From Nonomuraea gerenzanensis (GTDB taxonomy: Bacteria; Actinomycetota; Actinomycetes; Streptosporangiales; Streptosporangiaceae), in the NCBI RefSeq assembly GCF_020215645.1, contig NZ_CP084058.1:4526001-4590000 (forward strand): a DNA stretch of 64,000 bases, given 5' to 3'. Made by a program: the position numbers and the translations under genes. The notes under the pieces are model-generated. The model did not search any database, was not told where the DNA came from, and saw nothing but the letters and a program-made list of their open reading frames with translations. Shown piece by piece: positions 1-64,000 of this stretch (position 1 is its first letter; each line of letters begins with the position of its first letter).

Positions 1-3000
1 CCGCCGCACCTCCGCGCCGTCCACCCGCAGCACGGCCTCGTACGAGCCCGCCCGCTCACCCACGTTCGTCACCAGCGCCCGCACCCGCACGGCCCGCGAC
101 CCGGAGATCTCCAGGCCGCTCACCGTGAACAGCGCCTCCGGCCCGGCCACCAGATCGTGCACGAACACGTCGTCACGCCGGTTGGTGTCGCCCTCGGCCA
201 GGTTCGCCGAGCCGCTCTCGAAGGCCACGTACCGGCCGTCCGCGCTGATCGACGGCAGGTGGGCGGAGCCGTCGCCCTCCCCTCCGTCGGGGGCGGTGGA
301 CAGGCGGGTGGTGGTGCCCGCCGCGACGTCGCGGACGAACACGTCGTTGCGCCCGCCCGTGTCCCCGGCGACCAGCTCACTGGAGTCGCTGTAGAAGGCG
401 ACCTCGCCGCCGTCCGCGGTGATCGAGGGCGCGAAGGACATGGCCCCCGCCGGCCTGCCGCCGGTGGTCACCGACACCAGCTCGGACTTGCCGGTGCCGA
501 GCACCTGGACGTAGAGCTCGCCGAGGCCGGCGCCGTTGGTGAAGGCCACGGCGTTGCCGCCGGCGCTGATGACCGGCCCGGTGGTCTCCTGGTCCGGGTA
601 GGGCACCGCGAGCCGCGTCAGCGTCCCCGCCTGCCGGTCCAGCACGTACGCGTCGATCAGCCCGTTCGTGTCACCGGGGGTCAGCGCGTCGGCGTTGCTC
701 TGGAAGGCCACGTACCGGCCGTCGGCGCTGATCGTCGGCTCCCGCGAGCTGCCGGCCGCCTGCGTGCCGTCCTGGGCGACCGACAGGCGCCGGGTCGTGC
801 CCTCCTGGCGGTCGCGCAGGAAGACGTCCGTCCGCCCGTTCGTGTCGCCCGGTACGAGGTTGGCCGCGTCGCTGTCGAAGACCGCGAACCGGCCGTCCGC
901 GCTGAACCGGGGCGGCCCCGAGAGCCCGTCGGCCGGCGTGCCGTCGGCCGACACCGACAGCAGCTCGGTGGTGCCGGTCTGCCGGTCGTGCACGAACGCG
1001 TCGGCCAGGCCGTTGGTGTCGTTCGGTACGAGGTTGCCCGCCCCGCTGTTGAACCCGACGAACCGCCCGTCCGCGCTCACCGTGGGAGACAGCGAGAACG
1101 CGTCGGCCAGCCCGCCGCCGCTCGGCACCGACACCCGCGTGGTCTCGCGGGTGCGCCGGTCGGTGGCGAAGATGTCCAGCTCGCCGTTGGTGTCCTCGTC
1201 GTCGGCGAGGTTGGAGGCGAAGCTGGCGTACACCACCACGTTGCCGTCGCCGCTCAGCTCCGGCCACCACGCGTGGTGGTTGCCCTGCCGCCCGTCCGAG
1301 CCGAGCGACAGCCGCTCGGTGCGCGGGCGGCGCGGCAGCACGACGTCGGCGCTCGCCCTGCCCCGGCCGACGGTGACGGCCACGGGGGCCGAGCGGGAGA
1401 CGCCGGCGGCGTGCGCGGAGATCCGGTGCTCACCGATCGGCACGTCCTCGATCCTGTACCGGCCGCTCGCGTCGGTCGTGGCCGTCAGCACGTCGGGCAC
1501 GTCCAGCACGGTGACCGTGGCGCCCGGCACGCCGGTGCCCGTCGGCTCGTACGTCACCCGTCCCGAGATCGTGCTCCAGCGGGTGCGCTCCAGCTCCAGC
1601 CGCACGTCGGAGAGGCGGTCGGCCTTCACCGCGAACGGCTTCGAGGTCGTCCGGTAGCCGAACCTGGACAGCGTCAGCGTGTGCTCGCCGGCCGGGAGGC
1701 GCAGCTCGAAGCGGCCGTTCGCGTCGGTCTTCGTGCCGCGGCCGTCGGCCCTGGCGACCTGGACGCCGCCCAGCGGCCTGCGGGTGCGCCCGTCGGTGAC
1801 GACGCCGCGCACGCCGCTGGTCAGCGCGGCCTCGGCGACGGCGGCGTAGGCGTCGATGCGGCCCTGGCCGACGCGCGGGTTCGGGCGGGGGCCGTACCGG
1901 TCGTCGGAGACCGCGGTGCCGGCGAGGATCTCCTCGGCGGCGGCCACGGTCAGGCCGGGGCGGGCCTCCAGCATCAGCGCGACCGTGCCGGAGACGTGCG
2001 GGGTGGCCATCGAGGTGCCGTTCAGGCTGGCGTACTGGCCGCCGGGCATGGCCGACAGCACGTCCACGCCGGGGGCGGAGACGTCCGGCACGACGTAGGA
2101 GTCCGGCCACTCCGCCGGCGCGTCGAACCAGTCGCCGCGCTTGACCGTGCCGCCGCAGGAGAAGTCGGGCACGTCGTCGTTGACGTCGGTCGCGCCCACC
2201 GCCACGGCCTCGTACACGTTGCCGGGGCTGCCCGAGCCGCCTGGCGAGCACTCGTTGCCGATGGCGAAGGCGGGGAAGGCGCCGGCGCGGTAGATGTTCC
2301 TGGCCGGCTCGATCAGCTCGTCGGCGTACCCCTCGGCGCCCAGCGACATGCTGACGACGTCGGCGGGCTCGCCCGCCGGGGTGCCGTCCGCCCCGTAGGG
2401 CGCCAGCGCCCACTGCATGCCGGCGACGACCTGGGCGAGCGTGCCCCGGCCGCCGGGGATGACCAGCCCGGCCATCAGCTCCGCGCCCGGCGCGACGCCG
2501 ATCTGTGTGCCCGAGGCGTCGCCGCCCGCGATCGTGCCCGCCACGTGCGTGCCGTGGTAGGCGCTGTCGTGCGGCTCGCTGGCCACCGGCTTGCCCTCGG
2601 CGTCGAACTCGATCCAGCCGCCCGGCGCCTTCGGGTCGGCCGCGTCGGCGCTGACGAGCTTGCCCTTCAGGTCGGGGTGGGTGACGTCGATGCCGGTGTC
2701 GAGCACGGCCACGCGCACGCCCTCGCCGGTCAGCCCGCGCTCGCTGTGCACCCGGTCGGCGCCGATCTTGGCGACGCCCCAGGTCGTGGCGCCCGCGCTG
2801 AGCCGGGCCGGGGCCCTGCCCGGCTCGGGGGCGGTCAGGGTGAAGTTGGGGATGATGCGCTCGACCAGGTCCAGCTCGGCCAGGGCGCCGAGCGTGCCAG
2901 GCGTGGCCCGGACCAGGATCATGTTCTTCAGCCAGAAGGTGTTGACCACCTGGTCGCCGCGCGAGCGCACGAACGCGGCCACGGGGTCCTGCACGGGCTC

Positions 3001-3285
3001 CGCGCCGGCCGTCAGCGTCTTGCGGGCCTCGGCGCCGGAGGCGACGGGCGGCGGCTGCTGGACGGTGCGGAGCACGACGACCGCCTCCAGGCGGCCTCGT
3101 GCGGTCTTCAGCTGTTCGGCCAGCTTGGCGTCGATCTTGGATTCGCTCCCGGGCCCGGCGGTGACGGCTTGCGCCGCCGCCGGGCTCGCGACGATCGTCC
3201 CGAACGTCCCTGAGGTCATCAGTAGGGCTGGTAAGACGGCGGCGAGCAGGCGCCGCCCGGCGGAACGGCGGGAGGTCAGCGGCAT
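1..3285 (-). CDS. Secreted S8 subtilisin-like protease with PD40 beta-propeller tail (partial, C-terminus outside window)
   Basis: Secreted serine protease. 1095 codons are visible and the frame stays open to base 1, so the C-terminus is missing. A Sec-type signal peptide (about 1-38) is followed by an inhibitor-like propeptide and a subtilase domain. The catalytic triad reads as D196 (LDTGID), H244 (HGTHVAG) and S425 (GTSMATPH), with an oxyanion Asn in AIGNE. Two carboxypeptidase-regulatory-like domains follow (about 488-560 and 570-650). Then come about seven PD40/TolB-like propeller repeats of about 55 residues, with recurring SADGRYVAF and GDTNG.xDVFV motifs, and the start of a CARDB-like domain. 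The ATG at 3285 has a good AAGGAG ribosome site. The gene is divergent from a TrmB/LuxR regulator that may control it (inference). Substrate unknown. Confidence 0.93.
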   Translation of the reverse strand, partial: MPLTSRRSAGRRLLAAVLPALLMTSGTFGTIVASPAAAQAVTAGPGSESKIDAKLAEQLKTARGRLEAVVVLRTVQQPPPVASGAEARKTLTAGAEPVQDPVAAFVRSRGDQVVNTFWLKNMILVRATPGTLGALAELDLVERIIPNFTLTAPEPGRAPARLSAGATTWGVAKIGADRVHSERGLTGEGVRVAVLDTGIDVTHPDLKGKLVSADAADPKAPGGWIEFDAEGKPVASEPHDSAYHGTHVAGTIAGGDASGTQIGVAPGAELMAGLVIPGGRGTLAQVVAGMQWALAPYGADGTPAGEPADVVSMSLGAEGYADELIEPARNIYRAGAFPAFAIGNECSPGGSGSPGNVYEAVAVGATDVNDDVPDFSCGGTVKRGDWFDAPAEWPDSYVVPDVSAPGVDVLSAMPGGQYASLNGTSMATPHVSGTVALMLEARPGLTVAAAEEILAGTAVSDDRYGPRPNPRVGQGRIDAYAAVAEAALTSGVRGVVTDGRTRRPLGGVQVARADGRGTKTDANGRFELRLPAGEHTLTLSRFGYRTTSKPFAVKADRLSDVRLELERTRWSTISGRVTYEPTGTGVPGATVTVLDVPDVLTATTDASGRYRIEDVPIGEHRISAHAAGVSRSAPVAVTVGRGRASADVVLPRRPRTERLSLGSDGRQGNHHAWWPELSGDGNVVVYASFASNLADDEDTNGELDIFATDRRTRETTRVSVPSGGGLADAFSLSPTVSADGRFVGFNSGAGNLVPNDTNGLADAFVHDRQTGTTELLSVSADGTPADGLSGPPRFSADGRFAVFDSDAANLVPGDTNGRTDVFLRDRQEGTTRRLSVAQDGTQAAGSSREPTISADGRYVAFQSNADALTPGDTNGLIDAYVLDRQAGTLTRLAVPYPDQETTGPVISAGGNAVAFTNGAGLGELYVQVLGTGKSELVSVTTGGRPAGAMSFAPSITADGGEVAFYSDSSELVAGDTGGRNDVFVRDVAAGTTTRLSTAPDGGEGDGSAHLPSISADGRYVAFESGSANLAEGDTNRRDDVFVHDLVAGPEALFTVSGLEISGSRAVRVRALVTNVGERAGSYEAVLRVDGAEVRR

Positions 3286-3421
3286 GGGGCTCCTTCACAT
3301 CTGTGGCCGCTGGGGCCGATGGTGCACCGAGAACGCTGACATCCTCCGACGTTTCCTGACAAGATCCGTTGATGACGAGTTTCTGTCATGTGACGTGAAT
3401 CCGACACCCGGGAGGCGGGCG

Positions 3422-4390
3422 ATGCTGGAGGCCATCGGACTCGGCCGGCAGGACGAGGAGGTCTACGACGCGCTCGTCCGCCGCACCCAGGCGACGGCCG
3501 CGGAGATCGTCGCCGACTGCCACCTGCCGCCCCCGGCCGCCCGGCGCGCCCTGCAGTCGCTGGTCGGGCTGGGCCTGGCCACCCGCTCGACGGGCCGGCC
3601 CGTCCGCTACGTCGCCGTCCCGCCGGACAGCGGCCTGGAGGCCATCCTGCGCGAGCGCGAGCGGGAACTGGGCGACGTGCGCACGCACATCCGCGCGCTC
3701 ATGGACGTCTACCGCGCGGGCACCCGCTTCGCCCACCCCGGCGAGCTGATCGAGGTGGTCTCGGGGCGCGAGGAGGTCAACCACCGGTGGGTGCGGATGC
3801 AGCAGGACACGCGGGTGCAGATGCGCGGCTTCGACCGCCCGCCGTACGCCGCGCCGCAGGAGCACACCGAGCCGAACCCGGTCGAGCTTCAGCTGCTCCG
3901 GCAGGGCGTGAAATATCGGGTCATCTACGACGTCAGCGTGCTGGAGCTGCCCGGCTGGCTGGACGACGTCACCGCCGGCCTGCAACACGGGGAGCAGGCC
4001 AGGATCGCCGCCGTGCCGATGAAGCTGGGCATCTCCGACGACCGGCTGGCGATCATCCCGCTGCTGCGGGCCGGTGACAGCGTGGTGTCGGCGTCGTACC
4101 TGATCCACCCCTCACCGCTGCTCGACGCGCTGGTGGCGCTGTTCGAGGCGCTGTGGGAGCGCAGCCGGCCGGTGCGGCTGACCGGAGGGGAGCCCGAGCG
4201 CGACCTGTCGCAGGAGGAGGAGCGGCTGCTGACGCTGCTCGCGGCGGGGGCGACCGACAAGGCCGCCAGCCGGGCGCTGGGGTGGAGCGAGCGGACCGTG
4301 CAGCGGCATCTGGGCAAGCTGATGCGGCGGCTGGGGGCGCAGACGCGGTTCCAGGTCGCGATGGAGGCGACCCGGCGCGGCTGGATCTGA
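3422..4390 (+). CDS. TrmB-type regulator with C-terminal LuxR helix-turn-helix
   Basis: Probable one-component transcription regulator of 322 aa. The N-terminus (about 1-75) is a TrmB-like winged helix (GLGRQDEEVYDALVRR). The middle part (about 100-235) resembles the phospholipase-D-like effector region of such proteins. The C-terminus (about 260-322) is a LuxR-type helix-turn-helix (AASRALGWSERTVQRHLGKL). The ATG at 3422 follows GGAGG at 3411-3415, which decides the start over upstream alternatives in the same frame. It is divergent from the secreted subtilase over a 136-bp spacer, so control of that protease or of itself is plausible. The ligand is not visible. Confidence 0.85.
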   Translation: MLEAIGLGRQDEEVYDALVRRTQATAAEIVADCHLPPPAARRALQSLVGLGLATRSTGRPVRYVAVPPDSGLEAILRERERELGDVRTHIRALMDVYRAGTRFAHPGELIEVVSGREEVNHRWVRMQQDTRVQMRGFDRPPYAAPQEHTEPNPVELQLLRQGVKYRVIYDVSVLELPGWLDDVTAGLQHGEQARIAAVPMKLGISDDRLAIIPLLRAGDSVVSASYLIHPSPLLDALVALFEALWERSRPVRLTGGEPERDLSQEEERLLTLLAAGATDKAASRALGWSERTVQRHLGKLMRRLGAQTRFQVAMEATRRGWI

Positions 4391-4462
4391 GGCGGCTACC
4401 TGGCGCGGCTGGCTATGAGGCGCGTGCGCCGGCCGATCGCCGGGGTGATGGACAGCGGCGGG

Positions 4463-6160
4463 TCAGGGGCCGGCGCAGGCGTAGCCGGACGGGAGCTGGG
4501 TGTTGCCGCTCGGCCGGGTGGCCTGGAAACCGAACGTGGTGCTCTGGCCCGCGGTCAGCGTGCCGTTGTGCGCCGCGTTCCTGGCCGTGACGGTCTGGCC
4601 GGAGACGGTCAGCGCCGCGTTCCACGAGCCGGTGACCGCGTGCCCGGCGGGCAGCGTGAACGTCACCGTCCAGCCGTTCCTGGCCGAGGTGCCCGTGTTG
4701 GTGACGGTGACCGGCTGGATCACGTAGCCGGTGCCCCACTGCGTCTGCGTGGTCGCCGTGGCCGTGCAGCCGCCCGGCGTGCCGCCGGTCGTGGTGGTGA
4801 CCGTGACCGTGCCGGACACGGGGGAGAGGTTGCCGGCCGCGTCGCGGGCGCGCACCTGGTAGCGGTAGGTGGTGGCCGCCGTCAGGCCCGTGTCGGTGAA
4901 CGTGGTGGCCGCCGACGTGCCCGCCTGCGTGAAGGAGCCGCCGGACGCGCCCGGCGCGCGCAGGATGTCGTAGCCGGTGACGCCCACGTTGTCGGTCGAG
5001 GCGGCCCAGGTCAGGGTGGTCGAGGTGGCGGTCGTGCCGGAGGCGGCCGGCAGGCCGGGCGCGGTCGGCGGGGCGGTGTCGGTGCCGGTGGAGGACGGCG
5101 GGACGCGGATGATGCGGTCGTCCTGCGCCACCGGGGTGCCGCGGCCGTCGCGGTTGCTGGTGCCGATCCAGAGCCAGCCGTCGGGGCCGGCCGCCACCGC
5201 GCGCAGCCGCCCGTACGTCCCCTGCAGCTCGGCCACCGGCGTGCCCGCACCGCCGCTCGCCGTCAGCGGCACCGCCCACAGCCGCTGCCCGCGCAGCGCC
5301 GCCGCGAACAGCGTGTTGTTCGCGTACGCCAGGCCGCTGGGCGAGGCCTCGGCCGTGGTCCAGGTGAGGATCGGGTTGCGGAAGGAGGGGTTGGAGCAGG
5401 TGCCCTCGCAGGTGGGCCAGCCGTAGTTGCCGCCCGCGACGATCTGGTTGACCTCGTCGAAGGTGTTCTGACCGAACTCGGTGGCGTACATCCTGCCCTG
5501 CCCGTCCCAGGCCAGGCCCTGCACGTTGCGGTGGCCGTAACTCCAGACCCGGGAGTTCGCGAACGGGTTGCCCGACGGGACGCCGCCCGTGGGCGTCATG
5601 CGCAGGATCTTGCCTGCGGGGCTGTCGAGGTTCTGGGCGTTGGCGGTGTTGCCGGCGTCGCCGGTGGCCACGTACAGCATGCCGTCAGGGCCGAACGCGA
5701 TCCTGCCGCCGTCGTGGACGGTCGCGCTCGGCACCCCTGAGAAGATCACCGTCTGCGTCTGCGGGGCGCTGAGCTGGAACCTCACCAGCCGGTTGTCGCC
5801 GCTCGTGCTGGTGAAGTACGCGTACACCCACCCGTCCTGCGCGTACGACGGAGAGACCGCCAGCCCCAGCAGCCCGCTCTCACCCGAGGCGCTGACCCCG
5901 CTCACCGTGGCCACCTGGACGGGCGCCTGGCCGGGGCGGACCTGCATGACCCGGCCGGTGTTGCGCTCCGAGGCCAGCGCGCTGCCGTCCGGCAGGAACG
6001 CCAGCGCCCACGGCACCTGCAGGCCCGTGACGGACACCTCCGCCCTGGCGAAGTCGAACCCGCCCACCACCTGGGCCCGCGCCGGGTGGACGCCGACGCC
6101 GAGGGCGAGCAGGATGGTGAGCAGGGTCAGGATCAGGGCCGGGACGACACGGGCGCGCAT
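4463..6160 (-). CDS. Secreted PQQ-dependent sugar dehydrogenase with FN3 and CBM2 domains
   Basis: 565-aa secreted oxidoreductase. Signal peptide about 1-30 (ends PARA). A six-bladed glucose/sorbosone dehydrogenase (GSDH) propeller covers about 40-345 (VPWALAFLPDGSALASERN, DGGRIAFGPDGMLYVATGD). One fibronectin type III domain follows (about 360-455). A CBM2 cellulose-binding module is at about 465-565, with Cys residues near both ends (GGC and YACAGP). Known family role: PQQ-dependent oxidation of soluble sugars at the cell surface. The CBM2 suggests it is anchored to cellulose, where it could pass electrons to other redox enzymes (inference). Own promoter at 6191-6219; start at 6160 with an AAGGAG site. 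Confidence 0.9.
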   Translation of the reverse strand: MRARVVPALILTLLTILLALGVGVHPARAQVVGGFDFARAEVSVTGLQVPWALAFLPDGSALASERNTGRVMQVRPGQAPVQVATVSGVSASGESGLLGLAVSPSYAQDGWVYAYFTSTSGDNRLVRFQLSAPQTQTVIFSGVPSATVHDGGRIAFGPDGMLYVATGDAGNTANAQNLDSPAGKILRMTPTGGVPSGNPFANSRVWSYGHRNVQGLAWDGQGRMYATEFGQNTFDEVNQIVAGGNYGWPTCEGTCSNPSFRNPILTWTTAEASPSGLAYANNTLFAAALRGQRLWAVPLTASGGAGTPVAELQGTYGRLRAVAAGPDGWLWIGTSNRDGRGTPVAQDDRIIRVPPSSTGTDTAPPTAPGLPAASGTTATSTTLTWAASTDNVGVTGYDILRAPGASGGSFTQAGTSAATTFTDTGLTAATTYRYQVRARDAAGNLSPVSGTVTVTTTTGGTPGGCTATATTQTQWGTGYVIQPVTVTNTGTSARNGWTVTFTLPAGHAVTGSWNAALTVSGQTVTARNAAHNGTLTAGQSTTFGFQATRPSGNTQLPSGYACAGP

Positions 6161-6484
6161 GACGGGCTCCTTGACCGGATCGGTACCAGCACCGTAAGAC
6201 GGTCATGCCACGATCACAACCGGCATGCGCACGGAGATCCGGCAAGCTGCGGCGAAGCGGTGAAACTTTCAATCACGCCCCCGCCCCGCCTCCGCCCCGG
6301 CCCGCCTCCGCGCACGGCCCGCCTCCGCACACGGCACGGGCCGCCTGGCGAGCAGCACGCCCGATGCACCCTTGCGCATGGCGCGGGCGGCTCGGCGAGC
6401 ATGGCGCGCCGCGGTCGCCCAGCGAGCCGGCGTCGCCGTCAGGTGCCGCGCAGGCCCGCCGTCAGGTGCCGCGCAGCCCCGCTG
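6161..6484. other. 324-bp gene-less stretch between the PIG-L and PQQ dehydrogenase genes
   Basis: Holds the promoter and leader of the PQQ dehydrogenase gene (6161-6219), then a GC-rich low-complexity part (6280-6420) with repeated CCCGCCTCCGC and GGCGAGCA motifs, then a 23-bp tandem repeat (6438-6506) that runs into the end of the PIG-L gene. No convincing coding frame. Confidence 0.6.
6191..6219 (-). promoter_or_regulatory. Sigma-70-like promoter of the PQQ dehydrogenase gene
   Basis: On the minus strand TTGTGA (6219-6214) and TACGGT (6196-6191) are separated by exactly 17 bp. They lie 30-60 bp ahead of the ATG at 6160, with a ribosome site (AAGGAG, 6172-6167) in between. Assigned by eye. 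Confidence 0.5.
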
Positions 6485-6506
6485 TCAGGTGTCGCGCAGC
6501 CCCGCG
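6438..6506. repeat. 23-bp tandem repeat (3 copies) spanning the PIG-L stop codon
   Basis: Three consecutive 23-bp units start at 6438, 6461 and 6484, differing at a few positions. The third unit is the last coding bases plus the stop codon (6485-6487) of the PIG-L deacetylase; the other two lie downstream of that gene. This looks like duplication of a gene 3' end. Confidence 0.85.
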
Positions 6507-7312
6507 AAGAGATCCTCCTCGTGCTTCGGCGCGTCCACCTTGCTCATCACCCGCTCGAACGCCTCATGCGAGAACGCCTGCTGCTGCGCCTCCTCCGGCA
6601 TGCGCAGCAGGAAGATGTTCTCCCCCTGGCTCTCGTGCGCCCGCAACGCCTTGAGCTTGCGCTCCACGTAGGCGGACACGTCCACGACGGAGGTCACCCG
6701 CTCGTCGGGGGTGCCGAAGTCGTCGGAGGGCGTGAAGTCACCGAGGTCGACGCCGTGCTCGCGCATCAGCTCGAACATCCGCTTGATCGCCGCCCGGGGG
6801 ATGGCCGTGTAGTAGAGCTTGTCGGGGATGCCGGTGCGCTCGGTGGCGGCGACCGTGACGCGGTGGGTCTGCACGTGGTCGGGGTGGCCGTAACCGCCGC
6901 CGCCCGTCTCGTCGTAGGTGATCACGACCTGCGGCCGGTAGTGCTCCATCAGTGCGGCCAGCCGGTCGGCCGCCGCCTCGACGGGCACGTTGGCGAACGC
7001 GTCGGGGTGGGCGTTGGTCTCCCAGCCGTCCATGCCGGAGTCGCGGTAGCCGAGCAGCTCCAGATGGTCGATGCCCAGGTGGGCGACCGACTCGCGCAGC
7101 TCGCCGAGCCGCCGCTGGGCCACCGCCTCGTCGTCGTGACCGGGCTCGCCGGGCTTGACGCCGCCCTCGCCGTCGCCCTGCTCGCCGTTGGTGCAGGTGA
7201 CCAGGACCGTGCGGATGCCCTCCTCGGTGTAGCGGGCGAGGAGGCCGCCGGTGCTGAGACATTCGTCGTCGGGGTGGGCGTGCACGACCATCAGGGTGAG
7301 TTGCCGATCCAT
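6485..7312 (-). CDS. PIG-L family deacetylase (mycothiol Mca/MshB-like)
   Basis: 275-aa zinc-dependent N-acyl-sugar deacetylase or amidase. The family signature VVHAHPDDE near residue 9 supplies metal ligands (H..DD) and HPDHVQTH near 145-150 supplies a further His. In actinobacteria this family includes MshB (mycothiol synthesis) and Mca (mycothiol S-conjugate amidase). The details here (TCTNGEQGDG) match neither strongly, so I give only the family. Start at 7312 lies 11 nt after the stop of the TPR gene, suggesting an operon; no clear ribosome site. Tandem repeats cover the 3' end. Confidence 0.85.
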   Translation of the reverse strand: MDRQLTLMVVHAHPDDECLSTGGLLARYTEEGIRTVLVTCTNGEQGDGEGGVKPGEPGHDDEAVAQRRLGELRESVAHLGIDHLELLGYRDSGMDGWETNAHPDAFANVPVEAAADRLAALMEHYRPQVVITYDETGGGGYGHPDHVQTHRVTVAATERTGIPDKLYYTAIPRAAIKRMFELMREHGVDLGDFTPSDDFGTPDERVTSVVDVSAYVERKLKALRAHESQGENIFLLRMPEEAQQQAFSHEAFERVMSKVDAPKHEEDLFAGLRDT

Positions 7313-7323
7313 GTGAGCAGAAA

Positions 7324-8733
7324 CTACCGGGCGGCTCCGACAATTCCGGAGCGGGCCAGCTCGCCCGCGCGGTCGCGGGCCACGGCCGCCGCCGCCCCGT
7401 CGCCCAGCGCCTCGGCCAGCGCCGCCTGCTTGAGCCAGTTGTACGGGCTGCACGGCCGTACGCCGATCCGCTCGCTCACCAGCACCCTGGCCAGCTCCCG
7501 CCGCCCGGCCCGCAGCGCGGCCTCCAGCAGCGTGCGCTGCACGGCGTCGCGCTGCGCGTGGCTGCCGCCGAACTCGTTGACCCGGTGCCTGATCGGATGC
7601 AGCAGCTCCACCACGCCGCCGTAGTCGCCCCGCCCGAACGCCACGATCGCCCGGCACACCGGCAGCCCCACCCTGAGCGTCATGTCGTGGTTGGTGATCC
7701 CGGGGTGCGGCTCGGCCACGTACGCCTCCCGTCCCGCGATGAGCTTCTCCGCCTCCCCGATCCGCCCCGCGCCGACGTAGGACATCACGGCGTGCATGTC
7801 GTTGAAGGCGTAGAACGGCTCCGCCACCCGCGCCGGCCACGCGTCGGCCAGCGCCCGCCAGCGTTCGTGCTGGTCGGAGCCCTCCAGGTGGAGCCGCCAC
7901 AGCAGCGCCGCCGCGTCGAGCAGCTCCATGCACGCCTGCCCGTCGGCCAGCACCGCGTCGTAGACGGCCAGCACGCGCCGCACGTCGCCGGTCTCCAGCG
8001 CGTACAGGCAGTAGTGCCACCAGTTGTGCACGTTGAAGAACGTCCCCGACGACCAGTCGGGCACCCGCGCGTCGAGGTAGCGCAGCCCGTCGCCGAAGCG
8101 GCCCTGCATCTCGTAGGTGTGCACGACCGCGTGGATGCCCCACACGTCGCGCGGGTTCAGCTCCACCGCCCGCAGCCCGACCTCCTCCGAACGGTCGTAG
8201 TGGCCCGCCTCCTCCAGACCGAAGGCGTACATGCCGAGCACGTGCCCGAGATGCGGGTCGTCCTCGCGCCAGGCGGTCAGCGCGCCGCCGATCCGGTCGC
8301 GCAGCATGCGCGCGTCGCCGGTGAAGAAGTCGATCTGGTGCCCGGCGGCCAGCGCCAGCGCGTCGCGCGGGTGCTCGGCCGTGATCTCGGCGAGCAGCGC
8401 CCCGCAGGTCAGGAAGTCGCCGCCGAGCAGCGCCCGCACGGCCGCGACGTGGGCCCGCTCGCGCGGGAGCAGCGCGCCCTGGTCGATCCTGCGCAGGAAC
8501 GCGCCGAACCGCGCCCGCGCCGTGCGCGCGTCCTCGACCTCCGTGGTCAGCAGGCCCAGGTACGCCGCCAGGACGTTGCCCATCGCGAAGTCGGGCGACT
8601 CGGCCAGCGCGGCGTTCGCCTCGGCGTCCACCTCGGCCCTGAAGTGCAGCAACTCGTCGATCGCGCGGTCGTAGTGCCGCACCGCCGCGGCACTCGCGCC
8701 CGTCATCGCGAGGCCGTGCTGATCGTGGCTCAC
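7324..8733 (-). CDS. TPR protein of the TTC38-like family
   Basis: About 469 aa, almost all alpha-helical tetratricopeptide-like repeats, resembling bacterial homologues of tetratricopeptide repeat protein 38 (HYDRAIDELLHF near the N-terminus; GIHAVVHTYEMQGR and NVHNWWHYCLYALETGD in the centre). No signal peptide or membrane segment, so cytoplasmic. Function unknown; TPR folds usually mediate protein contacts. I chose GTG 8733 (VSHDQHG); an ATG at 8706 is the alternative. The upstream continuation of the frame to 8856 is not protein-like. Transcribed toward the PIG-L gene 11 nt away. Confidence 0.78.
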   Translation of the reverse strand: MSHDQHGLAMTGASAAAVRHYDRAIDELLHFRAEVDAEANAALAESPDFAMGNVLAAYLGLLTTEVEDARTARARFGAFLRRIDQGALLPRERAHVAAVRALLGGDFLTCGALLAEITAEHPRDALALAAGHQIDFFTGDARMLRDRIGGALTAWREDDPHLGHVLGMYAFGLEEAGHYDRSEEVGLRAVELNPRDVWGIHAVVHTYEMQGRFGDGLRYLDARVPDWSSGTFFNVHNWWHYCLYALETGDVRRVLAVYDAVLADGQACMELLDAAALLWRLHLEGSDQHERWRALADAWPARVAEPFYAFNDMHAVMSYVGAGRIGEAEKLIAGREAYVAEPHPGITNHDMTLRVGLPVCRAIVAFGRGDYGGVVELLHPIRHRVNEFGGSHAQRDAVQRTLLEAALRAGRRELARVLVSERIGVRPCSPYNWLKQAALAEALGDGAAAAVARDRAGELARSGIVGAAR

Positions 8734-8841
8734 CGGACCACTGTAACCAGCCACGTCGTGCCTGGCAGACCTACGCCGATGCGTAGAGCCGGCGATCCCG
8801 GGCACTCGGGTGTCTCCGGAAAGATATTTTTGGAGGAAACG

Positions 8842-9663
8842 GTGAATACCGCGCAACAGGCGGGGCGTGAGGCGAAGGCCGCGACGCAGCGCGCGACGCG
8901 CAGCCGGCCCATGGCCGTGCTGACCAGGGTGGGCCTGGCCTGCCGCGGCGTGCTGTACGCACTGATCGGCGTGGTGGCCCTGCAGATCGGCCTCGGCCAG
9001 GGGTCGGGCGAAGAGGCGGACAAGGCCGGAGCCATCAGCACCTTAGCCGGGCTGCCGTTCAGCGAGGTGCTGTTGTGGACCATGGTCGCGGGCTTCGTGG
9101 CGCTGGCCCTGTGGCAGGCGTCCGAGGCGCTGTTCGGCGGCGGCAAGCCGTTCGAGCGGGCCGAGGCGGTCGCCCGGGTGGGCGTCTACGTCCTGGTCGT
9201 CTACACGCTGTGGAGCGTGATCACCTCGGGCAAGGCCGCCTCCGACGACCAGAAGTCGCAGGACGCGACGGCCAAGCTGCTCGACCTGCCCGGCGGGCAG
9301 TGGATCGTGGGCGCGATCGGGCTCGGCCTCGTGGCGCTCGGCGTCTACTGGATCCACCGGGGCGCCACGAAGGGCTTCAGGGAGGAGCTGGACCAGGGGC
9401 GGATGTCGCCGAAGGCCGGCAAGGTCATGGACCGGCTCGGGGTCGGCGGGTACGCGGCCCGCGGGGCGATCGCCGGGATGGCCGGGATCTTCGTCATCTA
9501 CGCGGCGATCACCCACGACGCGGACAAGGCGGGCGGCATCGACGCCACGCTGCGGCAGTTCGCCGAGACCCCGGTGGGGCCGTCGCTGCTCGTGGTGGTG
9601 GCGCTGGGTGTGCTGCTGTTCGCCGGGTACTGCTTCGGCGAGTCCCGCTGGCGCCGTACCTGA
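8842..9663 (+). CDS. DUF1206 integral membrane protein
   Basis: 273 aa with six predicted membrane helices arranged as three two-helix repeats, the usual DUF1206 layout (helices near residues 25-48, 72-98, 105-125, 150-170, 200-220, 243-263). Short Arg-rich cytoplasmic N-terminus. GTG start at 8842 is fixed by GGAGGA at 8832-8837. The leader just before is unusually AT-rich (AAGATATTTT) and may hold the -10 box. Convergent with the glycerophosphodiesterase and separated from it by a strong hairpin. Function unknown. Confidence 0.88.
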   Translation: MNTAQQAGREAKAATQRATRSRPMAVLTRVGLACRGVLYALIGVVALQIGLGQGSGEEADKAGAISTLAGLPFSEVLLWTMVAGFVALALWQASEALFGGGKPFERAEAVARVGVYVLVVYTLWSVITSGKAASDDQKSQDATAKLLDLPGGQWIVGAIGLGLVALGVYWIHRGATKGFREELDQGRMSPKAGKVMDRLGVGGYAARGAIAGMAGIFVIYAAITHDADKAGGIDATLRQFAETPVGPSLLVVVALGVLLFAGYCFGESRWRRT

Positions 9664-9676
9664 CAGATGGGGCCCT

Positions 9677-9706
9677 GAGCGCTCGGCCGGGTCAGGCCGA
9701 GCGCTC
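9677..9706. terminator. Bidirectional terminator hairpin between DUF1206 and GDPD genes
   Basis: Perfect 12-bp inverted repeat (arms 9677-9688 and 9695-9706, 6-nt loop), extendable by one wobble and one GC pair. It sits 13 nt after the DUF1206 stop. The loop holds the stop codon (9694-9692) of the convergent GDPD gene. There is no U-tract, as is common in high-GC actinobacteria. Confidence 0.75.
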
Positions 9707-10786
9707 GGACATCACAGCCCTGCCCATCGACGGGTCGTCGCAGAACGCGCCGTCGATGCCCAGCTCCAGCAGCCTGGACAGCCAGCCCATCACGTTCCCC
9801 GTCGCCCTCGGGTAGACGGGGCTGGCCGGGTTGCCGAGCCGGTAGTCGGCGGGCAGCTGCGAGTTCTCGTTGCGGATCGTCCACACGTGCACGTCCAGCC
9901 GCCTGCGGTGGGCGTCCGCGACGAGGGTGGTGGGCGCGGTCGTCGCGCCCGAGGCGTCCACCGGCACGATGCGCCTGGTGTCCACGCCGATCCCGCTCGC
10001 GTAGGTGGCGACCTCGCGCAGCCCCTCCGGCCTGACCATGTCGTCGTAGGTGCGGGTGCTGCCGGCCGCCACCCAGTCGTAGGGCGCGCCGCCGAAGGTG
10101 ATGAGCTGGATCAGCGGCAGCCGCGTCCTGCCGCGCAGGTCACGCAGGTTCGCCGTCTCGAACGACTGGATGTACGCCTTGCGCACCCGATACCGGTTCA
10201 GCACGTCGAGCAGCGGCTCCTCCAGCGACAGGCCGATGGAGTCGAAGTAGGTGGGGTGCTTGGTCTCCGGGTAGACGCCGACGCCGTGCGCCAGCGCCAG
10301 CTTCACGACCTCCTCGAACGTCGGGATCTCGGCCAGCCCGTCGAACGCCGTGTTGTCCGGCCGCAGGTCGGGCACCCGCTCCTTGGCCCGCAGCGTCTTC
10401 AGCTCGGCCAGCGTGAAGTCCTCGGTGAACCAGCCGGTGATCGGCCGGCCGTCCACCGTCTTGGTGGTGCGCCTGCCGGCGAACTCGGGGCGGGCGGCCA
10501 CGTCGGTGGTGCCGGAGATCTCGTTCTCGTGCCTGGCCACCAGGACGTGGTCCTTGGTGGAGACCAGGTCGGGCTCGATGTAGTCGGCGCCCATCGCGAT
10601 GGCGGCCTCGTACGACAGGAGCGTGTGCTCGGGGCGGTGGGCGGAGGCGCCGCGGTGGGCGATCACGATGGGAGCCTGGGCGCGGCGCTCGGCCGTGGCG
10701 GTGGGGGTCTGGGTCAGCACGACGGTGACCGTACCGCCGACCAGGGCCGTGGTCAGCATGCTCGCGAGTAACCTGCGCATCTTCAT
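9692..10786 (-). CDS. Secreted glycerophosphodiester phosphodiesterase
   Basis: 364 aa. Signal peptide about 1-35 (MKMRRLLASMLTTALVGG). GDPD TIM-barrel with IAHRGASAHRPEHT (catalytic His/Arg), the YIEPDLV metal-ligand segment and VARHENEI. The fold ends with HVWTIRNE and ELGIDGAFCDDP. Hydrolyses glycerophosphodiesters to glycerol-3-phosphate and an alcohol, here outside the membrane. The ATG at 10786 or at 10780 (MRRLL) starts the protein; longer versions of the frame lack a sensible signal peptide. Monocistronic. Confidence 0.92.
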   Translation of the reverse strand: MKMRRLLASMLTTALVGGTVTVVLTQTPTATAERRAQAPIVIAHRGASAHRPEHTLLSYEAAIAMGADYIEPDLVSTKDHVLVARHENEISGTTDVAARPEFAGRRTTKTVDGRPITGWFTEDFTLAELKTLRAKERVPDLRPDNTAFDGLAEIPTFEEVVKLALAHGVGVYPETKHPTYFDSIGLSLEEPLLDVLNRYRVRKAYIQSFETANLRDLRGRTRLPLIQLITFGGAPYDWVAAGSTRTYDDMVRPEGLREVATYASGIGVDTRRIVPVDASGATTAPTTLVADAHRRRLDVHVWTIRNENSQLPADYRLGNPASPVYPRATGNVMGWLSRLLELGIDGAFCDDPSMGRAVMSERSA

Positions 10787-11116
10787 GCGGCGCACGGTAG
10801 ACCTCGCAGGTGGACCGGGAGTTACGGATGGGCGCACAGGGGCGGTCGGGACGGGGCTGCGCTGATGGGACCGCACGCGTGACGGGATGGTGGCGGCGGC
10901 GGGACGTCAGCGCTCGCGATGAGACGACGCTGCGGTGCTCGTGGCGGATCGCCGTGCCGTTTCGGCGGAACGTCGCGCCCGCGTCCCGTTTCCGCAGGCG
11001 GGAGCCTGCACGCGGCATCCCGCGAACGGCGTAACCCGGCGCAACCACGCGGACATCGACGGGCAACACGGCATTCGTAGCCTCCTGCTCCGAAGCGCTG
11101 GAGAGGAGGCGGTGAC
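10787..11116. promoter_or_regulatory. 330-bp divergent intergenic region (GDPD / GntR)
   Basis: Non-coding spacer between the secreted phosphodiesterase and the GntR-amidase operon; short frames here look like noise. It contains an inverted repeat (GCAGGC-4 nt-GCCTGC, 10994-11009), a possible -10 box TAGCCT at 11078-11083 and the ribosome site GAGGAGG just before 11117. The palindrome may be an operator or only a hairpin. Confidence 0.4.
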
Positions 11117-11908
11117 ATGGAACCGGCAGGCGACCCCGTAACGTTCGGATGCATGGCGGGCAGATCCTCCCGGCCGCACCAGTCGGGTCTCGAACGTGAG
11201 GGCGACCTGCGCCGCCTGCGCGACCTGCTGCGCTCCGCCGTCCTGCGCGGCGCCTTCGCCGACGGCCTGCTGCCCACCGAGGCCGAGCTGATGGCCTCCT
11301 ACGGCGCCACGCGCGCGACCGTGCGGGAGACGCTGGCCGTGCTGCGCCGCGAGGGCCTGATCGACCGCCGCCAGGGCGTCGGCACGCACGCCGTCGTCAA
11401 GGCCGTGGTGACCCAGCTCGTGGAGGCTCACGGCACCGAGCCGCCGGGCCAGGAGAGCCTGCTGAACAGGCGGCTGCGCCCGCACGTCCTCGACCGCTCC
11501 ACGATCCCGCTGCCCGCGCTGGCCGCCGATCGCCTCGGCGCGCCCGCGGGGACGCCGTGCCTGCGCCTGGAGTACGTGTCGCTGTTCGGCGACGAGCCGC
11601 ACGGCATGGCCACCAACTACGTGCTCGCCCCCGAGGCCGAGCGCCTGCGCGACAAGCCGTTCGTGCACGACTGGTACACGCTGCTGCGCGAGGCCGGCGT
11701 CGGCTACGAGGAGTCGGAGTTCGTCTACGGCTGCGCCCCCGCCGACGCCGCCACCGCCGCCCGGCTCGGCATCGCCGAGGGCTCCCCGCTGATCACCATG
11801 GAGCAGCTCATCAGCGACGGTGCCGGGCGGCCGTTCAACCTGGCGTTCATCCACGTCCGCGGCGACCGCTTCCTGTTCGTCTCCCACGCGGCCCGCCGCC
11901 ACCCGTAG
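11117..11908 (+). CDS. GntR/HutC-type transcriptional regulator (UTRA domain)
   Basis: 263 aa. N-terminal GntR winged helix (about 30-95: GLLPTEAELMASYGATRATVRE, then DRRQGVGTHAV). A C-terminal UTRA effector domain covers about 115-255. HutC-type members bind small acids, amides or sugars and usually act on adjacent catabolic genes. ATG 11117 has the strong site GAGGAGG; a downstream ATG at 11153 is less likely. It precedes the amidase by 21 bp on the same strand, so it probably regulates its own operon. Confidence 0.88.
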   Translation: MEPAGDPVTFGCMAGRSSRPHQSGLEREGDLRRLRDLLRSAVLRGAFADGLLPTEAELMASYGATRATVRETLAVLRREGLIDRRQGVGTHAVVKAVVTQLVEAHGTEPPGQESLLNRRLRPHVLDRSTIPLPALAADRLGAPAGTPCLRLEYVSLFGDEPHGMATNYVLAPEAERLRDKPFVHDWYTLLREAGVGYEESEFVYGCAPADAATAARLGIAEGSPLITMEQLISDGAGRPFNLAFIHVRGDRFLFVSHAARRHP

Positions 11909-11929
11909 CGAGCCGCTCCCCGTACCCGA

Positions 11930-13381
11930 ATGGAGTTGACCTTGACCTTCCCCCTTACGTTGAGTGACGCCGCGACCGCGCTGCGCGGCGGCGAGGTGAC
12001 GAGCGTGGCGCTGACCGAGGAGGCGCTCGCCCGCGCCGACCGGCTGGACGGTGAGCTGGGCACCTATCTGGCCCGGTTCGACGACAGCGCCCTGCGGGCG
12101 GCCAAGCAGGCCGACCAGGAGCTGGCCGCGGGCGTGGACAGGGGGCCGCTGCACGGGATCCCGTTCGGCGTGAAGGACATCATCGCCGCGGCCGAGGGCC
12201 CCACCACCGCGCAGAGCCTCGTCCTCGACCCCGCCTGGGGCGCGGGCAGGGACGCGCCCGTGGTCGCGCGGCTCAGGGCGGCCGGTGCGGTGATCACCGG
12301 CAAGGTGACGACGATGGAGTTCGCGTGCGGCATGGTGGACCCGTCGAAGCCGTTCCCCGTGCCGCGCAACCCGTGGGAACCGGGCACGTGGCCGGGCGGC
12401 TCCAGCTCCGGCACCGGCAACGGGGTGGCGGCCGGGATGTTCCTGGCCGGGCTCGGCACCGACACGGCGGGCAGCATCCGCATCCCGGCCGCGTTCTGCG
12501 GGGTCAGCGGGCTCATGCCGACGTTCGGCCGGGTGCCGAAGTCAGGGGTGGCGCCGCTCGGGTACTCCCTCGACCACGTGGGCCCGCTCGCCCGCAGCGC
12601 CCGTGACTGCGCGGCCGTGCTGGAGGTGATCGCCGGGTACCACCCGAGTGACCCCGACTGCGTGGACCTGCCGCTCGACCTCGCCTGGCAGAGCGGGTCG
12701 TCGGAGGGGCTGCCCGGCGGCTGGGGGAGCGGGTCGCTGGAGGGGCTGCGCGTCGGCGTGGTGCGGGAGCACCACTTCCCCGGAGACGCCGACCCCGCCG
12801 TCGCGCCCGCCTTCGAGGCCGCGCTGGCCACGCTGACCGGGCTCGGCGCCACCCTGACCGAGGTGAGGCTGCCGTACTGGCACGAGATGCTCACCGCGAA
12901 CCTCGTCACCGCGTGCGCCGAGGCCCTGGCCTACCACCGCAACGACGCCGCCACCCGCTGGGCCGACTACTTCGCCGCCACCCGCGCCATGCTCGCCCGC
13001 GGCGCGCTGATCAGCGGCGCCGACTACGTGCAGGCCCAGCGCGTACGCCGGGTCGCCCAGGACGCCGTCGCCCGGCTGTTCGACGGCGTGGACGTCATCG
13101 TGACCCCGACCGCCTCCATGGGCGCCCCCACCTACGACTCGCTCACCGACGCCGAGGGCCGCATCGACGTGGAGGCCATGTTCGCGCAGGTGTTCACGCA
13201 GTACTGGGACTGCGTCGGCAACCCCGTGCTCGTCGTCCCGATGGGCTTCACCGAGGCGGGGCTGCCGCTCTCGCTCCAGCTCGCCGGGCGTCCCTTCGAG
13301 GAGGCCACCATCCTGCGCGCCGGCGACGCCTACCAGCGGCTCACCGACTGGCACCTGCGCGTCCCGGCCCTGGCCGCCTGA
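11930..13381 (+). CDS. Amidase-signature family hydrolase
   Basis: 483 aa. Amidase signature enzyme with the Ser-cisSer-Lys triad: Lys in GVKD (about 81), the cis-Ser/Ser pair in GGSSSGTGNG (about 155-160) and DTAGSIRIPAAFCG. Hydrolyses a carboxamide; the substrate cannot be read from sequence. Start uncertain: ATG 11930 has no ribosome site, whereas TTG 11942 lies 6 nt after GGAG. Follows the GntR gene by 21 bp and is followed after 27 bp by a 66-codon gene, as in AtzE-AtzG type pairs. Confidence 0.88.
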   Translation: MELTLTFPLTLSDAATALRGGEVTSVALTEEALARADRLDGELGTYLARFDDSALRAAKQADQELAAGVDRGPLHGIPFGVKDIIAAAEGPTTAQSLVLDPAWGAGRDAPVVARLRAAGAVITGKVTTMEFACGMVDPSKPFPVPRNPWEPGTWPGGSSSGTGNGVAAGMFLAGLGTDTAGSIRIPAAFCGVSGLMPTFGRVPKSGVAPLGYSLDHVGPLARSARDCAAVLEVIAGYHPSDPDCVDLPLDLAWQSGSSEGLPGGWGSGSLEGLRVGVVREHHFPGDADPAVAPAFEAALATLTGLGATLTEVRLPYWHEMLTANLVTACAEALAYHRNDAATRWADYFAATRAMLARGALISGADYVQAQRVRRVAQDAVARLFDGVDVIVTPTASMGAPTYDSLTDAEGRIDVEAMFAQVFTQYWDCVGNPVLVVPMGFTEAGLPLSLQLAGRPFEEATILRAGDAYQRLTDWHLRVPALAA

Positions 13382-13408
13382 CCTTCCACCCGAACGGAGA
13401 ACCCTCTC

Positions 13409-13609
13409 ATGACCCCCACCGCCGTCGTCGGACCACTCCTCGCCGCCGCCGGGCTGAGCGTGCCGGAAGCGGAGATCGAGGTGATCGCCGCCGGGTACGC
13501 GCTGCAGCGGGCCGGCGTGGACGCCCTGTACGCCGTACCGGAGGCCCGCTACGCCGACCCCGCCCTGCGCTTCCGCGCCGACGCCCGCATCGTCGACTGG
13601 GCGGGGTGA
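13409..13609 (+). CDS. Small AtzG-like partner protein of the amidase
   Basis: 66 aa, acidic, largely helical. Starts at ATG 13409 with CGGAGAA upstream. Pattern: a short N-terminal helix (PTAVVGPLLAAAGL), a second helix (EAEIEVIAAGYALQRAGVDAL) and a tail ending LRFRADARIVDWAG. Size, helical layout, F/R-containing tail and position right behind an amidase recall the small AtzG/DUF4089 subunits that complex with AtzE-type amidohydrolases. This is an analogy by context, not a proven match. A very large hairpin follows immediately. Confidence 0.65.
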   Translation: MTPTAVVGPLLAAAGLSVPEAEIEVIAAGYALQRAGVDALYAVPEARYADPALRFRADARIVDWAG

Positions 13610-13611
13610 CG

Positions 13612-13690
13612 CGGGAGCGGCGCGCGGCCGTCGAACCGGGCGCCGCCCCGACCGAGGGATGGGCGGCCGGACGGCTGAGCGCCGCTCCCG
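13612..13690. terminator. Long stem-loop between convergent operons
   Basis: Perfect 12-bp inverted repeat (13612-13623 with 13679-13690), then a 3x3 internal loop and a second 6-bp stem (13627-13632 with 13670-13675) around a GC-rich loop. It starts 2 nt after the small amidase-partner gene and ends 31 nt before the cholesterol oxidase stop. Probably terminates both. Confidence 0.7.
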
Positions 13691-13721
13691 GGCGCCAGCC
13701 CGTCGCTCATGCGCCCGATGT

Positions 13722-16932
<3,211 letters not shown>

Positions 16933-16938
16933 GGGCGG

Positions 16939-16967
16939 AGCGTAGCAAGCGCTTGGTTAAGTGGGAA
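16939..16967 (-). promoter_or_regulatory. Leaderless promoter with KstR2-type operator for the cholesterol oxidase operon
   Basis: On the minus strand TTCCCA (16967-16962), a 17-bp spacer and TACGCT (16944-16939) form a promoter. Its start point falls on the A of the ATG at 16932. Centred between the boxes is AGCAAGCGCTTGGT (16944-16957), a full match to the mycobacterial KstR2 consensus AnCAAGnnCTTGnT with a perfect 10-bp core palindrome. A TetR-type repressor bound here would block the polymerase. No kstR2-like gene is in the window. Confidence 0.65.
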
Positions 16968-17177
16968 GGGCCCGCCGACCGGGTCTTTTCGGTGGTCGAA
17001 CCCCAGCCTCGGATCAACCGGGCAGACCCCCGCAAGCAGGAAACGTATTAAGAAACGCCCGCAACCCGGTCTCTTGCGTAGTCACTTTCTCACTTTTCGT
17101 GGCGGATCCTGGCCGCGTCCGGCAAGCTGCTGTCACCGATTGCGGCGGACCGAGCCGGACAGGTGAGGATCATGAAT

Positions 17178-19280
17178 ATGGGTGGGCGGCATGCCGGGAA
17201 TCTGCCGCCGGAAATGACCAGTCTGGTAGGCCGCCGCGGAGAACTTGCCCGGATCCGCCGGTTGTGCCGGGAATATCGCATGGTGACGCTGACAGGCGTG
17301 GGCGGAGTAGGCAAGACCCGGCTGGCGCTGCGGGCCGCCGCCCTCATGCAGCCCGGCTACGATGACGGCGCCTGGCTCGTCCCGCTGTCGCCCCTCGACC
17401 AGGGCGCGCTGGTGCCGTACACGATCGCCGAGGCGCTCCCGCTGACCGACCGCACCACCCGGCCCATGATGGACGTGCTGACCGAATACCTGGAGGACCG
17501 GCACGTTCTGCTGGTGCTCGACACCTGCGAGCATCTCGTCGAGGAGTGCGCGGCGATCGCCCGCGACCTGCTCGTGGCGGCGCCTGGGCTGTCGATCCTG
17601 GCCACCAGCCGCCGCCCGCTCGGCGTGCCCGACGAGCAGGTGCTGATCATCGACCCGCTGCCGGTCCCCGACTCCGGCGGCGGCGGGCACCAGGACGCGG
17701 TGCTGCTGCTCGCCGACCGGACCGCCCGCACCGTGCCGGGCTTCACCGTCACCGACGACAACCGGGCGGAGCTGGCCCGCCTGTGCCGCCGCCTGGAAGG
17801 GCTGCCGCTGGCCATCGAGCTGGCGGCGGCCCGGCTGCGCGACCTGCCCGCCGCCGAGCTGTGCGAGCGGCTCGACGACCGGTTCGAGCTGCTCGGCGAC
17901 ACCGACGCCGAGGTGAACGAGGCCGACCCGCCCTGGCACCAGGCGCTGCGCACGGCCATCGGCTGGAGCCACCAGCTCTGCACGCCGGAGGAGCGGCTGC
18001 TGTGGGCACGCACGTCGGTGTTCGCGGGCAGTTTCGACGACGCGGCGGTGATCGAGGTCTGCGCCGACGACCTGCTGCCCGCCGCCGCCGTCCCCGACCT
18101 GCTGTCGGGCCTGGTGGACAAGTCGATCCTGATCTGGTCGCCCACCGGCGGCGGCGAGCGCTACCGGATGCTGGACACCATCCGCGAGTACGGCGCCATC
18201 TGGCTGCGCGCGCTCGGCGAGCAGGAGGGGCTGCGGCGCCGCCACCGCGACTTCTACCTCAAGCTGGCCCGCCGCGGCGACGCCGCCTGGCTGGGGCCCG
18301 AGCAGGTCTACTGGAACGACCGCACCACCGTCGAGCACGACAACCTGCGCACGGCCCTCGACTACTGCCTGGCCAACTCCCGTGACCACACCGCGCTGGA
18401 GCTGGCCGCGGCGCTGTGGTTCTTCTGGTACCCGTGCGGCTTCCTCCGGGAAGGTCAGCACTACCTGGAACGCGCTCTGGCCCTGGACACCGAGCCGAGC
18501 GTGGTCCGCAACAGGGCGTTGTGGGTGTGCAGCCTGACCCTCATGGTGCAGGGCGACCCCGACGCCGGCATGGCCTGGGCCGCTGAGTGCGCCGGCGTCG
18601 CCGACCAGCTCGGTGACACCGCCGCCGCTCTCGCGGCCCAGGCCATGGTCATGGCCGCCGCCACCATCAGGGGCGATCTGGCGCTCGCGCTGGCGCTGGC
18701 CGACAGCCTGCTGGCCGTGCACCGGCCCGAGCACGGCCTCACCCTGCCCACGCTGCTGGCCCGGCTCGGGCAGTGCCACGTGCACACGGCGCAGGGCCGC
18801 ATCGAGGACGCGGTCAAGGCGCTGGAGGAGATGTGCGCCGAGTGCGACAAGCACGGCGAGCGGTGGATGCGCGCCTACGCCGACCTCTTCCGTGGCCAGG
18901 CGGAGCTGTCGCTCGGCCGCAACGACGCGGCCCAGGCCTACGCCAGGTCGGCCCTGGAGATCAAGCACCGGCTGCACGACAGCATCGGCATCGCGCTGGC
19001 CCTGGACGTGCTGGCCTGCGCCGCCGCCGCCTCGGGGCACGGAGAGCTGGCCGCCCGCCGGCTCGGCCTGGCCCAGCAGGTGTGGGACACGCTCGGGCGG
19101 GCGCAGCTCGGCATCCACGAGTGGGTCTCGGCCAGGCAGACGTGCGAGCGGCAGTCCAGGGCGGCGATCGGCGACGAGGCATACCGGGCGGCGTTCGGCG
19201 ACGGCTACGGCACCAGGCTCGACACCGGCATCCTGCACGCCCTCGACCCCGGCACCGCCGCCCCGGCCACCGAGCGCTGA
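17178..19280 (+). CDS. STAND-family NTPase with TPR tail
   Basis: About 700 aa. NB-ARC-like NTPase domain (about 15-280) with Walker A GVGGVGKTRLA, Walker B HVLLVLDTCEHL and the GLPLAIELAAARL motif. A winged-helix region and TPR-like repeats run from about 340 to the end. Most actinobacterial proteins of this build end in a LuxR or carry a SARP DNA-binding domain; neither is present, so it may signal by protein contacts. Start ambiguous: GTG 17163, ATG 17172 or ATG 17178; GAGG at 17165-17168 spaces best to 17178. Divergent from the sterol operon. Confidence 0.85.
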   Translation: MGGRHAGNLPPEMTSLVGRRGELARIRRLCREYRMVTLTGVGGVGKTRLALRAAALMQPGYDDGAWLVPLSPLDQGALVPYTIAEALPLTDRTTRPMMDVLTEYLEDRHVLLVLDTCEHLVEECAAIARDLLVAAPGLSILATSRRPLGVPDEQVLIIDPLPVPDSGGGGHQDAVLLLADRTARTVPGFTVTDDNRAELARLCRRLEGLPLAIELAAARLRDLPAAELCERLDDRFELLGDTDAEVNEADPPWHQALRTAIGWSHQLCTPEERLLWARTSVFAGSFDDAAVIEVCADDLLPAAAVPDLLSGLVDKSILIWSPTGGGERYRMLDTIREYGAIWLRALGEQEGLRRRHRDFYLKLARRGDAAWLGPEQVYWNDRTTVEHDNLRTALDYCLANSRDHTALELAAALWFFWYPCGFLREGQHYLERALALDTEPSVVRNRALWVCSLTLMVQGDPDAGMAWAAECAGVADQLGDTAAALAAQAMVMAAATIRGDLALALALADSLLAVHRPEHGLTLPTLLARLGQCHVHTAQGRIEDAVKALEEMCAECDKHGERWMRAYADLFRGQAELSLGRNDAAQAYARSALEIKHRLHDSIGIALALDVLACAAAASGHGELAARRLGLAQQVWDTLGRAQLGIHEWVSARQTCERQSRAAIGDEAYRAAFGDGYGTRLDTGILHALDPGTAAPATER

Positions 19281-19298
19281 CCGTCCCAGGGCGTCATC

Positions 19299-20615
19299 TC
19301 AGCGGAGTGCGAGCCGGGCGGCGGTCGTGAACAGGTGCCGCTCGTCGCCAGGGCGGCAGACGAGCTGCAGCCCCACCGGCAGCCCGGCCACCTCCCCGGC
19401 GGGCACGGTCAGCGCGGGCAGGCCGAGCACGTTCCACGGGGTGGTCAGCGCGAGCAACGCAGGACGCACCGCGACCGCCCGCCCGTCCAGCACGACCTCA
19501 CGCTCGCCGACCAGCGGCGCGACGATCGGCACGGCCGGCATCGCGAGCACGTCGTGCCCCGCGAACAGCGCGCCGGTCATCCCGGCCAGCCGCTCCCTGG
19601 ACTCCAGCGCCCGCACGTGCCGCCACCCGGGCACCTCCGCGGCGGCCCGCAGCCGCTCCAGCACCTCGGGGTCGAACAGCTCGGGCGCCCGCGCCAGCCG
19701 CTCGGCGTGCACGGCGGCCGTCTCGCAGCTCTGCACCACCGTGTACGTCTCGCGCACCTCCTCGGCGAACCCCTCGGGCAGCCCCACCTCCTCCAGGTCA
19801 CCGGCCACCGCGCGCACGGCCCGCGTCACCCGGGGATCCCCGTCGAAGAACCCGGCCGGATCCACCCACCCCACCCGCGCCGCGGCGTCCGGCCCCGGCA
19901 CGTCTCCGGCCAGGCAGCGGTAGGCGGTCAGGCAGTCCTCCGCCGTGCCCGCCAGCACGCCCACGTGGTCGTAGCTGCGCGACAGGGGGAACACCCCGCC
20001 GGCCGGGATCGCCCCGTACGCGGGCTTGAACCCGGCGATCCCGCACAGGGCCGCCGGGATGCGCACGGACCCGCCCGTGTCGGTGCCGATCGCGAGCGGG
20101 ACGATGCCCGCCGCCACGGCCGCCGCGCTGCCGCCGCTGGAGCCGCCCGACATGTGCGCCGGGTCGCGGGGGTTGCGCGTGGGGCCGTGGGCGGAGCGGT
20201 CGCCGGTGGGCCCGTACGCGAACTCGTGCGTCGTCGTCTTGCCCACGATGACCGCCCCCGCCTCGCGCAGCCGCGTCACGCACTCGGCGTCGGTGGCGGG
20301 CACGTGCTCGGCGAAGTGCCGCGAGCCCATCGTCGCGGGCAGCCCCGCCACCATGATCAGGTCCTTGACCGCGACAGGGAGGCCGTGCAGCGGCCCCCTG
20401 TCGACGCCGGCGGCCAGCTCCGCGTCCGCGCGCCCGGCCGCCTCGAACGCGCCGTCGGCGTCCACGGTGACGAACGCGTTCAGCGCCCGGCCGAGCGTGT
20501 CAGCGGTGTCGAGTGCCTGCTTGACCAGCTCGATGGCGGTGACGCGCCTGTCACGCAGGCCGGTGGCGAGATCGGTCAGGGTGCGGCCGGCGAAGGGGCC
20601 AGGGGAGATCGGCAT
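19299..20615 (-). CDS. Amidase-signature hydrolase at the end of an ABC transporter operon
   Basis: 438-aa amidase with the complete signature: Lys in AVKDLI (about 84), GGSSGGSAAAVAAG (about 155-168) and TDTGGSVRIPAALCG. Shares the family but not close identity with the amidase at 11930. It follows the amino acid permease gene by only 19 nt on the same strand. This suggests that an amidated or acylated amino acid is imported and then hydrolysed in the cytoplasm (inference). Confidence 0.87.
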   Translation of the reverse strand: MPISPGPFAGRTLTDLATGLRDRRVTAIELVKQALDTADTLGRALNAFVTVDADGAFEAAGRADAELAAGVDRGPLHGLPVAVKDLIMVAGLPATMGSRHFAEHVPATDAECVTRLREAGAVIVGKTTTHEFAYGPTGDRSAHGPTRNPRDPAHMSGGSSGGSAAAVAAGIVPLAIGTDTGGSVRIPAALCGIAGFKPAYGAIPAGGVFPLSRSYDHVGVLAGTAEDCLTAYRCLAGDVPGPDAAARVGWVDPAGFFDGDPRVTRAVRAVAGDLEEVGLPEGFAEEVRETYTVVQSCETAAVHAERLARAPELFDPEVLERLRAAAEVPGWRHVRALESRERLAGMTGALFAGHDVLAMPAVPIVAPLVGEREVVLDGRAVAVRPALLALTTPWNVLGLPALTVPAGEVAGLPVGLQLVCRPGDERHLFTTAARLALR

Positions 20616-20634
20616 GCACCCATCATGACCGGCC

Positions 20635-21441
20635 TCACGACCGCCGCGAGGAGGCGCCGAGGCGGTGCGCCAGCCGGTCCAGCCCCATGTTGATCAGGAT
20701 GAAGATGGCGGCGATGAGGACGGCCGCCGGGATGACGTTGGAGAAGTTGGCCGCGATCCCGTTCAGCCCCCTGTCCACCAGCTCGTCGTAGCCCACGATC
20801 AGCCCCAGCGCCGAGTCCTTCAGCAGCACCACGAACTGGCTGATCAGCGCGGGCAGCATGGCCTTGACGGCCTGGGGCAGCAGCACGAGCCGCATCACCT
20901 GCCCCTTGCGCATGCCCACCGCGTACGCCGCCTCCCGCTGCCCCTTCGGCAGGCTGAGCACCCCGGCCCGGACGATCTCCGCGATCACCGACCCGTTGTA
21001 GAGGGTCAGCCCGAACACCACGGCGGCGAACGCCGAGATGTTCACGCCGATCAGCACGAACGACCCGAAGAAGGCGAAGAAGATCAGCAGCAGCAGCGGC
21101 ACGGACCGGAAGAACTCCACCACCATGGCCGCCGGCACCCGGATCCACCGGTGCTCCGACAGCCGGGCGACGGCGAACACCAGCCCGAACAGCGCGGCCA
21201 GCACCACCCCGGCGACGGCCGCCGCCAGCGTGCCCGCCAGACCGGGCAGGATGAACGTGGCCCACACGTCGGCCCGCAGCAGCGGCGTCCACTTCTCCGC
21301 CGCCCACTGGCCCTTCTCGTCGAAGCGCACGTAGACGAAGGCCGCCACCGCCAGCAGCGCCGCCGCGACGAGCGCCGTCAGCAGCCGGTTGCGGCGCACG
21401 CCGCGCGGGCCCGGCCGCTCGTAGAGGTTCGCGTACGTCAT
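20635..21441 (-). CDS. Amino acid (glutamate-type) ABC transporter permease 2
   Basis: 268-aa inner membrane subunit of the HisMQ/GluD type. About five to six membrane segments, and the EAA loop with the family pattern (AAYAVGMRKGQVMRLVLLPQ, about 165-185). The first helix (about 17-36) is preceded by a short cytoplasmic tail (YERPGPRGVRRN). ATG 21441 overlaps the stop of permease 1 by 4 nt. Expected to pair with permease 1 and the ATPase at 22943. Confidence 0.9.
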   Translation of the reverse strand: MTYANLYERPGPRGVRRNRLLTALVAAALLAVAAFVYVRFDEKGQWAAEKWTPLLRADVWATFILPGLAGTLAAAVAGVVLAALFGLVFAVARLSEHRWIRVPAAMVVEFFRSVPLLLLIFFAFFGSFVLIGVNISAFAAVVFGLTLYNGSVIAEIVRAGVLSLPKGQREAAYAVGMRKGQVMRLVLLPQAVKAMLPALISQFVVLLKDSALGLIVGYDELVDRGLNGIAANFSNVIPAAVLIAAIFILINMGLDRLAHRLGASSRRS

Positions 21442-22106
21442 CGGGCCACCGCCATCCGCTTGGACAACCAGCCGAACAACAACCCCATCGGCAGGCACAG
21501 CACCACGAACCCGGCGGCGAAGCCGAGGAAGATCTCAATGACCTGGTCGCCGTACGTCTCGATCAGCTCCCGCATCCGCACCGACGCCTCCGCGACCCCC
21601 ACCACCAGGGCGATCGTGGTGTTCTTCGTCAGCGCGATGAGGATGCTGCCCAGCGGCGCCACCACCGCGCGGAACGCCTGCGGCAGCGTGATCAGCGCCA
21701 GCGTCTTGACGAAGCCGAGCCCCAGCGAGCGGGCCGCCTCCGCCTGCCCCACGGGCACCGTGTTGAGCCCGGAGCGCAGCGCCTCGCACACGAACGCCGA
21801 GGTGTAGGCGGTCAGGCCGATGACGGCGAGCCAGAAGTTGTTGGTCGCGATGTCGTCGGACAGTTCGAGGCCCAGGTTCGCGCCGATGCCCAGGCCGGTG
21901 AACAGCAGCACCAGGGTCAGCGGGGTGTTGCGGGCCACGGTCACGTACACGGTGGCGGTGGCCCGCAGGGAGGCCAGCGGGGCCACCCGCATGGCGGTCA
22001 GCAGCGTGCCCAGCACCAGCGAGCCGAGCGCGCTGACCGCCGCCAGCCGTACGGTCATCCAGAAGGCGGCCAGGATGGTGCCGCCCTCGGTGAGCAGCGC
22101 CTGCAT
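21438..22106 (-). CDS. Amino acid (glutamate-type) ABC transporter permease 1
   Basis: 222 aa, HisMQ/GluC-type permease with about five membrane helices and the conserved EAA loop (AARSLGLGFVKTLALITLPQ). ATG 22106 overlaps the binding-protein stop codon by one base (TGATG), and its own end overlaps permease 2. A longer in-frame extension upstream lies inside the binding-protein gene and is not real. Confidence 0.9.
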   Translation of the reverse strand: MQALLTEGGTILAAFWMTVRLAAVSALGSLVLGTLLTAMRVAPLASLRATATVYVTVARNTPLTLVLLFTGLGIGANLGLELSDDIATNNFWLAVIGLTAYTSAFVCEALRSGLNTVPVGQAEAARSLGLGFVKTLALITLPQAFRAVVAPLGSILIALTKNTTIALVVGVAEASVRMRELIETYGDQVIEIFLGFAAGFVVLCLPMGLLFGWLSKRMAVAR

Positions 22107-22933
22107 CAGTACCGCTCGAGCTGCGGGGCCTGGGGCAGGGTGAAGCCGGAGGCGCCCACGCTGGCCTGCAGCGCCTTGGTCCAGCTGCCGTCGGAGAACA
22201 TCTTCTCCAGCGCGTCGTTGATCGCCTTGCGCCCGGCGGTGTCGTCCTTCTTCAGCCCGATGCCGTACTTCTCGGTGCTGAACGTCTTGCCGACCACCTT
22301 GAGCTTGCCGGAGTGCTGCGCGGCGTAGCCGGCCAGGATCACGTTGTCGGTGGTGATGGCGTCGAGCTGGCCGCCGAGCACCCGGTCCACGCACGCCGAG
22401 TACGTGCGCTCCTCCTGGAGCTGCACCTCCTTGGCGTACTCCGTCTTGACCTTCTGTGCGGGCGTGGAGCCGGCGACCGAGCACAGCTTCTTGCCGTTGA
22501 GCGCCTCGGGGCCGGTCAGCGCCCCGTCGTCGGCGCGGACCAGCAGGTCCTGCCCGGCCACGAAGTACGGCCCGGCGAAGGACACCTTCTGCTTGCGCGC
22601 GTCGGTGATCGAGTAGGTGGCCACCACCATGTCCACCTGGCCCTGCTCGATGAACGCCTCCCGGTTGGCCGACACGGTCTCCTTGAACGTGATGCCGCTG
22701 GGCTCCACGCCGAGCTGCTTGGCCACGTACTTGGCGACCTCGACGTCGAAACCGGTGAAGCTGCCGTCAGGTGTGCGCAGGCCGAGGCCGGGCTGGTCGG
22801 CCTTCACGCCGATCACCAGCTTCTTGTCGTTCTTGGCCTTGTCCACGATGGAGGCGTAGCTCTCGGAACCACCCCCGCACCCGGAGGCGACGGCCACAAC
22901 GGCGAACACGGCGAAAAGGGATCTGCCGAACAT
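22106..22933 (-). CDS. Glutamate-type ABC transporter substrate-binding lipoprotein
   Basis: 275-aa family 3 solute-binding protein. Lipoprotein signal with Cys19 (VASGC), then KLVIGVKADQPGLG, GFDVEVAKYVA and VVATYSIT. The ligand-binding Arg is expected in the SITDARKQKVSF region. GGAG ribosome site before ATG 22933. Part of the operon ATPase, binding protein, permease, permease, amidase. Paralogous to the second binding protein at 23768. Confidence 0.9.
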   Translation of the reverse strand: MFGRSLFAVFAVVAVASGCGGGSESYASIVDKAKNDKKLVIGVKADQPGLGLRTPDGSFTGFDVEVAKYVAKQLGVEPSGITFKETVSANREAFIEQGQVDMVVATYSITDARKQKVSFAGPYFVAGQDLLVRADDGALTGPEALNGKKLCSVAGSTPAQKVKTEYAKEVQLQEERTYSACVDRVLGGQLDAITTDNVILAGYAAQHSGKLKVVGKTFSTEKYGIGLKKDDTAGRKAINDALEKMFSDGSWTKALQASVGASGFTLPQAPQLERY

Positions 22934-22942
22934 GACAACTCC

Positions 22943-23686
22943 TCAGTGAGTCAGGATCTTGGCGAGGAAGGACTGGGCGCGGTCGCTGCTGGGCGCGCCG
23001 AAGAAGGTGTCGGGGGTGTTCTGCTCGACGATCTCGCCGTCGGCCATGAAGACGACCCGGTCGGCCGCCCGGCGGGCGAAGCCCATCTCGTGGGTGACGA
23101 CGACCATGGTCATGCCCTCGCGGGCCAGGCCCGTCATGACGTCCAGCACCTCGTTGACCATCTCGGGGTCGAGCGCGGAGGTGGGCTCGTCGAACAGGAT
23201 GGCCTTCGGGTCCATGGCCAGCGCCCTGGCGATGGCCACCCGCTGCTGCTGCCCGCCGGACAGCTGGGCGGGGAACTTGGCGGCCTGGCCGCCGATCCCG
23301 ACCCGGTCGAGCAGCTCCCTGGCCTTGCGCACGGCCTCGTCCCTGGACCGCTTGAGCACGTGGACCTGCCCGAGGACGACGTTGTCCAGGACGGTCTTGT
23401 GCGCGAAGAGGTTGAACGACTGGAACACCATGCCGACCTCGGCACGCAGCCGGGCCAGCTCCTTGCCCTCAGCCGGCAGCGGGGTCCCGTCGAGACTGAT
23501 CGTGCCGGAGTCGATCGTCTCCAGCCGGTTGATCGCGCGGCACAGGGTGGACTTTCCCGCCCCGGACGGGCCGATGATCACCACGACCTCGCCCTGCCGA
23601 ACGGTCAGGTTCACGTCCTTGAGCACGTGATGATCGCCGTAGCGCTTGTTGACCTGGTCCAGGACGATCAGGTCCGCCTGGCTCAT
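22943..23686 (-). CDS. Amino acid ABC transporter ATP-binding protein
   Basis: 247-aa ATPase of the polar amino acid (GlnQ/GluA) class. Walker [11 protein letters not shown]-loop MVFQSFNLF, signature LSGGQQQR, Walker [14 protein letters not shown] and the His switch VVTHEM. ATG 23686 with AAGGAG. Preceded by an 81-bp gap after the upstream binding protein that may hold an internal promoter. First of the core transporter genes. Confidence 0.93.
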
Positions 23687-23767
23687 GCGTCACGCTCCTT
23701 GTCTCGGTCAGCGTTGGCGTAACCGTAGGAGCCGCATGTGTCGCCGAAAGGCTTGTGATCGTTCTGC

Positions 23768-24610
23768 TCAGCAATTGGCCCGGCGAGGCGCCGGCTTGGC
23801 GGATTCGGAGGTGGTGCCGGAGACCCCGACGGTGGCCATGTAGGCGCGGTCCCACTCGCCGTTGCACAGCCAGCGCGCGATCAGCCCGTTGAGGTAGTCG
23901 CGGAAGGCGGTGTCCTGCTTGCGCATGCCCATCCCGTACGGCTCGCGCGCGAACGGCTTGCCGACCAGCCGCAGCGTGTCGGGGTGCTGGGCGTACAGGC
24001 CGAGCAGGATGGTGTCGTCGGTGCTCACCGCGTCCACCCGCCCGGCGATCAGCGCGGGCACGCAGATGCTGTACGCGTCCACCTCCGCCAGGTGGATGCC
24101 GGGCATCGTGGTGCGCAGCCGCTCGACCGAGGTGGAGCCGCGCGCGGTGCACACGGTCTTGCCCTTCAGGTCGGAGACCCCGTTGATGGTGGAGTCGCCG
24201 ACCCGGACCAGCAGGTCCTGACCCGCGTAGTAGTACGGGTCGGTGAACGTGACCCGGCGGGCGCGGGTCTCCGTGATCGAGTAGGTGGCGATGACGAGGT
24301 CGACCACGCCCTGCTCGATGAAGTTCTCGCGCTCGCCCGACACCGTCTCGACGAAGCGGATGTTGCGCTCGCTGCCGGTCAGGTCCCTGGCGACCAGCCG
24401 GGCCACCTCGGCGTCGAACCCGGTGATCCGCCCGCTGGCGGGGTCCTTGTAACCGAAGATCGGCTGGTCGAACTTGATGCCCACGGTCAGGATGCCGCGC
24501 TCCCTGATGCGGGACATCGTGGTGTCCTCGGGGAAGGCGTTGGCCTCGCCGCAGGCGGTGGGCAGCACGCCGACCAGCACGGCCACCACTAACGCGCGCA
24601 GCGCCCTCAT
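23768..24610 (-). CDS. Second glutamate-type binding lipoprotein, coupled to a response regulator
   Basis: 280 aa, lipoprotein signal with Cys20 (LPTAC). Family 3 binding fold (ILTVGIKFDQPIFG, GFDAEVARLVARDL, VIATYSITETRARRV). Clearly paralogous to the binding protein at 22106. Its ATG overlaps the stop of the response regulator by 4 nt, so the two are made together. It may supply the same permeases, or act as the extracellular ligand sensor for the divergent hybrid kinase (inference). Confidence 0.9.
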   Translation of the reverse strand: MRALRALVVAVLVGVLPTACGEANAFPEDTTMSRIRERGILTVGIKFDQPIFGYKDPASGRITGFDAEVARLVARDLTGSERNIRFVETVSGERENFIEQGVVDLVIATYSITETRARRVTFTDPYYYAGQDLLVRVGDSTINGVSDLKGKTVCTARGSTSVERLRTTMPGIHLAEVDAYSICVPALIAGRVDAVSTDDTILLGLYAQHPDTLRLVGKPFAREPYGMGMRKQDTAFRDYLNGLIARWLCNGEWDRAYMATVGVSGTTSESAKPAPRRANC

Positions 24611-25308
24611 CGGATGCGGTACCGGTGCTGCGGCCGCCCCGTCGTCCCGTACTTCGGCCGGCCCTCCACCAGCCCCCGCTCGGCCAGATGTTCCAGGTAG
24701 CGGCGGGCGGTGGCGCGGCTGACGCCGATCCTGGCCGCCAGCTCGTCGGCGGAGGCGTCCTCGACCGCCGTCAACGCGTCCAGCACCGCCTGCTCGGTGG
24801 AGGCGGAGATGCTCTTGGGGCGGGTGCCCACGTCGAGGTGGAGCGAGCGGAACAGGTTGTCGATCTCCTGCTGGTCGGTGAAGCGGGCCTCGGACTCCAG
24901 CTGCCTGACCGTGGCGGCGTAGCGGAGCAGGGCCTGCTCCAGGGTGCCCGCCCTGGTCGGCTTGACCAGGTAGTTGAGGGCGCCGCGCTGGATGGCGGCG
25001 CGGACCGTCGCCGACTCCTTGCGCCCGGAGATCACGATGACGTCGGCGGGCGGCTGGTCGGGGCGGCGCAGCCGGTGCGCGACCTCCAGACCGGGCATAT
25101 CAGGGAGGTGCAGATCGAGCAGGACCAGGCGGGGCGCGAACCGGCCGGCCGCGGCCAGCGCGGCGTGCCCGGTGTGCGCGATGCCCACGACCCTGAACCC
25201 GAGCACCCGGTTGACCTGCGCGTGCAGGGCCGCCGTGACGACCGGGTCGTCGTCCACGATGAGAACGGTGATGTCCCTGAGCTCAGGCACCGCCACGCTC
25301 CTCGTCAT
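24607..25308 (-). CDS. CitB/DcuR-type response regulator
   Basis: 233 aa. Receiver domain (about 12-130: VLIVDDDP acidic pocket, LVLLDLHLPD with the phospho-acceptor Asp, ISGRKES, YLVKP) and a C-terminal helix-turn-helix (VLDALTAVEDASADELAARIG, then SRATARRYLEHLAERGLV) typical of regulators of acid and amino acid uptake. ATG 25308 has no ribosome site; GTG 25290, spaced 7 nt from GAGGAG, is a strong alternative start. Divergent from the hybrid kinase, probably its partner. Confidence 0.88.
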   Translation of the reverse strand: MTRSVAVPELRDITVLIVDDDPVVTAALHAQVNRVLGFRVVGIAHTGHAALAAAGRFAPRLVLLDLHLPDMPGLEVAHRLRRPDQPPADVIVISGRKESATVRAAIQRGALNYLVKPTRAGTLEQALLRYAATVRQLESEARFTDQQEIDNLFRSLHLDVGTRPKSISASTEQAVLDALTAVEDASADELAARIGVSRATARRYLEHLAERGLVEGRPKYGTTGRPQHRYRIR

Positions 25309-25445
25309 TCAGGTAGATCACTGCAGCTTAAGCGGGTTTTAATAAAAAAGATCACCTTTTGCTCTTTCTGCTCACGGGGAACCGGCGCGAGCGCCGGTTT
25401 CCTCCTAATCTGTACCCGAGCGAGTGGGGGGAGGGACGGACGCCC
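25309..25445. promoter_or_regulatory. Divergent promoter region with hairpin 25380-25399
   Basis: AT-rich for this genome (TTTTAATAAAAAAG at 25337-25350). It carries a perfect 8-bp inverted repeat AACCGGCG/CGCCGGTT (25380-25387 and 25392-25399, 4-nt loop) inside the presumed leader of the kinase gene. Likely drives both the regulator and the kinase; the palindrome may be an operator or a leader hairpin. Confidence 0.5.
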
Positions 25446-28352
25446 GTGCGATGGTTGCTCGCGGTGACGGCCCTGTGGACGTTACTCGGACTGCTGCCCT
25501 TGGCGCTGCTCACCTCGTCCAGCATCTCGCTGTCGGAGAACGCGATGACCGACGAGGTCCGCGAGCGCGTCAGGACCACCGCGTCCGTCAGCAGGGTCGT
25601 GGTGGAGCAGCAGATGAACTCCCTCAAGCAGCTCGTCACCGCCTTCGCCCAGCGGCCCCAGGTGCGCGAGGCGGTCAACGAGGTCACCAGCGCCACGATG
25701 CGTGACTGGCTCGGCGAGCTGGAGCGGCTGCGCGACGGGGTCAGCGGCCTGATCGTCAACTCTCCCGAGGGCAAGATCAGGCGCGCGGAGCCGCCCACCG
25801 TGCTGCCGCAGGACATCACGACCACCGACTGGTATCGCGCGGTGCGCGACCGGCGCCAGGCCCACGTCTCGCAGGCGTACACACCCACCATGGTAGGCGT
25901 GTCGAGGGCGGTCGCGGTGGCCGCGCCCATCCCGAGCGCCGACGGCCTGCGCATGCTGGGCATGTTCACCGTCGTCTACAGCCTCGACGCCATCCAGGAG
26001 TTCGCCGAGGACGCCGCCGACGCGCAGGACATCCGGCTGCTCATCACCGACAGGGCCGGCGTGCTGGTCGCCGACCCGGGCAGGAAGCTGTTCGCGCTGA
26101 CGTCCCTGCGCGAGGACCCCCGGGTGGACGCCGCGCTGGCGGGACAGGCGTGGAGCGGCGAGTTCCGGGGCATCGACGGCACCGTCCTGTCGGCCTCCGA
26201 GCCCATCCCCGGCATCGGCTGGACGGTCACCGCCGAGGTCTCCGTCGCCGAGGCGCTGGCCTCCACCGAGAAGCTGCGCACGAACGTGCTCACCGTCGCG
26301 CTCCTGCTCGCCCTGCTCATCCTCATCGGCCTCGGCCTGCAGATCCACTCCACCAGGGGCCGCCGCCGGGCGCAGGCCACGCTGTCGGAGTACGCCGCCG
26401 AGCTGTCCAGGTCGGCCGTCGAGCTGGCCGCGGCCAGGGACGAGGCGATCAGCGCCTCCAGCGCCAAGTCCGAGTTCGTGGCCAAGATCAGCCACGAGAT
26501 CCGCACCCCCATCAACGGCGTGCTCGGCATGAACTCCCTGCTCATGGGCACCCGCCTGGACGAGGAGCAGCGTTACTACGCCAGCACCGCCCAGGAGTCG
26601 GCGCACAACGTGCTGCGCCTGCTCGACGACTTCCTCGACCTGTCCAGGATCGAGGCCGGGCACCTCCAGGTGGAGGCCGTGCCGTTCGACCTGCCGCGTC
26701 TGTGCGACGAGGTCGTGGCGCCGTTCGCGCCGCACGCCTACGAGCAGGGGCTCTGGCTGACGCTGCGGCTCGACGAGAACGTGCCGCGCCAGGTGTCCGG
26801 CGACCCGGCCCGGCTGCGCCAGGTGCTGACGAACCTGGTCGGCAACGCGCTGAAGTTCACCGTCCAGGGCGGCGTGGACCTGCACGTGGCGCTGGACGAG
26901 GGCGAGCCGGGCGCGGACCGGGTGGTGCTCAGGTTCGCGGTGGCCGACACCGGCATCGGGGTCGGGGAGCGGGACAGGGAGCGCGTGTTCGGCGTCTTCC
27001 GCCAGGTGGACTCGCCGATCACGCGCAGGACCGGCGGCAGCGGGCTCGGGCTGGCCATCAGCAAGCAGCTCGTCGAGCTGATGGGCGGGCGGATCGGGCT
27101 CGACAGCGTGGAGGGCGTGGGCAGCCGGTTCTACGCCACGCTGCCGCTGGACGTGCTCACCTGGGCGGAGCCGGGCGCCGGAGCGCTGGAGGGGCGGCGC
27201 GCGCTGGTCGCCGACCCGCGCCCGGAGGACCGCACAATGGCCGCACGCTGCCTGGAGCAGGCCGGGGCCGAGGTGGAGGAGGCCAGGGACGAGGCGTCGG
27301 CGCTGGCGCGCCTGCGGGCCGCCGCCGCGGACGGGCGGCCGTACGAGCTGGCCGTCGTCGCCCTCGACCTGGGCAGCGGGCACGAGGCCTGGCACGGCCT
27401 CGGGCTCGCGGATCCCGGCGACCCCGCCGCGCCGCGCTCGCTGGCCGACGCCATCCTCAACGACCCGTCGCTGCAGGCCACCAGCGTCATCGTGGTCGTC
27501 ACCCCGGGCCGGTCCGGGTTCGCCTGGCCGGGCGCGGCGGGGGAGCGGGCCGTGCAGTCGATCACCCGGCCGCTCAGCCGCCGCCGCCTGCTCGCCGCCG
27601 CGGAGAACGCGCTGGGCATCGCCGAGCGCCCCGGCGAGCCGCGCGAGGGCACGCAGCCCGTCGGGCTGAGCGAGGGCGCGCGGATCCTGGTGGCCGAGGA
27701 CGACGAGGTGAGCCGCCAGGTGGCGATGCTCGTGCTGAGCCAGGCCGGGCACGAGGTGCACGTGGTCGACGACGGCCGCAAGGCCGTGAGCGCCGTGCTG
27801 GCCGGCCGGTACGACCTGGTGTTCATGGACTGCCAGCTGCCCGTGCTCGACGGCCTGGCCGCCACCGAGGAGATCAGGGAGCGCGAGGAGGCCCACACCC
27901 CGATCATCGCGATGACCGCCGCCGCCATGCCGGACGACCGGATCCGGTGCCTGGAGGCGGGCATGGACGACCACCTGGCCAAGCCGGTCGACTGGCCGCG
28001 CGTGCTGGCCAGGATCCCGGAGTGGACGGCCTCCGCCGGGCTGCCGCCCGAGCTGGCAGGGCTGTCGCAGGAGGCGCTGACCGACGTGGCACGGGCCTAC
28101 CTGGCGACCGCCACCAGCACGTTCGAGCAGCTCAGGCAGGCCGTACGGGACGGCGACCAGCCGGCGGCCGCCGGGCTCGCACACCGGCTCAAGGGCGCCT
28201 GCGCGACGGTCGGCGCGACCCGCGAGGCGGAGCTGTGCGAGCGCGTCGAGGAGCTGGCCAGGGCGGGGGACGCGGTGGACGGCGACCTGATGGAGGAGCT
28301 GGACGGGTTGCTGCACGTGGCGCCCGAGTGGATGAACGCCTCGTACTCCTGA
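25446..28352 (+). CDS. Hybrid sensor histidine kinase (dCache-HisKA-HATPase-REC-REC-HPt)
   Basis: 968 aa from GTG 25446, which follows GGGGGAGGG; a TTG at 25359 would add 29 unlikely residues. Two membrane helices (about 3-23 and 280-300) flank an extracellular dCache-like sensor. HisKA with H350 ([12 protein letters not shown]), HATPase (N, G1, G2 boxes; [11 protein letters not shown]). A first receiver looks degenerate, a second has D795 (VFMDCQLP), and an HPt domain has H913 (AHRLKG). This is a complete internal phosphorelay that could end on the divergent CitB-type regulator. Confidence 0.9.
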
Positions 28353-28453
28353 GTGTGGCCGCACTTTTCACGGCTGACGCAGTGAGTAACACCGGGGACA
28401 TGTCCGGCCGCTAACGTGCCGCTATTAGCTGATTTTTCCGGCTTGGAGGGTCA

Positions 28454-28840
28454 ATGGCGGATTTGTCCGGCGAGCCGGGTGGTGACGGGGTCCTCATCGA
28501 CTGGACGTCGATCCGCAGGCTCGCCCGGCGCTTCGACCGGACCGGCGACGACGTCGTGGGCCTGCTGCGCGCGTCCTCCTCCCTGGCCACCACCTCCGAC
28601 CTCGTGGGCGGCGACGAGGAGGGCCGCGTGTTCGCCGAGTGGTACGCCGACGGCTACGACTCCCTCGCCGACGCGCTGCGCCGCATCGCCGACAAGAGCT
28701 TCACCTCGGCGGCGGGACTGCGTGACTTCGACGCCCTGTGGGACTACCTGGAGCTGCGGATCATCAGCACCCTGCCCGAGATCCCCGACGTCCCCGCCCC
28801 GCCCGTCCCGCAGGCGCCGCCCCGGCGGGAGGGCGCCTGA
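28454..28840 (+). CDS. WXG100/EspC-like small protein
   Basis: 128 aa, mostly two helices (about 15-105), with a W at 17 and FAEWYADGYDSL in the turn region, then a Pro-rich tail (VPAPPVPQAPP). Resembles type VII secretion targets or their chaperone-like partners (inference from fold pattern and neighbours). ATG 28454 has GGAGGG upstream. Its stop overlaps the next start (TGATG). Confidence 0.6.
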   Translation: MADLSGEPGGDGVLIDWTSIRRLARRFDRTGDDVVGLLRASSSLATTSDLVGGDEEGRVFAEWYADGYDSLADALRRIADKSFTSAAGLRDFDALWDYLELRIISTLPEIPDVPAPPVPQAPPRREGA

Positions 28841-29718
28841 TGTTCGACCCCTTCCAGGCGCTGGCCTGGTTCGCGGGCGTGCACGTGCCGGCGGCCGACG
28901 TCACCAGCCTCCGGGCCAGGGCCACGGCGTTGCGCGAGCTGGCCACCGGCATCGAGGCGCTCGCCCGCGACACCGGGACCGCCGTCGCCGAGGCCCGCCA
29001 GGCCAACGACAGCCGCACGGTCGCGCGCTTCGCCGACGTGTGGCCGTACGAGCTGGGCCCCCGCTACGCCGCCCTCCAGGAGGAGCTGGAGGACCTGGCG
29101 GCCGGCTGCGAGGAGTACGCCGAGGCCGTCGAGCAGCACCGCGAGCAGCTCCTGATCATCGGCACCCAGCTCGCCGCCATGGCGTTCACCATGCTGTTCG
29201 GCTACCTCTACCCGGTCGCCAGGATCGCCGCCGAGCAGGCGTTCAAGTGGCTCGTGGCCAGGGCCAGGCTGGAGCGCACGATCTTCCAGAAGATCACCAA
29301 GGCGGTCCTGGAGCAGCGCGCGGGCAAGCGCAGGATCGGCGCCTACGTGGTGCGCGAGGGGCTCGACGCGCTGGCGGACTCGGTCCTGTGGGCCGGGCTC
29401 AAAACCGGCGTGCACGCGGCCAGCTCCGCCGCCACCGGGCAGCCGATGGGCGACCTGTGGGCGTACGCCGGCAAGCACTTCGTCGCCGAGCTGGCCTACA
29501 ACGGCGGCATCAAGGGGCTCAGCGACGCCAGGAAGTTCTTCCCGCCGACGCGGGTCACCGAGACCGTGCTCGGCACCGGCCCCGCCGGGAAGTTCTTCCG
29601 CCGCACCCTGTCGGCCGCCACCGTCTACCCCCTGGTGGCCGGCGGGGACCTGTCCGACGAGGGCGCCCTGCGCTCGGCGCTGGCCCACGCGCCCAGGGCG
29701 TTCCTCCTCAAACGCTGA
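28840..29718 (+). CDS. CpnT-like N-terminal domain protein without a toxin domain
   Basis: 292 aa. The first 110 residues form a long helical hairpin (SLRARATALRELATGIEAL, ALQEELEDLAAGCEEYAEAV) like the WXG100-related N-terminal domain of CpnT-type secreted effectors. A hydrophobic segment follows (about 112-135, LLIIGTQLAAMAFTMLFGYL), then a basic region (about 135-175) and an Ala/Gly-rich C-terminus. No recognisable toxin, nuclease or NADase motif is present. Middle gene of a three-gene cluster. Confidence 0.6.
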   Translation: MFDPFQALAWFAGVHVPAADVTSLRARATALRELATGIEALARDTGTAVAEARQANDSRTVARFADVWPYELGPRYAALQEELEDLAAGCEEYAEAVEQHREQLLIIGTQLAAMAFTMLFGYLYPVARIAAEQAFKWLVARARLERTIFQKITKAVLEQRAGKRRIGAYVVREGLDALADSVLWAGLKTGVHAASSAATGQPMGDLWAYAGKHFVAELAYNGGIKGLSDARKFFPPTRVTETVLGTGPAGKFFRRTLSAATVYPLVAGGDLSDEGALRSALAHAPRAFLLKR

Positions 29719-29736
29719 GATCTCCAGGAGCCCGCC

Positions 29737-30048
29737 ATGACGACCCCGCCGCGTACCGGTGACCCCGAGCTGGACCGCGCCATCGCGGAGCTGGCCGCCC
29801 GCACGACCCGCCTGGAGGAGGTGGGCCGCCTGCTGCGGGAGACGACCGGGCGCGGCGAGAGCGCCGGCGGGCAGGTCGCCGTCGAGCTGTCGGCCACGGG
29901 GTCGCTGGCGGGGCTGCACCTCGACCCCCGCGCGCTGCGGCTGGGCTCCCAGGCGCTGGCCGAGGCGATCACGGAGGCGTTCAGGCGGGCCGAGGAGGAC
30001 GTCGCGGCCCGCTCCCACGACCTGGCCAGGACCGCCTTCGAGCCCTGA
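29737..30048 (+). CDS. YbaB/EbfC-family protein
   Basis: 103 aa. N-terminal helix, then the short beta-hairpin segment GQVAVELSATGSLAGLHLDP typical of YbaB, then a long C-terminal helix (LAEAITEAFRRAEEDVAAR). Divergent YbaB proteins are often found beside WXG100-like genes in actinobacteria. CCAGGAG ribosome site before ATG 29737; 18 nt after the previous gene. Confidence 0.72.
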   Translation: MTTPPRTGDPELDRAIAELAARTTRLEEVGRLLRETTGRGESAGGQVAVELSATGSLAGLHLDPRALRLGSQALAEAITEAFRRAEEDVAARSHDLARTAFEP

Positions 30049-30125
30049 CGTGCCGGGCGGCGGGCCGGTGCGGAACTTGTGCCGGAACCAGCCCTGCCTT
30101 GGCCATCACGATACGTGTCGGTCCG

Positions 30126-30131
30126 TATTCT
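30126..30131 (+). promoter_or_regulatory. -10 box of a leaderless SpoIIE phosphatase gene
   Basis: TATTCT ends 6 nt before ATG 30138, so transcription would start on or next to the start codon. No ribosome site is present. No clear -35 box. Confidence 0.45.
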
Positions 30132-30137
30132 GCCCGT

Positions 30138-32228
30138 ATGGGGTGGACCGAGCCGTCCGGCCTCGACGATCTGCTGATCGAGGCCGTGTTCAGCGCGGGC
30201 GCCCACATCGGCAGCGTGTACGTCCTGGACGGCACCCGCCAGGTGCTCGGGATGGAGGCGACGATCGGCCTGCCCGCCACCGTCGCCCGCACCTGGGCCA
30301 GGGTCAGGACGAACGAGTGCGTGCCCATCTCGGTGGCGGTGCGCGAGCGGCGGCTGCTGTGGCTGCAGGACCGGATGGCGCTGGCCCGCGGGTTCCCGGC
30401 GGCGGCGCTGGCGCTGCCGTACGACTTCGCGATGGCCTTCGCCCCGCTCTGCTCCGGCGGCGCGGTCTGGGGCGGCTTCGTGCTGGGCTGGCCCACCGGG
30501 GGCGAGGCCGCGCTCACCTCCGGCAGGACCCGGCTGATCGAGGACGTCTGCGCCAGGATCGGCCGGCTGCTGCACCGGGCCAGCGAGCGGGGCCGCCCGG
30601 TCGTGCCGGGGCCGCTGCCCCGCATCCTGGACCAGGTGCACGCCCTGCGGCCGGGGCAGCCCGCCGGGCTGACGGCACTGACCTGCCTCAACTGCCTGCC
30701 GGAAGGGCACCTGTACCTGGACGCGCAGGCCCGCGTCACGCTCGTCACCGCGCAGGCCGCCGAGATCCTCGACGCCGACCCGTCGCAGCTCATCGGCAGA
30801 CGCCTGTGCAAGGCGCTGCCCTGGCTGGACGACCCCCTGTACGAGGACCACTACCGGGGCGCGGTCGTCAGCCACCGCGTCACCCGGTTCACCGCCCGCC
30901 ACTCCGACGGGCGGCTGCTGTCGGTGGAGTGCTTCCCCGGCGTCCCCGGCGTCACCCTGCGGATCGTGCCCGCCGCCGCCGGTCACGAGGCCGGCTCCAG
31001 CGACGCCGAGGGCCGCCCGCCGCTGCTCGGGCTGCACGAGATGCTGCACCTGGCCACCTGCCTCGCGCAGGCCGTCACCGCGCAGGACGTCGTGGACCTG
31101 GTGGCCGACCACGTGCTGCCGGTCACCGGGGCGCAGGCGCTGGCCATCCTGAGCTGGGAGAGCGGGCGCATGCGCGTGGTCGCCTCGCGTGGCTACAGCC
31201 CGGAGGGCATCGCGACGTTCAACGGCCGGCCGGTGGTGCACGCGGTGCCCTGGGTGCCGGGCTACCAGTGGGACCGGCCGTCGTTCTACGGGACGTGGCG
31301 GGAGTTCCAGCGGACCTTCCCCACCGCCGTCCAGGTGGACGGCATGAGCGCGTGGGCGCTGCTGCCGCTGTCCGCCGCCGGGCAGTCCATCGGCACGTGC
31401 GTGCTGGGCTACGACCGTCCCCGCCGGTTCGGGGAGGCGGAGCGGGCCATGCTCACCGCCCTCGGCGGGCTCATCGCGCAGGCGTTCGAGCGGGCCTGGC
31501 TCTACGACAACAAGCACCAGCTCGCCGAGTCCCTGCAGGCGCGGCTGCTGCCCGCCGACCTGCCCGAGATCCCCGGCCTGGAGCTGGCCGCCAGGTACCT
31601 GCCCACCACGCCCGGCATGGACATCGGCGGCGACTTCTACGACGTGATCCGCCTCGACGACACGACGGCCGCCGCCGTCATCGGCGACGTCCAGGGCCAC
31701 GACATGACCGCCGCCGCCCTCATGGGCCAGGTGCGCACCGCCATCCGCGCCACCGCGAGCACCACCGCCACCTGCGGCGAGGTGCTCGCGCACGCCAACC
31801 GCCTGATGACCGAGCTGGCCCCCGACCGGTTCACGAGCTGCCTGTACATCAAGCTCGACCTGGCCGCGCGCACCGTCTGCCTGGCGGGCGCCGGGCACCC
31901 GCCGCCCCTGCTGAGCATCCCAGGCGCGCCGACCAGGGTCCTCGACGAGGTCACCGGGCTGCTCCTGGGCATCGACCCCGCCGCCGAGTACGGCACCACC
32001 GTGCTGCCCCTGCCACCGGGCTCGGTGCTCGCCCTCTACACCGACGGCCTCGTCGAGCAGCGCGGCCTCGACCTCGGCGACGCCATCGCGAGCCTGGCCG
32101 CCCGCTTCACCCCCGCCCCCGACCGGCCGCTGCACGAGCTCGCCGAGGCCCTCGTCCAGCCGGCGACCGAGCACCAGCGCACGGACGACACGGCCGTCCT
32201 CCTGCTGCGCCTGGAGGACGGCCGGTGA
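30138..32228 (+). CDS. PP2C/SpoIIE phosphatase with GAF-PAS-GAF sensor region
   Basis: 696 aa, soluble. GAF-like domain (about 1-150), PAS (about 185-290, YLDAQARVTLVTAQAAEILD), GAF (about 320-460) and SpoIIE-type PP2C phosphatase (about 480-690). The metal-binding motifs GGDFYDV, GDVQGHDMTAAALMG and TDGLVEQRG are all present. Such proteins dephosphorylate anti-anti-sigma factors of the STAS type; no such partner lies in the window. ATG chosen because of the -10 box directly ahead. The TTG frame extension to 30099 is rejected. Confidence 0.9.
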   Translation: MGWTEPSGLDDLLIEAVFSAGAHIGSVYVLDGTRQVLGMEATIGLPATVARTWARVRTNECVPISVAVRERRLLWLQDRMALARGFPAAALALPYDFAMAFAPLCSGGAVWGGFVLGWPTGGEAALTSGRTRLIEDVCARIGRLLHRASERGRPVVPGPLPRILDQVHALRPGQPAGLTALTCLNCLPEGHLYLDAQARVTLVTAQAAEILDADPSQLIGRRLCKALPWLDDPLYEDHYRGAVVSHRVTRFTARHSDGRLLSVECFPGVPGVTLRIVPAAAGHEAGSSDAEGRPPLLGLHEMLHLATCLAQAVTAQDVVDLVADHVLPVTGAQALAILSWESGRMRVVASRGYSPEGIATFNGRPVVHAVPWVPGYQWDRPSFYGTWREFQRTFPTAVQVDGMSAWALLPLSAAGQSIGTCVLGYDRPRRFGEAERAMLTALGGLIAQAFERAWLYDNKHQLAESLQARLLPADLPEIPGLELAARYLPTTPGMDIGGDFYDVIRLDDTTAAAVIGDVQGHDMTAAALMGQVRTAIRATASTTATCGEVLAHANRLMTELAPDRFTSCLYIKLDLAARTVCLAGAGHPPPLLSIPGAPTRVLDEVTGLLLGIDPAAEYGTTVLPLPPGSVLALYTDGLVEQRGLDLGDAIASLAARFTPAPDRPLHELAEALVQPATEHQRTDDTAVLLLRLEDGR

Positions 32229-32247
32229 CGGCGCTGCCGGGTCGCGG

Positions 32248-33408
32248 TCAGGGAATGGGACGCTTGCTGAGCTTGCAGCCGCGCGGCTGCTCCGGCCGGT
32301 CGTCGGTCCAGCCCGCCTCCGGCGCCCACGCCGCGTAGTACAGGTACGTGCCCTCGGCGAGCCCCTCCGTGCTCTCGGCGGCGATCGACACGTTGGCCGC
32401 CAGGACGGTGCCGGCCCTGGGGTCGAGGATGTTGACGTACCGCTCGGCCACCTCGTCGTCCGCGCCGAACTGCGTGGTGAAGCCCTCGCTCTTGACGAAG
32501 GTGACCGCGAGGCCGCGGCGGCCGAGCGGGTCCTCGACCGTCCCGCGCACCGTGGTCGTCGGCAGCCCGGCCAGCAGGCGCAGGACGGCCGCCCGCACCT
32601 TCGGGCCGATCGGCATCTCCAGCAGCGCCGACGCGCCCGGCAGGAACTCCTCGAAGCTCTCGTGCCGCTCGCCCGCCTCCCACTGGCGGCGCAGCCGCTC
32701 GCGCAGCCCGTTCACGTCGGTGGGCAGCGCCGCGAGGTCGGCCAGCGTGAGCTCGCCCAGCCGGCGGTCGCCGAAGACGCCCGTCTCCGTGGCGCGCGTG
32801 TAGACGCACGACGAGGGCTCGCTGCCCATCCGCAGCTTCCCGCACTGCTTGGCGGGCGTGCCGGGCGTGCACACACGCTGCACCGCCGACGGGGAGCCGG
32901 CCGCCTGCCACACGCGCTCGTCGGCGGGCGTGGCCGGACGCACGTACTCCTGCCGCTGCCGCACCTGCACCGGATCGTCCGGATCGCGTGGCTGCCACAG
33001 GTCCACGCGCGAGGCGTACAGGACGTTGAACGCCTCGCCCCCCGCCTCGACCCTGATCAGGCCGCCGTTGAGCAGCGGCCTGCGCCAGTACGCCCCCGTC
33101 TCGTCCGGCAGCCGGGCGACGTCGTCGGCGAGGTGGAGCAGGGCGTCGTTGCCGCCGTCGGGCACGATCACCGGCGCCGGCGCCGGGCCCAGGACCGACA
33201 CCCCGGTGATGACGGCGGTGATGACGGCGACGGTCGCCACGGCCGTCCAGCCCCAGAACGCGCGGCGGTGCCTCGGGCGCCGCCCCGCGGACTGCCCCGC
33301 GGACTGCCCCGCGGTCGCCGCCAGCCGGGTGCGGGCCCGCTCGACCACCTCCCGCGAGGGTGGCGGCGCGTCCGGGAGGGCCTTGGCCAGCAGGTCGAGC
33401 TCATCCAT
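32248..33408 (-). CDS. CU044_5270 family protein (membrane partner of ECF sigma factor)
   Basis: 386 aa. Cytoplasmic N-terminus (about 1-50), a single membrane helix (about 51-72, TAVATVAVITAVITGVSVLG) and a large extracellular domain. Actinobacterial members are encoded next to ECF sigma factors and are candidate anti-sigma factors. GGAGG before ATG 33408; the start lies 8 nt inside the sigma gene. A small in-frame repeat (GQSAGQSAG, 12-bp units) sits before the membrane helix. Confidence 0.85.
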   Translation of the reverse strand: MDELDLLAKALPDAPPPSREVVERARTRLAATAGQSAGQSAGRRPRHRRAFWGWTAVATVAVITAVITGVSVLGPAPAPVIVPDGGNDALLHLADDVARLPDETGAYWRRPLLNGGLIRVEAGGEAFNVLYASRVDLWQPRDPDDPVQVRQRQEYVRPATPADERVWQAAGSPSAVQRVCTPGTPAKQCGKLRMGSEPSSCVYTRATETGVFGDRRLGELTLADLAALPTDVNGLRERLRRQWEAGERHESFEEFLPGASALLEMPIGPKVRAAVLRLLAGLPTTTVRGTVEDPLGRRGLAVTFVKSEGFTTQFGADDEVAERYVNILDPRAGTVLAANVSIAAESTEGLAEGTYLYYAAWAPEAGWTDDRPEQPRGCKLSKRPIP

Positions 33409-33952
33409 GGTTGACCTCCAGAGGGTTGACGTCGCCGAGCGCCGCGCGCAGCTGCTTACGGGCGCGGTTGAGGCGGGAGGCGACCGTGCCGGCCGGGATG
33501 TCGAGCGCGGCGGCGACCTCGGCGTGGCTGAGGCCGCCCAGCGCGCTGAGCAGGACGACGTCACGGTCCCTGCGGTTGAGCGCGGCCAGCGCCCCCGCCA
33601 GCCTGCCGGTCAGCTCGCCCGCCGCCACCCGCGCGACGGTCGCGTCCTCGTGGCTGTGCTCCAGCCGCTCCGCCGCGCGGCCGAGCGCCTTCCACTTGCG
33701 CAGCTCGCTGCGGTGGTGCCGGGCCACGAGATGCGTGGCGATGCCGTACAGCCAGGGCCGGACGGCGCCGCGCGAGGCGTCGTGACCCCGCCGGTACGCG
33801 GCCAGGAACACCTCGGCGGCCAGGTCGTCGGCGAGATCCGGCGACAACCGCCTGGCGATGTAACGATGGATCTCGGCGAAGTGCGTGGTGAAGATCTCCT
33901 CCCAGTCCGCCCCGGGATCGGGCGGGCCGGTGAGATCGGGTGGGACGGCCAT
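33401..33952 (-). CDS. ECF-type RNA polymerase sigma factor
   Basis: 183 aa. Region 2 (about 20-90, HRYIARRLSPDLADDLAAEVFLAAY) and region 4 (about 120-175, RDVVLLSALGGLSHAEVAAALD, then TVASRLNRARKQL). Regulated by its co-translated membrane partner (8-nt overlap), by analogy with other ECF pairs. GGAG lies 8 nt before ATG 33952. Divergent from the ABC transporter genes, which may be its targets (inference). Confidence 0.92.
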   Translation of the reverse strand: MAVPPDLTGPPDPGADWEEIFTTHFAEIHRYIARRLSPDLADDLAAEVFLAAYRRGHDASRGAVRPWLYGIATHLVARHHRSELRKWKALGRAAERLEHSHEDATVARVAAGELTGRLAGALAALNRRDRDVVLLSALGGLSHAEVAAALDIPAGTVASRLNRARKQLRAALGDVNPLEVNHG

Positions 33953-34112
33953 GCAGGCAACTCCACTGAGGTCGCAGGAACGCTGAACACCTGTTGTTGC
34001 CCGAAGCCCCCCAGCCCTTTCACGCGTGCCACCCGATTACGGTTTCCCGCCATCGAGGTCGGCGGGCTGCCCCCATGGTGGCGCACCCCGCGGCCTCCTA
34101 GCGTGGGCGAAC

Positions 34113-35018
34113 GTGATCCGTCTCAGCGGTTTGACCAAGCGATACGGGGACAGGCTCGCCGTGGACGAGCTGACCCTGGACCTGAAACCGGGCACCGTCA
34201 CCGGCTTCCTCGGGCCGAACGGCGCCGGCAAGTCGACCACGATGCGCCTGATCCTCGGCCTCGACCACGCCACCTCCGGCACCGCGCTCGTCGGCGGCGT
34301 GCCGTACCGGCACCTCCGCGACCCGCTGCGCACCGTCGGCGCGCTCCTCGACGCCCGCGCCGTGCACCCCGGCCGCAGCGGCCGGGCCCATCTGGTGGCG
34401 CTGGCCCGCAGCAACGGCCTCCCGCGACGGAGGGTGGAGGAAGTGCTGGAGACCGTCGGCATGGCGTCGGCGGCCCGCAAGCGGGCCGGCACGCTGTCGC
34501 TCGGCATGAGCCAGCGGCTCGGCATCGCGGCGGCGCTGCTGGGCGACCCCGGGGTGCTGATGTTCGACGAGCCCGTCAACGGGCTGGACCCGGACGGGGT
34601 GCGCTGGGTGCGCGGGCTGATGCGGTCGCTGGCGGCCGAGGGGCGGACCGTGTTCGTCTCCAGCCACCTGATGAGCGAGATGCAGCTCACCGCCGACCAT
34701 CTCGTGGTGATCGGCAAGGGGCGGCTCATCATGGACGCGCCGCTCGCGGACGTCCTGGCGACCAGCTCGCTGACGGCGGTGCTGGTGCGCACGCCGCACG
34801 CCGGTGACCTCGCGGCGCTGCTGCGGGGGGCGGGGATGACGGTGGACCGGTTCGGGGAGAACGAGCTGGAGGTCACCGGGGCCGCGGTCGAGCGCGTCGG
34901 CGATCTGGCCTACGAGGCGGGGATCCGGCTGCACGAGCTGCGTGCCAAGGAGCCCTCGCTGGAGCAGGCGTACCAGGAGCTGACCTCGGGCAGCGTCGAG
35001 TACGGGGTGAGCAGGTGA
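34113..35018 (+). CDS. ABC transporter ATP-binding protein (drug/lantibiotic export type)
   Basis: 301 aa from GTG 34113. Walker A GPNGAGKSTT, signature LSLGMSQR (atypical, in place of LSGGQ), Walker B VLMFDEPVNGLDPDG, SSHLMSE and a C-terminal regulatory tail typical of ABC-2 exporters such as BcrA. TAGCGT at 34099-34104 suggests a leaderless start. Operon with an ABC-2 permease (4-nt overlap) and a two-component system. Confidence 0.9.
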   Translation: MIRLSGLTKRYGDRLAVDELTLDLKPGTVTGFLGPNGAGKSTTMRLILGLDHATSGTALVGGVPYRHLRDPLRTVGALLDARAVHPGRSGRAHLVALARSNGLPRRRVEEVLETVGMASAARKRAGTLSLGMSQRLGIAAALLGDPGVLMFDEPVNGLDPDGVRWVRGLMRSLAAEGRTVFVSSHLMSEMQLTADHLVVIGKGRLIMDAPLADVLATSSLTAVLVRTPHAGDLAALLRGAGMTVDRFGENELEVTGAAVERVGDLAYEAGIRLHELRAKEPSLEQAYQELTSGSVEYGVSR

Positions 35019-35812
35019 ACGCGCGGACCCTGTGGCGGGCGACCGGGGCCGAGTGGGCGAAGCTGTGGTCGGTCAGGTCCACGTGGTGGTGCCTGGCCTG
35101 CGCGCTGGCGCTCAGCGTGCTCACCTCCCTCACCCTGGGCGGCGCGGCCGCCACCGACGCGCTGCGCGACGGCGCGACCGGCGTGCGGATCGTCGCCAGC
35201 GAGGCCGTGGTCTCGGCCACCTCGTTCGTGCAGTTCGCGCTGGTGGCGGCGGCCATGCTGGTGATCACCAACGAGTACGCCTCCGGCGGCATCCGGGCCA
35301 CGCTGCAGGCCACGCCGGCGCGCGGGGTGGTGCTGGCGGCCAAGGCGCTGGTGGTCGGGCCGGTGATGTTCGCGGCCGGGGTGCTCTTCGGGGCGGTGTC
35401 CGCAGTGTCCGTGTACGCGCTGCTGTCGGTCGAGGTGTTCGGCGGGCTCGTGGTGCTGCCCTTCGGCGACCTGGTGGCCGACCTGGCGGGGATGGGCGTG
35501 TTCTACGCGCTGGTGTCGGTGCTGACCCTGGGGGTCGGGGCGGCGATGCGCAGCGCGGCGGGGACGCTGAGCGTGATGTTCATGCTGCTGATGGGGCTGC
35601 CGCTGGTGATCCTCATGACCGGGGTGCCGGCGCTGCTGGACGCCTCGCTGCGGATGCCGATGTTCGCGGGGCTGGCGTTCATGGGCAGCACGGAGAACCT
35701 CACCGGCGGGCCCATGCCGTACCCGGCGGGGGAGGGCCTGGGGTGGCTGCTGGCCTGGGTGGCGGCGGCGGTGGCGGTGGGGTACGCCGTCCTGCGCCGC
35801 CGCGACGCCTAG
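35015..35812 (+). CDS. ABC-2 type permease
   Basis: 265-aa membrane subunit with six predicted helices (near 24-44, 70-88, 105-135, 150-172, 180-200, 240-260). GTG start overlaps the ATPase stop (GTGA). Partner of the ATPase; substrate could be a lantibiotic, another antibiotic or a lipid. Confidence 0.88.
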   Translation: MNARTLWRATGAEWAKLWSVRSTWWCLACALALSVLTSLTLGGAAATDALRDGATGVRIVASEAVVSATSFVQFALVAAAMLVITNEYASGGIRATLQATPARGVVLAAKALVVGPVMFAAGVLFGAVSAVSVYALLSVEVFGGLVVLPFGDLVADLAGMGVFYALVSVLTLGVGAAMRSAAGTLSVMFMLLMGLPLVILMTGVPALLDASLRMPMFAGLAFMGSTENLTGGPMPYPAGEGLGWLLAWVAAAVAVGYAVLRRRDA

Positions 35813-35815
35813 ACT
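35810..35815 (+). promoter_or_regulatory. -10 box for the sensor kinase gene
   Basis: TAGACT overlaps the end of the permease gene and lies 8 nt before GTG 35824, suggesting a second, leaderless transcript for the kinase-regulator pair. Confidence 0.4.
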
Positions 35816-35823
35816 GCACGCCC

Positions 35824-37086
35824 GTGTCAGGAATCCGCATCGCCCGCTCACTGGCCGGGGTCCTGCTCGGGACGGCGCTCGGCGTGGCCGAGCTGCTCTT
35901 CCTGGTCGTGGCCGCGCCCGCCGCGCTGGTCCCCGCGCTGCGGCCGGCCGCCGCACGCGGGCTGGCCCGGCTCACGGCGCTGGAACGCGCCCGCCTGTCC
36001 ACGTGGCTCGGTCACGAGCCGGCGCGGCGCGACGGCGGGTACACCTTCCTCGCCGCCCGCGCCGGCCTGGGCGTCCTCGGCGGGTACCTCTGCGCCAGCA
36101 CCCTGTTCCTCGCCGTCCTGCTGCTGGCCGGCGGCGCGTGGGACCTGATCTGGGGCGACTCCGAGCCCGTCCCGCTGGAGCTGCCCGGCGTGAAGATCGT
36201 CACCAACGGTGGCGCGCTCGGCATCACGGCGGGGCTGGCCCTGCTCGCCGCGCTCGCCCTCCTGGTGGCCGCGCTCGCCGCGCTCGACCGCCGGCTGGCC
36301 GCGCGTTTCCTCGGCCCCAGCGGCGAGGAGCTGATGCGCCGCCGTATCGCCGAGCTGACCGAGACCCGGTCCGGCATCGTCAGGGCGGTGGACGACGAGC
36401 GGCGCAGGATCGAGCGGGACCTGCACGACGGGGTGCAGCAGCGCGGCGTCGCGCTGGCCATGCTGCTCGGCCGCGCCCGGCACGCCATCGACCTCCTCCG
36501 GGCCGGCGACGGCCCGGGCGGCGGTGACACCGCCCGCCGCGACCAGGCCGGCGGCGGCGCGGGGACCCGCGACCAGGCCGGCGGCGGCGCGGGTGGCCGT
36601 GACCCCCATCGGCAGGTCGCCGAGCTGGTCGCCCAGGCCTACACCGAGTCCCGCCAGCTCCTCGACGAGCTGCGCAGCGTGGCCTGGCGCATCTACCCCA
36701 CCGCGCTCGACGAGCTGGGCCTGCGCGCCGCCCTCGCCGGCGTCGCCGAGCGCGCGGGCGTGCCCGTGACCGTGCATGACGGCCTGGCCGCCCGACCAGC
36801 CTCCGAGATCGAGACCGCGGTGTACTTCGTGGCCCGCGAGGCCATCACCAACGCGGTCAAGCACGCCGGCGCCCATGACATCCTGGTGGTCCTGACCGAG
36901 GACGAGCGGACGGTGAGCGTGGCGATCTCCGACGACGGCCGGGGCGGCGCCGACCCGTCCGGCAGCGGCCTGTCCGGGCTGGCCCGCCGGGTCCTGGCGC
37001 TCGACGGCACGTTCACCGTCGACAGCCCGCCGGGCGGCCCCACCAGGATCGCCGCCACGCTGCCCAAGGAGCCGCCGTGCGGGTGA
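35824..37086 (+). CDS. NarL/DesK-type sensor histidine kinase
   Basis: 420 aa. N-terminal membrane part with about four helices (near 8-30, 85-110 and 135-160), then HisKA_3 with phospho-acceptor H201 (ERDLHDGVQQRG) and a HATPase domain (REAITNAVKHAG, DDGRGG). Between the two dimerisation helices is an extra segment of about 30 residues made of two copies of RDQAGGGAG-type decamers (30-bp DNA repeat near 36538-36597). GTG 35824. Overlaps its regulator by 10 nt. Confidence 0.88.
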   Translation: MSGIRIARSLAGVLLGTALGVAELLFLVVAAPAALVPALRPAAARGLARLTALERARLSTWLGHEPARRDGGYTFLAARAGLGVLGGYLCASTLFLAVLLLAGGAWDLIWGDSEPVPLELPGVKIVTNGGALGITAGLALLAALALLVAALAALDRRLAARFLGPSGEELMRRRIAELTETRSGIVRAVDDERRRIERDLHDGVQQRGVALAMLLGRARHAIDLLRAGDGPGGGDTARRDQAGGGAGTRDQAGGGAGGRDPHRQVAELVAQAYTESRQLLDELRSVAWRIYPTALDELGLRAALAGVAERAGVPVTVHDGLAARPASEIETAVYFVAREAITNAVKHAGAHDILVVLTEDERTVSVAISDDGRGGADPSGSGLSGLARRVLALDGTFTVDSPPGGPTRIAATLPKEPPCG

Positions 37087-37721
37087 TCCTGGCCGACGAC
37101 TCCGTGCTGCTGCGCGAGGGGCTGACCCGGCTGCTCGCCGACGCCGGGCACGAGGTGGTCGCCGCCGTCGGCGACGCGCCCGCGCTGCTCGACGCGGTCG
37201 CCCTGCACCGCCCCGACGTGGCCGTCATCGACGTGCGCATGCCGCCCGAGCACAAGGACGACGGGCTGCGGGCCGCGCTGGAGATCCGCGAGCGGCAGCC
37301 GGGCGTCGGCGTGCTCGTCCTGTCGCAGTACGTCGAGCAGCACTACGCCGCCAGGCTGCTGGGCGGCTCCACCGAGGGGCTCGGCTACCTGCTGAAGGAC
37401 CGGGTCTCGGAGGTGGCCGAGTTCCTGGAGTCGCTGGAGCGGGTGCGGGCGGGCGGCACGGCGTTCGACCCCGAGGTGGTGCGCCAGCTCCTGGCCCGCA
37501 CGACCCGTACCGATCCCTTGAGCAGGCTCAGCCCCCGCGAGGGCGAGGTGCTGCGGCACCTCGCCCAGGGGCTGGTGAACGCCGCCATCGCCGAGCGGCT
37601 GCACGTCTCGCTCAGCACGGTCGAGAAGCACGTCAACGCCATCATGGACAAGCTCGACCTGCCCCGCGACCCCGGCTACAGCCGGCGCGTGCTGGCGATC
37701 CTGCGCTATCTGGAGAGCTGA
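37077..37721 (+). CDS. NarL-type response regulator
   Basis: 214 aa. Receiver with DD at 7-8, phospho-acceptor D52 (VIDVRMP) and LKDRV, and a LuxR helix-turn-helix (LSPREGEVLRHLAQG, then TVEKHVNAIMDKL). GTG 37077 lies inside the kinase 3' end. With the kinase it probably controls the exporter upstream. Confidence 0.93.
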   Translation: MRVILADDSVLLREGLTRLLADAGHEVVAAVGDAPALLDAVALHRPDVAVIDVRMPPEHKDDGLRAALEIRERQPGVGVLVLSQYVEQHYAARLLGGSTEGLGYLLKDRVSEVAEFLESLERVRAGGTAFDPEVVRQLLARTTRTDPLSRLSPREGEVLRHLAQGLVNAAIAERLHVSLSTVEKHVNAIMDKLDLPRDPGYSRRVLAILRYLES

Positions 37722-37728
37722 GCGCCCG

Positions 37729-38448
37729 CTAGTCGCCGCTCGTGGTGAACGACGGGTGCGAGGCGTCGCCGCTCATCAGCCGCCCGAGGAACTCCTGCAT
37801 CGACTTGCCGTCGTTCAGGTGCGGGAACGGCTCGCCGGGCACGTCCACGCCGAGGAAGCGGCACAGCGGCTCCCAGCCCTCCCGCACGTCGAAGACCAGC
37901 AGCCGCTCGGCCGGCAGGCCCGCCTTGACCGTGGCCGCGTGCTGCTCGAACGCGGCCACGGCGCTGTCCTCGTCGACCGGGCCGTCGGCCATCGTCCTGC
38001 CGGGGCCGAACGTCGCGGAGGTCATGCGGTTGAGCACGGGCTGCAGCCGCCGCATGCCGTCGAAGACGGCCCGCGCCGCCGGAGGCAGGTCCCGCTCGGC
38101 GCCCTGCGCCATGATGGTCCGGGGCCCGGTCTCGATGAGCGTCATCATGCTCGCGTACCAGGCGCGCGGGTCGCGCACGGTGAGCACGACCTTCGCCTCC
38201 GGGTACGCCCGTGCCAGCTCCCGCCAGAAGAAGGAGGCCGGCCAGTCCTGCGTCGAGCGGAACCCGTCGAACAGTTTCCCCCAGTCGACCTCGCCGCCCT
38301 CCGCCAGCGGCAGCCAGTCGTCGACGCGAGCCGGTTCGGTCAGGATGTTGAACATGTGAAAGCAGGGCCCGAACCCGAGCCGCTCCAGTGCGGCCTTCAT
38401 GGAGCTGGTTCCGGTGCGCGGAAAGCCCGCGCCGATCACGGTCAGCAC
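37729..38448 (-). CDS. Sulfotransferase family protein
   Basis: 239 aa. PAPS-binding 5'-phosphosulfate loop GFPRTGTSSMKAAL near the N-terminus and 3'-phosphate motif VRDPRAWYASM (about 92-102), matching the actinobacterial Sulfotransfer family. Transfers sulfate from PAPS to an unknown acceptor. GGAGG before ATG 38448. Stop lies 7 nt from the convergent regulator stop. Confidence 0.87.
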   Translation of the reverse strand: MLTVIGAGFPRTGTSSMKAALERLGFGPCFHMFNILTEPARVDDWLPLAEGGEVDWGKLFDGFRSTQDWPASFFWRELARAYPEAKVVLTVRDPRAWYASMMTLIETGPRTIMAQGAERDLPPAARAVFDGMRRLQPVLNRMTSATFGPGRTMADGPVDEDSAVAAFEQHAATVKAGLPAERLLVFDVREGWEPLCRFLGVDVPGEPFPHLNDGKSMQEFLGRLMSGDASHPSFTTSGD

Positions 38449-38576
38449 ATCACACCTCCACGAGTTGTCTACCGTACTAGTCGGAAACCCGAGCGTTACT
38501 GTGACAAATTGCGGCAGATTGGCCGGTGTGGCGACCGGGTAAGGGGGAGTGTCAGCGTCACCAAGGGGGAACGATC

Positions 38577-39398
38577 ATGACAGTCATGCTCGCCGACGGC
38601 CGCCCGATGCCGCGCCTGGGCCTCGGCACCTGGCCGATGAACGACGAGGAGGCCCGCCAGGCCGTCACCCACGCCGTCTCGCTCGGCTACCGGCTCATCG
38701 ACACGGCCGCCGCGTACGGCAACGAGAGCGGCGTCGGTGCCGCGGTGGCGGACGCGCCGGTGGCGCGCGAGGAGCTGTTCGTCACCACGAAGCTGCGTGG
38801 CTCCCACCACGGCTACGACGCCGCCCTGCGCGGCTTCGAGGAGAGCCGGGCCCGGCTCGGCCTCGACTACGTCGACCTCTACCTCATCCACTGGCCGCTG
38901 CCCGGGCGCGGGCTCTACGCCGACACCTGGCGGGCCCTGGTGCACCTGCGCGAGCAGGGCCTGGCCCGCTCGATCGGCGTGTCCAACTTCACCCCGCAGC
39001 AGATCGAGCGGCTGATCGAGGAGACGGGCGTCTGCCCGGCCGTGAACCAGGTCGAGATGCACCCCGGCTTCCCCCAGCGCGAGCTGCGCGCCTGGCACGC
39101 GGAGCACGACATCGTGACCGAGTCGTGGAGCCCGCTCGGCGCCGGCTCCAAGCTGCTCGACGAGCCCGCCGTCACCGAGCTGGCCGCCGCCCACGGCCGC
39201 ACGCCGGCGCAGGTCGTGCTGCACTGGCACGTGCAGCGCGGCGCCGTGCCCATCCCCAAGTCGGCCGACCCCCTGCGCATGCGGCAGAACCTCGAGGTGT
39301 TCGACTTCAGCCTCTCGCCCGACGACCTGGCCCGCCTCGACACCCTCGACGCGGGCGGGCGGCTCGGCGGCGATCCCGACACGCACGTCGAGCTCTGA
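38577..39398 (+). CDS. Aldo/keto reductase
   Basis: 273 aa, AKR superfamily (DkgA-like). Catalytic Asp/Tyr in LIDTAAAYGNE (about 41-50), Lys in TTKLRG (about 70), His in IHWPLP (about 104), plus SIGVSNF and VPIPKS. NADPH-dependent reduction of aldehydes or ketones. ATG 38577 has AAGGGGGA 6 nt upstream. Followed after 70 bp by an acyl-CoA-dehydrogenase-like gene. Confidence 0.92.
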   Translation: MTVMLADGRPMPRLGLGTWPMNDEEARQAVTHAVSLGYRLIDTAAAYGNESGVGAAVADAPVAREELFVTTKLRGSHHGYDAALRGFEESRARLGLDYVDLYLIHWPLPGRGLYADTWRALVHLREQGLARSIGVSNFTPQQIERLIEETGVCPAVNQVEMHPGFPQRELRAWHAEHDIVTESWSPLGAGSKLLDEPAVTELAAAHGRTPAQVVLHWHVQRGAVPIPKSADPLRMRQNLEVFDFSLSPDDLARLDTLDAGGRLGGDPDTHVEL

Positions 39399-39468
39399 GC
39401 GGCGCCCGCGCGCCTAGTCTGGGGTGACGGGAACGCCCTGACGGTCGCAGCCACGAGGAGCGGCGAAG

Positions 39469-40593
39469 ATGCGCGACGAGGACACGTTCGAGGAGATGCT
39501 CACGGAGCTGGCCCGCCGCCGCGAGGAGTTCCGCGAGCTGCGTTACGTCCCCAAGGACTTCATCGACCGGCTCAAACGGCTCGGCCTCTACCGGGTCTCC
39601 ACGCCGCGCCGCTTCGGCGGCGAGCCGATGCCGCCGGCCGAGTTCCTGCGCAGGATCGAGCGCATCTCGGCCGTGGACGGCTCGACCGGATGGGTGGCCA
39701 GTTTCGGCGCCCAGCTCGTCTACCTCGGCTCGCTGCCGCTGGAGACCCAGGCCGCCCTGTACGCCGACGGCCCCGACGTCGTGCTGGCCGGCGGCCTGTA
39801 CCCCGTCCAGGAGGCCACCCCCACCGAGCGCGGCTTCCTGCTCAACGGCCGGTGGCGGTTCGCCAGCGGCTGCATGGCCGCCGACGTGCTCGTCGTCGGC
39901 ATCCCCGGCGACGACTCCACCTCCGGCAAGCCGCGCGGGGCGCTGGTGCGGCCCGAGCGGCTGGAGATCGTCCGCGAGTGGGACGTCGTCGGCATGCGGG
40001 GCACCGGCTCCTTCGACCTGATCGCCCGCGACGTCGAGATCAGCCGGCACTGGACGTTCATCCGCGGCGGCACCCCGGTGATCGACGAGCCGCTCTACCG
40101 CTACCCCGCCATCACCTACGCCGCCCAGTCGTTCTCGATCGTCTCCGCCGGCGTCGCCCGCGCCGCCCTCGACCTCGCCGAGCGGGAGGGCGGCGGACGG
40201 GCGAGCATCACCGGCGCCCCGCGTGCGGCCGACCGCCCCTACTACCGCGCCGGCATCGCCGAGGCCGAGGCCACGCTGCGCGCCGCCCGCGCCTACTTCT
40301 ACGAGGCCGCCGAGGAGGCGTGGCAGGCGCTCCTCGACGGCCGTCCGGTCAGCGACGAGCAGAACGCGCACCTGCGCCTGTCGGCCACCCACCTGGCCAG
40401 GACGGCGGCGGAGGTGGTCGCCAAGGTCGTCTCGCTGTCGGGCACGGCGGCGATCTACCGCGACCACCCGCTGCAGGCGCTGCTGGGGGACGCGCTGGTG
40501 CCGCAGGAGCACGCCTTCCTCAGCCCGGCGATGTACGACGCCGCGGGCGCCGTCCTGATGGGCCTGCCTCCCACGGTCCCGGCGTTCCGCTGA
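39469..40593 (+). CDS. Acyl-CoA dehydrogenase-fold flavoprotein (HsaA-like)
   Basis: 374 aa. Acyl-CoA dehydrogenase fold with FGGEPMPPAEFLRRIERIS, DGSTGWV and RWRFASGCMAADVLVVG. The group resembles class D flavin monooxygenases such as HsaA rather than true dehydrogenases; no catalytic Glu is obvious. Substrate unknown. ATG 39469 has an upstream GAGGAGC. Ends just before an array of 8-bp repeats. Confidence 0.83.
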   Translation: MRDEDTFEEMLTELARRREEFRELRYVPKDFIDRLKRLGLYRVSTPRRFGGEPMPPAEFLRRIERISAVDGSTGWVASFGAQLVYLGSLPLETQAALYADGPDVVLAGGLYPVQEATPTERGFLLNGRWRFASGCMAADVLVVGIPGDDSTSGKPRGALVRPERLEIVREWDVVGMRGTGSFDLIARDVEISRHWTFIRGGTPVIDEPLYRYPAITYAAQSFSIVSAGVARAALDLAEREGGGRASITGAPRAADRPYYRAGIAEAEATLRAARAYFYEAAEEAWQALLDGRPVSDEQNAHLRLSATHLARTAAEVVAKVVSLSGTAAIYRDHPLQALLGDALVPQEHAFLSPAMYDAAGAVLMGLPPTVPAFR

Positions 40594-40600
40594 CCCGCGC

Positions 40601-40664
40601 CCGGAACGCCGGAACGCCGGAACGCCGGAACGCCGGAACGCCGGAACGCCGGAACGCTAGAACG
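40601..40664. repeat. 8-bp tandem repeat (8 units) running into a stop codon
   Basis: Seven exact CCGGAACG units (40601-40656), then CTAGAACG (40657-40664), which holds the stop codon (TAG, minus strand) of the adjacent DinB-like gene. The array fills the whole gap between two convergent genes. Confidence 0.9.
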
Positions 40665-41403
40665 CGCTGTGCGCCAGCCAGTGCTCCAGCAGCGCCCGGT
40701 CCCCGCTGACCTCGGCGGCCGGCGCCCGCCGCGAGAGCACCAGCATGATCTCGGTCACCGTCCCCGACACCACCACGTCACCGGGCCCGTTCCCGCGCTC
40801 CCACCGCAGCCCCTCCGGCATCCGGCTGATCACCCAGCCGTCCATCCCGCGCGGCCGGAACGCCAGCCGCTGCCCCGCCCCCCGCATCAGCGCCAGCTCC
40901 GGCTTGAACGTCTCCACCCGCGGGTGCGTCATCAGCTCTGCCCCCTCGGTGATGACGTCGGCCGCCAGGTCATCGGCGATCACGTACCGGGCCCCGGTCG
41001 TCAGCGCCGCGTCGTAGTGGTGGATCGCGCTCTCGCAGCACATCCTGCGCAGCCAGAACACCGCAGGCACCGGCCCCACGAACGACCACACCTCACTGTC
41101 CGGCCCCACCTTCCGCACGGCCTCGACCAGCTCCTCGGCGCCCGCCCGCAGCCACGCCCCCCACTCGGCGGGAGCGCCGGGATCCACCTTCGCCGGATCG
41201 GGCGCCGGCGCCGGCACCCCCTTGCGCACCAGCTCGGCCGCCCACCGGTCGGCCTGCCCGACGTGCGCGACCAGCGTCCGCAGCCGCCACTCGGGGCACG
41301 TCGGCACCACGGCCTCCGGATCGCCCCCGGCCACCGCCCCGGCGAACCCCTCCGTCTGCTCCCGCAGCCCCGCCACGAGCCGCGCGAAATCCAGAGTCGG
41401 CAT
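40657..41403 (-). CDS. Maleylpyruvate isomerase-like (mycothiol-dependent, DinB-fold) protein
   Basis: 248 aa of the actinobacterial TIGR03083-type family (mycothiol-dependent maleylpyruvate isomerase N-domain). Metal-binding pattern: TCPEWRLRTLVAHVGQADRWA (about 36-56) and ESAIHHYDA (about 130-138). Function probably a thiol-dependent isomerase or transferase. ATG 41403 is set by AAGGAG 8 nt upstream; GTG 41412 is less likely. Driven by a MerR-type promoter shared with the divergent regulator. Confidence 0.8.
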   Translation of the reverse strand: MPTLDFARLVAGLREQTEGFAGAVAGGDPEAVVPTCPEWRLRTLVAHVGQADRWAAELVRKGVPAPAPDPAKVDPGAPAEWGAWLRAGAEELVEAVRKVGPDSEVWSFVGPVPAVFWLRRMCCESAIHHYDAALTTGARYVIADDLAADVITEGAELMTHPRVETFKPELALMRGAGQRLAFRPRGMDGWVISRMPEGLRWERGNGPGDVVVSGTVTEIMLVLSRRAPAAEVSGDRALLEHWLAHSAF

Positions 41404-41442
41404 GGACGTCACTCCTTTTCCTCTTCCCTCGGGTACGCCGTT

Positions 41443-41474
41443 ACCGTAGGAACTCCAGTCGGGTGGAGGTTCAA
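41443..41474 (-). promoter_or_regulatory. MerR-type promoter with 20-bp spacer and inverted repeat
   Basis: On the minus strand TTGAAC (41474-41469) and TACGGT (41448-41443) are 20 bp apart. The spacer holds the inverted repeat CTCCA-6 nt-TGGAG. An over-long spacer with a centred palindrome is the hallmark of promoters untwisted by MerR-family activators. The MerR gene starts at the other edge of the same site. Confidence 0.7.
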
Positions 41475-42389
41475 GTGCTGCTGCGCGATGAGTCGCTCGG
41501 GATCGGGGAGCTGGCCCGGCTGACGGGTGCCCCGGTGCGCACCATCCGCTTCTACTGCGACGAGGGCCTCATCACCTCGGTGCGCAGCACGGGCAACCAT
41601 CGCAGGTTCGGCCACGAGGCCGTCGAACGGCTCGTCCTGGTCAGGCGGCTGCGCGCGCTCGGCCTCGGCCTGACCGCGATCGCGCACGTGCTCAGCGGCG
41701 AACGGTCGATGGCCGAGGCGGTGTCCGCCGAGCGGGCCGCCCTCGACGCGCGGCTCGCGGAGCTGGCCTGGCGGCGCGCCGCACTGCGCGCCGTCGAGGA
41801 GGCCGGCCCCACCGAGCGGGCCGCCCGGCTGGAGCTGCTGGCCGCCGTGGAGGACGCGGGCGCCGCGCGCGAGCGGCTGGTCCAGTTCTGGCGGCGGCAG
41901 CTGGTCTCGCCCGTCTCCGACGGGATCTACGCCTCGTTCCTGTCCATGGCCGTGCCCCAGCCGCCCGCCGACCCGACCCCGCTCCAGGTCGTCGCGTACG
42001 CCGAGCTCGTCCGCCTCGCCGGGGACCGGTCGCTGAGCACCGGGCTGCGCGCCAGGGCGCTGGCCAACGCCCGCACCATCGGCGACGAGGACACCTTGAT
42101 GCACGGCGTCGGTGAGGCGGTGACGCTGGCCGCGCCGTGCGTGGTCGCCGGGGAGGCGCCGCGGGAGGGGCCCGAGCTGGACCGGTTCGTGGCCGCGCAC
42201 GCCGCCGTCCGGGGGCGGGGGGACAAACCTGATTTCCGGCGTGAGCTGCTGGGGATCGTGGCGGCCGATCGGGATCCGCGGGTGCGGCGGTACTGGCGGC
42301 TGGTGGGGGAGGTGAGCGGGGAGGAGGCCACGATCGGGGCCATGGTGGCCTGGCTGACCGACTCGCTCGAACGTTCCGTCAGCCGGTGA
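41475..42389 (+). CDS. MerR-family transcriptional regulator
   Basis: 304 aa. N-terminal MerR winged helix (about 8-75: LGIGELARLTGAPVRTIRFY, then RRFGHEAVERLVLVRRL), a coiled-coil linker (about 78-115) and a large C-terminal domain of unknown ligand. GTG 41475 is fixed by GGAGG at 41465-41469; an upstream in-frame GTG at 41463 lacks a site. Likely activates the divergent mycothiol-isomerase-like gene. Confidence 0.87.
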   Translation: MLLRDESLGIGELARLTGAPVRTIRFYCDEGLITSVRSTGNHRRFGHEAVERLVLVRRLRALGLGLTAIAHVLSGERSMAEAVSAERAALDARLAELAWRRAALRAVEEAGPTERAARLELLAAVEDAGAARERLVQFWRRQLVSPVSDGIYASFLSMAVPQPPADPTPLQVVAYAELVRLAGDRSLSTGLRARALANARTIGDEDTLMHGVGEAVTLAAPCVVAGEAPREGPELDRFVAAHAAVRGRGDKPDFRRELLGIVAADRDPRVRRYWRLVGEVSGEEATIGAMVAWLTDSLERSVSR

Positions 42390-42421
42390 GGCCCTGGGCG
42401 GCCGCAGAAGTTCCCTCGGAT

Positions 42422-42524
42422 GCTGGCGTCGCGCCGCCCGCTGGCGTCGGCCGGTGGCGTCGCGTCGGTCGTCGGCGTCGCGTCGGCTGGTGGCGTTGCG
42501 TCGCCCGCCCGCGTCGCGTCGGCC
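42422..42524. repeat. 18-bp imperfect tandem repeat between MerR and MFS genes
   Basis: Four consecutive 18-bp units (42453, 42471, 42489, 42507) of the form GGTGGCGTCGCGTCGGTC with few changes, preceded by one more unit (42422-42439) and a partial one. It fills most of the 148-bp gap between two convergent genes. No coding sense. Confidence 0.75.
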
Positions 42525-42537
42525 GCGGGACGTTGCT

Positions 42538-43842
42538 TCACGCGCTCACGCGGAGGGCGGCCGGGGCGCGCCTGCGTCGCGTCACGAGTACGGCGAGGGC
42601 GGCCAGCAGCAGCCAGGCCGACGTCATGACGATCAGCCACGTCCAGCCCGCCTGCCCGTAGACGACCGCCCCCGCGGTGCCGCCCGCGCCGCTGCCGAGG
42701 TAGTAACACAGCGTGTAGACGCCGGCGGCCCTGCCCCGGGCGGGCGGTGGCGCGTCGGCGGTCACCCAGGCGTTGGCGATGGCGTGCGCGGCGAAGAACC
42801 CGGCGGTCAGGACGGCGAAACCGAGCGCGATGACGGGCAACGACGGATGCGCGGTCAGCACCGACCCCACCACCGTCACCGCCAGCGCCCCCACCAGCGC
42901 CGTGGTCCGCCCCATGCGCGCGGCCAACCGCCCTGCGGCGGCCGAGGACGCGGTGCCCATGGCGTAGGAGAGGAACACCAGCGAGGCGGCGGCCGGGCTG
43001 AGCGAGATCGGCGGCGCGGCCAGCCGGAAACCGGCCGCGTTGTAGAGCGCCACGAACGCCCCCATCGCCAGCGCCCCCACGGCGAACGGCGCCACCAGCC
43101 CCAACCCGAGCCGCACCCCACCCCCGCCGCGCCCGCTCACGTCGCGCCCGCTCACGTCGCGCTCCACAACGGCGTCAGCACCGCGACCAGCGCCATCACC
43201 GCGCAGTCCGCCACCACCTTCACCGGTCGCGCTAGCGCTGCTAGGTTCGCTAGCGCTGCTCTCTCCACGCGGCAGTGCCACCACCGTGAACAACGAGCAC
43301 ACCAGCGCCACCCCGGCCACCGCCACCAGCGCCCCGTGCCACCCCAGCGGCCCGGCGGCGAAGCCCGCCCCGAGCCGCCCCAGCATGCCGCCGACCGAGT
43401 TACCCGCGATCATCGCCCCCACCGCCCCCGCCAGCCGGGCCGTACCGACCTGATCGGCCAGATACGCAGCCGCTACCCCGGCGAACCCGGCGATCGCCAC
43501 CCCCTGCACCCCCCGCATCACCAGGAACACCGCAAAAGACGGCGCCAGCGGCAGCAACAGCCCGATCACCGCCGACACCACCACCGACCAGAGGATCACC
43601 CGCCGCCGCCCGACCACCCCCGCCAGCCACGCCAGCGGCAGCACCGCCACGGCCAGGGACGCGGTCGCCACCCCGATCGCGAGTGAGGCGCTGCCCGGGT
43701 CCAGCCCGTACGCCGTGGCGAGCTGGGGCAGCACCGGCTGGGGCGCGTACAGGAGGGCGAAGGACGACAGCCCGGCCGCCGCCACGGCCGCGCTCGCCCG
43801 CCGCGTGTCGACGATCGGCTCGGAAGCTTGGAGAACCACCAC
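42538..43842 (-). CDS. MFS transporter (YnfM-like efflux)
   Basis: About 434 aa, twelve predicted membrane helices with the MFS loop AGVVGRRRVI (about 80-90) and a central cytoplasmic insert rich in Ser/Gly/Arg (about 200-250) containing duplicated RDVSG and SSAS elements from 15-bp DNA repeats. Start uncertain: GTG 43842 or 43839, or TTG 43860. Divergent from a LysR gene, the usual arrangement for an inducible drug exporter. Confidence 0.85.
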   Translation of the reverse strand: MVVLQASEPIVDTRRASAAVAAAGLSSFALLYAPQPVLPQLATAYGLDPGSASLAIGVATASLAVAVLPLAWLAGVVGRRRVILWSVVVSAVIGLLLPLAPSFAVFLVMRGVQGVAIAGFAGVAAAYLADQVGTARLAGAVGAMIAGNSVGGMLGRLGAGFAAGPLGWHGALVAVAGVALVCSLFTVVALPRGESSASEPSSASATGEGGGGLRGDGAGRGADAVVERDVSGRDVSGRGGGGVRLGLGLVAPFAVGALAMGAFVALYNAAGFRLAAPPISLSPAAASLVFLSYAMGTASSAAAGRLAARMGRTTALVGALAVTVVGSVLTAHPSLPVIALGFAVLTAGFFAAHAIANAWVTADAPPPARGRAAGVYTLCYYLGSGAGGTAGAVVYGQAGWTWLIVMTSAWLLLAALAVLVTRRRRAPAALRVSA

Positions 43843-43892
43843 CCCCCAAACGCTAAGCAAGGCTAATAAATACGTCTAATACGCTGATGGGC

Positions 43893-43898
43893 GATAAT
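43893..43898 (+). promoter_or_regulatory. -10 box of a leaderless LysR gene
   Basis: GATAAT lies 7 nt before GTG 43906. The upstream 35 bp are AT-rich and hold a direct repeat AATACG-3 nt-AATACG that may be part of the LysR autoregulatory site shared with the MFS gene. Confidence 0.5.
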
Positions 43899-43905
43899 TC
43901 ATACC

Positions 43906-44853
43906 GTGGTGGATGAATCGGATGACCGGCTGGCCGCCCGGCTGGCGCCGGCCCTCGCGCTGCTGGCCGCCGTGGGCGAGACCGGGCACGTGACGCGCGC
44001 GGCCGAGCTGCTCGGCATCCCGCAGCCCACCGCCAGCCGAAGGCTCGCCGCCCTGGCCGAGGTCGTGGGGGCGCCGCTCGTCCAGCCGTCCGGCCGGGGC
44101 ATCCGCCTGACCAGGGCGGGCCGTACGCTGGCCGCCGCCTCCACCCGCGCCCTGGCCACCATGACCGCCGCCGCCCGCGAGGTGCGGGAGGAGATCGACC
44201 CCGGCAGCGGCCGTATCGTCCTCGGGTTCCTGCACCTGCTCGGGCGCACGCTGGTGCCGTCCCTCATCGGCGGGTTCAGGGAGCGCAACCCGGGCATCCG
44301 CTTCAGCCTGTCGCAGGGGTCGCGGCAGGACATGCTGGACGCGCTGCGCGCGGGCGAGATCGACCTGGTGTTCGTGGCTCCCATGCCGCTCGACGACCCC
44401 GACCTCGTCAGCCACCCGCTGGCCGACCAGGAGCTGGTACTGTGCGCGCCGCCGTCACACCGCCTGGCCGCCAGGGAGCGGGTGCGGGCCGCCGAGCTGG
44501 CGGGGGAGGAGCTGGTGACGCTGGAGCACGGGTACGGGCTGCGGCAGATCACCGACGACCTGTGCGCGGCGGCCGGGTTCGAGCCGCGGATCGCGTTCGA
44601 GGGGCAGGAGTCGGAGACCGTGCGGGGGCTGGTGGCGACCGGGCTGGGCGTGGCCGTCCTGCCCCGGTCGGATCAGCCGCCCACGGGCGGGGTGGTGGAG
44701 ATCCCGCTGTCACCGCCCCTGTACCGGACCGTCGGCGTCAGCTGGCCCGCCGGGGAGCGGCTCACGCCGGCCGTCCGCGCCTTCCGCGACCACGTCCGCT
44801 CCCACCACCTCGCCGGCCTCGGCCGCGCCTTCCGCCCCGCGACCGGCGTGTGA
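43906..44853 (+). CDS. LysR-family transcriptional regulator
   Basis: 315 aa. N-terminal LysR helix-turn-helix (about 18-75: GHVTRAAELLGIPQPTASRR) and a periplasmic-binding-like effector domain (about 98-300). GTG 43906 or the adjacent GTG 43909. Divergent from the MFS gene it probably controls. Its last codons form the first unit of a 34-bp tandem repeat. Confidence 0.9.
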   Translation: MVDESDDRLAARLAPALALLAAVGETGHVTRAAELLGIPQPTASRRLAALAEVVGAPLVQPSGRGIRLTRAGRTLAAASTRALATMTAAAREVREEIDPGSGRIVLGFLHLLGRTLVPSLIGGFRERNPGIRFSLSQGSRQDMLDALRAGEIDLVFVAPMPLDDPDLVSHPLADQELVLCAPPSHRLAARERVRAAELAGEELVTLEHGYGLRQITDDLCAAAGFEPRIAFEGQESETVRGLVATGLGVAVLPRSDQPPTGGVVEIPLSPPLYRTVGVSWPAGERLTPAVRAFRDHVRSHHLAGLGRAFRPATGV

Positions 44854-45024
44854 GAGCCGCGCCTTCCGCCCCGCGACCGGCGTGTGAGAGCCGCGCCTTC
44901 CGCCCCGCGACCGGCGTGTGAGAGCCGCGCCTTCCGCCCCGCGACCGGCGTGTGAGAGCCGCGCCTTCCGCCCCGCGACCGGCGTGTGAGAGCCGCGCCT
45001 TCCGCCCCGCGACCGGCGTGTGAG
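44822..45024. repeat. 34-bp perfect tandem repeat (about 6 copies) starting inside the LysR gene
   Basis: The motif GACCGGCGTG recurs at 44841, 44875, 44909, 44943, 44977 and 45011, an exact 34-bp period. The first copy encodes the last codons and stop (44851-44853) of the LysR gene; five follow it. 34 is not a multiple of 3 and there are no spacers, so it is neither coding nor a CRISPR array. Confidence 0.95.
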
Positions 45025-45072
45025 TGCCGGTGATGCGGCCCGGGCGGCAGGGCGTTGCGCCAGACTGGGCCC

Positions 45073-45426
45073 ATGACACATGACGGGGATGCGGGGGTTC
45101 CTGGCTCGCTGGCGCAGGTCCTGGCGGAGGTGGCGGCCGAACGGGCGGCCCAGGACGCCCGGTTCGGCATGCAACTGCTGCCGGACGGCACCGGCGGCGA
45201 CGGTACGGTGGCCGCCTCGAACCTGGCCAGGGACGCCACGGACACCGCGTCCAGGGGCGGCGCGCTGACCTGGCGGCACATCTTGGCCGAGGAGGTCATG
45301 GAGGCGTTCGCCGAATCGGATCCGGACCGGCTGCGGGCGGAGCTCATCCAGGTGGCCGCCGTGGCGGTCAAGTGGACCCAGGCTCTGGATCGTCGTCCGC
45401 CCGGGGGGTCGCGGGCGTCGGCTTAG
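45073..45426 (+). CDS. MazG-like / NTP-pyrophosphatase-like small protein
   Basis: 117 aa. All-helical protein with AERAAQDARFGMQ and the core RHILAEEVMEAFAESDPDRLRAELIQVAAVAVKW, as in actinobacterial and phage proteins related to all-alpha NTP pyrophosphatases; the EExxE-like metal site is partly visible (AEEVMEAF). CAGACT at 45061-45066 lies 6 nt before ATG 45073, so the gene is probably leaderless. Confidence 0.72.
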   Translation: MTHDGDAGVPGSLAQVLAEVAAERAAQDARFGMQLLPDGTGGDGTVAASNLARDATDTASRGGALTWRHILAEEVMEAFAESDPDRLRAELIQVAAVAVKWTQALDRRPPGGSRASA

Positions 45427-45553
45427 GTTCTACAGAAGCTTGACGGCGAGCATTGGGCTTGTCGAATGAGCGGAACGGCTGAGCAGGCTGAGGAGTCCGC
45501 CGGGATGTGGTCCGGTGAGGGTGAGAGGCGACGGGGGCTGGTCCTACCTCTGA

Positions 45554-45591
45554 CTACACATCATTGACGGGCTCTCCATTCTGTGTAGAAG
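45554..45591 (+). promoter_or_regulatory. Promoter with flanking inverted repeat ahead of the acyl-CoA ligase gene
   Basis: TTGACG (45564-45569) and TAGAAG (45586-45591) with a 16-bp spacer. A 7-bp inverted repeat CTACACA (45554-45560) / TGTGTAG (45582-45588) brackets the promoter and could be a repressor site. Confidence 0.45.
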
Positions 45592-45628
45592 ATTTGGCAA
45601 CGATCGCCACCTGCGGATGGGGACGGCC

Positions 45629-47332
45629 ATGACGTCCGAGTCGTTCAACGCCAGCGTCTATCTCACCGACCGCCAGGTCGAGGCGGGCCGGGGCGGCCAC
45701 GTCGCGATCACCGGCCCCGCCGGCACGCTCACCTACGCCCAGCTCGCCACGCGGGTCGCGGAGCTGGCCACCGGGCTGCGGGAGCTGGGTGTCAGGCCGG
45801 AGGAGCGGGTTCTGCTCGTGATGTCCGACCGGCCCGAGACCGTGGTCACCATCTTGGCCGTGATGCGGATGGGCGCGGTCGCGGTGCCGGTGTCCACCAT
45901 GTACAACGCGGCCGAGCTGGGCGATCTCATCAGGGACTCGCGGGCGCGGCTGGTCGTGGCGACCCCCGAGTTCGAGGACGTCGTGCGCGCGGCCATGGCC
46001 GGTGCCCCCGAGGCGAGCCGGCTGCTGGTGACCGGTGAGGAGTGGGCCGAGGTGCTGGCGGCGGGGCGGCCGGCCGGACCGGCGTACGACACCTGGCGGG
46101 ACTCACCCGCGCTGTGGCTCTACACCTCGGGCACGACCGGCGCGCCCAAGGCCGCGATGCACCGGCACGGTGCGATCAGGGACGTCTACGAGACGTACGG
46201 GCGGCAGGTGCTCGGGATCCGGCCGGAGGATCGGTGCCTGTCGGTGGCGCGGCTGTTCTTCGCGTACGGGATCGGCAACTCGATGTTCTTCCCCCTGGCG
46301 GCGGGCGCCACCGCGATTCTCGACCCGGCCAGGCCGACACCGGCGGGGGTGATCGCGCGGGTGGCGGAGGAACGCCCCACGCTGTTCTTCGCCGGCCCCA
46401 CCTTCTTCGCGGCCCTGCTCGCCACCGAGCCCACCGGACCCGCCGAACGCCCCCAGCCTGCCGACCGGCCGCAGCCCACCGAGCCCACCGGACCCACCGA
46501 GCCCACCGGACCCGCCGAGCGCCCCCAGCCTGCCGAGCGCCCCCAGCCCGCCGAGCGCCCCCGGTCCGCTGAGCATCCCCAGCCCACCGAGGCCGCCGAG
46601 TCTCCCGCCGAGAACCCCTTCGCCTCGGTACGGCTGGCCGTCTCCGCCGGTGAGGCGCTGCCCGCCGAGATCTACCGCCGGTTCACCGGCCGCTTCGGCG
46701 TGGACGTCATCGACGGCCTCGGCTCCACGGAGGCGCTGCACATCTTCATCTCCAACCGCCCCGGCCAGGTACGCCCCGGCACGTCCGGCACCGTGGTCCC
46801 CGGCTACGAGGCCCGCCTCCTCGACGAGCACGGTTCCCTCGCCGGGGTGGGCGAGCCCGGCCAGCTGTACGTGCGCGGCGACTCGATCGCCACCGGCTAC
46901 TGGTGCCGCACGGCGACCACCCGGCAGGTGTTCCAGGGGGAGTGGCTGCGTACCGGGGACACCTACGTCCTGGAGGAGGACGGGTCCTACCGCTGCCTCG
47001 GCCGCTCCAACGACATGATCAAGGCGGGCGGGATCTGGGTGTCGCCGATGGAGGTCGAGGCGCGGTTGCTCCAGCACGAGTCGGTGGCGGAGTGCGCGGT
47101 GGTGGCCTACATCGACGGGGAGGGGCTGGAGAAGCCGGTGGCCTGCGTGGTGCCCGCCCCCGGGCGGCGGGTGGACGCGGGGGAGCTGATCGGGTTCTGC
47201 CGGGACGGGCTGGCGTCGTTCAAGCGGCCTCGTGAGGTGCTGGTGCTGGACGAGCTGCCCAAGACGGCGACCGGCAAGATCCAGCGCGTGGTGGTCCGCC
47301 GCCTCGCCGCCGACCGCCTGGACAAGGGCTGA
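45629..47332 (+). CDS. Benzoate-CoA ligase-like acyl-CoA synthetase
   Basis: 567 aa. Adenylate-forming enzyme: P-loop YTSGTTGAPKAAMH (about 165-178), LFFAYGIGNSMFFPLAAGAT typical of benzoate-CoA ligases, GSTE, RTGDTY and the C-terminal Lys in TATGKIQR. It activates an aromatic or other carboxylate to its CoA thioester. Odd feature: a Pro/Glu/Thr-rich insert of about 60 residues (about 268-329) built from repeats of PAERPQ and PTEPTG, placed before the conserved SAGEALP. ATG 45629 has GGGGAC 6 nt upstream; ATG 45617 is an alternative. Confidence 0.88.
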   Translation: MTSESFNASVYLTDRQVEAGRGGHVAITGPAGTLTYAQLATRVAELATGLRELGVRPEERVLLVMSDRPETVVTILAVMRMGAVAVPVSTMYNAAELGDLIRDSRARLVVATPEFEDVVRAAMAGAPEASRLLVTGEEWAEVLAAGRPAGPAYDTWRDSPALWLYTSGTTGAPKAAMHRHGAIRDVYETYGRQVLGIRPEDRCLSVARLFFAYGIGNSMFFPLAAGATAILDPARPTPAGVIARVAEERPTLFFAGPTFFAALLATEPTGPAERPQPADRPQPTEPTGPTEPTGPAERPQPAERPQPAERPRSAEHPQPTEAAESPAENPFASVRLAVSAGEALPAEIYRRFTGRFGVDVIDGLGSTEALHIFISNRPGQVRPGTSGTVVPGYEARLLDEHGSLAGVGEPGQLYVRGDSIATGYWCRTATTRQVFQGEWLRTGDTYVLEEDGSYRCLGRSNDMIKAGGIWVSPMEVEARLLQHESVAECAVVAYIDGEGLEKPVACVVPAPGRRVDAGELIGFCRDGLASFKRPREVLVLDELPKTATGKIQRVVVRRLAADRLDKG

Positions 47333-47406
47333 TCACCTGGACGAGGGCTGACCGCCTGGACGAGGGCTGACCGCTTGGACAAGGGCTGATCGCCTGGACG
47401 AGGGCT
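47312..47406. repeat. 19-bp tandem repeat (5 copies) spanning the ligase stop codon
   Basis: Units start at 47312, 47331, 47350, 47369 and 47388, each close to GACCGCCTGGACGAGGGCT. The first carries the last ligase codons; the stop TGA (47330-47332) lies on the unit junction. Degenerate remnants continue to about 47440. Confidence 0.9.
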
Positions 47407-47434
47407 GACCGCCTGAGGCAATGGAGAGGGCTGA

Positions 47435-47456
47435 CCGCCCGGCCGATACCGGGCGG
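47435..47456. terminator. Terminator hairpin between convergent ligase and methyltransferase genes
   Basis: Perfect 8-bp stem CCGCCCGG/CCGGGCGG (47435-47442 and 47449-47456) with a 6-nt loop, midway between two convergent stops. No U-tract. Confidence 0.65.
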
Positions 47457-47474
47457 GAGCAGCGGGCGCAGCCG

Positions 47475-48182
47475 TCAGGAGGGCACGGCGCCGTAGACGG
47501 TGACCGCGAACGGCCGCGCCGAGGCCGTGTAGACCTCCTGGCCGATCCGCTTCAACGACCCGTGCGCATCCAGATACCCGTGCAACCGGTCCGCCTCCGG
47601 CCACGGATGCACCGCCACCAGCACCCCGTCAGGCGCCAGCAGCCCGCTGAGCTGCGCCGAGGCCCGCTGCAACCGCTCATGCCGCCCGAGGTAGTACAAC
47701 GTCTCGGAGCAGAACGCCAGATCGAAGCCAGGCTCGGCCGGATGGGTCAGGAGGTCGGCCTGGACGAACCGCACCCGGCCCTCCCGCTCGGGCACCCGCT
47801 CGCGGGCCCGCGCCAGCGCCCGCCCCGAGACGTCCATGCCGGTGATCTCCGCATCCGGATAGGTCGTGGCCAGCGCGTGGGTGAAGACGCCTTCTGCGCA
47901 GCCGACCTCGATGATGCGCCGGTACGGCCGGTCCGGCACGTGCCGCAGAGTGGAACGGTACTTGTGCTGCTCATAACTGTCGGTGGCCAGTTTCCACGGG
48001 TCAGGAGTGCGATGCCACCAGTCGAAGTAACGGCGCAGGATCATGCCCTGCCCCTGGGGGGACAGCAAGGAGAGCGTCCGGAAGAACGTACGATGCGCGA
48101 GCTCGGGAAGACTGGGCACGGGCGGCCTCTCTCGGTCGGGGACAAGGGGGGCGTCCGGGACTTGAGGTGCGGTCGTCGTCAC
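47475..48182 (-). CDS. NodS-like SAM-dependent methyltransferase
   Basis: About 235 aa. Class I methyltransferase with motif I IIEVGCAEGVFTHALA (about 87-102), ITGMDVSGRALARAR and FDLAFCSETLYYLG. The lead-in DPWKLATDSYEQHKYRSTL is characteristic of NodS-type N-methyltransferases. The acceptor is unknown. Start unclear: GTG 48182 is used here; a TTG at 48200 lies in the loop of a 7-bp hairpin. 42-60 nt after a co-directional acyl-CoA ligase. Confidence 0.83.
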   Translation of the reverse strand: MTTTAPQVPDAPLVPDRERPPVPSLPELAHRTFFRTLSLLSPQGQGMILRRYFDWWHRTPDPWKLATDSYEQHKYRSTLRHVPDRPYRRIIEVGCAEGVFTHALATTYPDAEITGMDVSGRALARARERVPEREGRVRFVQADLLTHPAEPGFDLAFCSETLYYLGRHERLQRASAQLSGLLAPDGVLVAVHPWPEADRLHGYLDAHGSLKRIGQEVYTASARPFAVTVYGAVPS

Positions 48183-48190
48183 ATGGGAAT

Positions 48191-48209
48191 GCCCGCTCAA
48201 CGAGCGGGC
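48191..48209 (-). other. Hairpin at the methyltransferase start region
   Basis: Perfect 7-bp stem GCCCGCT/AGCGGGC (48191-48197 and 48203-48209) with a 5-nt loop, directly ahead of GTG 48182 and containing TTG 48200. It could hide the ribosome entry region or weaken read-through from the ligase gene. Confidence 0.45.
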
Positions 48210-48242
48210 GATACCCGATCGTGCCCGTATCGAAAAACTGAT

Positions 48243-49763
48243 TCAGGAAATGTCGCTGCGCAGTTCTCGCTTCAGCACTTTTCCGGAGGCGTTTTTTGGA
48301 AGTGATTCCAGGAAAACGATGCGCTTGGGCGTTTTGAACGGCGCCAGCCGTTCCCGCAGGAACGTGATCAGCTCCTGCTCCGTCACCCCGGCCCCCTCAC
48401 GCAGCACCACGGCGGCCGTCACCGCCTCGATCCACTTCTCGTCCGGCACCCCGAAGACCGCCGCCTCCGCGACGGCCGGATGCTGGTAGACGGCCTCCTC
48501 CACCTCGCGGCTGGCCACGTTCTCGCCACCCGTCTTGATCATGTCCTTCTTCCTGTCGACCACCGACAGGTAGCCGTCCTCGTCCAGCACGCCCAGGTCG
48601 CCGCTGTGGAACCAGCCGCCGCGGAACGCCTCGGCCGTCTTGTCCGGGTCGTTCCAGTAGCCGAGCATGGCGTGCGGGCTGCGGTGCACGATCTCGCCGA
48701 CCACGCCGGGCGGCACCGGCTCCCCGGCGTCGTCCACGATCCTGGTCTCGACGTTCAGTGCGGGCCGTCCCGCCGAGCCCAGCCGGGTGAGCTGCTCCTC
48801 GGGGCCGAGGATGGTCGCGACGGGCGCCATCTCGGTCTGACCGTAGAAGTTGAACAGCCGCACGTCGGGCAGCCGCGTGGCGATCTCCTTCAGCACCTCC
48901 ACCGGCATGATGGAGGCGCCGTAGTAGCCCTTGCGCAGCGACGACAGGTCGCGCCGGTCGAAGTCGGGGTGGCGCAGCAGCGAGATCCACACCGTCGGCG
49001 GGCAGAACAGCTTGGTGGCCCGCTCGCCCTCGATCGTGGCCAGGATCGCCGCCGGGCTGGGGCCGGGCAGCACGATGTTGGTGGCGCCCAGGTAGACGCC
49101 CGGCGTCAGGAAGCAGTGCAGCTGCGCGCAGTGGTAGAGGGGCAGGGCGTGCACCTCCACGTCGCCGGCGCTCATCTCGCCGTCCACCACGCACGTGACG
49201 TACTGCGCGATCAGGCTCCTGCTCGACAGCGTGGCGCCCTTGGGACGCGACTCGGTGCCGCTGGTGTACATGAGCTGGATCGGGTCGTCGTCGGCGATCT
49301 CCACCTGGGGCTCGGCGGCGTCCTCGAACGACGACCACGCGGCGAACGGCTCCCACCCGTCCCGGCCCGCGCCGATCACCCCGCGCACCGCGACCTCGGG
49401 CGTCACCGCCGCGTCGGCCACCGGCAGCAGCGCCTCCTCGACCAGCATCCCGGTGGCGCCGGAGTGCCGCAGGATGTAGGCCACCTCCTCGGCGCCCAGC
49501 ATGAAGTTGATCGGGACGGAGATCGCCCCCAGCCGCGCCAGCGCGAAGTAGGCCACCACGAACGCGTGGTGGTTGTGGCTCAGGACGGCGAACCGGTCGC
49601 CCTTGCCCACCCCCCTGGCGGCCAGCGCGTTGGCCGTCCTGTTCACTGCCAGGTCGAGATCGGCGTAGCTCTGCCGCAGGTCGCCGTAGACGACGGCGGT
49701 CTTGGCGGGGAACCGGGCGGCGGTGCGCCGCAGGAGGTCACCGATGGTGTGCTGACGGATCAT
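48243..49763 (-). CDS. Long-chain-type acyl-CoA ligase (FadD-like)
   Basis: 506 aa. Adenylate-forming enzyme with YTSGTESRPKGATLS (about 169-183), FYGQTEMAPV, WFHSGDLGVLDEDGYLSVVDRKKDMI split as usual, GGENVASREVE and the catalytic Lys in NASGKVLKREL. Activates a fatty or similar acid with CoA. Middle of a minus-strand run: aminotransferase, LLM oxidoreductase, this gene, methyltransferase, with gaps of 29-60 nt. Confidence 0.9.
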   Translation of the reverse strand: MIRQHTIGDLLRRTAARFPAKTAVVYGDLRQSYADLDLAVNRTANALAARGVGKGDRFAVLSHNHHAFVVAYFALARLGAISVPINFMLGAEEVAYILRHSGATGMLVEEALLPVADAAVTPEVAVRGVIGAGRDGWEPFAAWSSFEDAAEPQVEIADDDPIQLMYTSGTESRPKGATLSSRSLIAQYVTCVVDGEMSAGDVEVHALPLYHCAQLHCFLTPGVYLGATNIVLPGPSPAAILATIEGERATKLFCPPTVWISLLRHPDFDRRDLSSLRKGYYGASIMPVEVLKEIATRLPDVRLFNFYGQTEMAPVATILGPEEQLTRLGSAGRPALNVETRIVDDAGEPVPPGVVGEIVHRSPHAMLGYWNDPDKTAEAFRGGWFHSGDLGVLDEDGYLSVVDRKKDMIKTGGENVASREVEEAVYQHPAVAEAAVFGVPDEKWIEAVTAAVVLREGAGVTEQELITFLRERLAPFKTPKRIVFLESLPKNASGKVLKRELRSDIS

Positions 49764-49796
49764 GCGAACACCCTTCAGAACGATGTTCGGGTGATC

Positions 49797-50774
49797 CTAA
49801 CCCGTGAAGAGCGCCGCGAGCCGCCGGTAGGAGTCCAGCCGCTGCTCCAGGTCGTAGGTGTTCATCGTGACCAGCACCTCGTCGGCCCCGCTCGTCCCGA
49901 CCAGCGAGGCGAGCGCCACCGCGACCTCGTGCTCCGTGCCGTGGATGCGGCCCTTGAGCGCCTCGTCCAGGTAGGCCCGCTCCCGCGTGCTCAGCTCCAT
50001 GCCCGCGATCTCGGCAGCGGGCACGAGCGGCGGGAAGGAGCCGCCGGTGCGCGAGCGCACCGTGGCCCACGCCTCGGGCAGCTGCAGCAGCGCCGCCTCC
50101 TCGGCGGTCGCGCCGACCGCCACGTCCGCCGCGACGATCACGTACGGCCGCGCCGCCCACGCGGAGGGCCGGAACGCGGCCCGGTACCGCGCCACGGCGT
50201 CGTGCATCCGCGCCCCGCCACCGATCACCATCGGCAGCCCGTGCTCGGCCGCGAGGTCCGCCCCCGCCCCCATCGCCAGCACGAACACCTGCGGACGCAG
50301 CCCCTCGGCGGGCAGCGCGTGCACGCCGGGATGCGCCCGCTGGGTCCCGTCGAAGTAGCCGAGCAGCTCGGCGAGCTGGTCACCGAACCGGTCCGCGTCG
50401 TCCTTGCCGTGCCCGAGCGCCTTGCGGATGCCCCCGGTGAAACCCACGGAACGCCCCAGACCCATGTCCACGCGGCCGGGATGCAGCGACTCCAGCACGC
50501 CGAACTGCTCGGCCACCACCAGCGGCCGGTGGTTGGGCAGCATCACGCCGCCGGTGCCCACCCGGATCCGCGAGGTCGCCGCGGCCAGGGCCGCCGCCAG
50601 CACGGTCGGCGCCGACCCGGCCACCCCCGGCACGCTGTGGTGCTCCGACACCCAGAACCGGTGGTAGCCGAGCTCCTCGGCCCGCCGCGCGAACTCCACG
50701 GTCTCGCGCAGCGCGGCGGCCGGGGTCGAGCCGCGGCGGACGAGTGAGCGGTCGAGAATCGAGTAGGCGGTCAT
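49797..50774 (-). CDS. LLM-class flavin-dependent oxidoreductase
   Basis: 325 aa. Luciferase-like TIM barrel: HRFWVSEHHSVPGVAGSAP (about 44-62), RIRVGTGGVMLPNHRPLVVAEQ, DMGLGRSVGFT. FMN- or F420-dependent; the LLM group beginning with YSILDRS resembles MsnO8-type monooxygenases. ATG 50774; an upstream extension of the frame is noise. 29 nt after the aminotransferase gene. Confidence 0.88.
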   Translation of the reverse strand: MTAYSILDRSLVRRGSTPAAALRETVEFARRAEELGYHRFWVSEHHSVPGVAGSAPTVLAAALAAATSRIRVGTGGVMLPNHRPLVVAEQFGVLESLHPGRVDMGLGRSVGFTGGIRKALGHGKDDADRFGDQLAELLGYFDGTQRAHPGVHALPAEGLRPQVFVLAMGAGADLAAEHGLPMVIGGGARMHDAVARYRAAFRPSAWAARPYVIVAADVAVGATAEEAALLQLPEAWATVRSRTGGSFPPLVPAAEIAGMELSTRERAYLDEALKGRIHGTEHEVAVALASLVGTSGADEVLVTMNTYDLEQRLDSYRRLAALFTG

Positions 50775-50803
50775 GTACGGGTGCAACACGCCCGCCCTCC
50801 GGA

Positions 50804-51562
50804 TCAATCCACCGGATCGGCAGGAACGCCCTCGTAGTGCCCGACCAGCCGCGCCACCAGCCCGGCGTCCTGGCGCAGCGGCACGCCGTCCACCCTGCCG
50901 ACCGGCATCACGCCCCAGGAGTTGCAGAGGAACACCTGGTCGAACCCGCTCAGGTCGGCCACCTTGATCGGCCGCCGCTCCTGCGGCACGTCGAGGTCGC
51001 GCAGCAGGCTCATCGTGATCCCGAGCAGCATCGGCGCGTCGGGCCACACCAGCCGGCCGCCGGCGAAGGCGCCCAGATTCGTGATCGCGCCCTCGCTGAT
51101 CAGGCCGTCAGCGGTGGTGAGCAGTGCCTCGTCGAAGCCCTCCCTGGCGGCCTGCCGCAGGATGTGCGCCTGCTGGAAGCCGAAGGCCTGCTTGATGTGC
51201 GGCAGGTAACGCTGGTAGACGACCGGCTTGACGTGCAGCGGCCCGGCCGGCGGCGGATGCGGCGGGTAGGCGGCGGCCACGATGCGCGGCCGGCCGCCGT
51301 ACTCCACGACGTGCACCCGCACCCCGGCGTCGCGCCCGGCGTCGCCCAGCACGGCCCTGATCGAGGCCAGCACCGCCGCCCGGTCGAGCCCCGCCCCGAA
51401 CAGCTCCCTGCTGGCCGCTTCGAGCCGGTCGAGGTGCCGGCCGAGCCCGCGCACCCGCCGGCCCCTGACCTGCATGGCGGTGAAGTGCCCGTAGCGGGCC
51501 TCCAGCATGAGGCGCGCCCCGGCGCCCACCAGATCGCCGTCCACGGCCGTGCGTCCAGTCAC
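50804..51562 (-). CDS. Class IV aminotransferase (PabC/ilvE-like fold)
   Basis: 252 aa PLP enzyme of fold type IV. Catalytic Lys in HVKPVVYQRYLPHIKQAFGF (about 110-130), Glu in LISEGAITNLGAF (about 160-172) and LLGITMSLLRDL for phosphate binding. Could be aminodeoxychorismate lyase or a D- or branched-chain aminotransferase. GTG 51562. Confidence 0.85.
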   Translation of the reverse strand: MTGRTAVDGDLVGAGARLMLEARYGHFTAMQVRGRRVRGLGRHLDRLEAASRELFGAGLDRAAVLASIRAVLGDAGRDAGVRVHVVEYGGRPRIVAAAYPPHPPPAGPLHVKPVVYQRYLPHIKQAFGFQQAHILRQAAREGFDEALLTTADGLISEGAITNLGAFAGGRLVWPDAPMLLGITMSLLRDLDVPQERRPIKVADLSGFDQVFLCNSWGVMPVGRVDGVPLRQDAGLVARLVGHYEGVPADPVD

Positions 51563-51600
51563 GACGATCAGTTTACGTACGGCGCCGCCATGTCAGGGGC

Positions 51601-52599
51601 TCAGGCGCTCTCCGCCCGCAGCACCGTGTACGGCGCCAGCTCGCCCAGCCCCCGCACCGACAGCCGGTTCACCTCCCGCAGCCGGAACGCCCGATCGCCT
51701 TCGAGCTCCTCGGCGAGCTGCGGATCGGCCAGGATCGTTCCCGGCAGGGACAACGCGGTCAGCCTGCTGGCCAGGTTCACGGTGGTGCCGAACACGTCGC
51801 CCATCCGCCAGATCACCGGCCCGGAGGCCAGCCCCACCCGCAGCTCCGGCATGTCCTTGCCGCGCGCGTGCGTCTCCACCAGCCGCAGCGCGATCTCCGC
51901 CGCCACGTGCGCCTTGTCGCTCACGAACAGCACCGAGTCGCCCAGCGTCTTGACCACCCGCCCGCCGGAGGAGGTCACGATGTCGGCCGAGCGCCCCTCG
52001 AACCTGTCGACCAGCCTGGCCAGCTCGGCGCCGGTGATCTGCCTGCTCAGCCGGGTGAAGGCGACCAGGTCGGCGAAGCCGACGGCCAGCCGTACGGCGC
52101 TCATGTCCTGCTCGGCGATGCGCCCGGCGGCGGCGGCGAGCTGGCGCTGCCAGGCGTAGACCAGCAGCTTGGCCAGGTCGGGCACCACCCGCTCGGCCCG
52201 CCTGCGCCAGGCGCGCGGCCGCTCGGCCAGCGGCACGCCCGCGTTGTCGAGCGCCTCCGCGCCCAGCTCGGCCTGCGACTCGGCCAGCCTGGTCGTGGCC
52301 CGGCCCAGCGAGCGGGCGATGAGCAGCACGTGCGCCTCGTCGTAGACGCCCGAGGTCACCATGCCGAGCAGCGTCTTGAGCGCCTCGACGTCGGAGTCGG
52401 TGAACTCGACGGCGTCGTCGGGCACGTTGGCGAACCCCAGGGCACGCCAGAACCGCCGCGCGCGATAGACCGGCACCCCCGCCATCTCGGCGACCTGGTG
52501 ACTGGTGTATCGCCGCGGCTCGCGCAGAAAGGCTTCCGCCAGCCCGTCCCCGTCCACGCCCGCCACCTCGGCAACATAACACCCTGTGGGCCAGATCAC
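51601..52599 (-). CDS. Class III adenylate cyclase with N-terminal regulatory domain (Rv1264-like)
   Basis: 332 aa, soluble. N-terminal helical regulatory region (about 20-165) resembling the autoinhibitory domain of mycobacterial Rv1264, and a class III cyclase domain (about 172-325). Catalytic residues appear complete: metal Asp in FADLVAFT, Lys in VVKTLGDS with the second Asp, substrate Asp in GDVFG, and Asn/Arg in TTVNLASRLT. The Lys/Asp pair predicts cAMP as product. The start overlaps the GntR stop by 4 nt (ATGA). Confidence 0.85.
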   Translation of the reverse strand: MIWPTGCYVAEVAGVDGDGLAEAFLREPRRYTSHQVAEMAGVPVYRARRFWRALGFANVPDDAVEFTDSDVEALKTLLGMVTSGVYDEAHVLLIARSLGRATTRLAESQAELGAEALDNAGVPLAERPRAWRRRAERVVPDLAKLLVYAWQRQLAAAAGRIAEQDMSAVRLAVGFADLVAFTRLSRQITGAELARLVDRFEGRSADIVTSSGGRVVKTLGDSVLFVSDKAHVAAEIALRLVETHARGKDMPELRVGLASGPVIWRMGDVFGTTVNLASRLTALSLPGTILADPQLAEELEGDRAFRLREVNRLSVRGLGELAPYTVLRAESA

Positions 52600-53348
52600 T
52601 CCAACAGTGCCCTCAAGGCACTCCGCTCTCCTTCATCTACATACCCGGCGTAATAGTCATACATCGCTTTTCTCGACAAGCGCGCGGCCAGCGGGCCGTC
52701 GCCCGCCCGGATGGCGGCGATGACCTCCTCGTGGTGCCGGATGCTGCGCCGCATCAGCTGCGCGCGGTCCGGCGCCGCGGCGATGCGCTCCGAGATCAGC
52801 TTCAGCACGATGGAACGCACCACCTCGGTGCAGATCTGGATCAGCTTGTTGCCGCCGGCCCGCGCCACCGCGTCGTGGAAGGCCACGTCCGCCGCGCCGA
52901 ACGCGTTCTCGTCGCCGCCGGCCGCCACGCGCATGGCGGCGACCGCCTCGCCCATCTCGGCGAGCTGCTCCTCGGTGCGCAGCCGCGCGGCCAGCAGCAC
53001 CGCCGAGCCGTCCAGCACCATCCTGAACTGCACCAGCTCGCCCAGCGACAGCTCCGCCACCCTGGCCAGCGTGGTCATCGACTTGTGTAATGCCGCGGGC
53101 GAGAACGGCAGCACCTCCGCCCCGTTCGGATCACCGGGCCGCGAGCGCACCAGCCCGCGCGCCTGCAGCACCCGCAGCGCCTCGCGCACGGTGGACCGGC
53201 TGACCGAGAACTGCACCATCAGCTCCCGCTCGCTCGGCAGCCGCCCGCCAGGTGCCAGCGCGCCGCTCTCGACGGCCTCCTCGATCTGCTCCACGATCCG
53301 CTCGTAAGCGCGCACGGTACGCACCGGCTCGAAGCGCGGACCACCCAT
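52596..53348 (-). CDS. FadR-type GntR transcriptional regulator
   Basis: 250 aa. GntR winged helix (about 15-80: GALAPGGRLPSERELMVQFSVS, then RSTVREALRVLQARGLV) and an all-helical FCD effector domain (about 95-240) with metal-ligand residues in the pattern D..FH (AADVAFHDAVA) and H (IRHHEEVIAAI). ATG 53348 follows AAGGGGG. The perfect palindrome ACTGGTCAGACCAGT lies between it and the peptide transporter operon, so it is the obvious regulator of both and of itself. Confidence 0.9.
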   Translation of the reverse strand: MGGPRFEPVRTVRAYERIVEQIEEAVESGALAPGGRLPSERELMVQFSVSRSTVREALRVLQARGLVRSRPGDPNGAEVLPFSPAALHKSMTTLARVAELSLGELVQFRMVLDGSAVLLAARLRTEEQLAEMGEAVAAMRVAAGGDENAFGAADVAFHDAVARAGGNKLIQICTEVVRSIVLKLISERIAAAPDRAQLMRRSIRHHEEVIAAIRAGDGPLAARLSRKAMYDYYAGYVDEGERSALRALLE

Positions 53349-53391
53349 GCAAGCCCCCTTGACCCGAGCCGTCACCGGCTGGCAATGTGCG

Positions 53392-53412
53392 TAGCCTACT
53401 GGTCAGACCAGT
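53392..53412. promoter_or_regulatory. Shared divergent promoter core and GntR operator
   Basis: TAGCCTA (53392-53398) reads as a -10 hexamer on both strands (TAGCCT on plus, TAGGCT on minus). It abuts the perfect palindrome ACTGGTCAGACCAGT (53398-53412), which fits the TGGT-N3-ACCA pattern of FadR-type GntR sites. Binding would cover both start points. The same half-sites recur at 63713-63729. Confidence 0.75.
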
Positions 53413-53436
53413 GCACTAGCCAGGAGGCTGTACGAC

Positions 53437-54933
53437 ATGAGGCGAATCGGGATCTGGATCGCCGCCGGCGGTCTCCTGCTGGCCACGGCCGCCTGCGGAG
53501 GCGGCTCGGGCGGCGGTGGCGGCGGGGGCACGACGCCGAAGAGCGAGTCGCTGTCGGTCGGCGCGGTCGCCGAGCCCGCCAACCTCGACTTCACCTCCAC
53601 CGAGGGCGCCGCCATCCCGCAGGCCCTGCTCGTCAACGTCTACGAGGGCCTGGTCAAGCTCGACCAGAACGGGCAGATCGTGCCGCTGCTCGCCGAGAAG
53701 TGGGACGTGTCCGACGACAGGAAGACCTACACCTTCACGCTGCGCAAGAACGTGAAGTTCAGCAGTGGCGCGCCGTTCACGGCCGACGACGTGGTCTTCT
53801 CCCTCGACCGGGTGAAGAGCGACTGGAAGCTCAAGATCAAGACCCAGCTCGACGTCGTGGACAAGGTCGAGAAGAAGGACGACTCGACCGCCGTCGTCAC
53901 GCTCAAGCAGCCCAGCAACGGCTTCCTCTACTCGATGACCAGCAGGCTCGGCGCCATGTTCAGCCGCACCGGCGTCGCCGACCTGGCCAACAAGCCCGTC
54001 GGCACCGGCCCGTACGTGCTGGGCTCCTGGCGGCGCGGCGACTCCCTCCGGCTCGACGCCAACCCCTCCTACTGGGGCACCGAGCCGGCGCTGTCGTCGG
54101 TCACGCTGAAGTACTTCAAGGACGCCACGGCGATGAACAACGCGCTGCTGACCGGCGGCATCGATGTCATCTCCAGCGTGCAGGCGCCCGAGTCGCTGCA
54201 GCAGTTCGCCGACCCCAACCGGTTCGAGACCATCGAGGGCACCACCAACGGCGAGGTCGTGCTGTCGATGAACAACGGCCGCCCACCGTTCGACGACAAG
54301 CGCGTCAGGCAGGCCGTGCGGCACGCCATCGACCACAAGGCGCTGCTCGACACCGCCTGGGCCGGGCGCGGGCAGCTCATCGGCTCGATGGTGCCGCCCA
54401 CCGACCCCTGGTACGAGGACCGCACCGGCGACTACCCCTACGACCCGGCCAAGGCCAAGGAGCTGCTCGGCGGCAAGACGTACACCGTCAAGCTGCGCAT
54501 CCCGAACCTGCCGTACGCGGTCAACAGCGCCCAGGTCGTCAAGTCGCAGCTCGCCCAGGTGGGGATCACGGCCGAGATCGAGCCGCTGGAGTTCCCCGCG
54601 CGCTGGCTGGACCAGGTGTTCACCAAGGGCGACTACGACCTGTCCATCATCAACCACGTCGAGCCCCGCGACATGGGCATATTCGCCGACAAGTCGTACT
54701 ACTTCCGGTACGACAATCCGGAGTTCGGCAAGCTGCTCGCCTCCGCCGACGCGGGCACCGAGCAGGAGCAGGCCGACGACCTCAAGCAGGCCGCCAAGCT
54801 GCTGTCCGAGGACGCCGCCGCCGACTGGCTGTTCCTGTTCCCCAACCTGATCGTGGCGAAGAAGGGCGTCACCGGGCTGCCGAAGAACGCCATCGCGGAG
54901 TCCTTCGACTTCACCGCGCTCGCCAAGCAGTGA
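53437..54933 (+). CDS. Dipeptide/oligopeptide-type ABC transporter substrate-binding lipoprotein
   Basis: 498-aa family 5 binding protein (DppA/OppA type). Lipoprotein signal with Cys20 (ATAAC) and a Gly-rich linker, then LSVGAVAEPANLDFTSTEG, LAEKWDVSDDRKTYTF and the mature fold to the end. AGGAGG before ATG 53437. First of eight overlapping genes under the GntR operator. Confidence 0.92.
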   Translation: MRRIGIWIAAGGLLLATAACGGGSGGGGGGGTTPKSESLSVGAVAEPANLDFTSTEGAAIPQALLVNVYEGLVKLDQNGQIVPLLAEKWDVSDDRKTYTFTLRKNVKFSSGAPFTADDVVFSLDRVKSDWKLKIKTQLDVVDKVEKKDDSTAVVTLKQPSNGFLYSMTSRLGAMFSRTGVADLANKPVGTGPYVLGSWRRGDSLRLDANPSYWGTEPALSSVTLKYFKDATAMNNALLTGGIDVISSVQAPESLQQFADPNRFETIEGTTNGEVVLSMNNGRPPFDDKRVRQAVRHAIDHKALLDTAWAGRGQLIGSMVPPTDPWYEDRTGDYPYDPAKAKELLGGKTYTVKLRIPNLPYAVNSAQVVKSQLAQVGITAEIEPLEFPARWLDQVFTKGDYDLSIINHVEPRDMGIFADKSYYFRYDNPEFGKLLASADAGTEQEQADDLKQAAKLLSEDAAADWLFLFPNLIVAKKGVTGLPKNAIAESFDFTALAKQ

Positions 54934-55868
54934 TCCTGTACCTCGTCAAGCGGCTGGCGGTGCTGCTCGCGAGCATCGTCGTGGCCGCCGTGGCGGTGTT
55001 CGCGTTCATGGCGCTGCTGCCCGGCGACCCGGCCGAGATCGCGCTCGGCGTCAACGCCACCCCCGAGGCGGTGGCCGAGCTGCGCCGGCAGTTCGGCACC
55101 GACCGGCCGCCCGTCGTGCAGTTCCTCGACTGGTTCGGCGGGCTGGCGCAGGGCGACTTCGGCACCTCGTACGTGACCAGCGCCCCCATCGGCCCGCAGA
55201 TCTCCGAACGGCTCGCCGTCACGGCCGTGCTCGTGCTCGGCGGCATGGTCGTGGCCCTGCTGCTGGCCGTGCCGCTGGGCACGTTCGCCGCCGTGCACCA
55301 CCGCGACCCGCTCGGCGCGGCGATCAGCGCGGCCAGCCAGCTCGGCATCGCGATCCCCGCGTTCCTGGCCGGGATCCTGCTCGTGTTCGTCTTCGCGGTG
55401 CAGGCCCAGGTGCTGCCGTCCGGTGGCTACGTGCCCTTCGCCGACGACCCGGGAGAGTGGCTGCGCGGCCTGCTGCTGCCGTGGCTGTCGCTGGGCCTGG
55501 TGCAGGGCGCGGTGCTCACCCGCTACGTGCGCAGCTCCGTGCTCGACGTGATGCGCGAGGACTACCTGCGCACCGCCCGCGCCAAGGGGCGCGGCAGCAC
55601 CGGCGCGCTGTGGCGGCACGGGCTGCGCAACGCCGCCGTGCCCGTCGTCACCGTGCTCGGCCTGCAACTGGCCACGCTGCTGATCGGCGCGGTCGTGGTC
55701 GAGCGGGTGTTCGTCATCCCCGGCCTCGGCGACCTGCTGCTCAACGGCGTCGCCGGGCGTGACCTGCTGCTCGTCCAAGGCGTGGTGATGGTGCTGGTGG
55801 CGGCCGTGCTGCTGATCAACTTCGTGGTGGACGTGACCTACCACCTGCTCGACCCGAGGCTGCGATGA
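54930..55868 (+). CDS. DppB-type ABC transporter permease
   Basis: 312 aa, six membrane helices. DppB signatures: LPGDPAEIALG near the N-terminus, RQFGTDRPPVVQ, and the EAA loop EDYLRTARAKGRGSTGALWR (about 205-225). GTG 54930 overlaps the binding-protein stop by 4 nt. Confidence 0.92.
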   Translation: MILYLVKRLAVLLASIVVAAVAVFAFMALLPGDPAEIALGVNATPEAVAELRRQFGTDRPPVVQFLDWFGGLAQGDFGTSYVTSAPIGPQISERLAVTAVLVLGGMVVALLLAVPLGTFAAVHHRDPLGAAISAASQLGIAIPAFLAGILLVFVFAVQAQVLPSGGYVPFADDPGEWLRGLLLPWLSLGLVQGAVLTRYVRSSVLDVMREDYLRTARAKGRGSTGALWRHGLRNAAVPVVTVLGLQLATLLIGAVVVERVFVIPGLGDLLLNGVAGRDLLLVQGVVMVLVAAVLLINFVVDVTYHLLDPRLR

Positions 55869-56698
55869 GGGGCCGGGCCAACGCGGGCCTGCTGATCGGC
55901 GGCGCGCTCGTCGGGCTCGTCGTGCTCGCCGCCGTCGTCTCGTTCTTCTGGACGCCGCACGACCCCACCCTCGTGGACGCCGGCCGCAAGCTGCGCGAGC
56001 CGGGCGGCGGCTACCTGCTCGGCGCCGACAAGTTCGGCCGCGACACCTTCAGCCAGCTCATGGTCGGCGCCCGCACCACCCTCTACGTCGGCATCGTCGC
56101 GGTCGGCATCGCCGCCGTCATCGGCACCCCGCTCGGCGTGATCGCCGGGATGACGCCGCGCGGCTGGCTGTCGGAGCTGGTCATGCGGGTCAACGACCTC
56201 GTCTTCGCCTTCCCCGCGCTGCTGCTGGCCGTCATGCTCGGCGCGGTGTACGGGCCGGGCACGCTCACCGCGATGATCGCGATCGGGGTGGCCACGATCC
56301 CCGCGTTCGCCCGCGTGGCCCGCGCCGCCACGCTCCAGGTCATGGTGACCGACTACATCCTGGCCGCCAGGGCCGCCGGGCGGCGCCGGCCCGCCATCGC
56401 CGTGCGGCACGTGCTGCCCAACATCGGCTCCGTGCTCATCGTGCAGGCCTCGGTGTCGTTCGCGATCGCGATCCTGGCCGAGGCGGCGCTGTCGTTCCTC
56501 GGCTTCGGCACCCGCCCGCCGATCCCGTCGTGGGGGCGCATGCTGCAGGAGTCGCAGGAACTGCTCTTCTCCACCCCCCGCCTGGCGCTGTGGCCGGGGA
56601 TCGCGATCGCCGTGGCCGTGCTCGGCTTCAACCTCCTCGGCGACGGCCTGCGCGACTACCTCGACCCCAAGCTCAGGAGGATCCGTGCTGAAGGTTGA
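55865..56698 (+). CDS. DppC-type ABC transporter permease
   Basis: 277 aa. N-terminal helix (about 9-29), LLGADKFGRDTFSQLMVGART typical of DppC, EAA loop TDYILAARAAGRRRPAIAVR and FLGFGTRPPIPSWGRML. ATG 55865 overlaps the DppB stop by 4 nt. Confidence 0.92.
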   Translation: MRGRANAGLLIGGALVGLVVLAAVVSFFWTPHDPTLVDAGRKLREPGGGYLLGADKFGRDTFSQLMVGARTTLYVGIVAVGIAAVIGTPLGVIAGMTPRGWLSELVMRVNDLVFAFPALLLAVMLGAVYGPGTLTAMIAIGVATIPAFARVARAATLQVMVTDYILAARAAGRRRPAIAVRHVLPNIGSVLIVQASVSFAIAILAEAALSFLGFGTRPPIPSWGRMLQESQELLFSTPRLALWPGIAIAVAVLGFNLLGDGLRDYLDPKLRRIRAEG

Positions 56699-57599
56699 CG
56701 GCCTGACCGTCCGCGCGGGCACCGTCGAGCTGGTCCGCGACGTCTCCTTCGACCTCGCGCCCGGCGAGCGGGTCGGGCTGATCGGCGAGTCCGGCTCCGG
56801 CAAGTCGCTCACCGCGCTGTCGCTCATGGGCCTGCTCCCCGAGGGGGTCACCGCCTCCGGCCGGGCCAGGCTCGGCGACCGCGACCTCGTCGGCGTGCCC
56901 GAGAGCCGCATGAAGAGCCTGCGCGGCCGGGAGCTGTCCATGGTCTTCCAGGAGCCGATGACCGCGCTGAACCCGCTCATGCGGATCGGCGCCCAGGTCG
57001 CCGAGGCCATGACCCTGCACGGCCGGCCCCGCCAGGAGGCCCGCGAGCGGTCGGTCGAGCTGCTGGAGCGCGTCCGGCTGCCCGAGCCGGGCCAGATGGC
57101 GCGCGCGTACCCGCACCAGCTCTCCGGCGGCCAGCGCCAGCGCGTCATGCTCGCCATCGCCCTGGCCAACAACCCCGGGCTGCTCATCTGCGACGAGCCC
57201 ACCACCGCGCTCGACGTCACCGTCCAGAAGCAGATGCTCGACCTGATCGGCGAGGTCGCGCCCGCGCTGCTGTTCATCACCCACGACCTGGCCGTGGTCG
57301 CCTCGATGTGCGAGCGGGTCCTGGTCATGTACGGGGGCCGCGTCGTCGAGTCGGGCCCGCTGCGCGAGGTCTTCACCCGGCCCCGCCACCGCTACACGCA
57401 GGGCCTGCTCGCCGCCTCCCGGCTCACCCCGCGCGGCACCCGGCTGCCCACCATCGCCGGCAGCGTGCCACCGGCGGGCGGCTTCCCCAGCGGCTGCGTC
57501 TTCCGCAACCGCTGCCCGCACGCCACCCCCACCTGCGAGACGACTCCGGCGCTGACAGGAGACGGCCATGCCTACGCATGCTGGCACCCCGCTGATTGA
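56685..57599 (+). CDS. DppD-type ABC transporter ATP-binding protein
   Basis: 304 aa. Walker A GESGSGKSLT, Q-loop MVFQEPMTALNPLMRIG, signature LSGGQRQR, Walker B LLICDEPTTALDVT, His switch FITHDL. The C-terminal oligopeptide-transporter domain has a Cys-rich segment (GCVFRNRCPHATPTC) like the Fe-S-binding tail of DppD proteins. GTG 56685 overlaps DppC by 14 nt. Confidence 0.92.
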   Translation: MLKVDGLTVRAGTVELVRDVSFDLAPGERVGLIGESGSGKSLTALSLMGLLPEGVTASGRARLGDRDLVGVPESRMKSLRGRELSMVFQEPMTALNPLMRIGAQVAEAMTLHGRPRQEARERSVELLERVRLPEPGQMARAYPHQLSGGQRQRVMLAIALANNPGLLICDEPTTALDVTVQKQMLDLIGEVAPALLFITHDLAVVASMCERVLVMYGGRVVESGPLREVFTRPRHRYTQGLLAASRLTPRGTRLPTIAGSVPPAGGFPSGCVFRNRCPHATPTCETTPALTGDGHAYACWHPAD

Positions 57600-58368
57600 G
57601 GCCGCCGGGCTGAACCGGGTCTACCGCCGCCCGCGTACCTCGCTCACCAGGCCGGGAGCCGCCGTGCACGCCCTGCGCGACGTCTCCCTGACCGTACGGC
57701 GCGGCGAGCGCCACGGCATCGTCGGCGAGTCGGGCTCCGGCAAGTCCACCCTGCTGCGCCTGCTCTGCGCCCTCGACCAGCCCACCAGCGGCAGCATCCG
57801 GTTCGACGGCCAGGAGATCACCGGCAGGCCCGAGCGCCGGCTGCGCTTCCTGCGCGAGAACCTCCAGATCGTCTTCCAGGACCCGATGAGCTCGCTCGAC
57901 CCGCGCATGCGCGTGCGCGACCTCGTCGCCGAGCCGCTGGCCGCCCTCGGTCTGCCCGCCGGCGGCCGGGTCGCGGAGCTGCTCGACGCGGTGGGGCTGC
58001 CCGCGTCGGCCGCCGACCGGTACCCGCACCAGTTCTCCGGCGGCCAGCGGCAGCGCATCGCCATCGCCCGCGCGCTCGCCCCTCGCCCGAAGGTGCTGGT
58101 CGCCGACGAGCCCGTCAGTGCCCTGGACGTCTCCGTGCGAGGGCAGATACTCAACCTGCTGGCCGACCTCGTGGACGAGCTGGGGCTCACGCTCGTGTTC
58201 GTCTCGCACGACCTGTCCGTGGTGCGGCACGTGTGCGAGACGGTCGCGGTCATGAGCAGGGGCGAGATCGTGGAGACCGGGCCCGTGGACGACGTCTGGG
58301 CCGCGCCCGCCCACCCGTACACGCGGGCGCTGCTTTCGGCCGTACCGACTCTGGAGGGACTGCTGTGA
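57568..58368 (+). CDS. DppF-type ABC transporter ATP-binding protein
   Basis: 266 aa. Walker A GESGSGKST, IVFQDPMSSLDPRMRV, FSGGQRQRIAIARAL, VLVADEPVSALDVS, FVSHDLSVV. Slightly short: it lacks the usual C-terminal oligopeptide domain. Overlaps DppD by 32 nt. Confidence 0.92.
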   Translation: MPTHAGTPLIEAAGLNRVYRRPRTSLTRPGAAVHALRDVSLTVRRGERHGIVGESGSGKSTLLRLLCALDQPTSGSIRFDGQEITGRPERRLRFLRENLQIVFQDPMSSLDPRMRVRDLVAEPLAALGLPAGGRVAELLDAVGLPASAADRYPHQFSGGQRQRIAIARALAPRPKVLVADEPVSALDVSVRGQILNLLADLVDELGLTLVFVSHDLSVVRHVCETVAVMSRGEIVETGPVDDVWAAPAHPYTRALLSAVPTLEGLL

Positions 58369-59543
58369 TCGAAGTCGACGCCGCTGGAGTGGTGGAGTTC
58401 ACACAGGCGCTGGTGCGCGTCCCCAGCACCAACGACCCGGCGCGCGGCCGCAGCGAGCGGCCCGCCGCCGAGCTGGTCGAGGCGCGGATGCGGGAGTGGG
58501 GCTGGGACCCGGTCGTGGACGAGGCCGCGCCCGGCCGGCCGAACGTCGTCGCCGTCGTCGAGGGCGGCGGCGGGCCGGGGCCCACCCTCATGTTCGAGGG
58601 GCACACGGACGTCGTCACCGAGGGCGACCTGTCCACCTGGACCGTGGACCCGTTCGGCGGGGAGATCCGCGACGGCAGGCTGTGGGGGCGGGGCAGCGCC
58701 GACATGAAGTCCGGCCTGGCCGCCATCCTCTACGCCACCCGCGCCCTGCAGCTGGCGGGAACGTTCCCCGGCCGCATCAAGGTGTGCGCGCTGGCCGACG
58801 AGGAGGGCCTCATGCTCGGCGCCCACCACTTCGTCTCCACCGGCCTGGCCGCCGACGTGGACGGCGCCATCGTCGCCGAACCCGAGGCGGGCGAGATCTG
58901 CGCCGTGGCCAAGGGCGCGCTGCGGCTGCGCGTGGACCTGCACGGCCGGATGGCGCACGGCGCGATGCCGCAGCACGGCCGCAACCCCATCGCCGCCGCC
59001 GGCACCCTGCTCGTCGGGCTGCGCTCGCTGCAGGAGGACCTGCAGCGCCGCCACCCCGCCCACGAGCACCTCGGCGAGGTCTACGTGACGCCGACCGTGC
59101 TCCAGGCCGGCTCCGAGGAGCAGGTCAACGTGATCCCAGCCGTCGCCTCCGTCTTCGTGGACGTGCGCACCGTGCCGGGCGCCGACCACAAGGAGATCGC
59201 CGACCGGGTGGCCGCGCTGGCCTGCGCCGAGGGCGTCTCGGCGGAGGTGACGGTGCTGGTGGACCGGCCGCCGGTGGACGTGCCGCGCACGGACCCGGTG
59301 GTCGCCGCGCTGGCAGCCGCCCACCGCGCCGTCACGGGCGAGGAGCCGGTGTACGGCGGGGTGCCGGGGACGACGGACGGGACCGTCCTGACGCACTGGG
59401 GCGGGGTGCCGTCCGTGGTGTACGGGCCCGGCGGGAAGTGGATCGCGCACCAGGCGGACGAGTTCGTGGAGGTGGCGGAGATCGTGCGGTGCACGCGGGT
59501 GTTCGCCGAGGCCGCCAGGCGGTTCCTGAACGGGGAGCACTGA
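58365..59543 (+). CDS. M20-family metallopeptidase / deacylase
   Basis: 392 aa, ArgE/DapE/CPG2 superfamily. Zinc ligands: His in FEGHTDVV (about 74), Asp in GRGSADMKSG (about 106), the Glu pair in ADEEGLMLGAH (about 141), EP (about 168) and a late His. Expected to hydrolyse imported peptides or N-acyl amino acids. GTG 58365 with GGAGGG upstream; overlaps the DppF stop. Confidence 0.9.
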   Translation: MIEVDAAGVVEFTQALVRVPSTNDPARGRSERPAAELVEARMREWGWDPVVDEAAPGRPNVVAVVEGGGGPGPTLMFEGHTDVVTEGDLSTWTVDPFGGEIRDGRLWGRGSADMKSGLAAILYATRALQLAGTFPGRIKVCALADEEGLMLGAHHFVSTGLAADVDGAIVAEPEAGEICAVAKGALRLRVDLHGRMAHGAMPQHGRNPIAAAGTLLVGLRSLQEDLQRRHPAHEHLGEVYVTPTVLQAGSEEQVNVIPAVASVFVDVRTVPGADHKEIADRVAALACAEGVSAEVTVLVDRPPVDVPRTDPVVAALAAAHRAVTGEEPVYGGVPGTTDGTVLTHWGGVPSVVYGPGGKWIAHQADEFVEVAEIVRCTRVFAEAARRFLNGEH

Positions 59544-60700
59544 TGGCGCTCGTCCTGCGCGCCGGGGAGACCAACTCGCTGGTGGACGTGGCGGGGCTGC
59601 GCGTGGGGCACGCCCGGCGCGTCGGCGGCGGCTTCCGCACCGGCACCACCGTCGTCCTCGCGCCCGCCTCCGGGGCGGTGGCGGGGGTGGACGTGCGGGG
59701 GGCCGCGCCCGGCACGCGGGAGACCGAGCTGCTGGATCCGCGGAACCTGGTGGAGCGGGTGCATGCCGTGGTGTTGTCGGGCGGGAGCGCGTTCGGGCTG
59801 AGCGCCGCCTGCGGGGTGATGGGGCGGCTGGCGGACGCGGGGGTGGGGTTCCCGGTGGACGGTGGGGCGGTGCCGATCGTGCCGGCGGCGGTCATCTTCG
59901 ACCTGGGCCGTGGCGGCGCCTTCCGCGCCGTCCCGGACGCCACCCTCGGCGCCGCCGCCTACGACGCGGCCTGCGCTGTCTCCGACCACGCCACCTCCGA
60001 CCCGGCTGCCTTCGACCGGGCCGCAGCCGTCCGAACACCCCACCCCGAGAGGACCTCAGCCCCGGACGGCGAGGCGGACGCGGCAGGCGGGAAGCGGGAC
60101 GGCGCCATCACCTGCCACCGGGGCCCGGCACGAGGGTCCGTCGGCGCGGGAACCGGCGCCGTGGCGGGCGGCCTAGCGGGAGGGGCCGGCACCGCCAGCG
60201 CCGTCCTCCCCGACGGCACCACCGTGGCCGCCCTGGCCGTGGTCAACGCCATGGGCTCCGTCCTCGACCCCCACGACGCCACCCTCGCCGGCGCCAGATA
60301 CGGCCTGCCGGGCGAGTTCGACCACCTCAGCCCTCCGGCCCCGGCCGAGTCCAGCGCCTGGACCCCCACCCCCGCCCCCTCCTTCAACACCACGATCGGC
60401 GTCGTCGCCACCGACCGCACCCTCACCAAGGCCCAGTGCGGCAAGCTCGCCGCCGTCGCCCACGACGGCCTGGCCAGAGCGATCCGCCCGGCCCACACCA
60501 TGACCGACGGCGACACCATCTTCGGCTTGGCCACCTGCGCCCGCCCCGCCCCCGCCCAGGACACCTTCCAGGACGTCCTCGCCGCCGCGGCCGACGTGTT
60601 CAGCCGCGCCGTGGCCGACGCCGTCCTGACCGCCACCGGACGCGCGGACGCGCCCGCCTACCTCGACGTCTTCCCGAGCGCACTGCGGAGCCGACCATGA
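59543..60700 (+). CDS. P1-family N-terminal-nucleophile aminopeptidase (DmpA/BapA-like)
   Basis: 385 aa. P1 family: NSLVDVAGLRVGH start, VVLSGGSAFGLSAACGVM, and the self-cleavage site N282-T283 in NTTIGVVATD. T283 aligns with the Ser250 nucleophile of DmpA, so the chain should split into alpha and beta parts. Family members release D-amino acids or beta-amino acids from peptide N-termini. An Ala/Asp-rich insert lies before the cleavage site (about 150-200). Starts in TGATG. Confidence 0.88.
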   Translation: MALVLRAGETNSLVDVAGLRVGHARRVGGGFRTGTTVVLAPASGAVAGVDVRGAAPGTRETELLDPRNLVERVHAVVLSGGSAFGLSAACGVMGRLADAGVGFPVDGGAVPIVPAAVIFDLGRGGAFRAVPDATLGAAAYDAACAVSDHATSDPAAFDRAAAVRTPHPERTSAPDGEADAAGGKRDGAITCHRGPARGSVGAGTGAVAGGLAGGAGTASAVLPDGTTVAALAVVNAMGSVLDPHDATLAGARYGLPGEFDHLSPPAPAESSAWTPTPAPSFNTTIGVVATDRTLTKAQCGKLAAVAHDGLARAIRPAHTMTDGDTIFGLATCARPAPAQDTFQDVLAAAADVFSRAVADAVLTATGRADAPAYLDVFPSALRSRP

Positions 60701-62154
60701 CCTTCGAGCAGCACTGGCCCACCGGCCTGCCCACCGGCCTGCCCACCGGCCTGCCCACCGGCCTGCCCATCGGCCCCGGCTGGGTGGACACCGGCGACAC
60801 CACCGACGTGACGTTCCCCTACGACGGCTCCACGGTGGCCGCCGCTCCGCTCGGCACGGCCGCGCTCGCCGCCAGGGCCCTGGACGAGGCGCTCGCCGTA
60901 GCCCCCGCGACGGCGGCGCTGCCCTCGCACGCCCGCCGCGCCGCGCTCATGGGCGCCCACGACGCGCTGCGCGACAGGCGGGCGGAGTTCGAGCACCTGC
61001 TGGTGCTGGAGACCGGTAAGCCGCTGGTGGACTGCCGGGTCGAGGTGGCCAGGACGCTCCTCACGCTCGCCACCGCCGCCGAGGAGGTGGCCCGGCTGCA
61101 CGGCGAGACCGTCCCGCTCGACCTGCTGCCGTCAGGGGAGGGCCTGATCGGCTTCTGGACGCGGCGGCCCATCGGGGTCGTCGTCGGCATCACGGGCTTC
61201 AACTATCCCCTCCTCCTGGCCGCCCACAAGCTCGCACCGGCGGTCGCGGCCGGCTGCCCGGTGATCGTCAAGCCGGCCCCGGCGACCCCGCTGGCCACGC
61301 TCTGGCTCGCGCACCTGCTCAGGGACGCGCTGCCGCCCGCGGCCGTGCAGGTCGTCACCGGCGGCGTCGAGGTCGGCCGCACGCTGGTGGAGGACCGGCG
61401 GATCGGCGCGGTGTCGTTCACCGGCTCCGCCGCCGCGGGGCACGCCATCGCGCGGGCCGCCGCTCCCACCAAGGTGCTGCTGGAGCTGGGCTCGAACGCG
61501 GCCCTCGTGGTCGCGGCGGACGCCGACCTCGAGGCCGCCGCCGACGCGGTCGTGCGCGGCGGCTACTACGCCTCCGGCCAGGCGTGCATCTCCGTGCAGC
61601 GGGTGCTGGTCGAGGAGCAGGCGGCGGAGGCGTTCCTGCCGCTGCTGGCCGACCGGGTCAAGAACGTCACCGTCGGCGACCCCCGCCTGCCGGGGACGCG
61701 TGTCGCCCCGCTGATCGACGAGGCCGCGGCGGAGCGCGTACTGGAGTGGATCGCCGCCTCCGGGGCGGACGTGGTCGCGGGCGGGCACCGCGACGGCCGC
61801 GCCATCGCGCCGACGGTGCTGTCCGGCGTGCCGGACGGGGCCGCCGCCTGGGACGAGGAGATCTTCGGGCCTGTCGTGTGCGTACGCCGGGTGCCCGACC
61901 TGGACGCCGCCTTCACCGCGGTCAACAGGTCCAGGTACGGCCTGCACGCGGCGGTGTTCACGCGTTCGCTGGCCACGGCGTTCGCGGCGATCGACCGGAT
62001 CGAGGCGGGCGGTGTGGTGGTCAACGACGTGCCGGGGTTCAGGGCCGACAACATGCCGTACGGCGGGGTGAAGGACTCGGGGGCGGGACGCGAGGGGCCG
62101 CGGTTCGCGATCGAGGAGCTGACCGTGACCAGGATGGCGATCATCCGCCCGTAG
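60697..62154 (+). CDS. Aldehyde dehydrogenase family protein
   Basis: 485 aa. NAD(P)-dependent aldehyde dehydrogenase with catalytic C297 (SGQACISVQR) and general base E263 (LELGSN), ITGFNYP cofactor loop and FTGSAAAG. The N-terminus carries a PTGL tetrapeptide repeated four times (12-bp DNA repeat, 60715-60774). Oxidises an aldehyde, presumably arising after transamination or deamination of the liberated residue (inference). Last gene of the operon, 4-nt overlap; a strong hairpin follows. Confidence 0.9.
   Translation: MTFEQHWPTGLPTGLPTGLPTGLPIGPGWVDTGDTTDVTFPYDGSTVAAAPLGTAALAARALDEALAVAPATAALPSHARRAALMGAHDALRDRRAEFEHLLVLETGKPLVDCRVEVARTLLTLATAAEEVARLHGETVPLDLLPSGEGLIGFWTRRPIGVVVGITGFNYPLLLAAHKLAPAVAAGCPVIVKPAPATPLATLWLAHLLRDALPPAAVQVVTGGVEVGRTLVEDRRIGAVSFTGSAAAGHAIARAAAPTKVLLELGSNAALVVAADADLEAAADAVVRGGYYASGQACISVQRVLVEEQAAEAFLPLLADRVKNVTVGDPRLPGTRVAPLIDEAAAERVLEWIAASGADVVAGGHRDGRAIAPTVLSGVPDGAAAWDEEIFGPVVCVRRVPDLDAAFTAVNRSRYGLHAAVFTRSLATAFAAIDRIEAGGVVVNDVPGFRADNMPYGGVKDSGAGREGPRFAIEELTVTRMAIIRP
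60715..60774 (+). repeat. 12-bp in-frame tandem repeat in the aldehyde dehydrogenase N-terminus
   Basis: Five near-identical CTGCCCACCGGC units (exact at 60727, 60739 and 60751; variants at both ends) encode the PTGL repeat. Confidence 0.9.
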
Positions 62155-62160
62155 GGGCCG

Positions 62161-62236
62161 GTGCCCGGAGCCCGGGCCGCCCCAGGTCAAGGAGTGCTTC
62201 TGCGACCTGGTGCGGGGCGGTCCCGGGTCCGGGCAC
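62161..62236 (+). terminator. Very long stem-loop after the peptide operon
   Basis: The 28-nt arm 62161-62188 pairs almost fully with 62204-62236 (a few bulged bases), closing a 15-nt loop. It begins 7 nt after the aldehyde dehydrogenase stop. Its length is unusual for a simple terminator, but that is the likely role. Confidence 0.75.
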
Positions 62237-62242
62237 GGCTGC

Positions 62243-62261
62243 TGACCGGTCGTGCCGGTCA
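62243..62261 (-). terminator. Hairpin downstream of the DUF4142 gene
   Basis: Perfect 7-bp stem TGACCGG/CCGGTCA with a 5-nt loop, 17 nt after the stop of the minus-strand gene at 62278. Confidence 0.5.
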
Positions 62262-62277
62262 GGTCATGCGGATCGGG

Positions 62278-62877
62278 CTACATCTCGGCGCGGACCGCGC
62301 GGAGATGGTGGCGGATCACCGGGGCGCTGTCGCGCGCCAGGTCCTTCACCCAGTTGGAGTGCCCGCGCCGCAGCTCCCGCTGCCCCAGCCAGAGGGCGTG
62401 CTCGTGCGCGTCCACCTGGAGCCGCAGCCAGGCGCGGTCGAAGCGGTGACCGGACCTGGACAGCACCGCTCGGAGATCGCGGCGCTGCTCGGCGCTGGGG
62501 GAACCGGGGAGGCGGACGTCGAGCCGGTCCGCGACGCCGCGCAGGCGCGCGTCCAGCTTCCGGTGGTCGCGGATCAGCCGCCAGGCGATGCCGCGGACGT
62601 CCCGGTCACGGGACTTGCTCAGCGCCGCCTTGCCCGCGGCGATCTCGGCCAGGTGGCCGCGATGCGCCGCCCTGAGATAGGCGACGTCCTGGCGTGAGGC
62701 GTGCAACGCCACCTCGGACGCGCCGGCGGTGGCGTCGGTGCGCCAGCCCGCCTGGGCGCCTGCCTGGGTCTGGATCGGGGCGGTCGCCTGCGTCTGAGCC
62801 TGGGCGGCCGCCGGGGTCATGGTCAGCGCCAGCACGGCCGCGAGGCCCGCGGGTGCTAACTTCCGTGCTGTTCTCAT
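62278..62877 (-). CDS. Secreted DUF4142 (ferritin-like helical) protein
   Basis: 199 aa. Signal peptide about 1-26 (ends AAAQAQ), a Gln/Thr/Ala-rich linker, then four helices (about 55-199) with AHRGHLAEIAAGKAALSKS, ARRLIRDHRKLD-like and DAHEHALWLGQRELRRG segments typical of DUF4142. Function unknown; possibly envelope stress. ATG 62877 has AAAGGAGG. Lies between the peptide operon and the SDR gene, without the GntR site. Confidence 0.82.
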   Translation of the reverse strand: MRTARKLAPAGLAAVLALTMTPAAAQAQTQATAPIQTQAGAQAGWRTDATAGASEVALHASRQDVAYLRAAHRGHLAEIAAGKAALSKSRDRDVRGIAWRLIRDHRKLDARLRGVADRLDVRLPGSPSAEQRRDLRAVLSRSGHRFDRAWLRLQVDAHEHALWLGQRELRRGHSNWVKDLARDSAPVIRHHLRAVRAEM

Positions 62878-62935
62878 GAGTCCCTCCTTTCCTGGGACCC
62901 GTGCCCGCTGCCCTATTCGGTCGGAAGTATTCGCC

Positions 62936-63697
62936 TCAATTCGGCGGATCGAAACGGCCGTCCACGGCGGTCCAGCCGCCGTCCACGTAGAGCACGGAGC
63001 CGGTCACGAAGCTCGCCGCGTCGCCGGCCAGGTAGACCACCGCCCCGGCCAGCTCCTCGGCCGTCGCCCACCGGCCGAGCGCGCTCTTGGCGGCGTAGGC
63101 GGCGTACCAGCCGGGATCGTCCTTGATCTGCTTGGTCAGCGGCGTCTCCACCACGCCGGGCGCGATGGCGTTCACCCGCACCCCGTGCGGGCCGAACTCG
63201 GCGGCGGCCGTGCGCAGCAGCTGCACCAGCCCGGCCTTCGTGGCCGAGTAGACGCCCTGCCCCGGCTCGGTGACGGTGGCCCTGATGGAGGCGAAGCCGA
63301 TGATCGAGCCGCGGCCCCGCTCGACCATGCCGGCGCCGAACGCGCGTACCAGGTCGAAGGAGGCCCGCAGGTTCAGCCCCACCACGCGGTCGAACTCCTC
63401 GCCCGAGTAGTCGAGCAGCCGCTTGCGCACGTTCGTGGCCGCGGTGAAGACCAGCACGTCAGCGGGCTCCTCGGCGGCCAGCGCGCGCACCGCCCCGGCG
63501 TCCAGCACGTCGATCAGCCTGGCGTCGCCGCCGCAACCGGCCGCGGTCTCCCGCGCGGCGGGCAGGTCGCGGTCGGCGCACACCACCGACGCGCCGTGCG
63601 CGGCCAGCGCCAGCGCCGCCTCCCTGCCGATCCCGCTCCCCGCCCCGATCACCACGGCCCGCCGCCCGTCCAGGCGGAACAGCGCGTCATATCCCAT
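62936..63697 (-). CDS. Short-chain dehydrogenase/reductase (SDR)
   Basis: 253 aa. Classical SDR: GAGSGIG nucleotide loop (about 18-24), NAG replaced by TAATN, catalytic S/Y/K in GFASIRAT, YSATKAG, and APGVVETP. NAD(P)-dependent oxidation or reduction of an alcohol or ketone. ATG 63697 is preceded by a leaderless-type TAGGGT box and the same palindrome that controls the peptide operon, so it probably belongs to that regulon. Confidence 0.9.
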   Translation of the reverse strand: MGYDALFRLDGRRAVVIGAGSGIGREAALALAAHGASVVCADRDLPAARETAAGCGGDARLIDVLDAGAVRALAAEEPADVLVFTAATNVRKRLLDYSGEEFDRVVGLNLRASFDLVRAFGAGMVERGRGSIIGFASIRATVTEPGQGVYSATKAGLVQLLRTAAAEFGPHGVRVNAIAPGVVETPLTKQIKDDPGWYAAYAAKSALGRWATAEELAGAVVYLAGDAASFVTGSVLYVDGGWTAVDGRFDPPN

Positions 63698-63704
63698 ACG
63701 ACGC

Positions 63705-63729
63705 ACCCTAACCACTGGTCCGACCAGTG
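63705..63729 (-). promoter_or_regulatory. Second GntR operator with leaderless -10 box
   Basis: Perfect palindrome CACTGGTCCGACCAGTG (63713-63729), sharing both half-sites and the following GCAC with the site at 53398-53412. TAGGGT (63710-63705, minus strand) follows and ends 7 nt before ATG 63697. Confidence 0.75.
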
Positions 63730-63814
63730 CACCAGGCTGCCCACCCCACCAACGACCGCGCCTCGCCCATGGACCGTGCCACGCCCACCCGGCCCACGTC
63801 CCCGCCACAGGGTC

Positions 63815-63874
63815 GCCAGCCACGCCGCCAGTCATGCCGCCAGCCATGCCGCCAGCCATGCCGCCAGCCACGCC
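63815..63874. repeat. 12-bp tandem repeat upstream of the SDR gene
   Basis: Five units of GCCAGCCATGCC type (63815, 63827, 63839, 63851, 63863) with single changes. Located between a truncated minus-strand gene and the SDR promoter; the 229-bp gap shows no other structure. Confidence 0.85.
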
Positions 63875-63926
63875 GACAGGCCGCGCCACGACAGCGGGCC
63901 ACGCCCCCGGCGCCGACAGGGCGCGG

Positions 63927-64000
63927 TCAGCGGCGGCGGGCGGCCTCCCAGTCGGCGCGCAGCAGCTCGTACTCGACCTCGCCGTGCTCACTCCCCGCGA
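63927..64000 (-). CDS. C-terminal end of an unidentified minus-strand protein (partial)
   Basis: 23 codons plus a TGA stop (63927-63929) in a frame reading EHGEVEYELLRADWEAARRR. The codon bias (G/C third positions) and amphipathic, charged character look like the end of a real protein; its start lies beyond the window. Too short to name. Confidence 0.5.
   Translation of the reverse strand, partial: AGSEHGEVEYELLRADWEAARRR

Follow-up and report, generated by a model that had tools for sequence, protein, structure and literature searches.

We propose that two transcripts of the soil actinobacterium Nonomuraea gerenzanensis form a regulon whose likely role is to catabolise pantothenate (vitamin B5) and the amides it forms with cysteamine. 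Computation shows this regulon, how it is conserved, and that elsewhere its M20, SDR and P1 families are linked to a transporter of the pantothenate type (PanT) and to enzymes of pantoate metabolism. In the window, which is the whole 64,000-nucleotide stretch of NZ_CP084058.1 that was analysed, we found an operon of 8 genes overlapping at 7 of 7 junctions by 1 to 32 nt each, as a first-pass annotation of this DNA had described. The divergent regulator gene, called there as a FadR-type GntR, was confirmed as such by PF00392 and PF07729 (FCD) matches above cut-off (Table 1). Family assignments also support, as a gene set, the scheme given there of import, two amidohydrolases and subsequent oxidation by an SDR and an aldehyde dehydrogenase (ALDH). 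The GntR gene starts with ATG, and an alternative GTG at 53375 is also possible. In the loci compared with this one, genes were called by a codon-bias script, by a plain ORF list (6 loci with low GC or unusual composition) or by tblastn; the codon-bias calls leave uncertainty there about gene starts and some of the short genes.

Table 1. Features of the proposed regulon (window positions)
Feature	Position	Strand	Remarks
GntR-family (FadR/FCD subfamily) regulator	52596..53348	-	divergent from operon; PF00392 and PF07729 above cut-off
Predicted Operator 1, ACTGGTCAGACCAGT	53398..53412		between GntR and operon; 24 bp before SBP start codon
SBP of dipeptide/oligopeptide-type ABC importer	53437..54933	+	PF00496; N-terminus lipoprotein-like by eye
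DppB-type permease	54930..55868	+	PF00528, PF19300
DppC-type permease	55865..56698	+	PF00528
DppD-type ATPase	56685..57599	+	PF00005, PF08352
DppF-type ATPase	57568..58368	+	PF00005, PF08352
M20 metallo-deacylase, DapE/ArgE type, proposed pantothenase	58365..59543	+	PF01546; TIGR01910
P1/S58 Ntn-hydrolase, ThnT-like; proposed hydrolase of pantetheine or related amide	59543..60700	+	PF03576
Aldehyde dehydrogenase; proposed 4-dehydropantoate to 3,3-dimethylmalate step	60697..62154	+	PF00171
SDR oxidoreductase; proposed D-pantoate 4-dehydrogenase	62936..63697	-	PF13561
Predicted Operator 2, ACTGGTCCGACCAGT	63714..63728		16 bp before SDR start codon

Two copies of a 15-bp palindrome, 10,316 bp apart and differing at the central base alone, constitute the predicted operators; the second lies just beyond position 63697, where the first-pass annotation ended the locus. 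That annotation had noticed a near-identical palindrome at the divergent promoter and some 10.3 kb away at the SDR gene, and we found it conserved across the genus. The whole-genome scan it had suggested returned 2 exact sites in 12 Mb, both in this locus (one ahead of the operon, the other ahead of the SDR gene), with 1 further site at one mismatch and 47 at two. Because a reversed control pattern also gave 2 exact genome matches, rarity alone is a weak argument for the palindrome. Allowing up to 3 mismatches within the window yielded 2 matches against a shuffle mean of 2.79, which is no excess, yet both matches were exact. Position and conservation, not rarity, decide for the palindrome. Exactly 2 sites occur in 29 of 36 Nonomuraea genomes, and the 63 exact sites in the 31 other site-bearing genomes of the genus precede the operon (31, all beside GntR), the SDR gene (30) or a P1 paralogue (2). 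Mean column identity was 97% for Operator 1 (34 distinct operon sites) versus 75-78% in its 60-bp flanks, and 96% for Operator 2 (33 distinct SDR sites) versus 50-66%, with the central base varying across the operon and SDR sites of the genus. The 1- and 2-mismatch sites were considered as regulon members and treated as background. Within 1.5-kb flanks of the 1-mismatch site and seven 2-mismatch sites (L003-L010), homologues of ten regulon proteins numbered zero, and the sole regulon match in a wider stretch around the 1-mismatch site (L119) was one ATPase at 39%. No site was present in two short contigs (L136 and L137; 3.4 and 3.9 kb).

The nearest solved relative of the GntR protein was 2di3, named LldR in PMC4494728, and a run of HTH residues is invariant among 14 aligned regulators. 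With its 3-nt spacing, the palindrome core TGGT-CNG-ACCA fits the operator motif given for the FadR subfamily, TKGT-3 nt-ACMA (PMC4494728), and it lies near the gntR gene itself. The protein is thus like FadR/FCD-type regulators such as LldR in its domains and TGGT-N3-ACCA operator, but differs from them in its target genes. A natural experiment is provided by Nonomuraea candida, whose locus is devoid of GntR, P1 and ALDH; there the SDR gene has no operator and the operon operator carries 1 substitution. In other families, the SDR gene lies inside the operon under the same palindrome. Such co-conservation and co-loss fit the predicted binding of GntR to the palindromes, and site conservation supports the earlier proposal that one regulator and two predicted operators unite operon and SDR gene in one regulon.

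Outside Nonomuraea, an order-wide scan of 200 genomes found exact sites in four. One of them (G321) has the arrangement GntR-site-SBP-Dpp-amidase-SDR, and another (G037) combines a GntR match of 48% with two weak SDRs (38% and 33%). In the remaining two (G517 and G529), the site stands beside a weak GntR homologue (36% and 28%) and no other query protein; the palindrome is therefore probably common to other FadR-type regulators. A further genome (G516) has kept GntR, but its SDR gene lacks an exact site; it and the two before it count against the proposed reading.

The M20 protein scored 250.8 bits against TIGR01910 (cut-off 217.6), which places it among DapE/ArgE-type deacylases. Residues H80, D82, D113, E146/E147, E174 and H362, which we take to be the metal ligands, are invariant among 12 aligned sequences. 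In a tree of 44 rows, the M20 of the regulon shares a clade with PanT-linked M20s (local SH 100), while those of the Opitutales loci and of G630 fall outside it. Members of this clade in other lineages adjoin PanT, PanB and PanE and are thus genetically linked to pantothenate functions. From these family relations, we propose that the Nonomuraea M20 is a pantothenase, converting pantothenate to pantoate and beta-alanine; PMC10393543 (2023) describes the protein identity of this enzyme as unknown. Where M20 is missing, an amidase takes its place in L149 (PF01425) and in L265 and L266 (by blastp label). As pantothenate is an N-acyl beta-alanine, the words "N-acylated" and "beta-residue" in the first-pass annotation were near the mark, whereas the unusual peptide it suggested is probably not the substrate.

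The comparison of P1 with DmpA and BapA made there needs correction. Among 18 PDB matches, ThnT of thienamycin biosynthesis is closest (E = 6e-81) and a nylon hydrolase is next (4e-41); a chain named L-aminopeptidase/D-esterase, of DmpA type by name, follows far behind (1e-33), and BapA is weakest (8.6e-4). The protein in the window matches the family profile PF03576 and carries the N-T autoproteolysis motif as NTTIGVVATD, with the NTT nucleophile motif at the position aligned to ThnT, its best solved homologue. On this likeness, we propose that P1 hydrolyses pantetheine or a related amide. ThnT is not known to work with a transporter, an M20 enzyme or an SDR. According to PMC6097109, ThnT cleaves the pantetheinyl group to cysteamine and is reported as active only on pantetheine attached to carbapenem; as a biosynthetic enzyme with a pantetheinyl-carbapenem substrate, it differs from the Nonomuraea P1. 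For a Roseiflexaceae P1 (L177), nylon hydrolases are closer relatives than ThnT; both this and the reported restriction of ThnT to carbapenem-bound pantetheine run against the pantetheine reading.

These matches bear on what else the regulon might degrade. Uptake of a peptide containing D- or beta-amino acids, its cleavage by M20 and P1 and the oxidation of the products by SDR and ALDH, as first suggested, would suit a Dpp-type importer and a P1 family that includes L-aminopeptidase/D-esterase and, weakly, BapA. We nevertheless consider it improbable: aminotransferase, deaminase and racemase genes are absent among the Nonomuraea regulon genes (Pfam), a PanT-type ECF transporter or SSF symporter replaces Dpp in other lineages, the linkage to Iso_dh, PanB and PanE is left unexplained, and the ThnT-like P1 and the PanT match set it back further. 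Breakdown of a different acylated compound (side chains of beta-lactams, acyl-homoserines or nylon-type oligomers) is more doubtful still. The nylon hydrolase as second-best P1 relative and two Streptomyces clusters that contain a penicillin amidase gene agree with it, but among Pfam-scanned neighbour genes this amidase is limited to those two clusters (L172 and L174), and the linkage to PanT, PanB and PanE is not predicted. Least probable of all is the recycling of cell-wall peptides or amino sugars, for which a GH3 glycosidase gene by the M20-P1 set in two genomes from another family (L111 and L113) could speak; those loci are without SDR and ALDH in the gene calls, and GH3 numbered 0 among the scanned neighbours of site-bearing loci, a minority of the unlabelled neighbours. 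The pantothenate reading does not account for the sulfatase, penicillin amidase and GH3 genes that adjoin some clusters.

The SDR has a YxxxK motif invariant among 11 aligned sequences and, in a tree of 38 rows, shares a clade with PanT-linked SDRs (SH-aLRT 99) that excludes the SDR of L171. A FabG or sugar dehydrogenase label was rejected as generic, with all 25 NCBIfam models shown below cut-off. Likewise, no equivalog among the 25 models shown exceeded its cut-off for the ALDH. L144 and L145 lack the ALDH gene, and the PanT-type clusters showed no close ALDH. A gene of the Iso_dh family (tartrate/isopropylmalate-type dehydrogenase) comes after the operator in G141, G221 and G062. It is absent from the Nonomuraea regulon, and its nearest homologue in the genome is unlinked (C1:5579274, 48%). 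The Iso_dh proteins of L168 and L171 score above the cut-off for leuB. These Iso_dh observations and the missing ALDH genes count against the pantothenate reading.

Linkage in other lineages points to the substrate. A phylum scan of 396 genomes identified 24 with an orthologous SDR, and an ECF S component lies beside it in 14 of them, which represent one family and are not independent cases. A profile of six S components matched only two PDB sequences, 4rfs and 6zg3, both of the pantothenate transporter ECF-PanT (E up to 10); Foldseek ranked the same two first, with a riboflavin S component close behind in third place. Residues R95 and N131 of PanT (PMC7755397) align to the invariant R83 and N117 of the S components, whereas PanT W64 corresponds to F60. 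The S component beside the orthologous M20-SDR is therefore like ECF-PanT (4RFS, 6ZG3) in sequence and fold, a transporter missing from the Nonomuraea regulon, whose importer is of the Dpp type. As a control, ECF S components were sought at E 1e-12 in the 64 more distant M20 loci (L181-L244, of 80 in one scan), and none was seen; two of these loci, from Opitutales, had SDR and P1. For the symporters of the Streptomyces-type clusters, MctP was a better match than panF, with each scoring far below its cut-off, and those of Opitutales matched panF below cut-off. Nickel or glutathione import was rejected for the Nonomuraea system, the best NCBIfam matches of its SBP, NikA and GsiB, being far below cut-off.

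In a Roseiflexaceae genome (L177), the operon reads P1-PanT-ECF-M20-PanB-PanE, with PanB and PanE above cut-off, and a second locus (L178) has the same operon end (ECF genes-M20-PanB-PanE). Because the L177 genome has no close SDR (best 1.7e-67), its operon may serve salvage. Extended to the whole regulon, salvage or turnover would mean that the enzymes recycle pantetheine, pantothenate or their beta-alanine for CoA, and cleavage of pantothenate followed by its rebuilding from the beta-alanine is described for Actinobacteria in PMC10393543. We regard this as unlikely, as several actinobacterial families have SDR, ALDH and in some cases Iso_dh in one operon or under one operator. Moreover, 6 of the 14 PanT-type genomes carry genes for 2-oxoacid dehydrogenase E1a, E1b and E2 no more than 5 kb from M20, and together with SDR, ALDH and Iso_dh these make up a full carbon route. 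One E1a is nearest to a Thermus 2-oxoacid enzyme and then to human 2-oxoisovalerate dehydrogenase; its best NCBIfam match, a pyruvate dehydrogenase model, is below cut-off. The linkage to PanT, PanB/PanE, the 2-oxoacid dehydrogenase complex and the beta-decarboxylating dehydrogenase thus makes pantothenate or pantetheine the probable substrate, by analogy with relatives in other lineages.

For the catabolic reading, we infer the following steps, direction of regulation and effector. GntR would sit on the two FadR-type operators near the start codons of the operon and the SDR gene and repress both, until released by what is probably a carboxylic acid of the pathway. The Dpp-type importer would take up a pantothenate-containing amide, whose beta-alanyl-cysteamine amide bond P1 may cleave to give pantothenate, and M20 would split this into D-pantoate and beta-alanine. 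SDR would then oxidise the primary alcohol of pantoate to give 4-dehydropantoate, and ALDH would convert the latter to 3,3-dimethylmalate. A beta-decarboxylating dehydrogenase, found in the regulon in other families and unlinked in Nonomuraea, could form 2-oxoisovalerate, to be consumed by branched-chain oxoacid dehydrogenase.

Bacteria have been known since the 1960s, for about sixty years, to have an activity that breaks down pantothenate, and the steps (EC 3.5.1.22, pantothenase, then 1.1.1.106, 1.2.1.33 and 1.1.1.84) were described as activities in pseudomonads; the pathway is reportedly due to Goodhue and Snell, Nurmikko and Airas. In open-access PMC, the titles and abstract openings of the matches listed name no gene for pantothenase, pantoate 4-dehydrogenase or dimethylmalate dehydrogenase. 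We lean towards regarding the present genes as the first assigned set for complete bacterial pantothenate catabolism. M20 would be the pantothenase (replaceable by an amidase), SDR the pantoate 4-dehydrogenase and ALDH the 4-dehydropantoate dehydrogenase, joined in some lineages by a dimethylmalate dehydrogenase. Pantetheine would enter by way of the ThnT-like Ntn hydrolase, and P1 paralogues that are secreted and share the operator would extend the pathway outside the cell. With a candidate gene for each step and a predicted operator and regulator in culturable actinobacteria, the identity of pantothenase becomes directly testable. If the assignment is true, many genes now labelled "M20 peptidase", "P1 peptidase" or SDR would be annotated differently, and it would bear on the consumers of vitamin B5 in soil and other communities. 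Each step of the known degradation has a matching enzyme class (amidohydrolase, alcohol dehydrogenase, aldehyde dehydrogenase and beta-decarboxylating dehydrogenase), to which the Nonomuraea regulon adds an importer of the Dpp type, a further Ntn hydrolase and control by GntR. Three of these four enzyme classes are present in the window, which has no Iso_dh, and all four in L142 and L143 as well as in L168, whose Iso_dh scores as leuB.

Re-reading of the N. gerenzanensis window bore out the genes and coordinates proposed in the first-pass annotation, with overlaps at 7/7 operon junctions. The two palindromes, which it had called nearly identical, are both perfect inverted repeats whose central base is free, and they differ at that base alone. 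The operon site, between the GntR gene and the binding-protein (SBP) gene, lies 24 bp upstream of the SBP start, and the SDR site 16 bp upstream of the SDR start. When the whole genome (12.07 Mb, 3 contigs) was scanned for the 15-bp site, exactly 2 perfect copies were found, both of them here. A reversed control pattern likewise has 2 exact matches in the genome, so site rarity alone is not the argument; the argument for operators is position and conservation. The 15-bp site fits the FadR-subfamily operator pattern described in PMC4494728, and an alignment of 14 GntR homologues (13 from exact-site loci) reveals an invariant run in the HTH.

We found M20 matches at 83-89% identity in three Nonomuraea records. 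Among 36 Nonomuraea genomes (own included), perfect sites number two in 29, three in 2, one in 1 and none in 4. The remaining 31 genomes with sites contain 63 copies in all, and inspection of every one placed 31 in front of SBP, each flanked by GntR on the opposite side, 30 in front of SDR and 2 in front of a P1 paralogue that seems to have a signal peptide; none lay at any other place. In three Nonomuraea genomes (loci L095, L096 and L150) a P1 paralogue of this kind is preceded by a third perfect site; judged by eye, the L150 protein also seems to carry a C-terminal membrane anchor. Where both sites fall on one stretch, the order GntR-site-SBP-DppBCDF-M20-P1-ALDH plus site-SDR holds in 23/23 genomes, counting one locus (L079) whose P1 was called only in part. 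The distance between the sites varies from 9.5 kb (genome G006) to 20.5 kb (G479), and both are kept while the intervening DNA changes. Column identity is 97% inside the operon site and 96% inside the SDR site, against 50-78% in the flanks.

Three of the four site-less genomes, G013, G030 and G019 (63% complete), gave no M20 match at E 1e-60. The fourth, G028 (apparently Nonomuraea candida), retains SBP-Dpp-M20 and SDR; tblastn found no GntR, P1 or ALDH in its 21-kb record. Its operon operator carries one substitution, and before SDR no site is left at up to three mismatches. For a cognate regulator-site pair, one would predict that the sites decay where GntR is lost, as seen here. Two further genomes (G008, G516) fit this co-loss pattern less tidily: GntR and the operon site are kept, P1 is gone, ALDH is wholly or partly missing, and there is no SDR site.

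Outside the genus, the exact site was found in 6 of 10 M20-bearing genomes. It was not found in G090 and G329, nor in G158 and G053, for which merely 3.4 and 3.9 kb of DNA were readable. Beside a GntR homologue, it accompanies SBP-DppBCDF-M20-P1-ALDH-SDR in a single run in G067; SBP-DppBCDF-M20-ALDH-SDR headed by Iso_dh, a tartrate/isopropylmalate-type beta-decarboxylating dehydrogenase, in G141 and G221; M20-ALDH-SDR-DUF3311-SSF symporter in G409 and G128; and these catabolic genes again in Micromonospora chalcea as well as two Streptomyces. In Acidiferrimicrobium the exact site is followed by SBP-DppBCDF-M20-P1-ALDH-SDR-GntR-Iso_dh, and in G062 it stands between SBP and Iso_dh-M20-P1, on a short contig from which GntR is absent. 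Because SDR shares an operon or site with pathway genes in these other families, it is a member of the same pathway. M20 and amidase look interchangeable: an amidase stands in the place of M20 in G321, and a divergent amidase precedes SBP-DppBCDF-P1-ALDH-SDR, without the site, in G069. Exact sites in G517 and G529 have a weak GntR homologue nearby and no regulon gene, so the motif is not exclusive to the regulon; other FadR-type regulators may share it.

Dpp is swapped in other lineages for a vitamin-type ECF transporter or a symporter, the latter nearest to MctP and panF and under both cut-offs. An SDR profile search of 396 genomes of the phylum gave 24 at E up to 1e-75, all of which were inspected. 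In 14 of them SDR has an ECF S component next to it, and in 13/14 M20 lies on the opposite side; these 14 represent one family and are not independent. The other ten comprise the own genome, G069, G128 and G758 (Dpp or symporter types), and six (G630, G650, G680, G739, G817, G891) in which no S component was found in the readable DNA, some of it ended by the contig. When a profile of six S components was compared with all PDB chains (E up to 10), the sole matches were 4rfs_S (1.3e-11) and 6zg3_C (1.9e-4), both the pantothenate transporter ECF-PanT according to PMC7755397 and PMC11521937. A Foldseek search with the predicted structure (mean pLDDT 74) likewise placed the PanT pair on top (1.4e-6, 1.3e-4), followed by a riboflavin S component (2.8e-4). 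Of three PanT residues that PMC7755397 names as important for pantothenate, R95 and N131 correspond to invariant R83 and N117, and W64 to F60. In quick trees, regulon and PanT-linked M20s form one clade (FastTree, 44/113 rows, local SH 100), as do the corresponding SDRs (IQ-TREE, 38/49 rows, SH-aLRT 99); these clades do not include the Micromonospora SDR, the M20s of the Opitutales loci or the G630 M20.

Among solved structures, P1 is closest to ThnT (E 6e-81), followed by nylon hydrolases (4e-41 and weaker), an L-aminopeptidase/D-esterase (chain by name; 1e-33) and BapA (8.6e-4). ThnT cuts the pantetheinyl group on a carbapenem core to cysteamine, according to PMC6097109.

Pantoate is HOCH2-C(CH3)2-CH(OH)-COOH. 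It would be released, alongside beta-alanine, when pantothenate is hydrolysed; successive action of an alcohol dehydrogenase and an aldehyde dehydrogenase would then turn pantoate into 3,3-dimethylmalate, a malate-type substrate for the Iso_dh family, whose decarboxylation would give 2-oxoisovalerate. This route was reportedly described in the 1960s, and the enzyme classes found here each match one of its steps. Genes for PanT, PanB and Iso_dh are all missing from the Nonomuraea regulon itself, whose putative substrate is assigned by transfer from relatives; its Dpp importer may take up pantetheine, pantothenate or a peptide-like conjugate. We infer repression, an effector and the catalysis. 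Catabolism of pantothenate or pantetheine leaves extra hydrolases in some clusters unexplained.

Genes for 2-oxoacid dehydrogenase E1-alpha, E1-beta and E2 lie within 5 kb of M20 in 6/14 S-component genomes (G900, G580, G608, G778, G749, G759); they are absent from G660 and G797 despite sufficient flank, and the remaining genomes have little flank. E1-alpha is nearest to a Thermus 2-oxoacid enzyme, with human 2-oxoisovalerate dehydrogenase next and pyruvate dehydrogenase third, a modest preference; its best NCBIfam model is pyruvate dehydrogenase, below cut-off. The G221 Iso_dh is closest to tartrate dehydrogenase/decarboxylase, those of loci L168 and L171 score as leuB, and in five genomes carrying Iso_dh at the regulon, a second copy lies elsewhere in every case. 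In Roseiflexaceae (Chloroflexota, L177), P1, PanT, the ECF module, M20, PanB and PanE are adjacent, PanB and PanE both above curated cut-offs, and L178 has the same set from the ECF ATPase onward; this front end, in a genome without a close SDR, may serve salvage.

Coordinates of additional sites and neighbouring features
Locus	Position (strand)	Feature
Window	51601-52566 (-)	cyclase-like gene, 29 bp downstream of gntR, same strand
Window	59981-60130	P1 linker between two conserved halves, strongly variable across Nonomuraea
Window	60718-60774	short in-frame tandem repeat (PTGL) close to ALDH N-terminus
Window	62278-62835 (-)	small protein between ALDH and SDR, apparently with signal peptide
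L095	8238	third perfect site
L096	7989	third perfect site
L150	7438	third perfect site
L152	773	exact site near a weak GntR homologue, no regulon genes
L153	1937	exact site near a weak GntR homologue, no regulon genes
L120 (G000:C1 about 2893450-2905610)	2450-14613	second SBP-DppBCDF-P1 set, same genome
L171 (Micromonospora chalcea)	6183-6965, 17055-19355	formylglycine-generating-enzyme-type protein and sulfatase nearby
L172, L174 (Streptomyces)	15586-19556, 15318-17642	extra penicillin-amidase-family protein; amidohydrolase too in one

The second set in the N. gerenzanensis genome has no perfect 15-bp site and is possibly another amide-catabolic set; ALDH- and GntR-like genes lie further on (P1 33%, ALDH 37%, GntR 31%). 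Called P1 proteins in Nonomuraea range from about 315 to 476 aa. The cyclase-like gene is perhaps co-transcribed with gntR. L072 has a different gene in its place, and L070 (PF00211), L074 and L078 have homologues at the same position.
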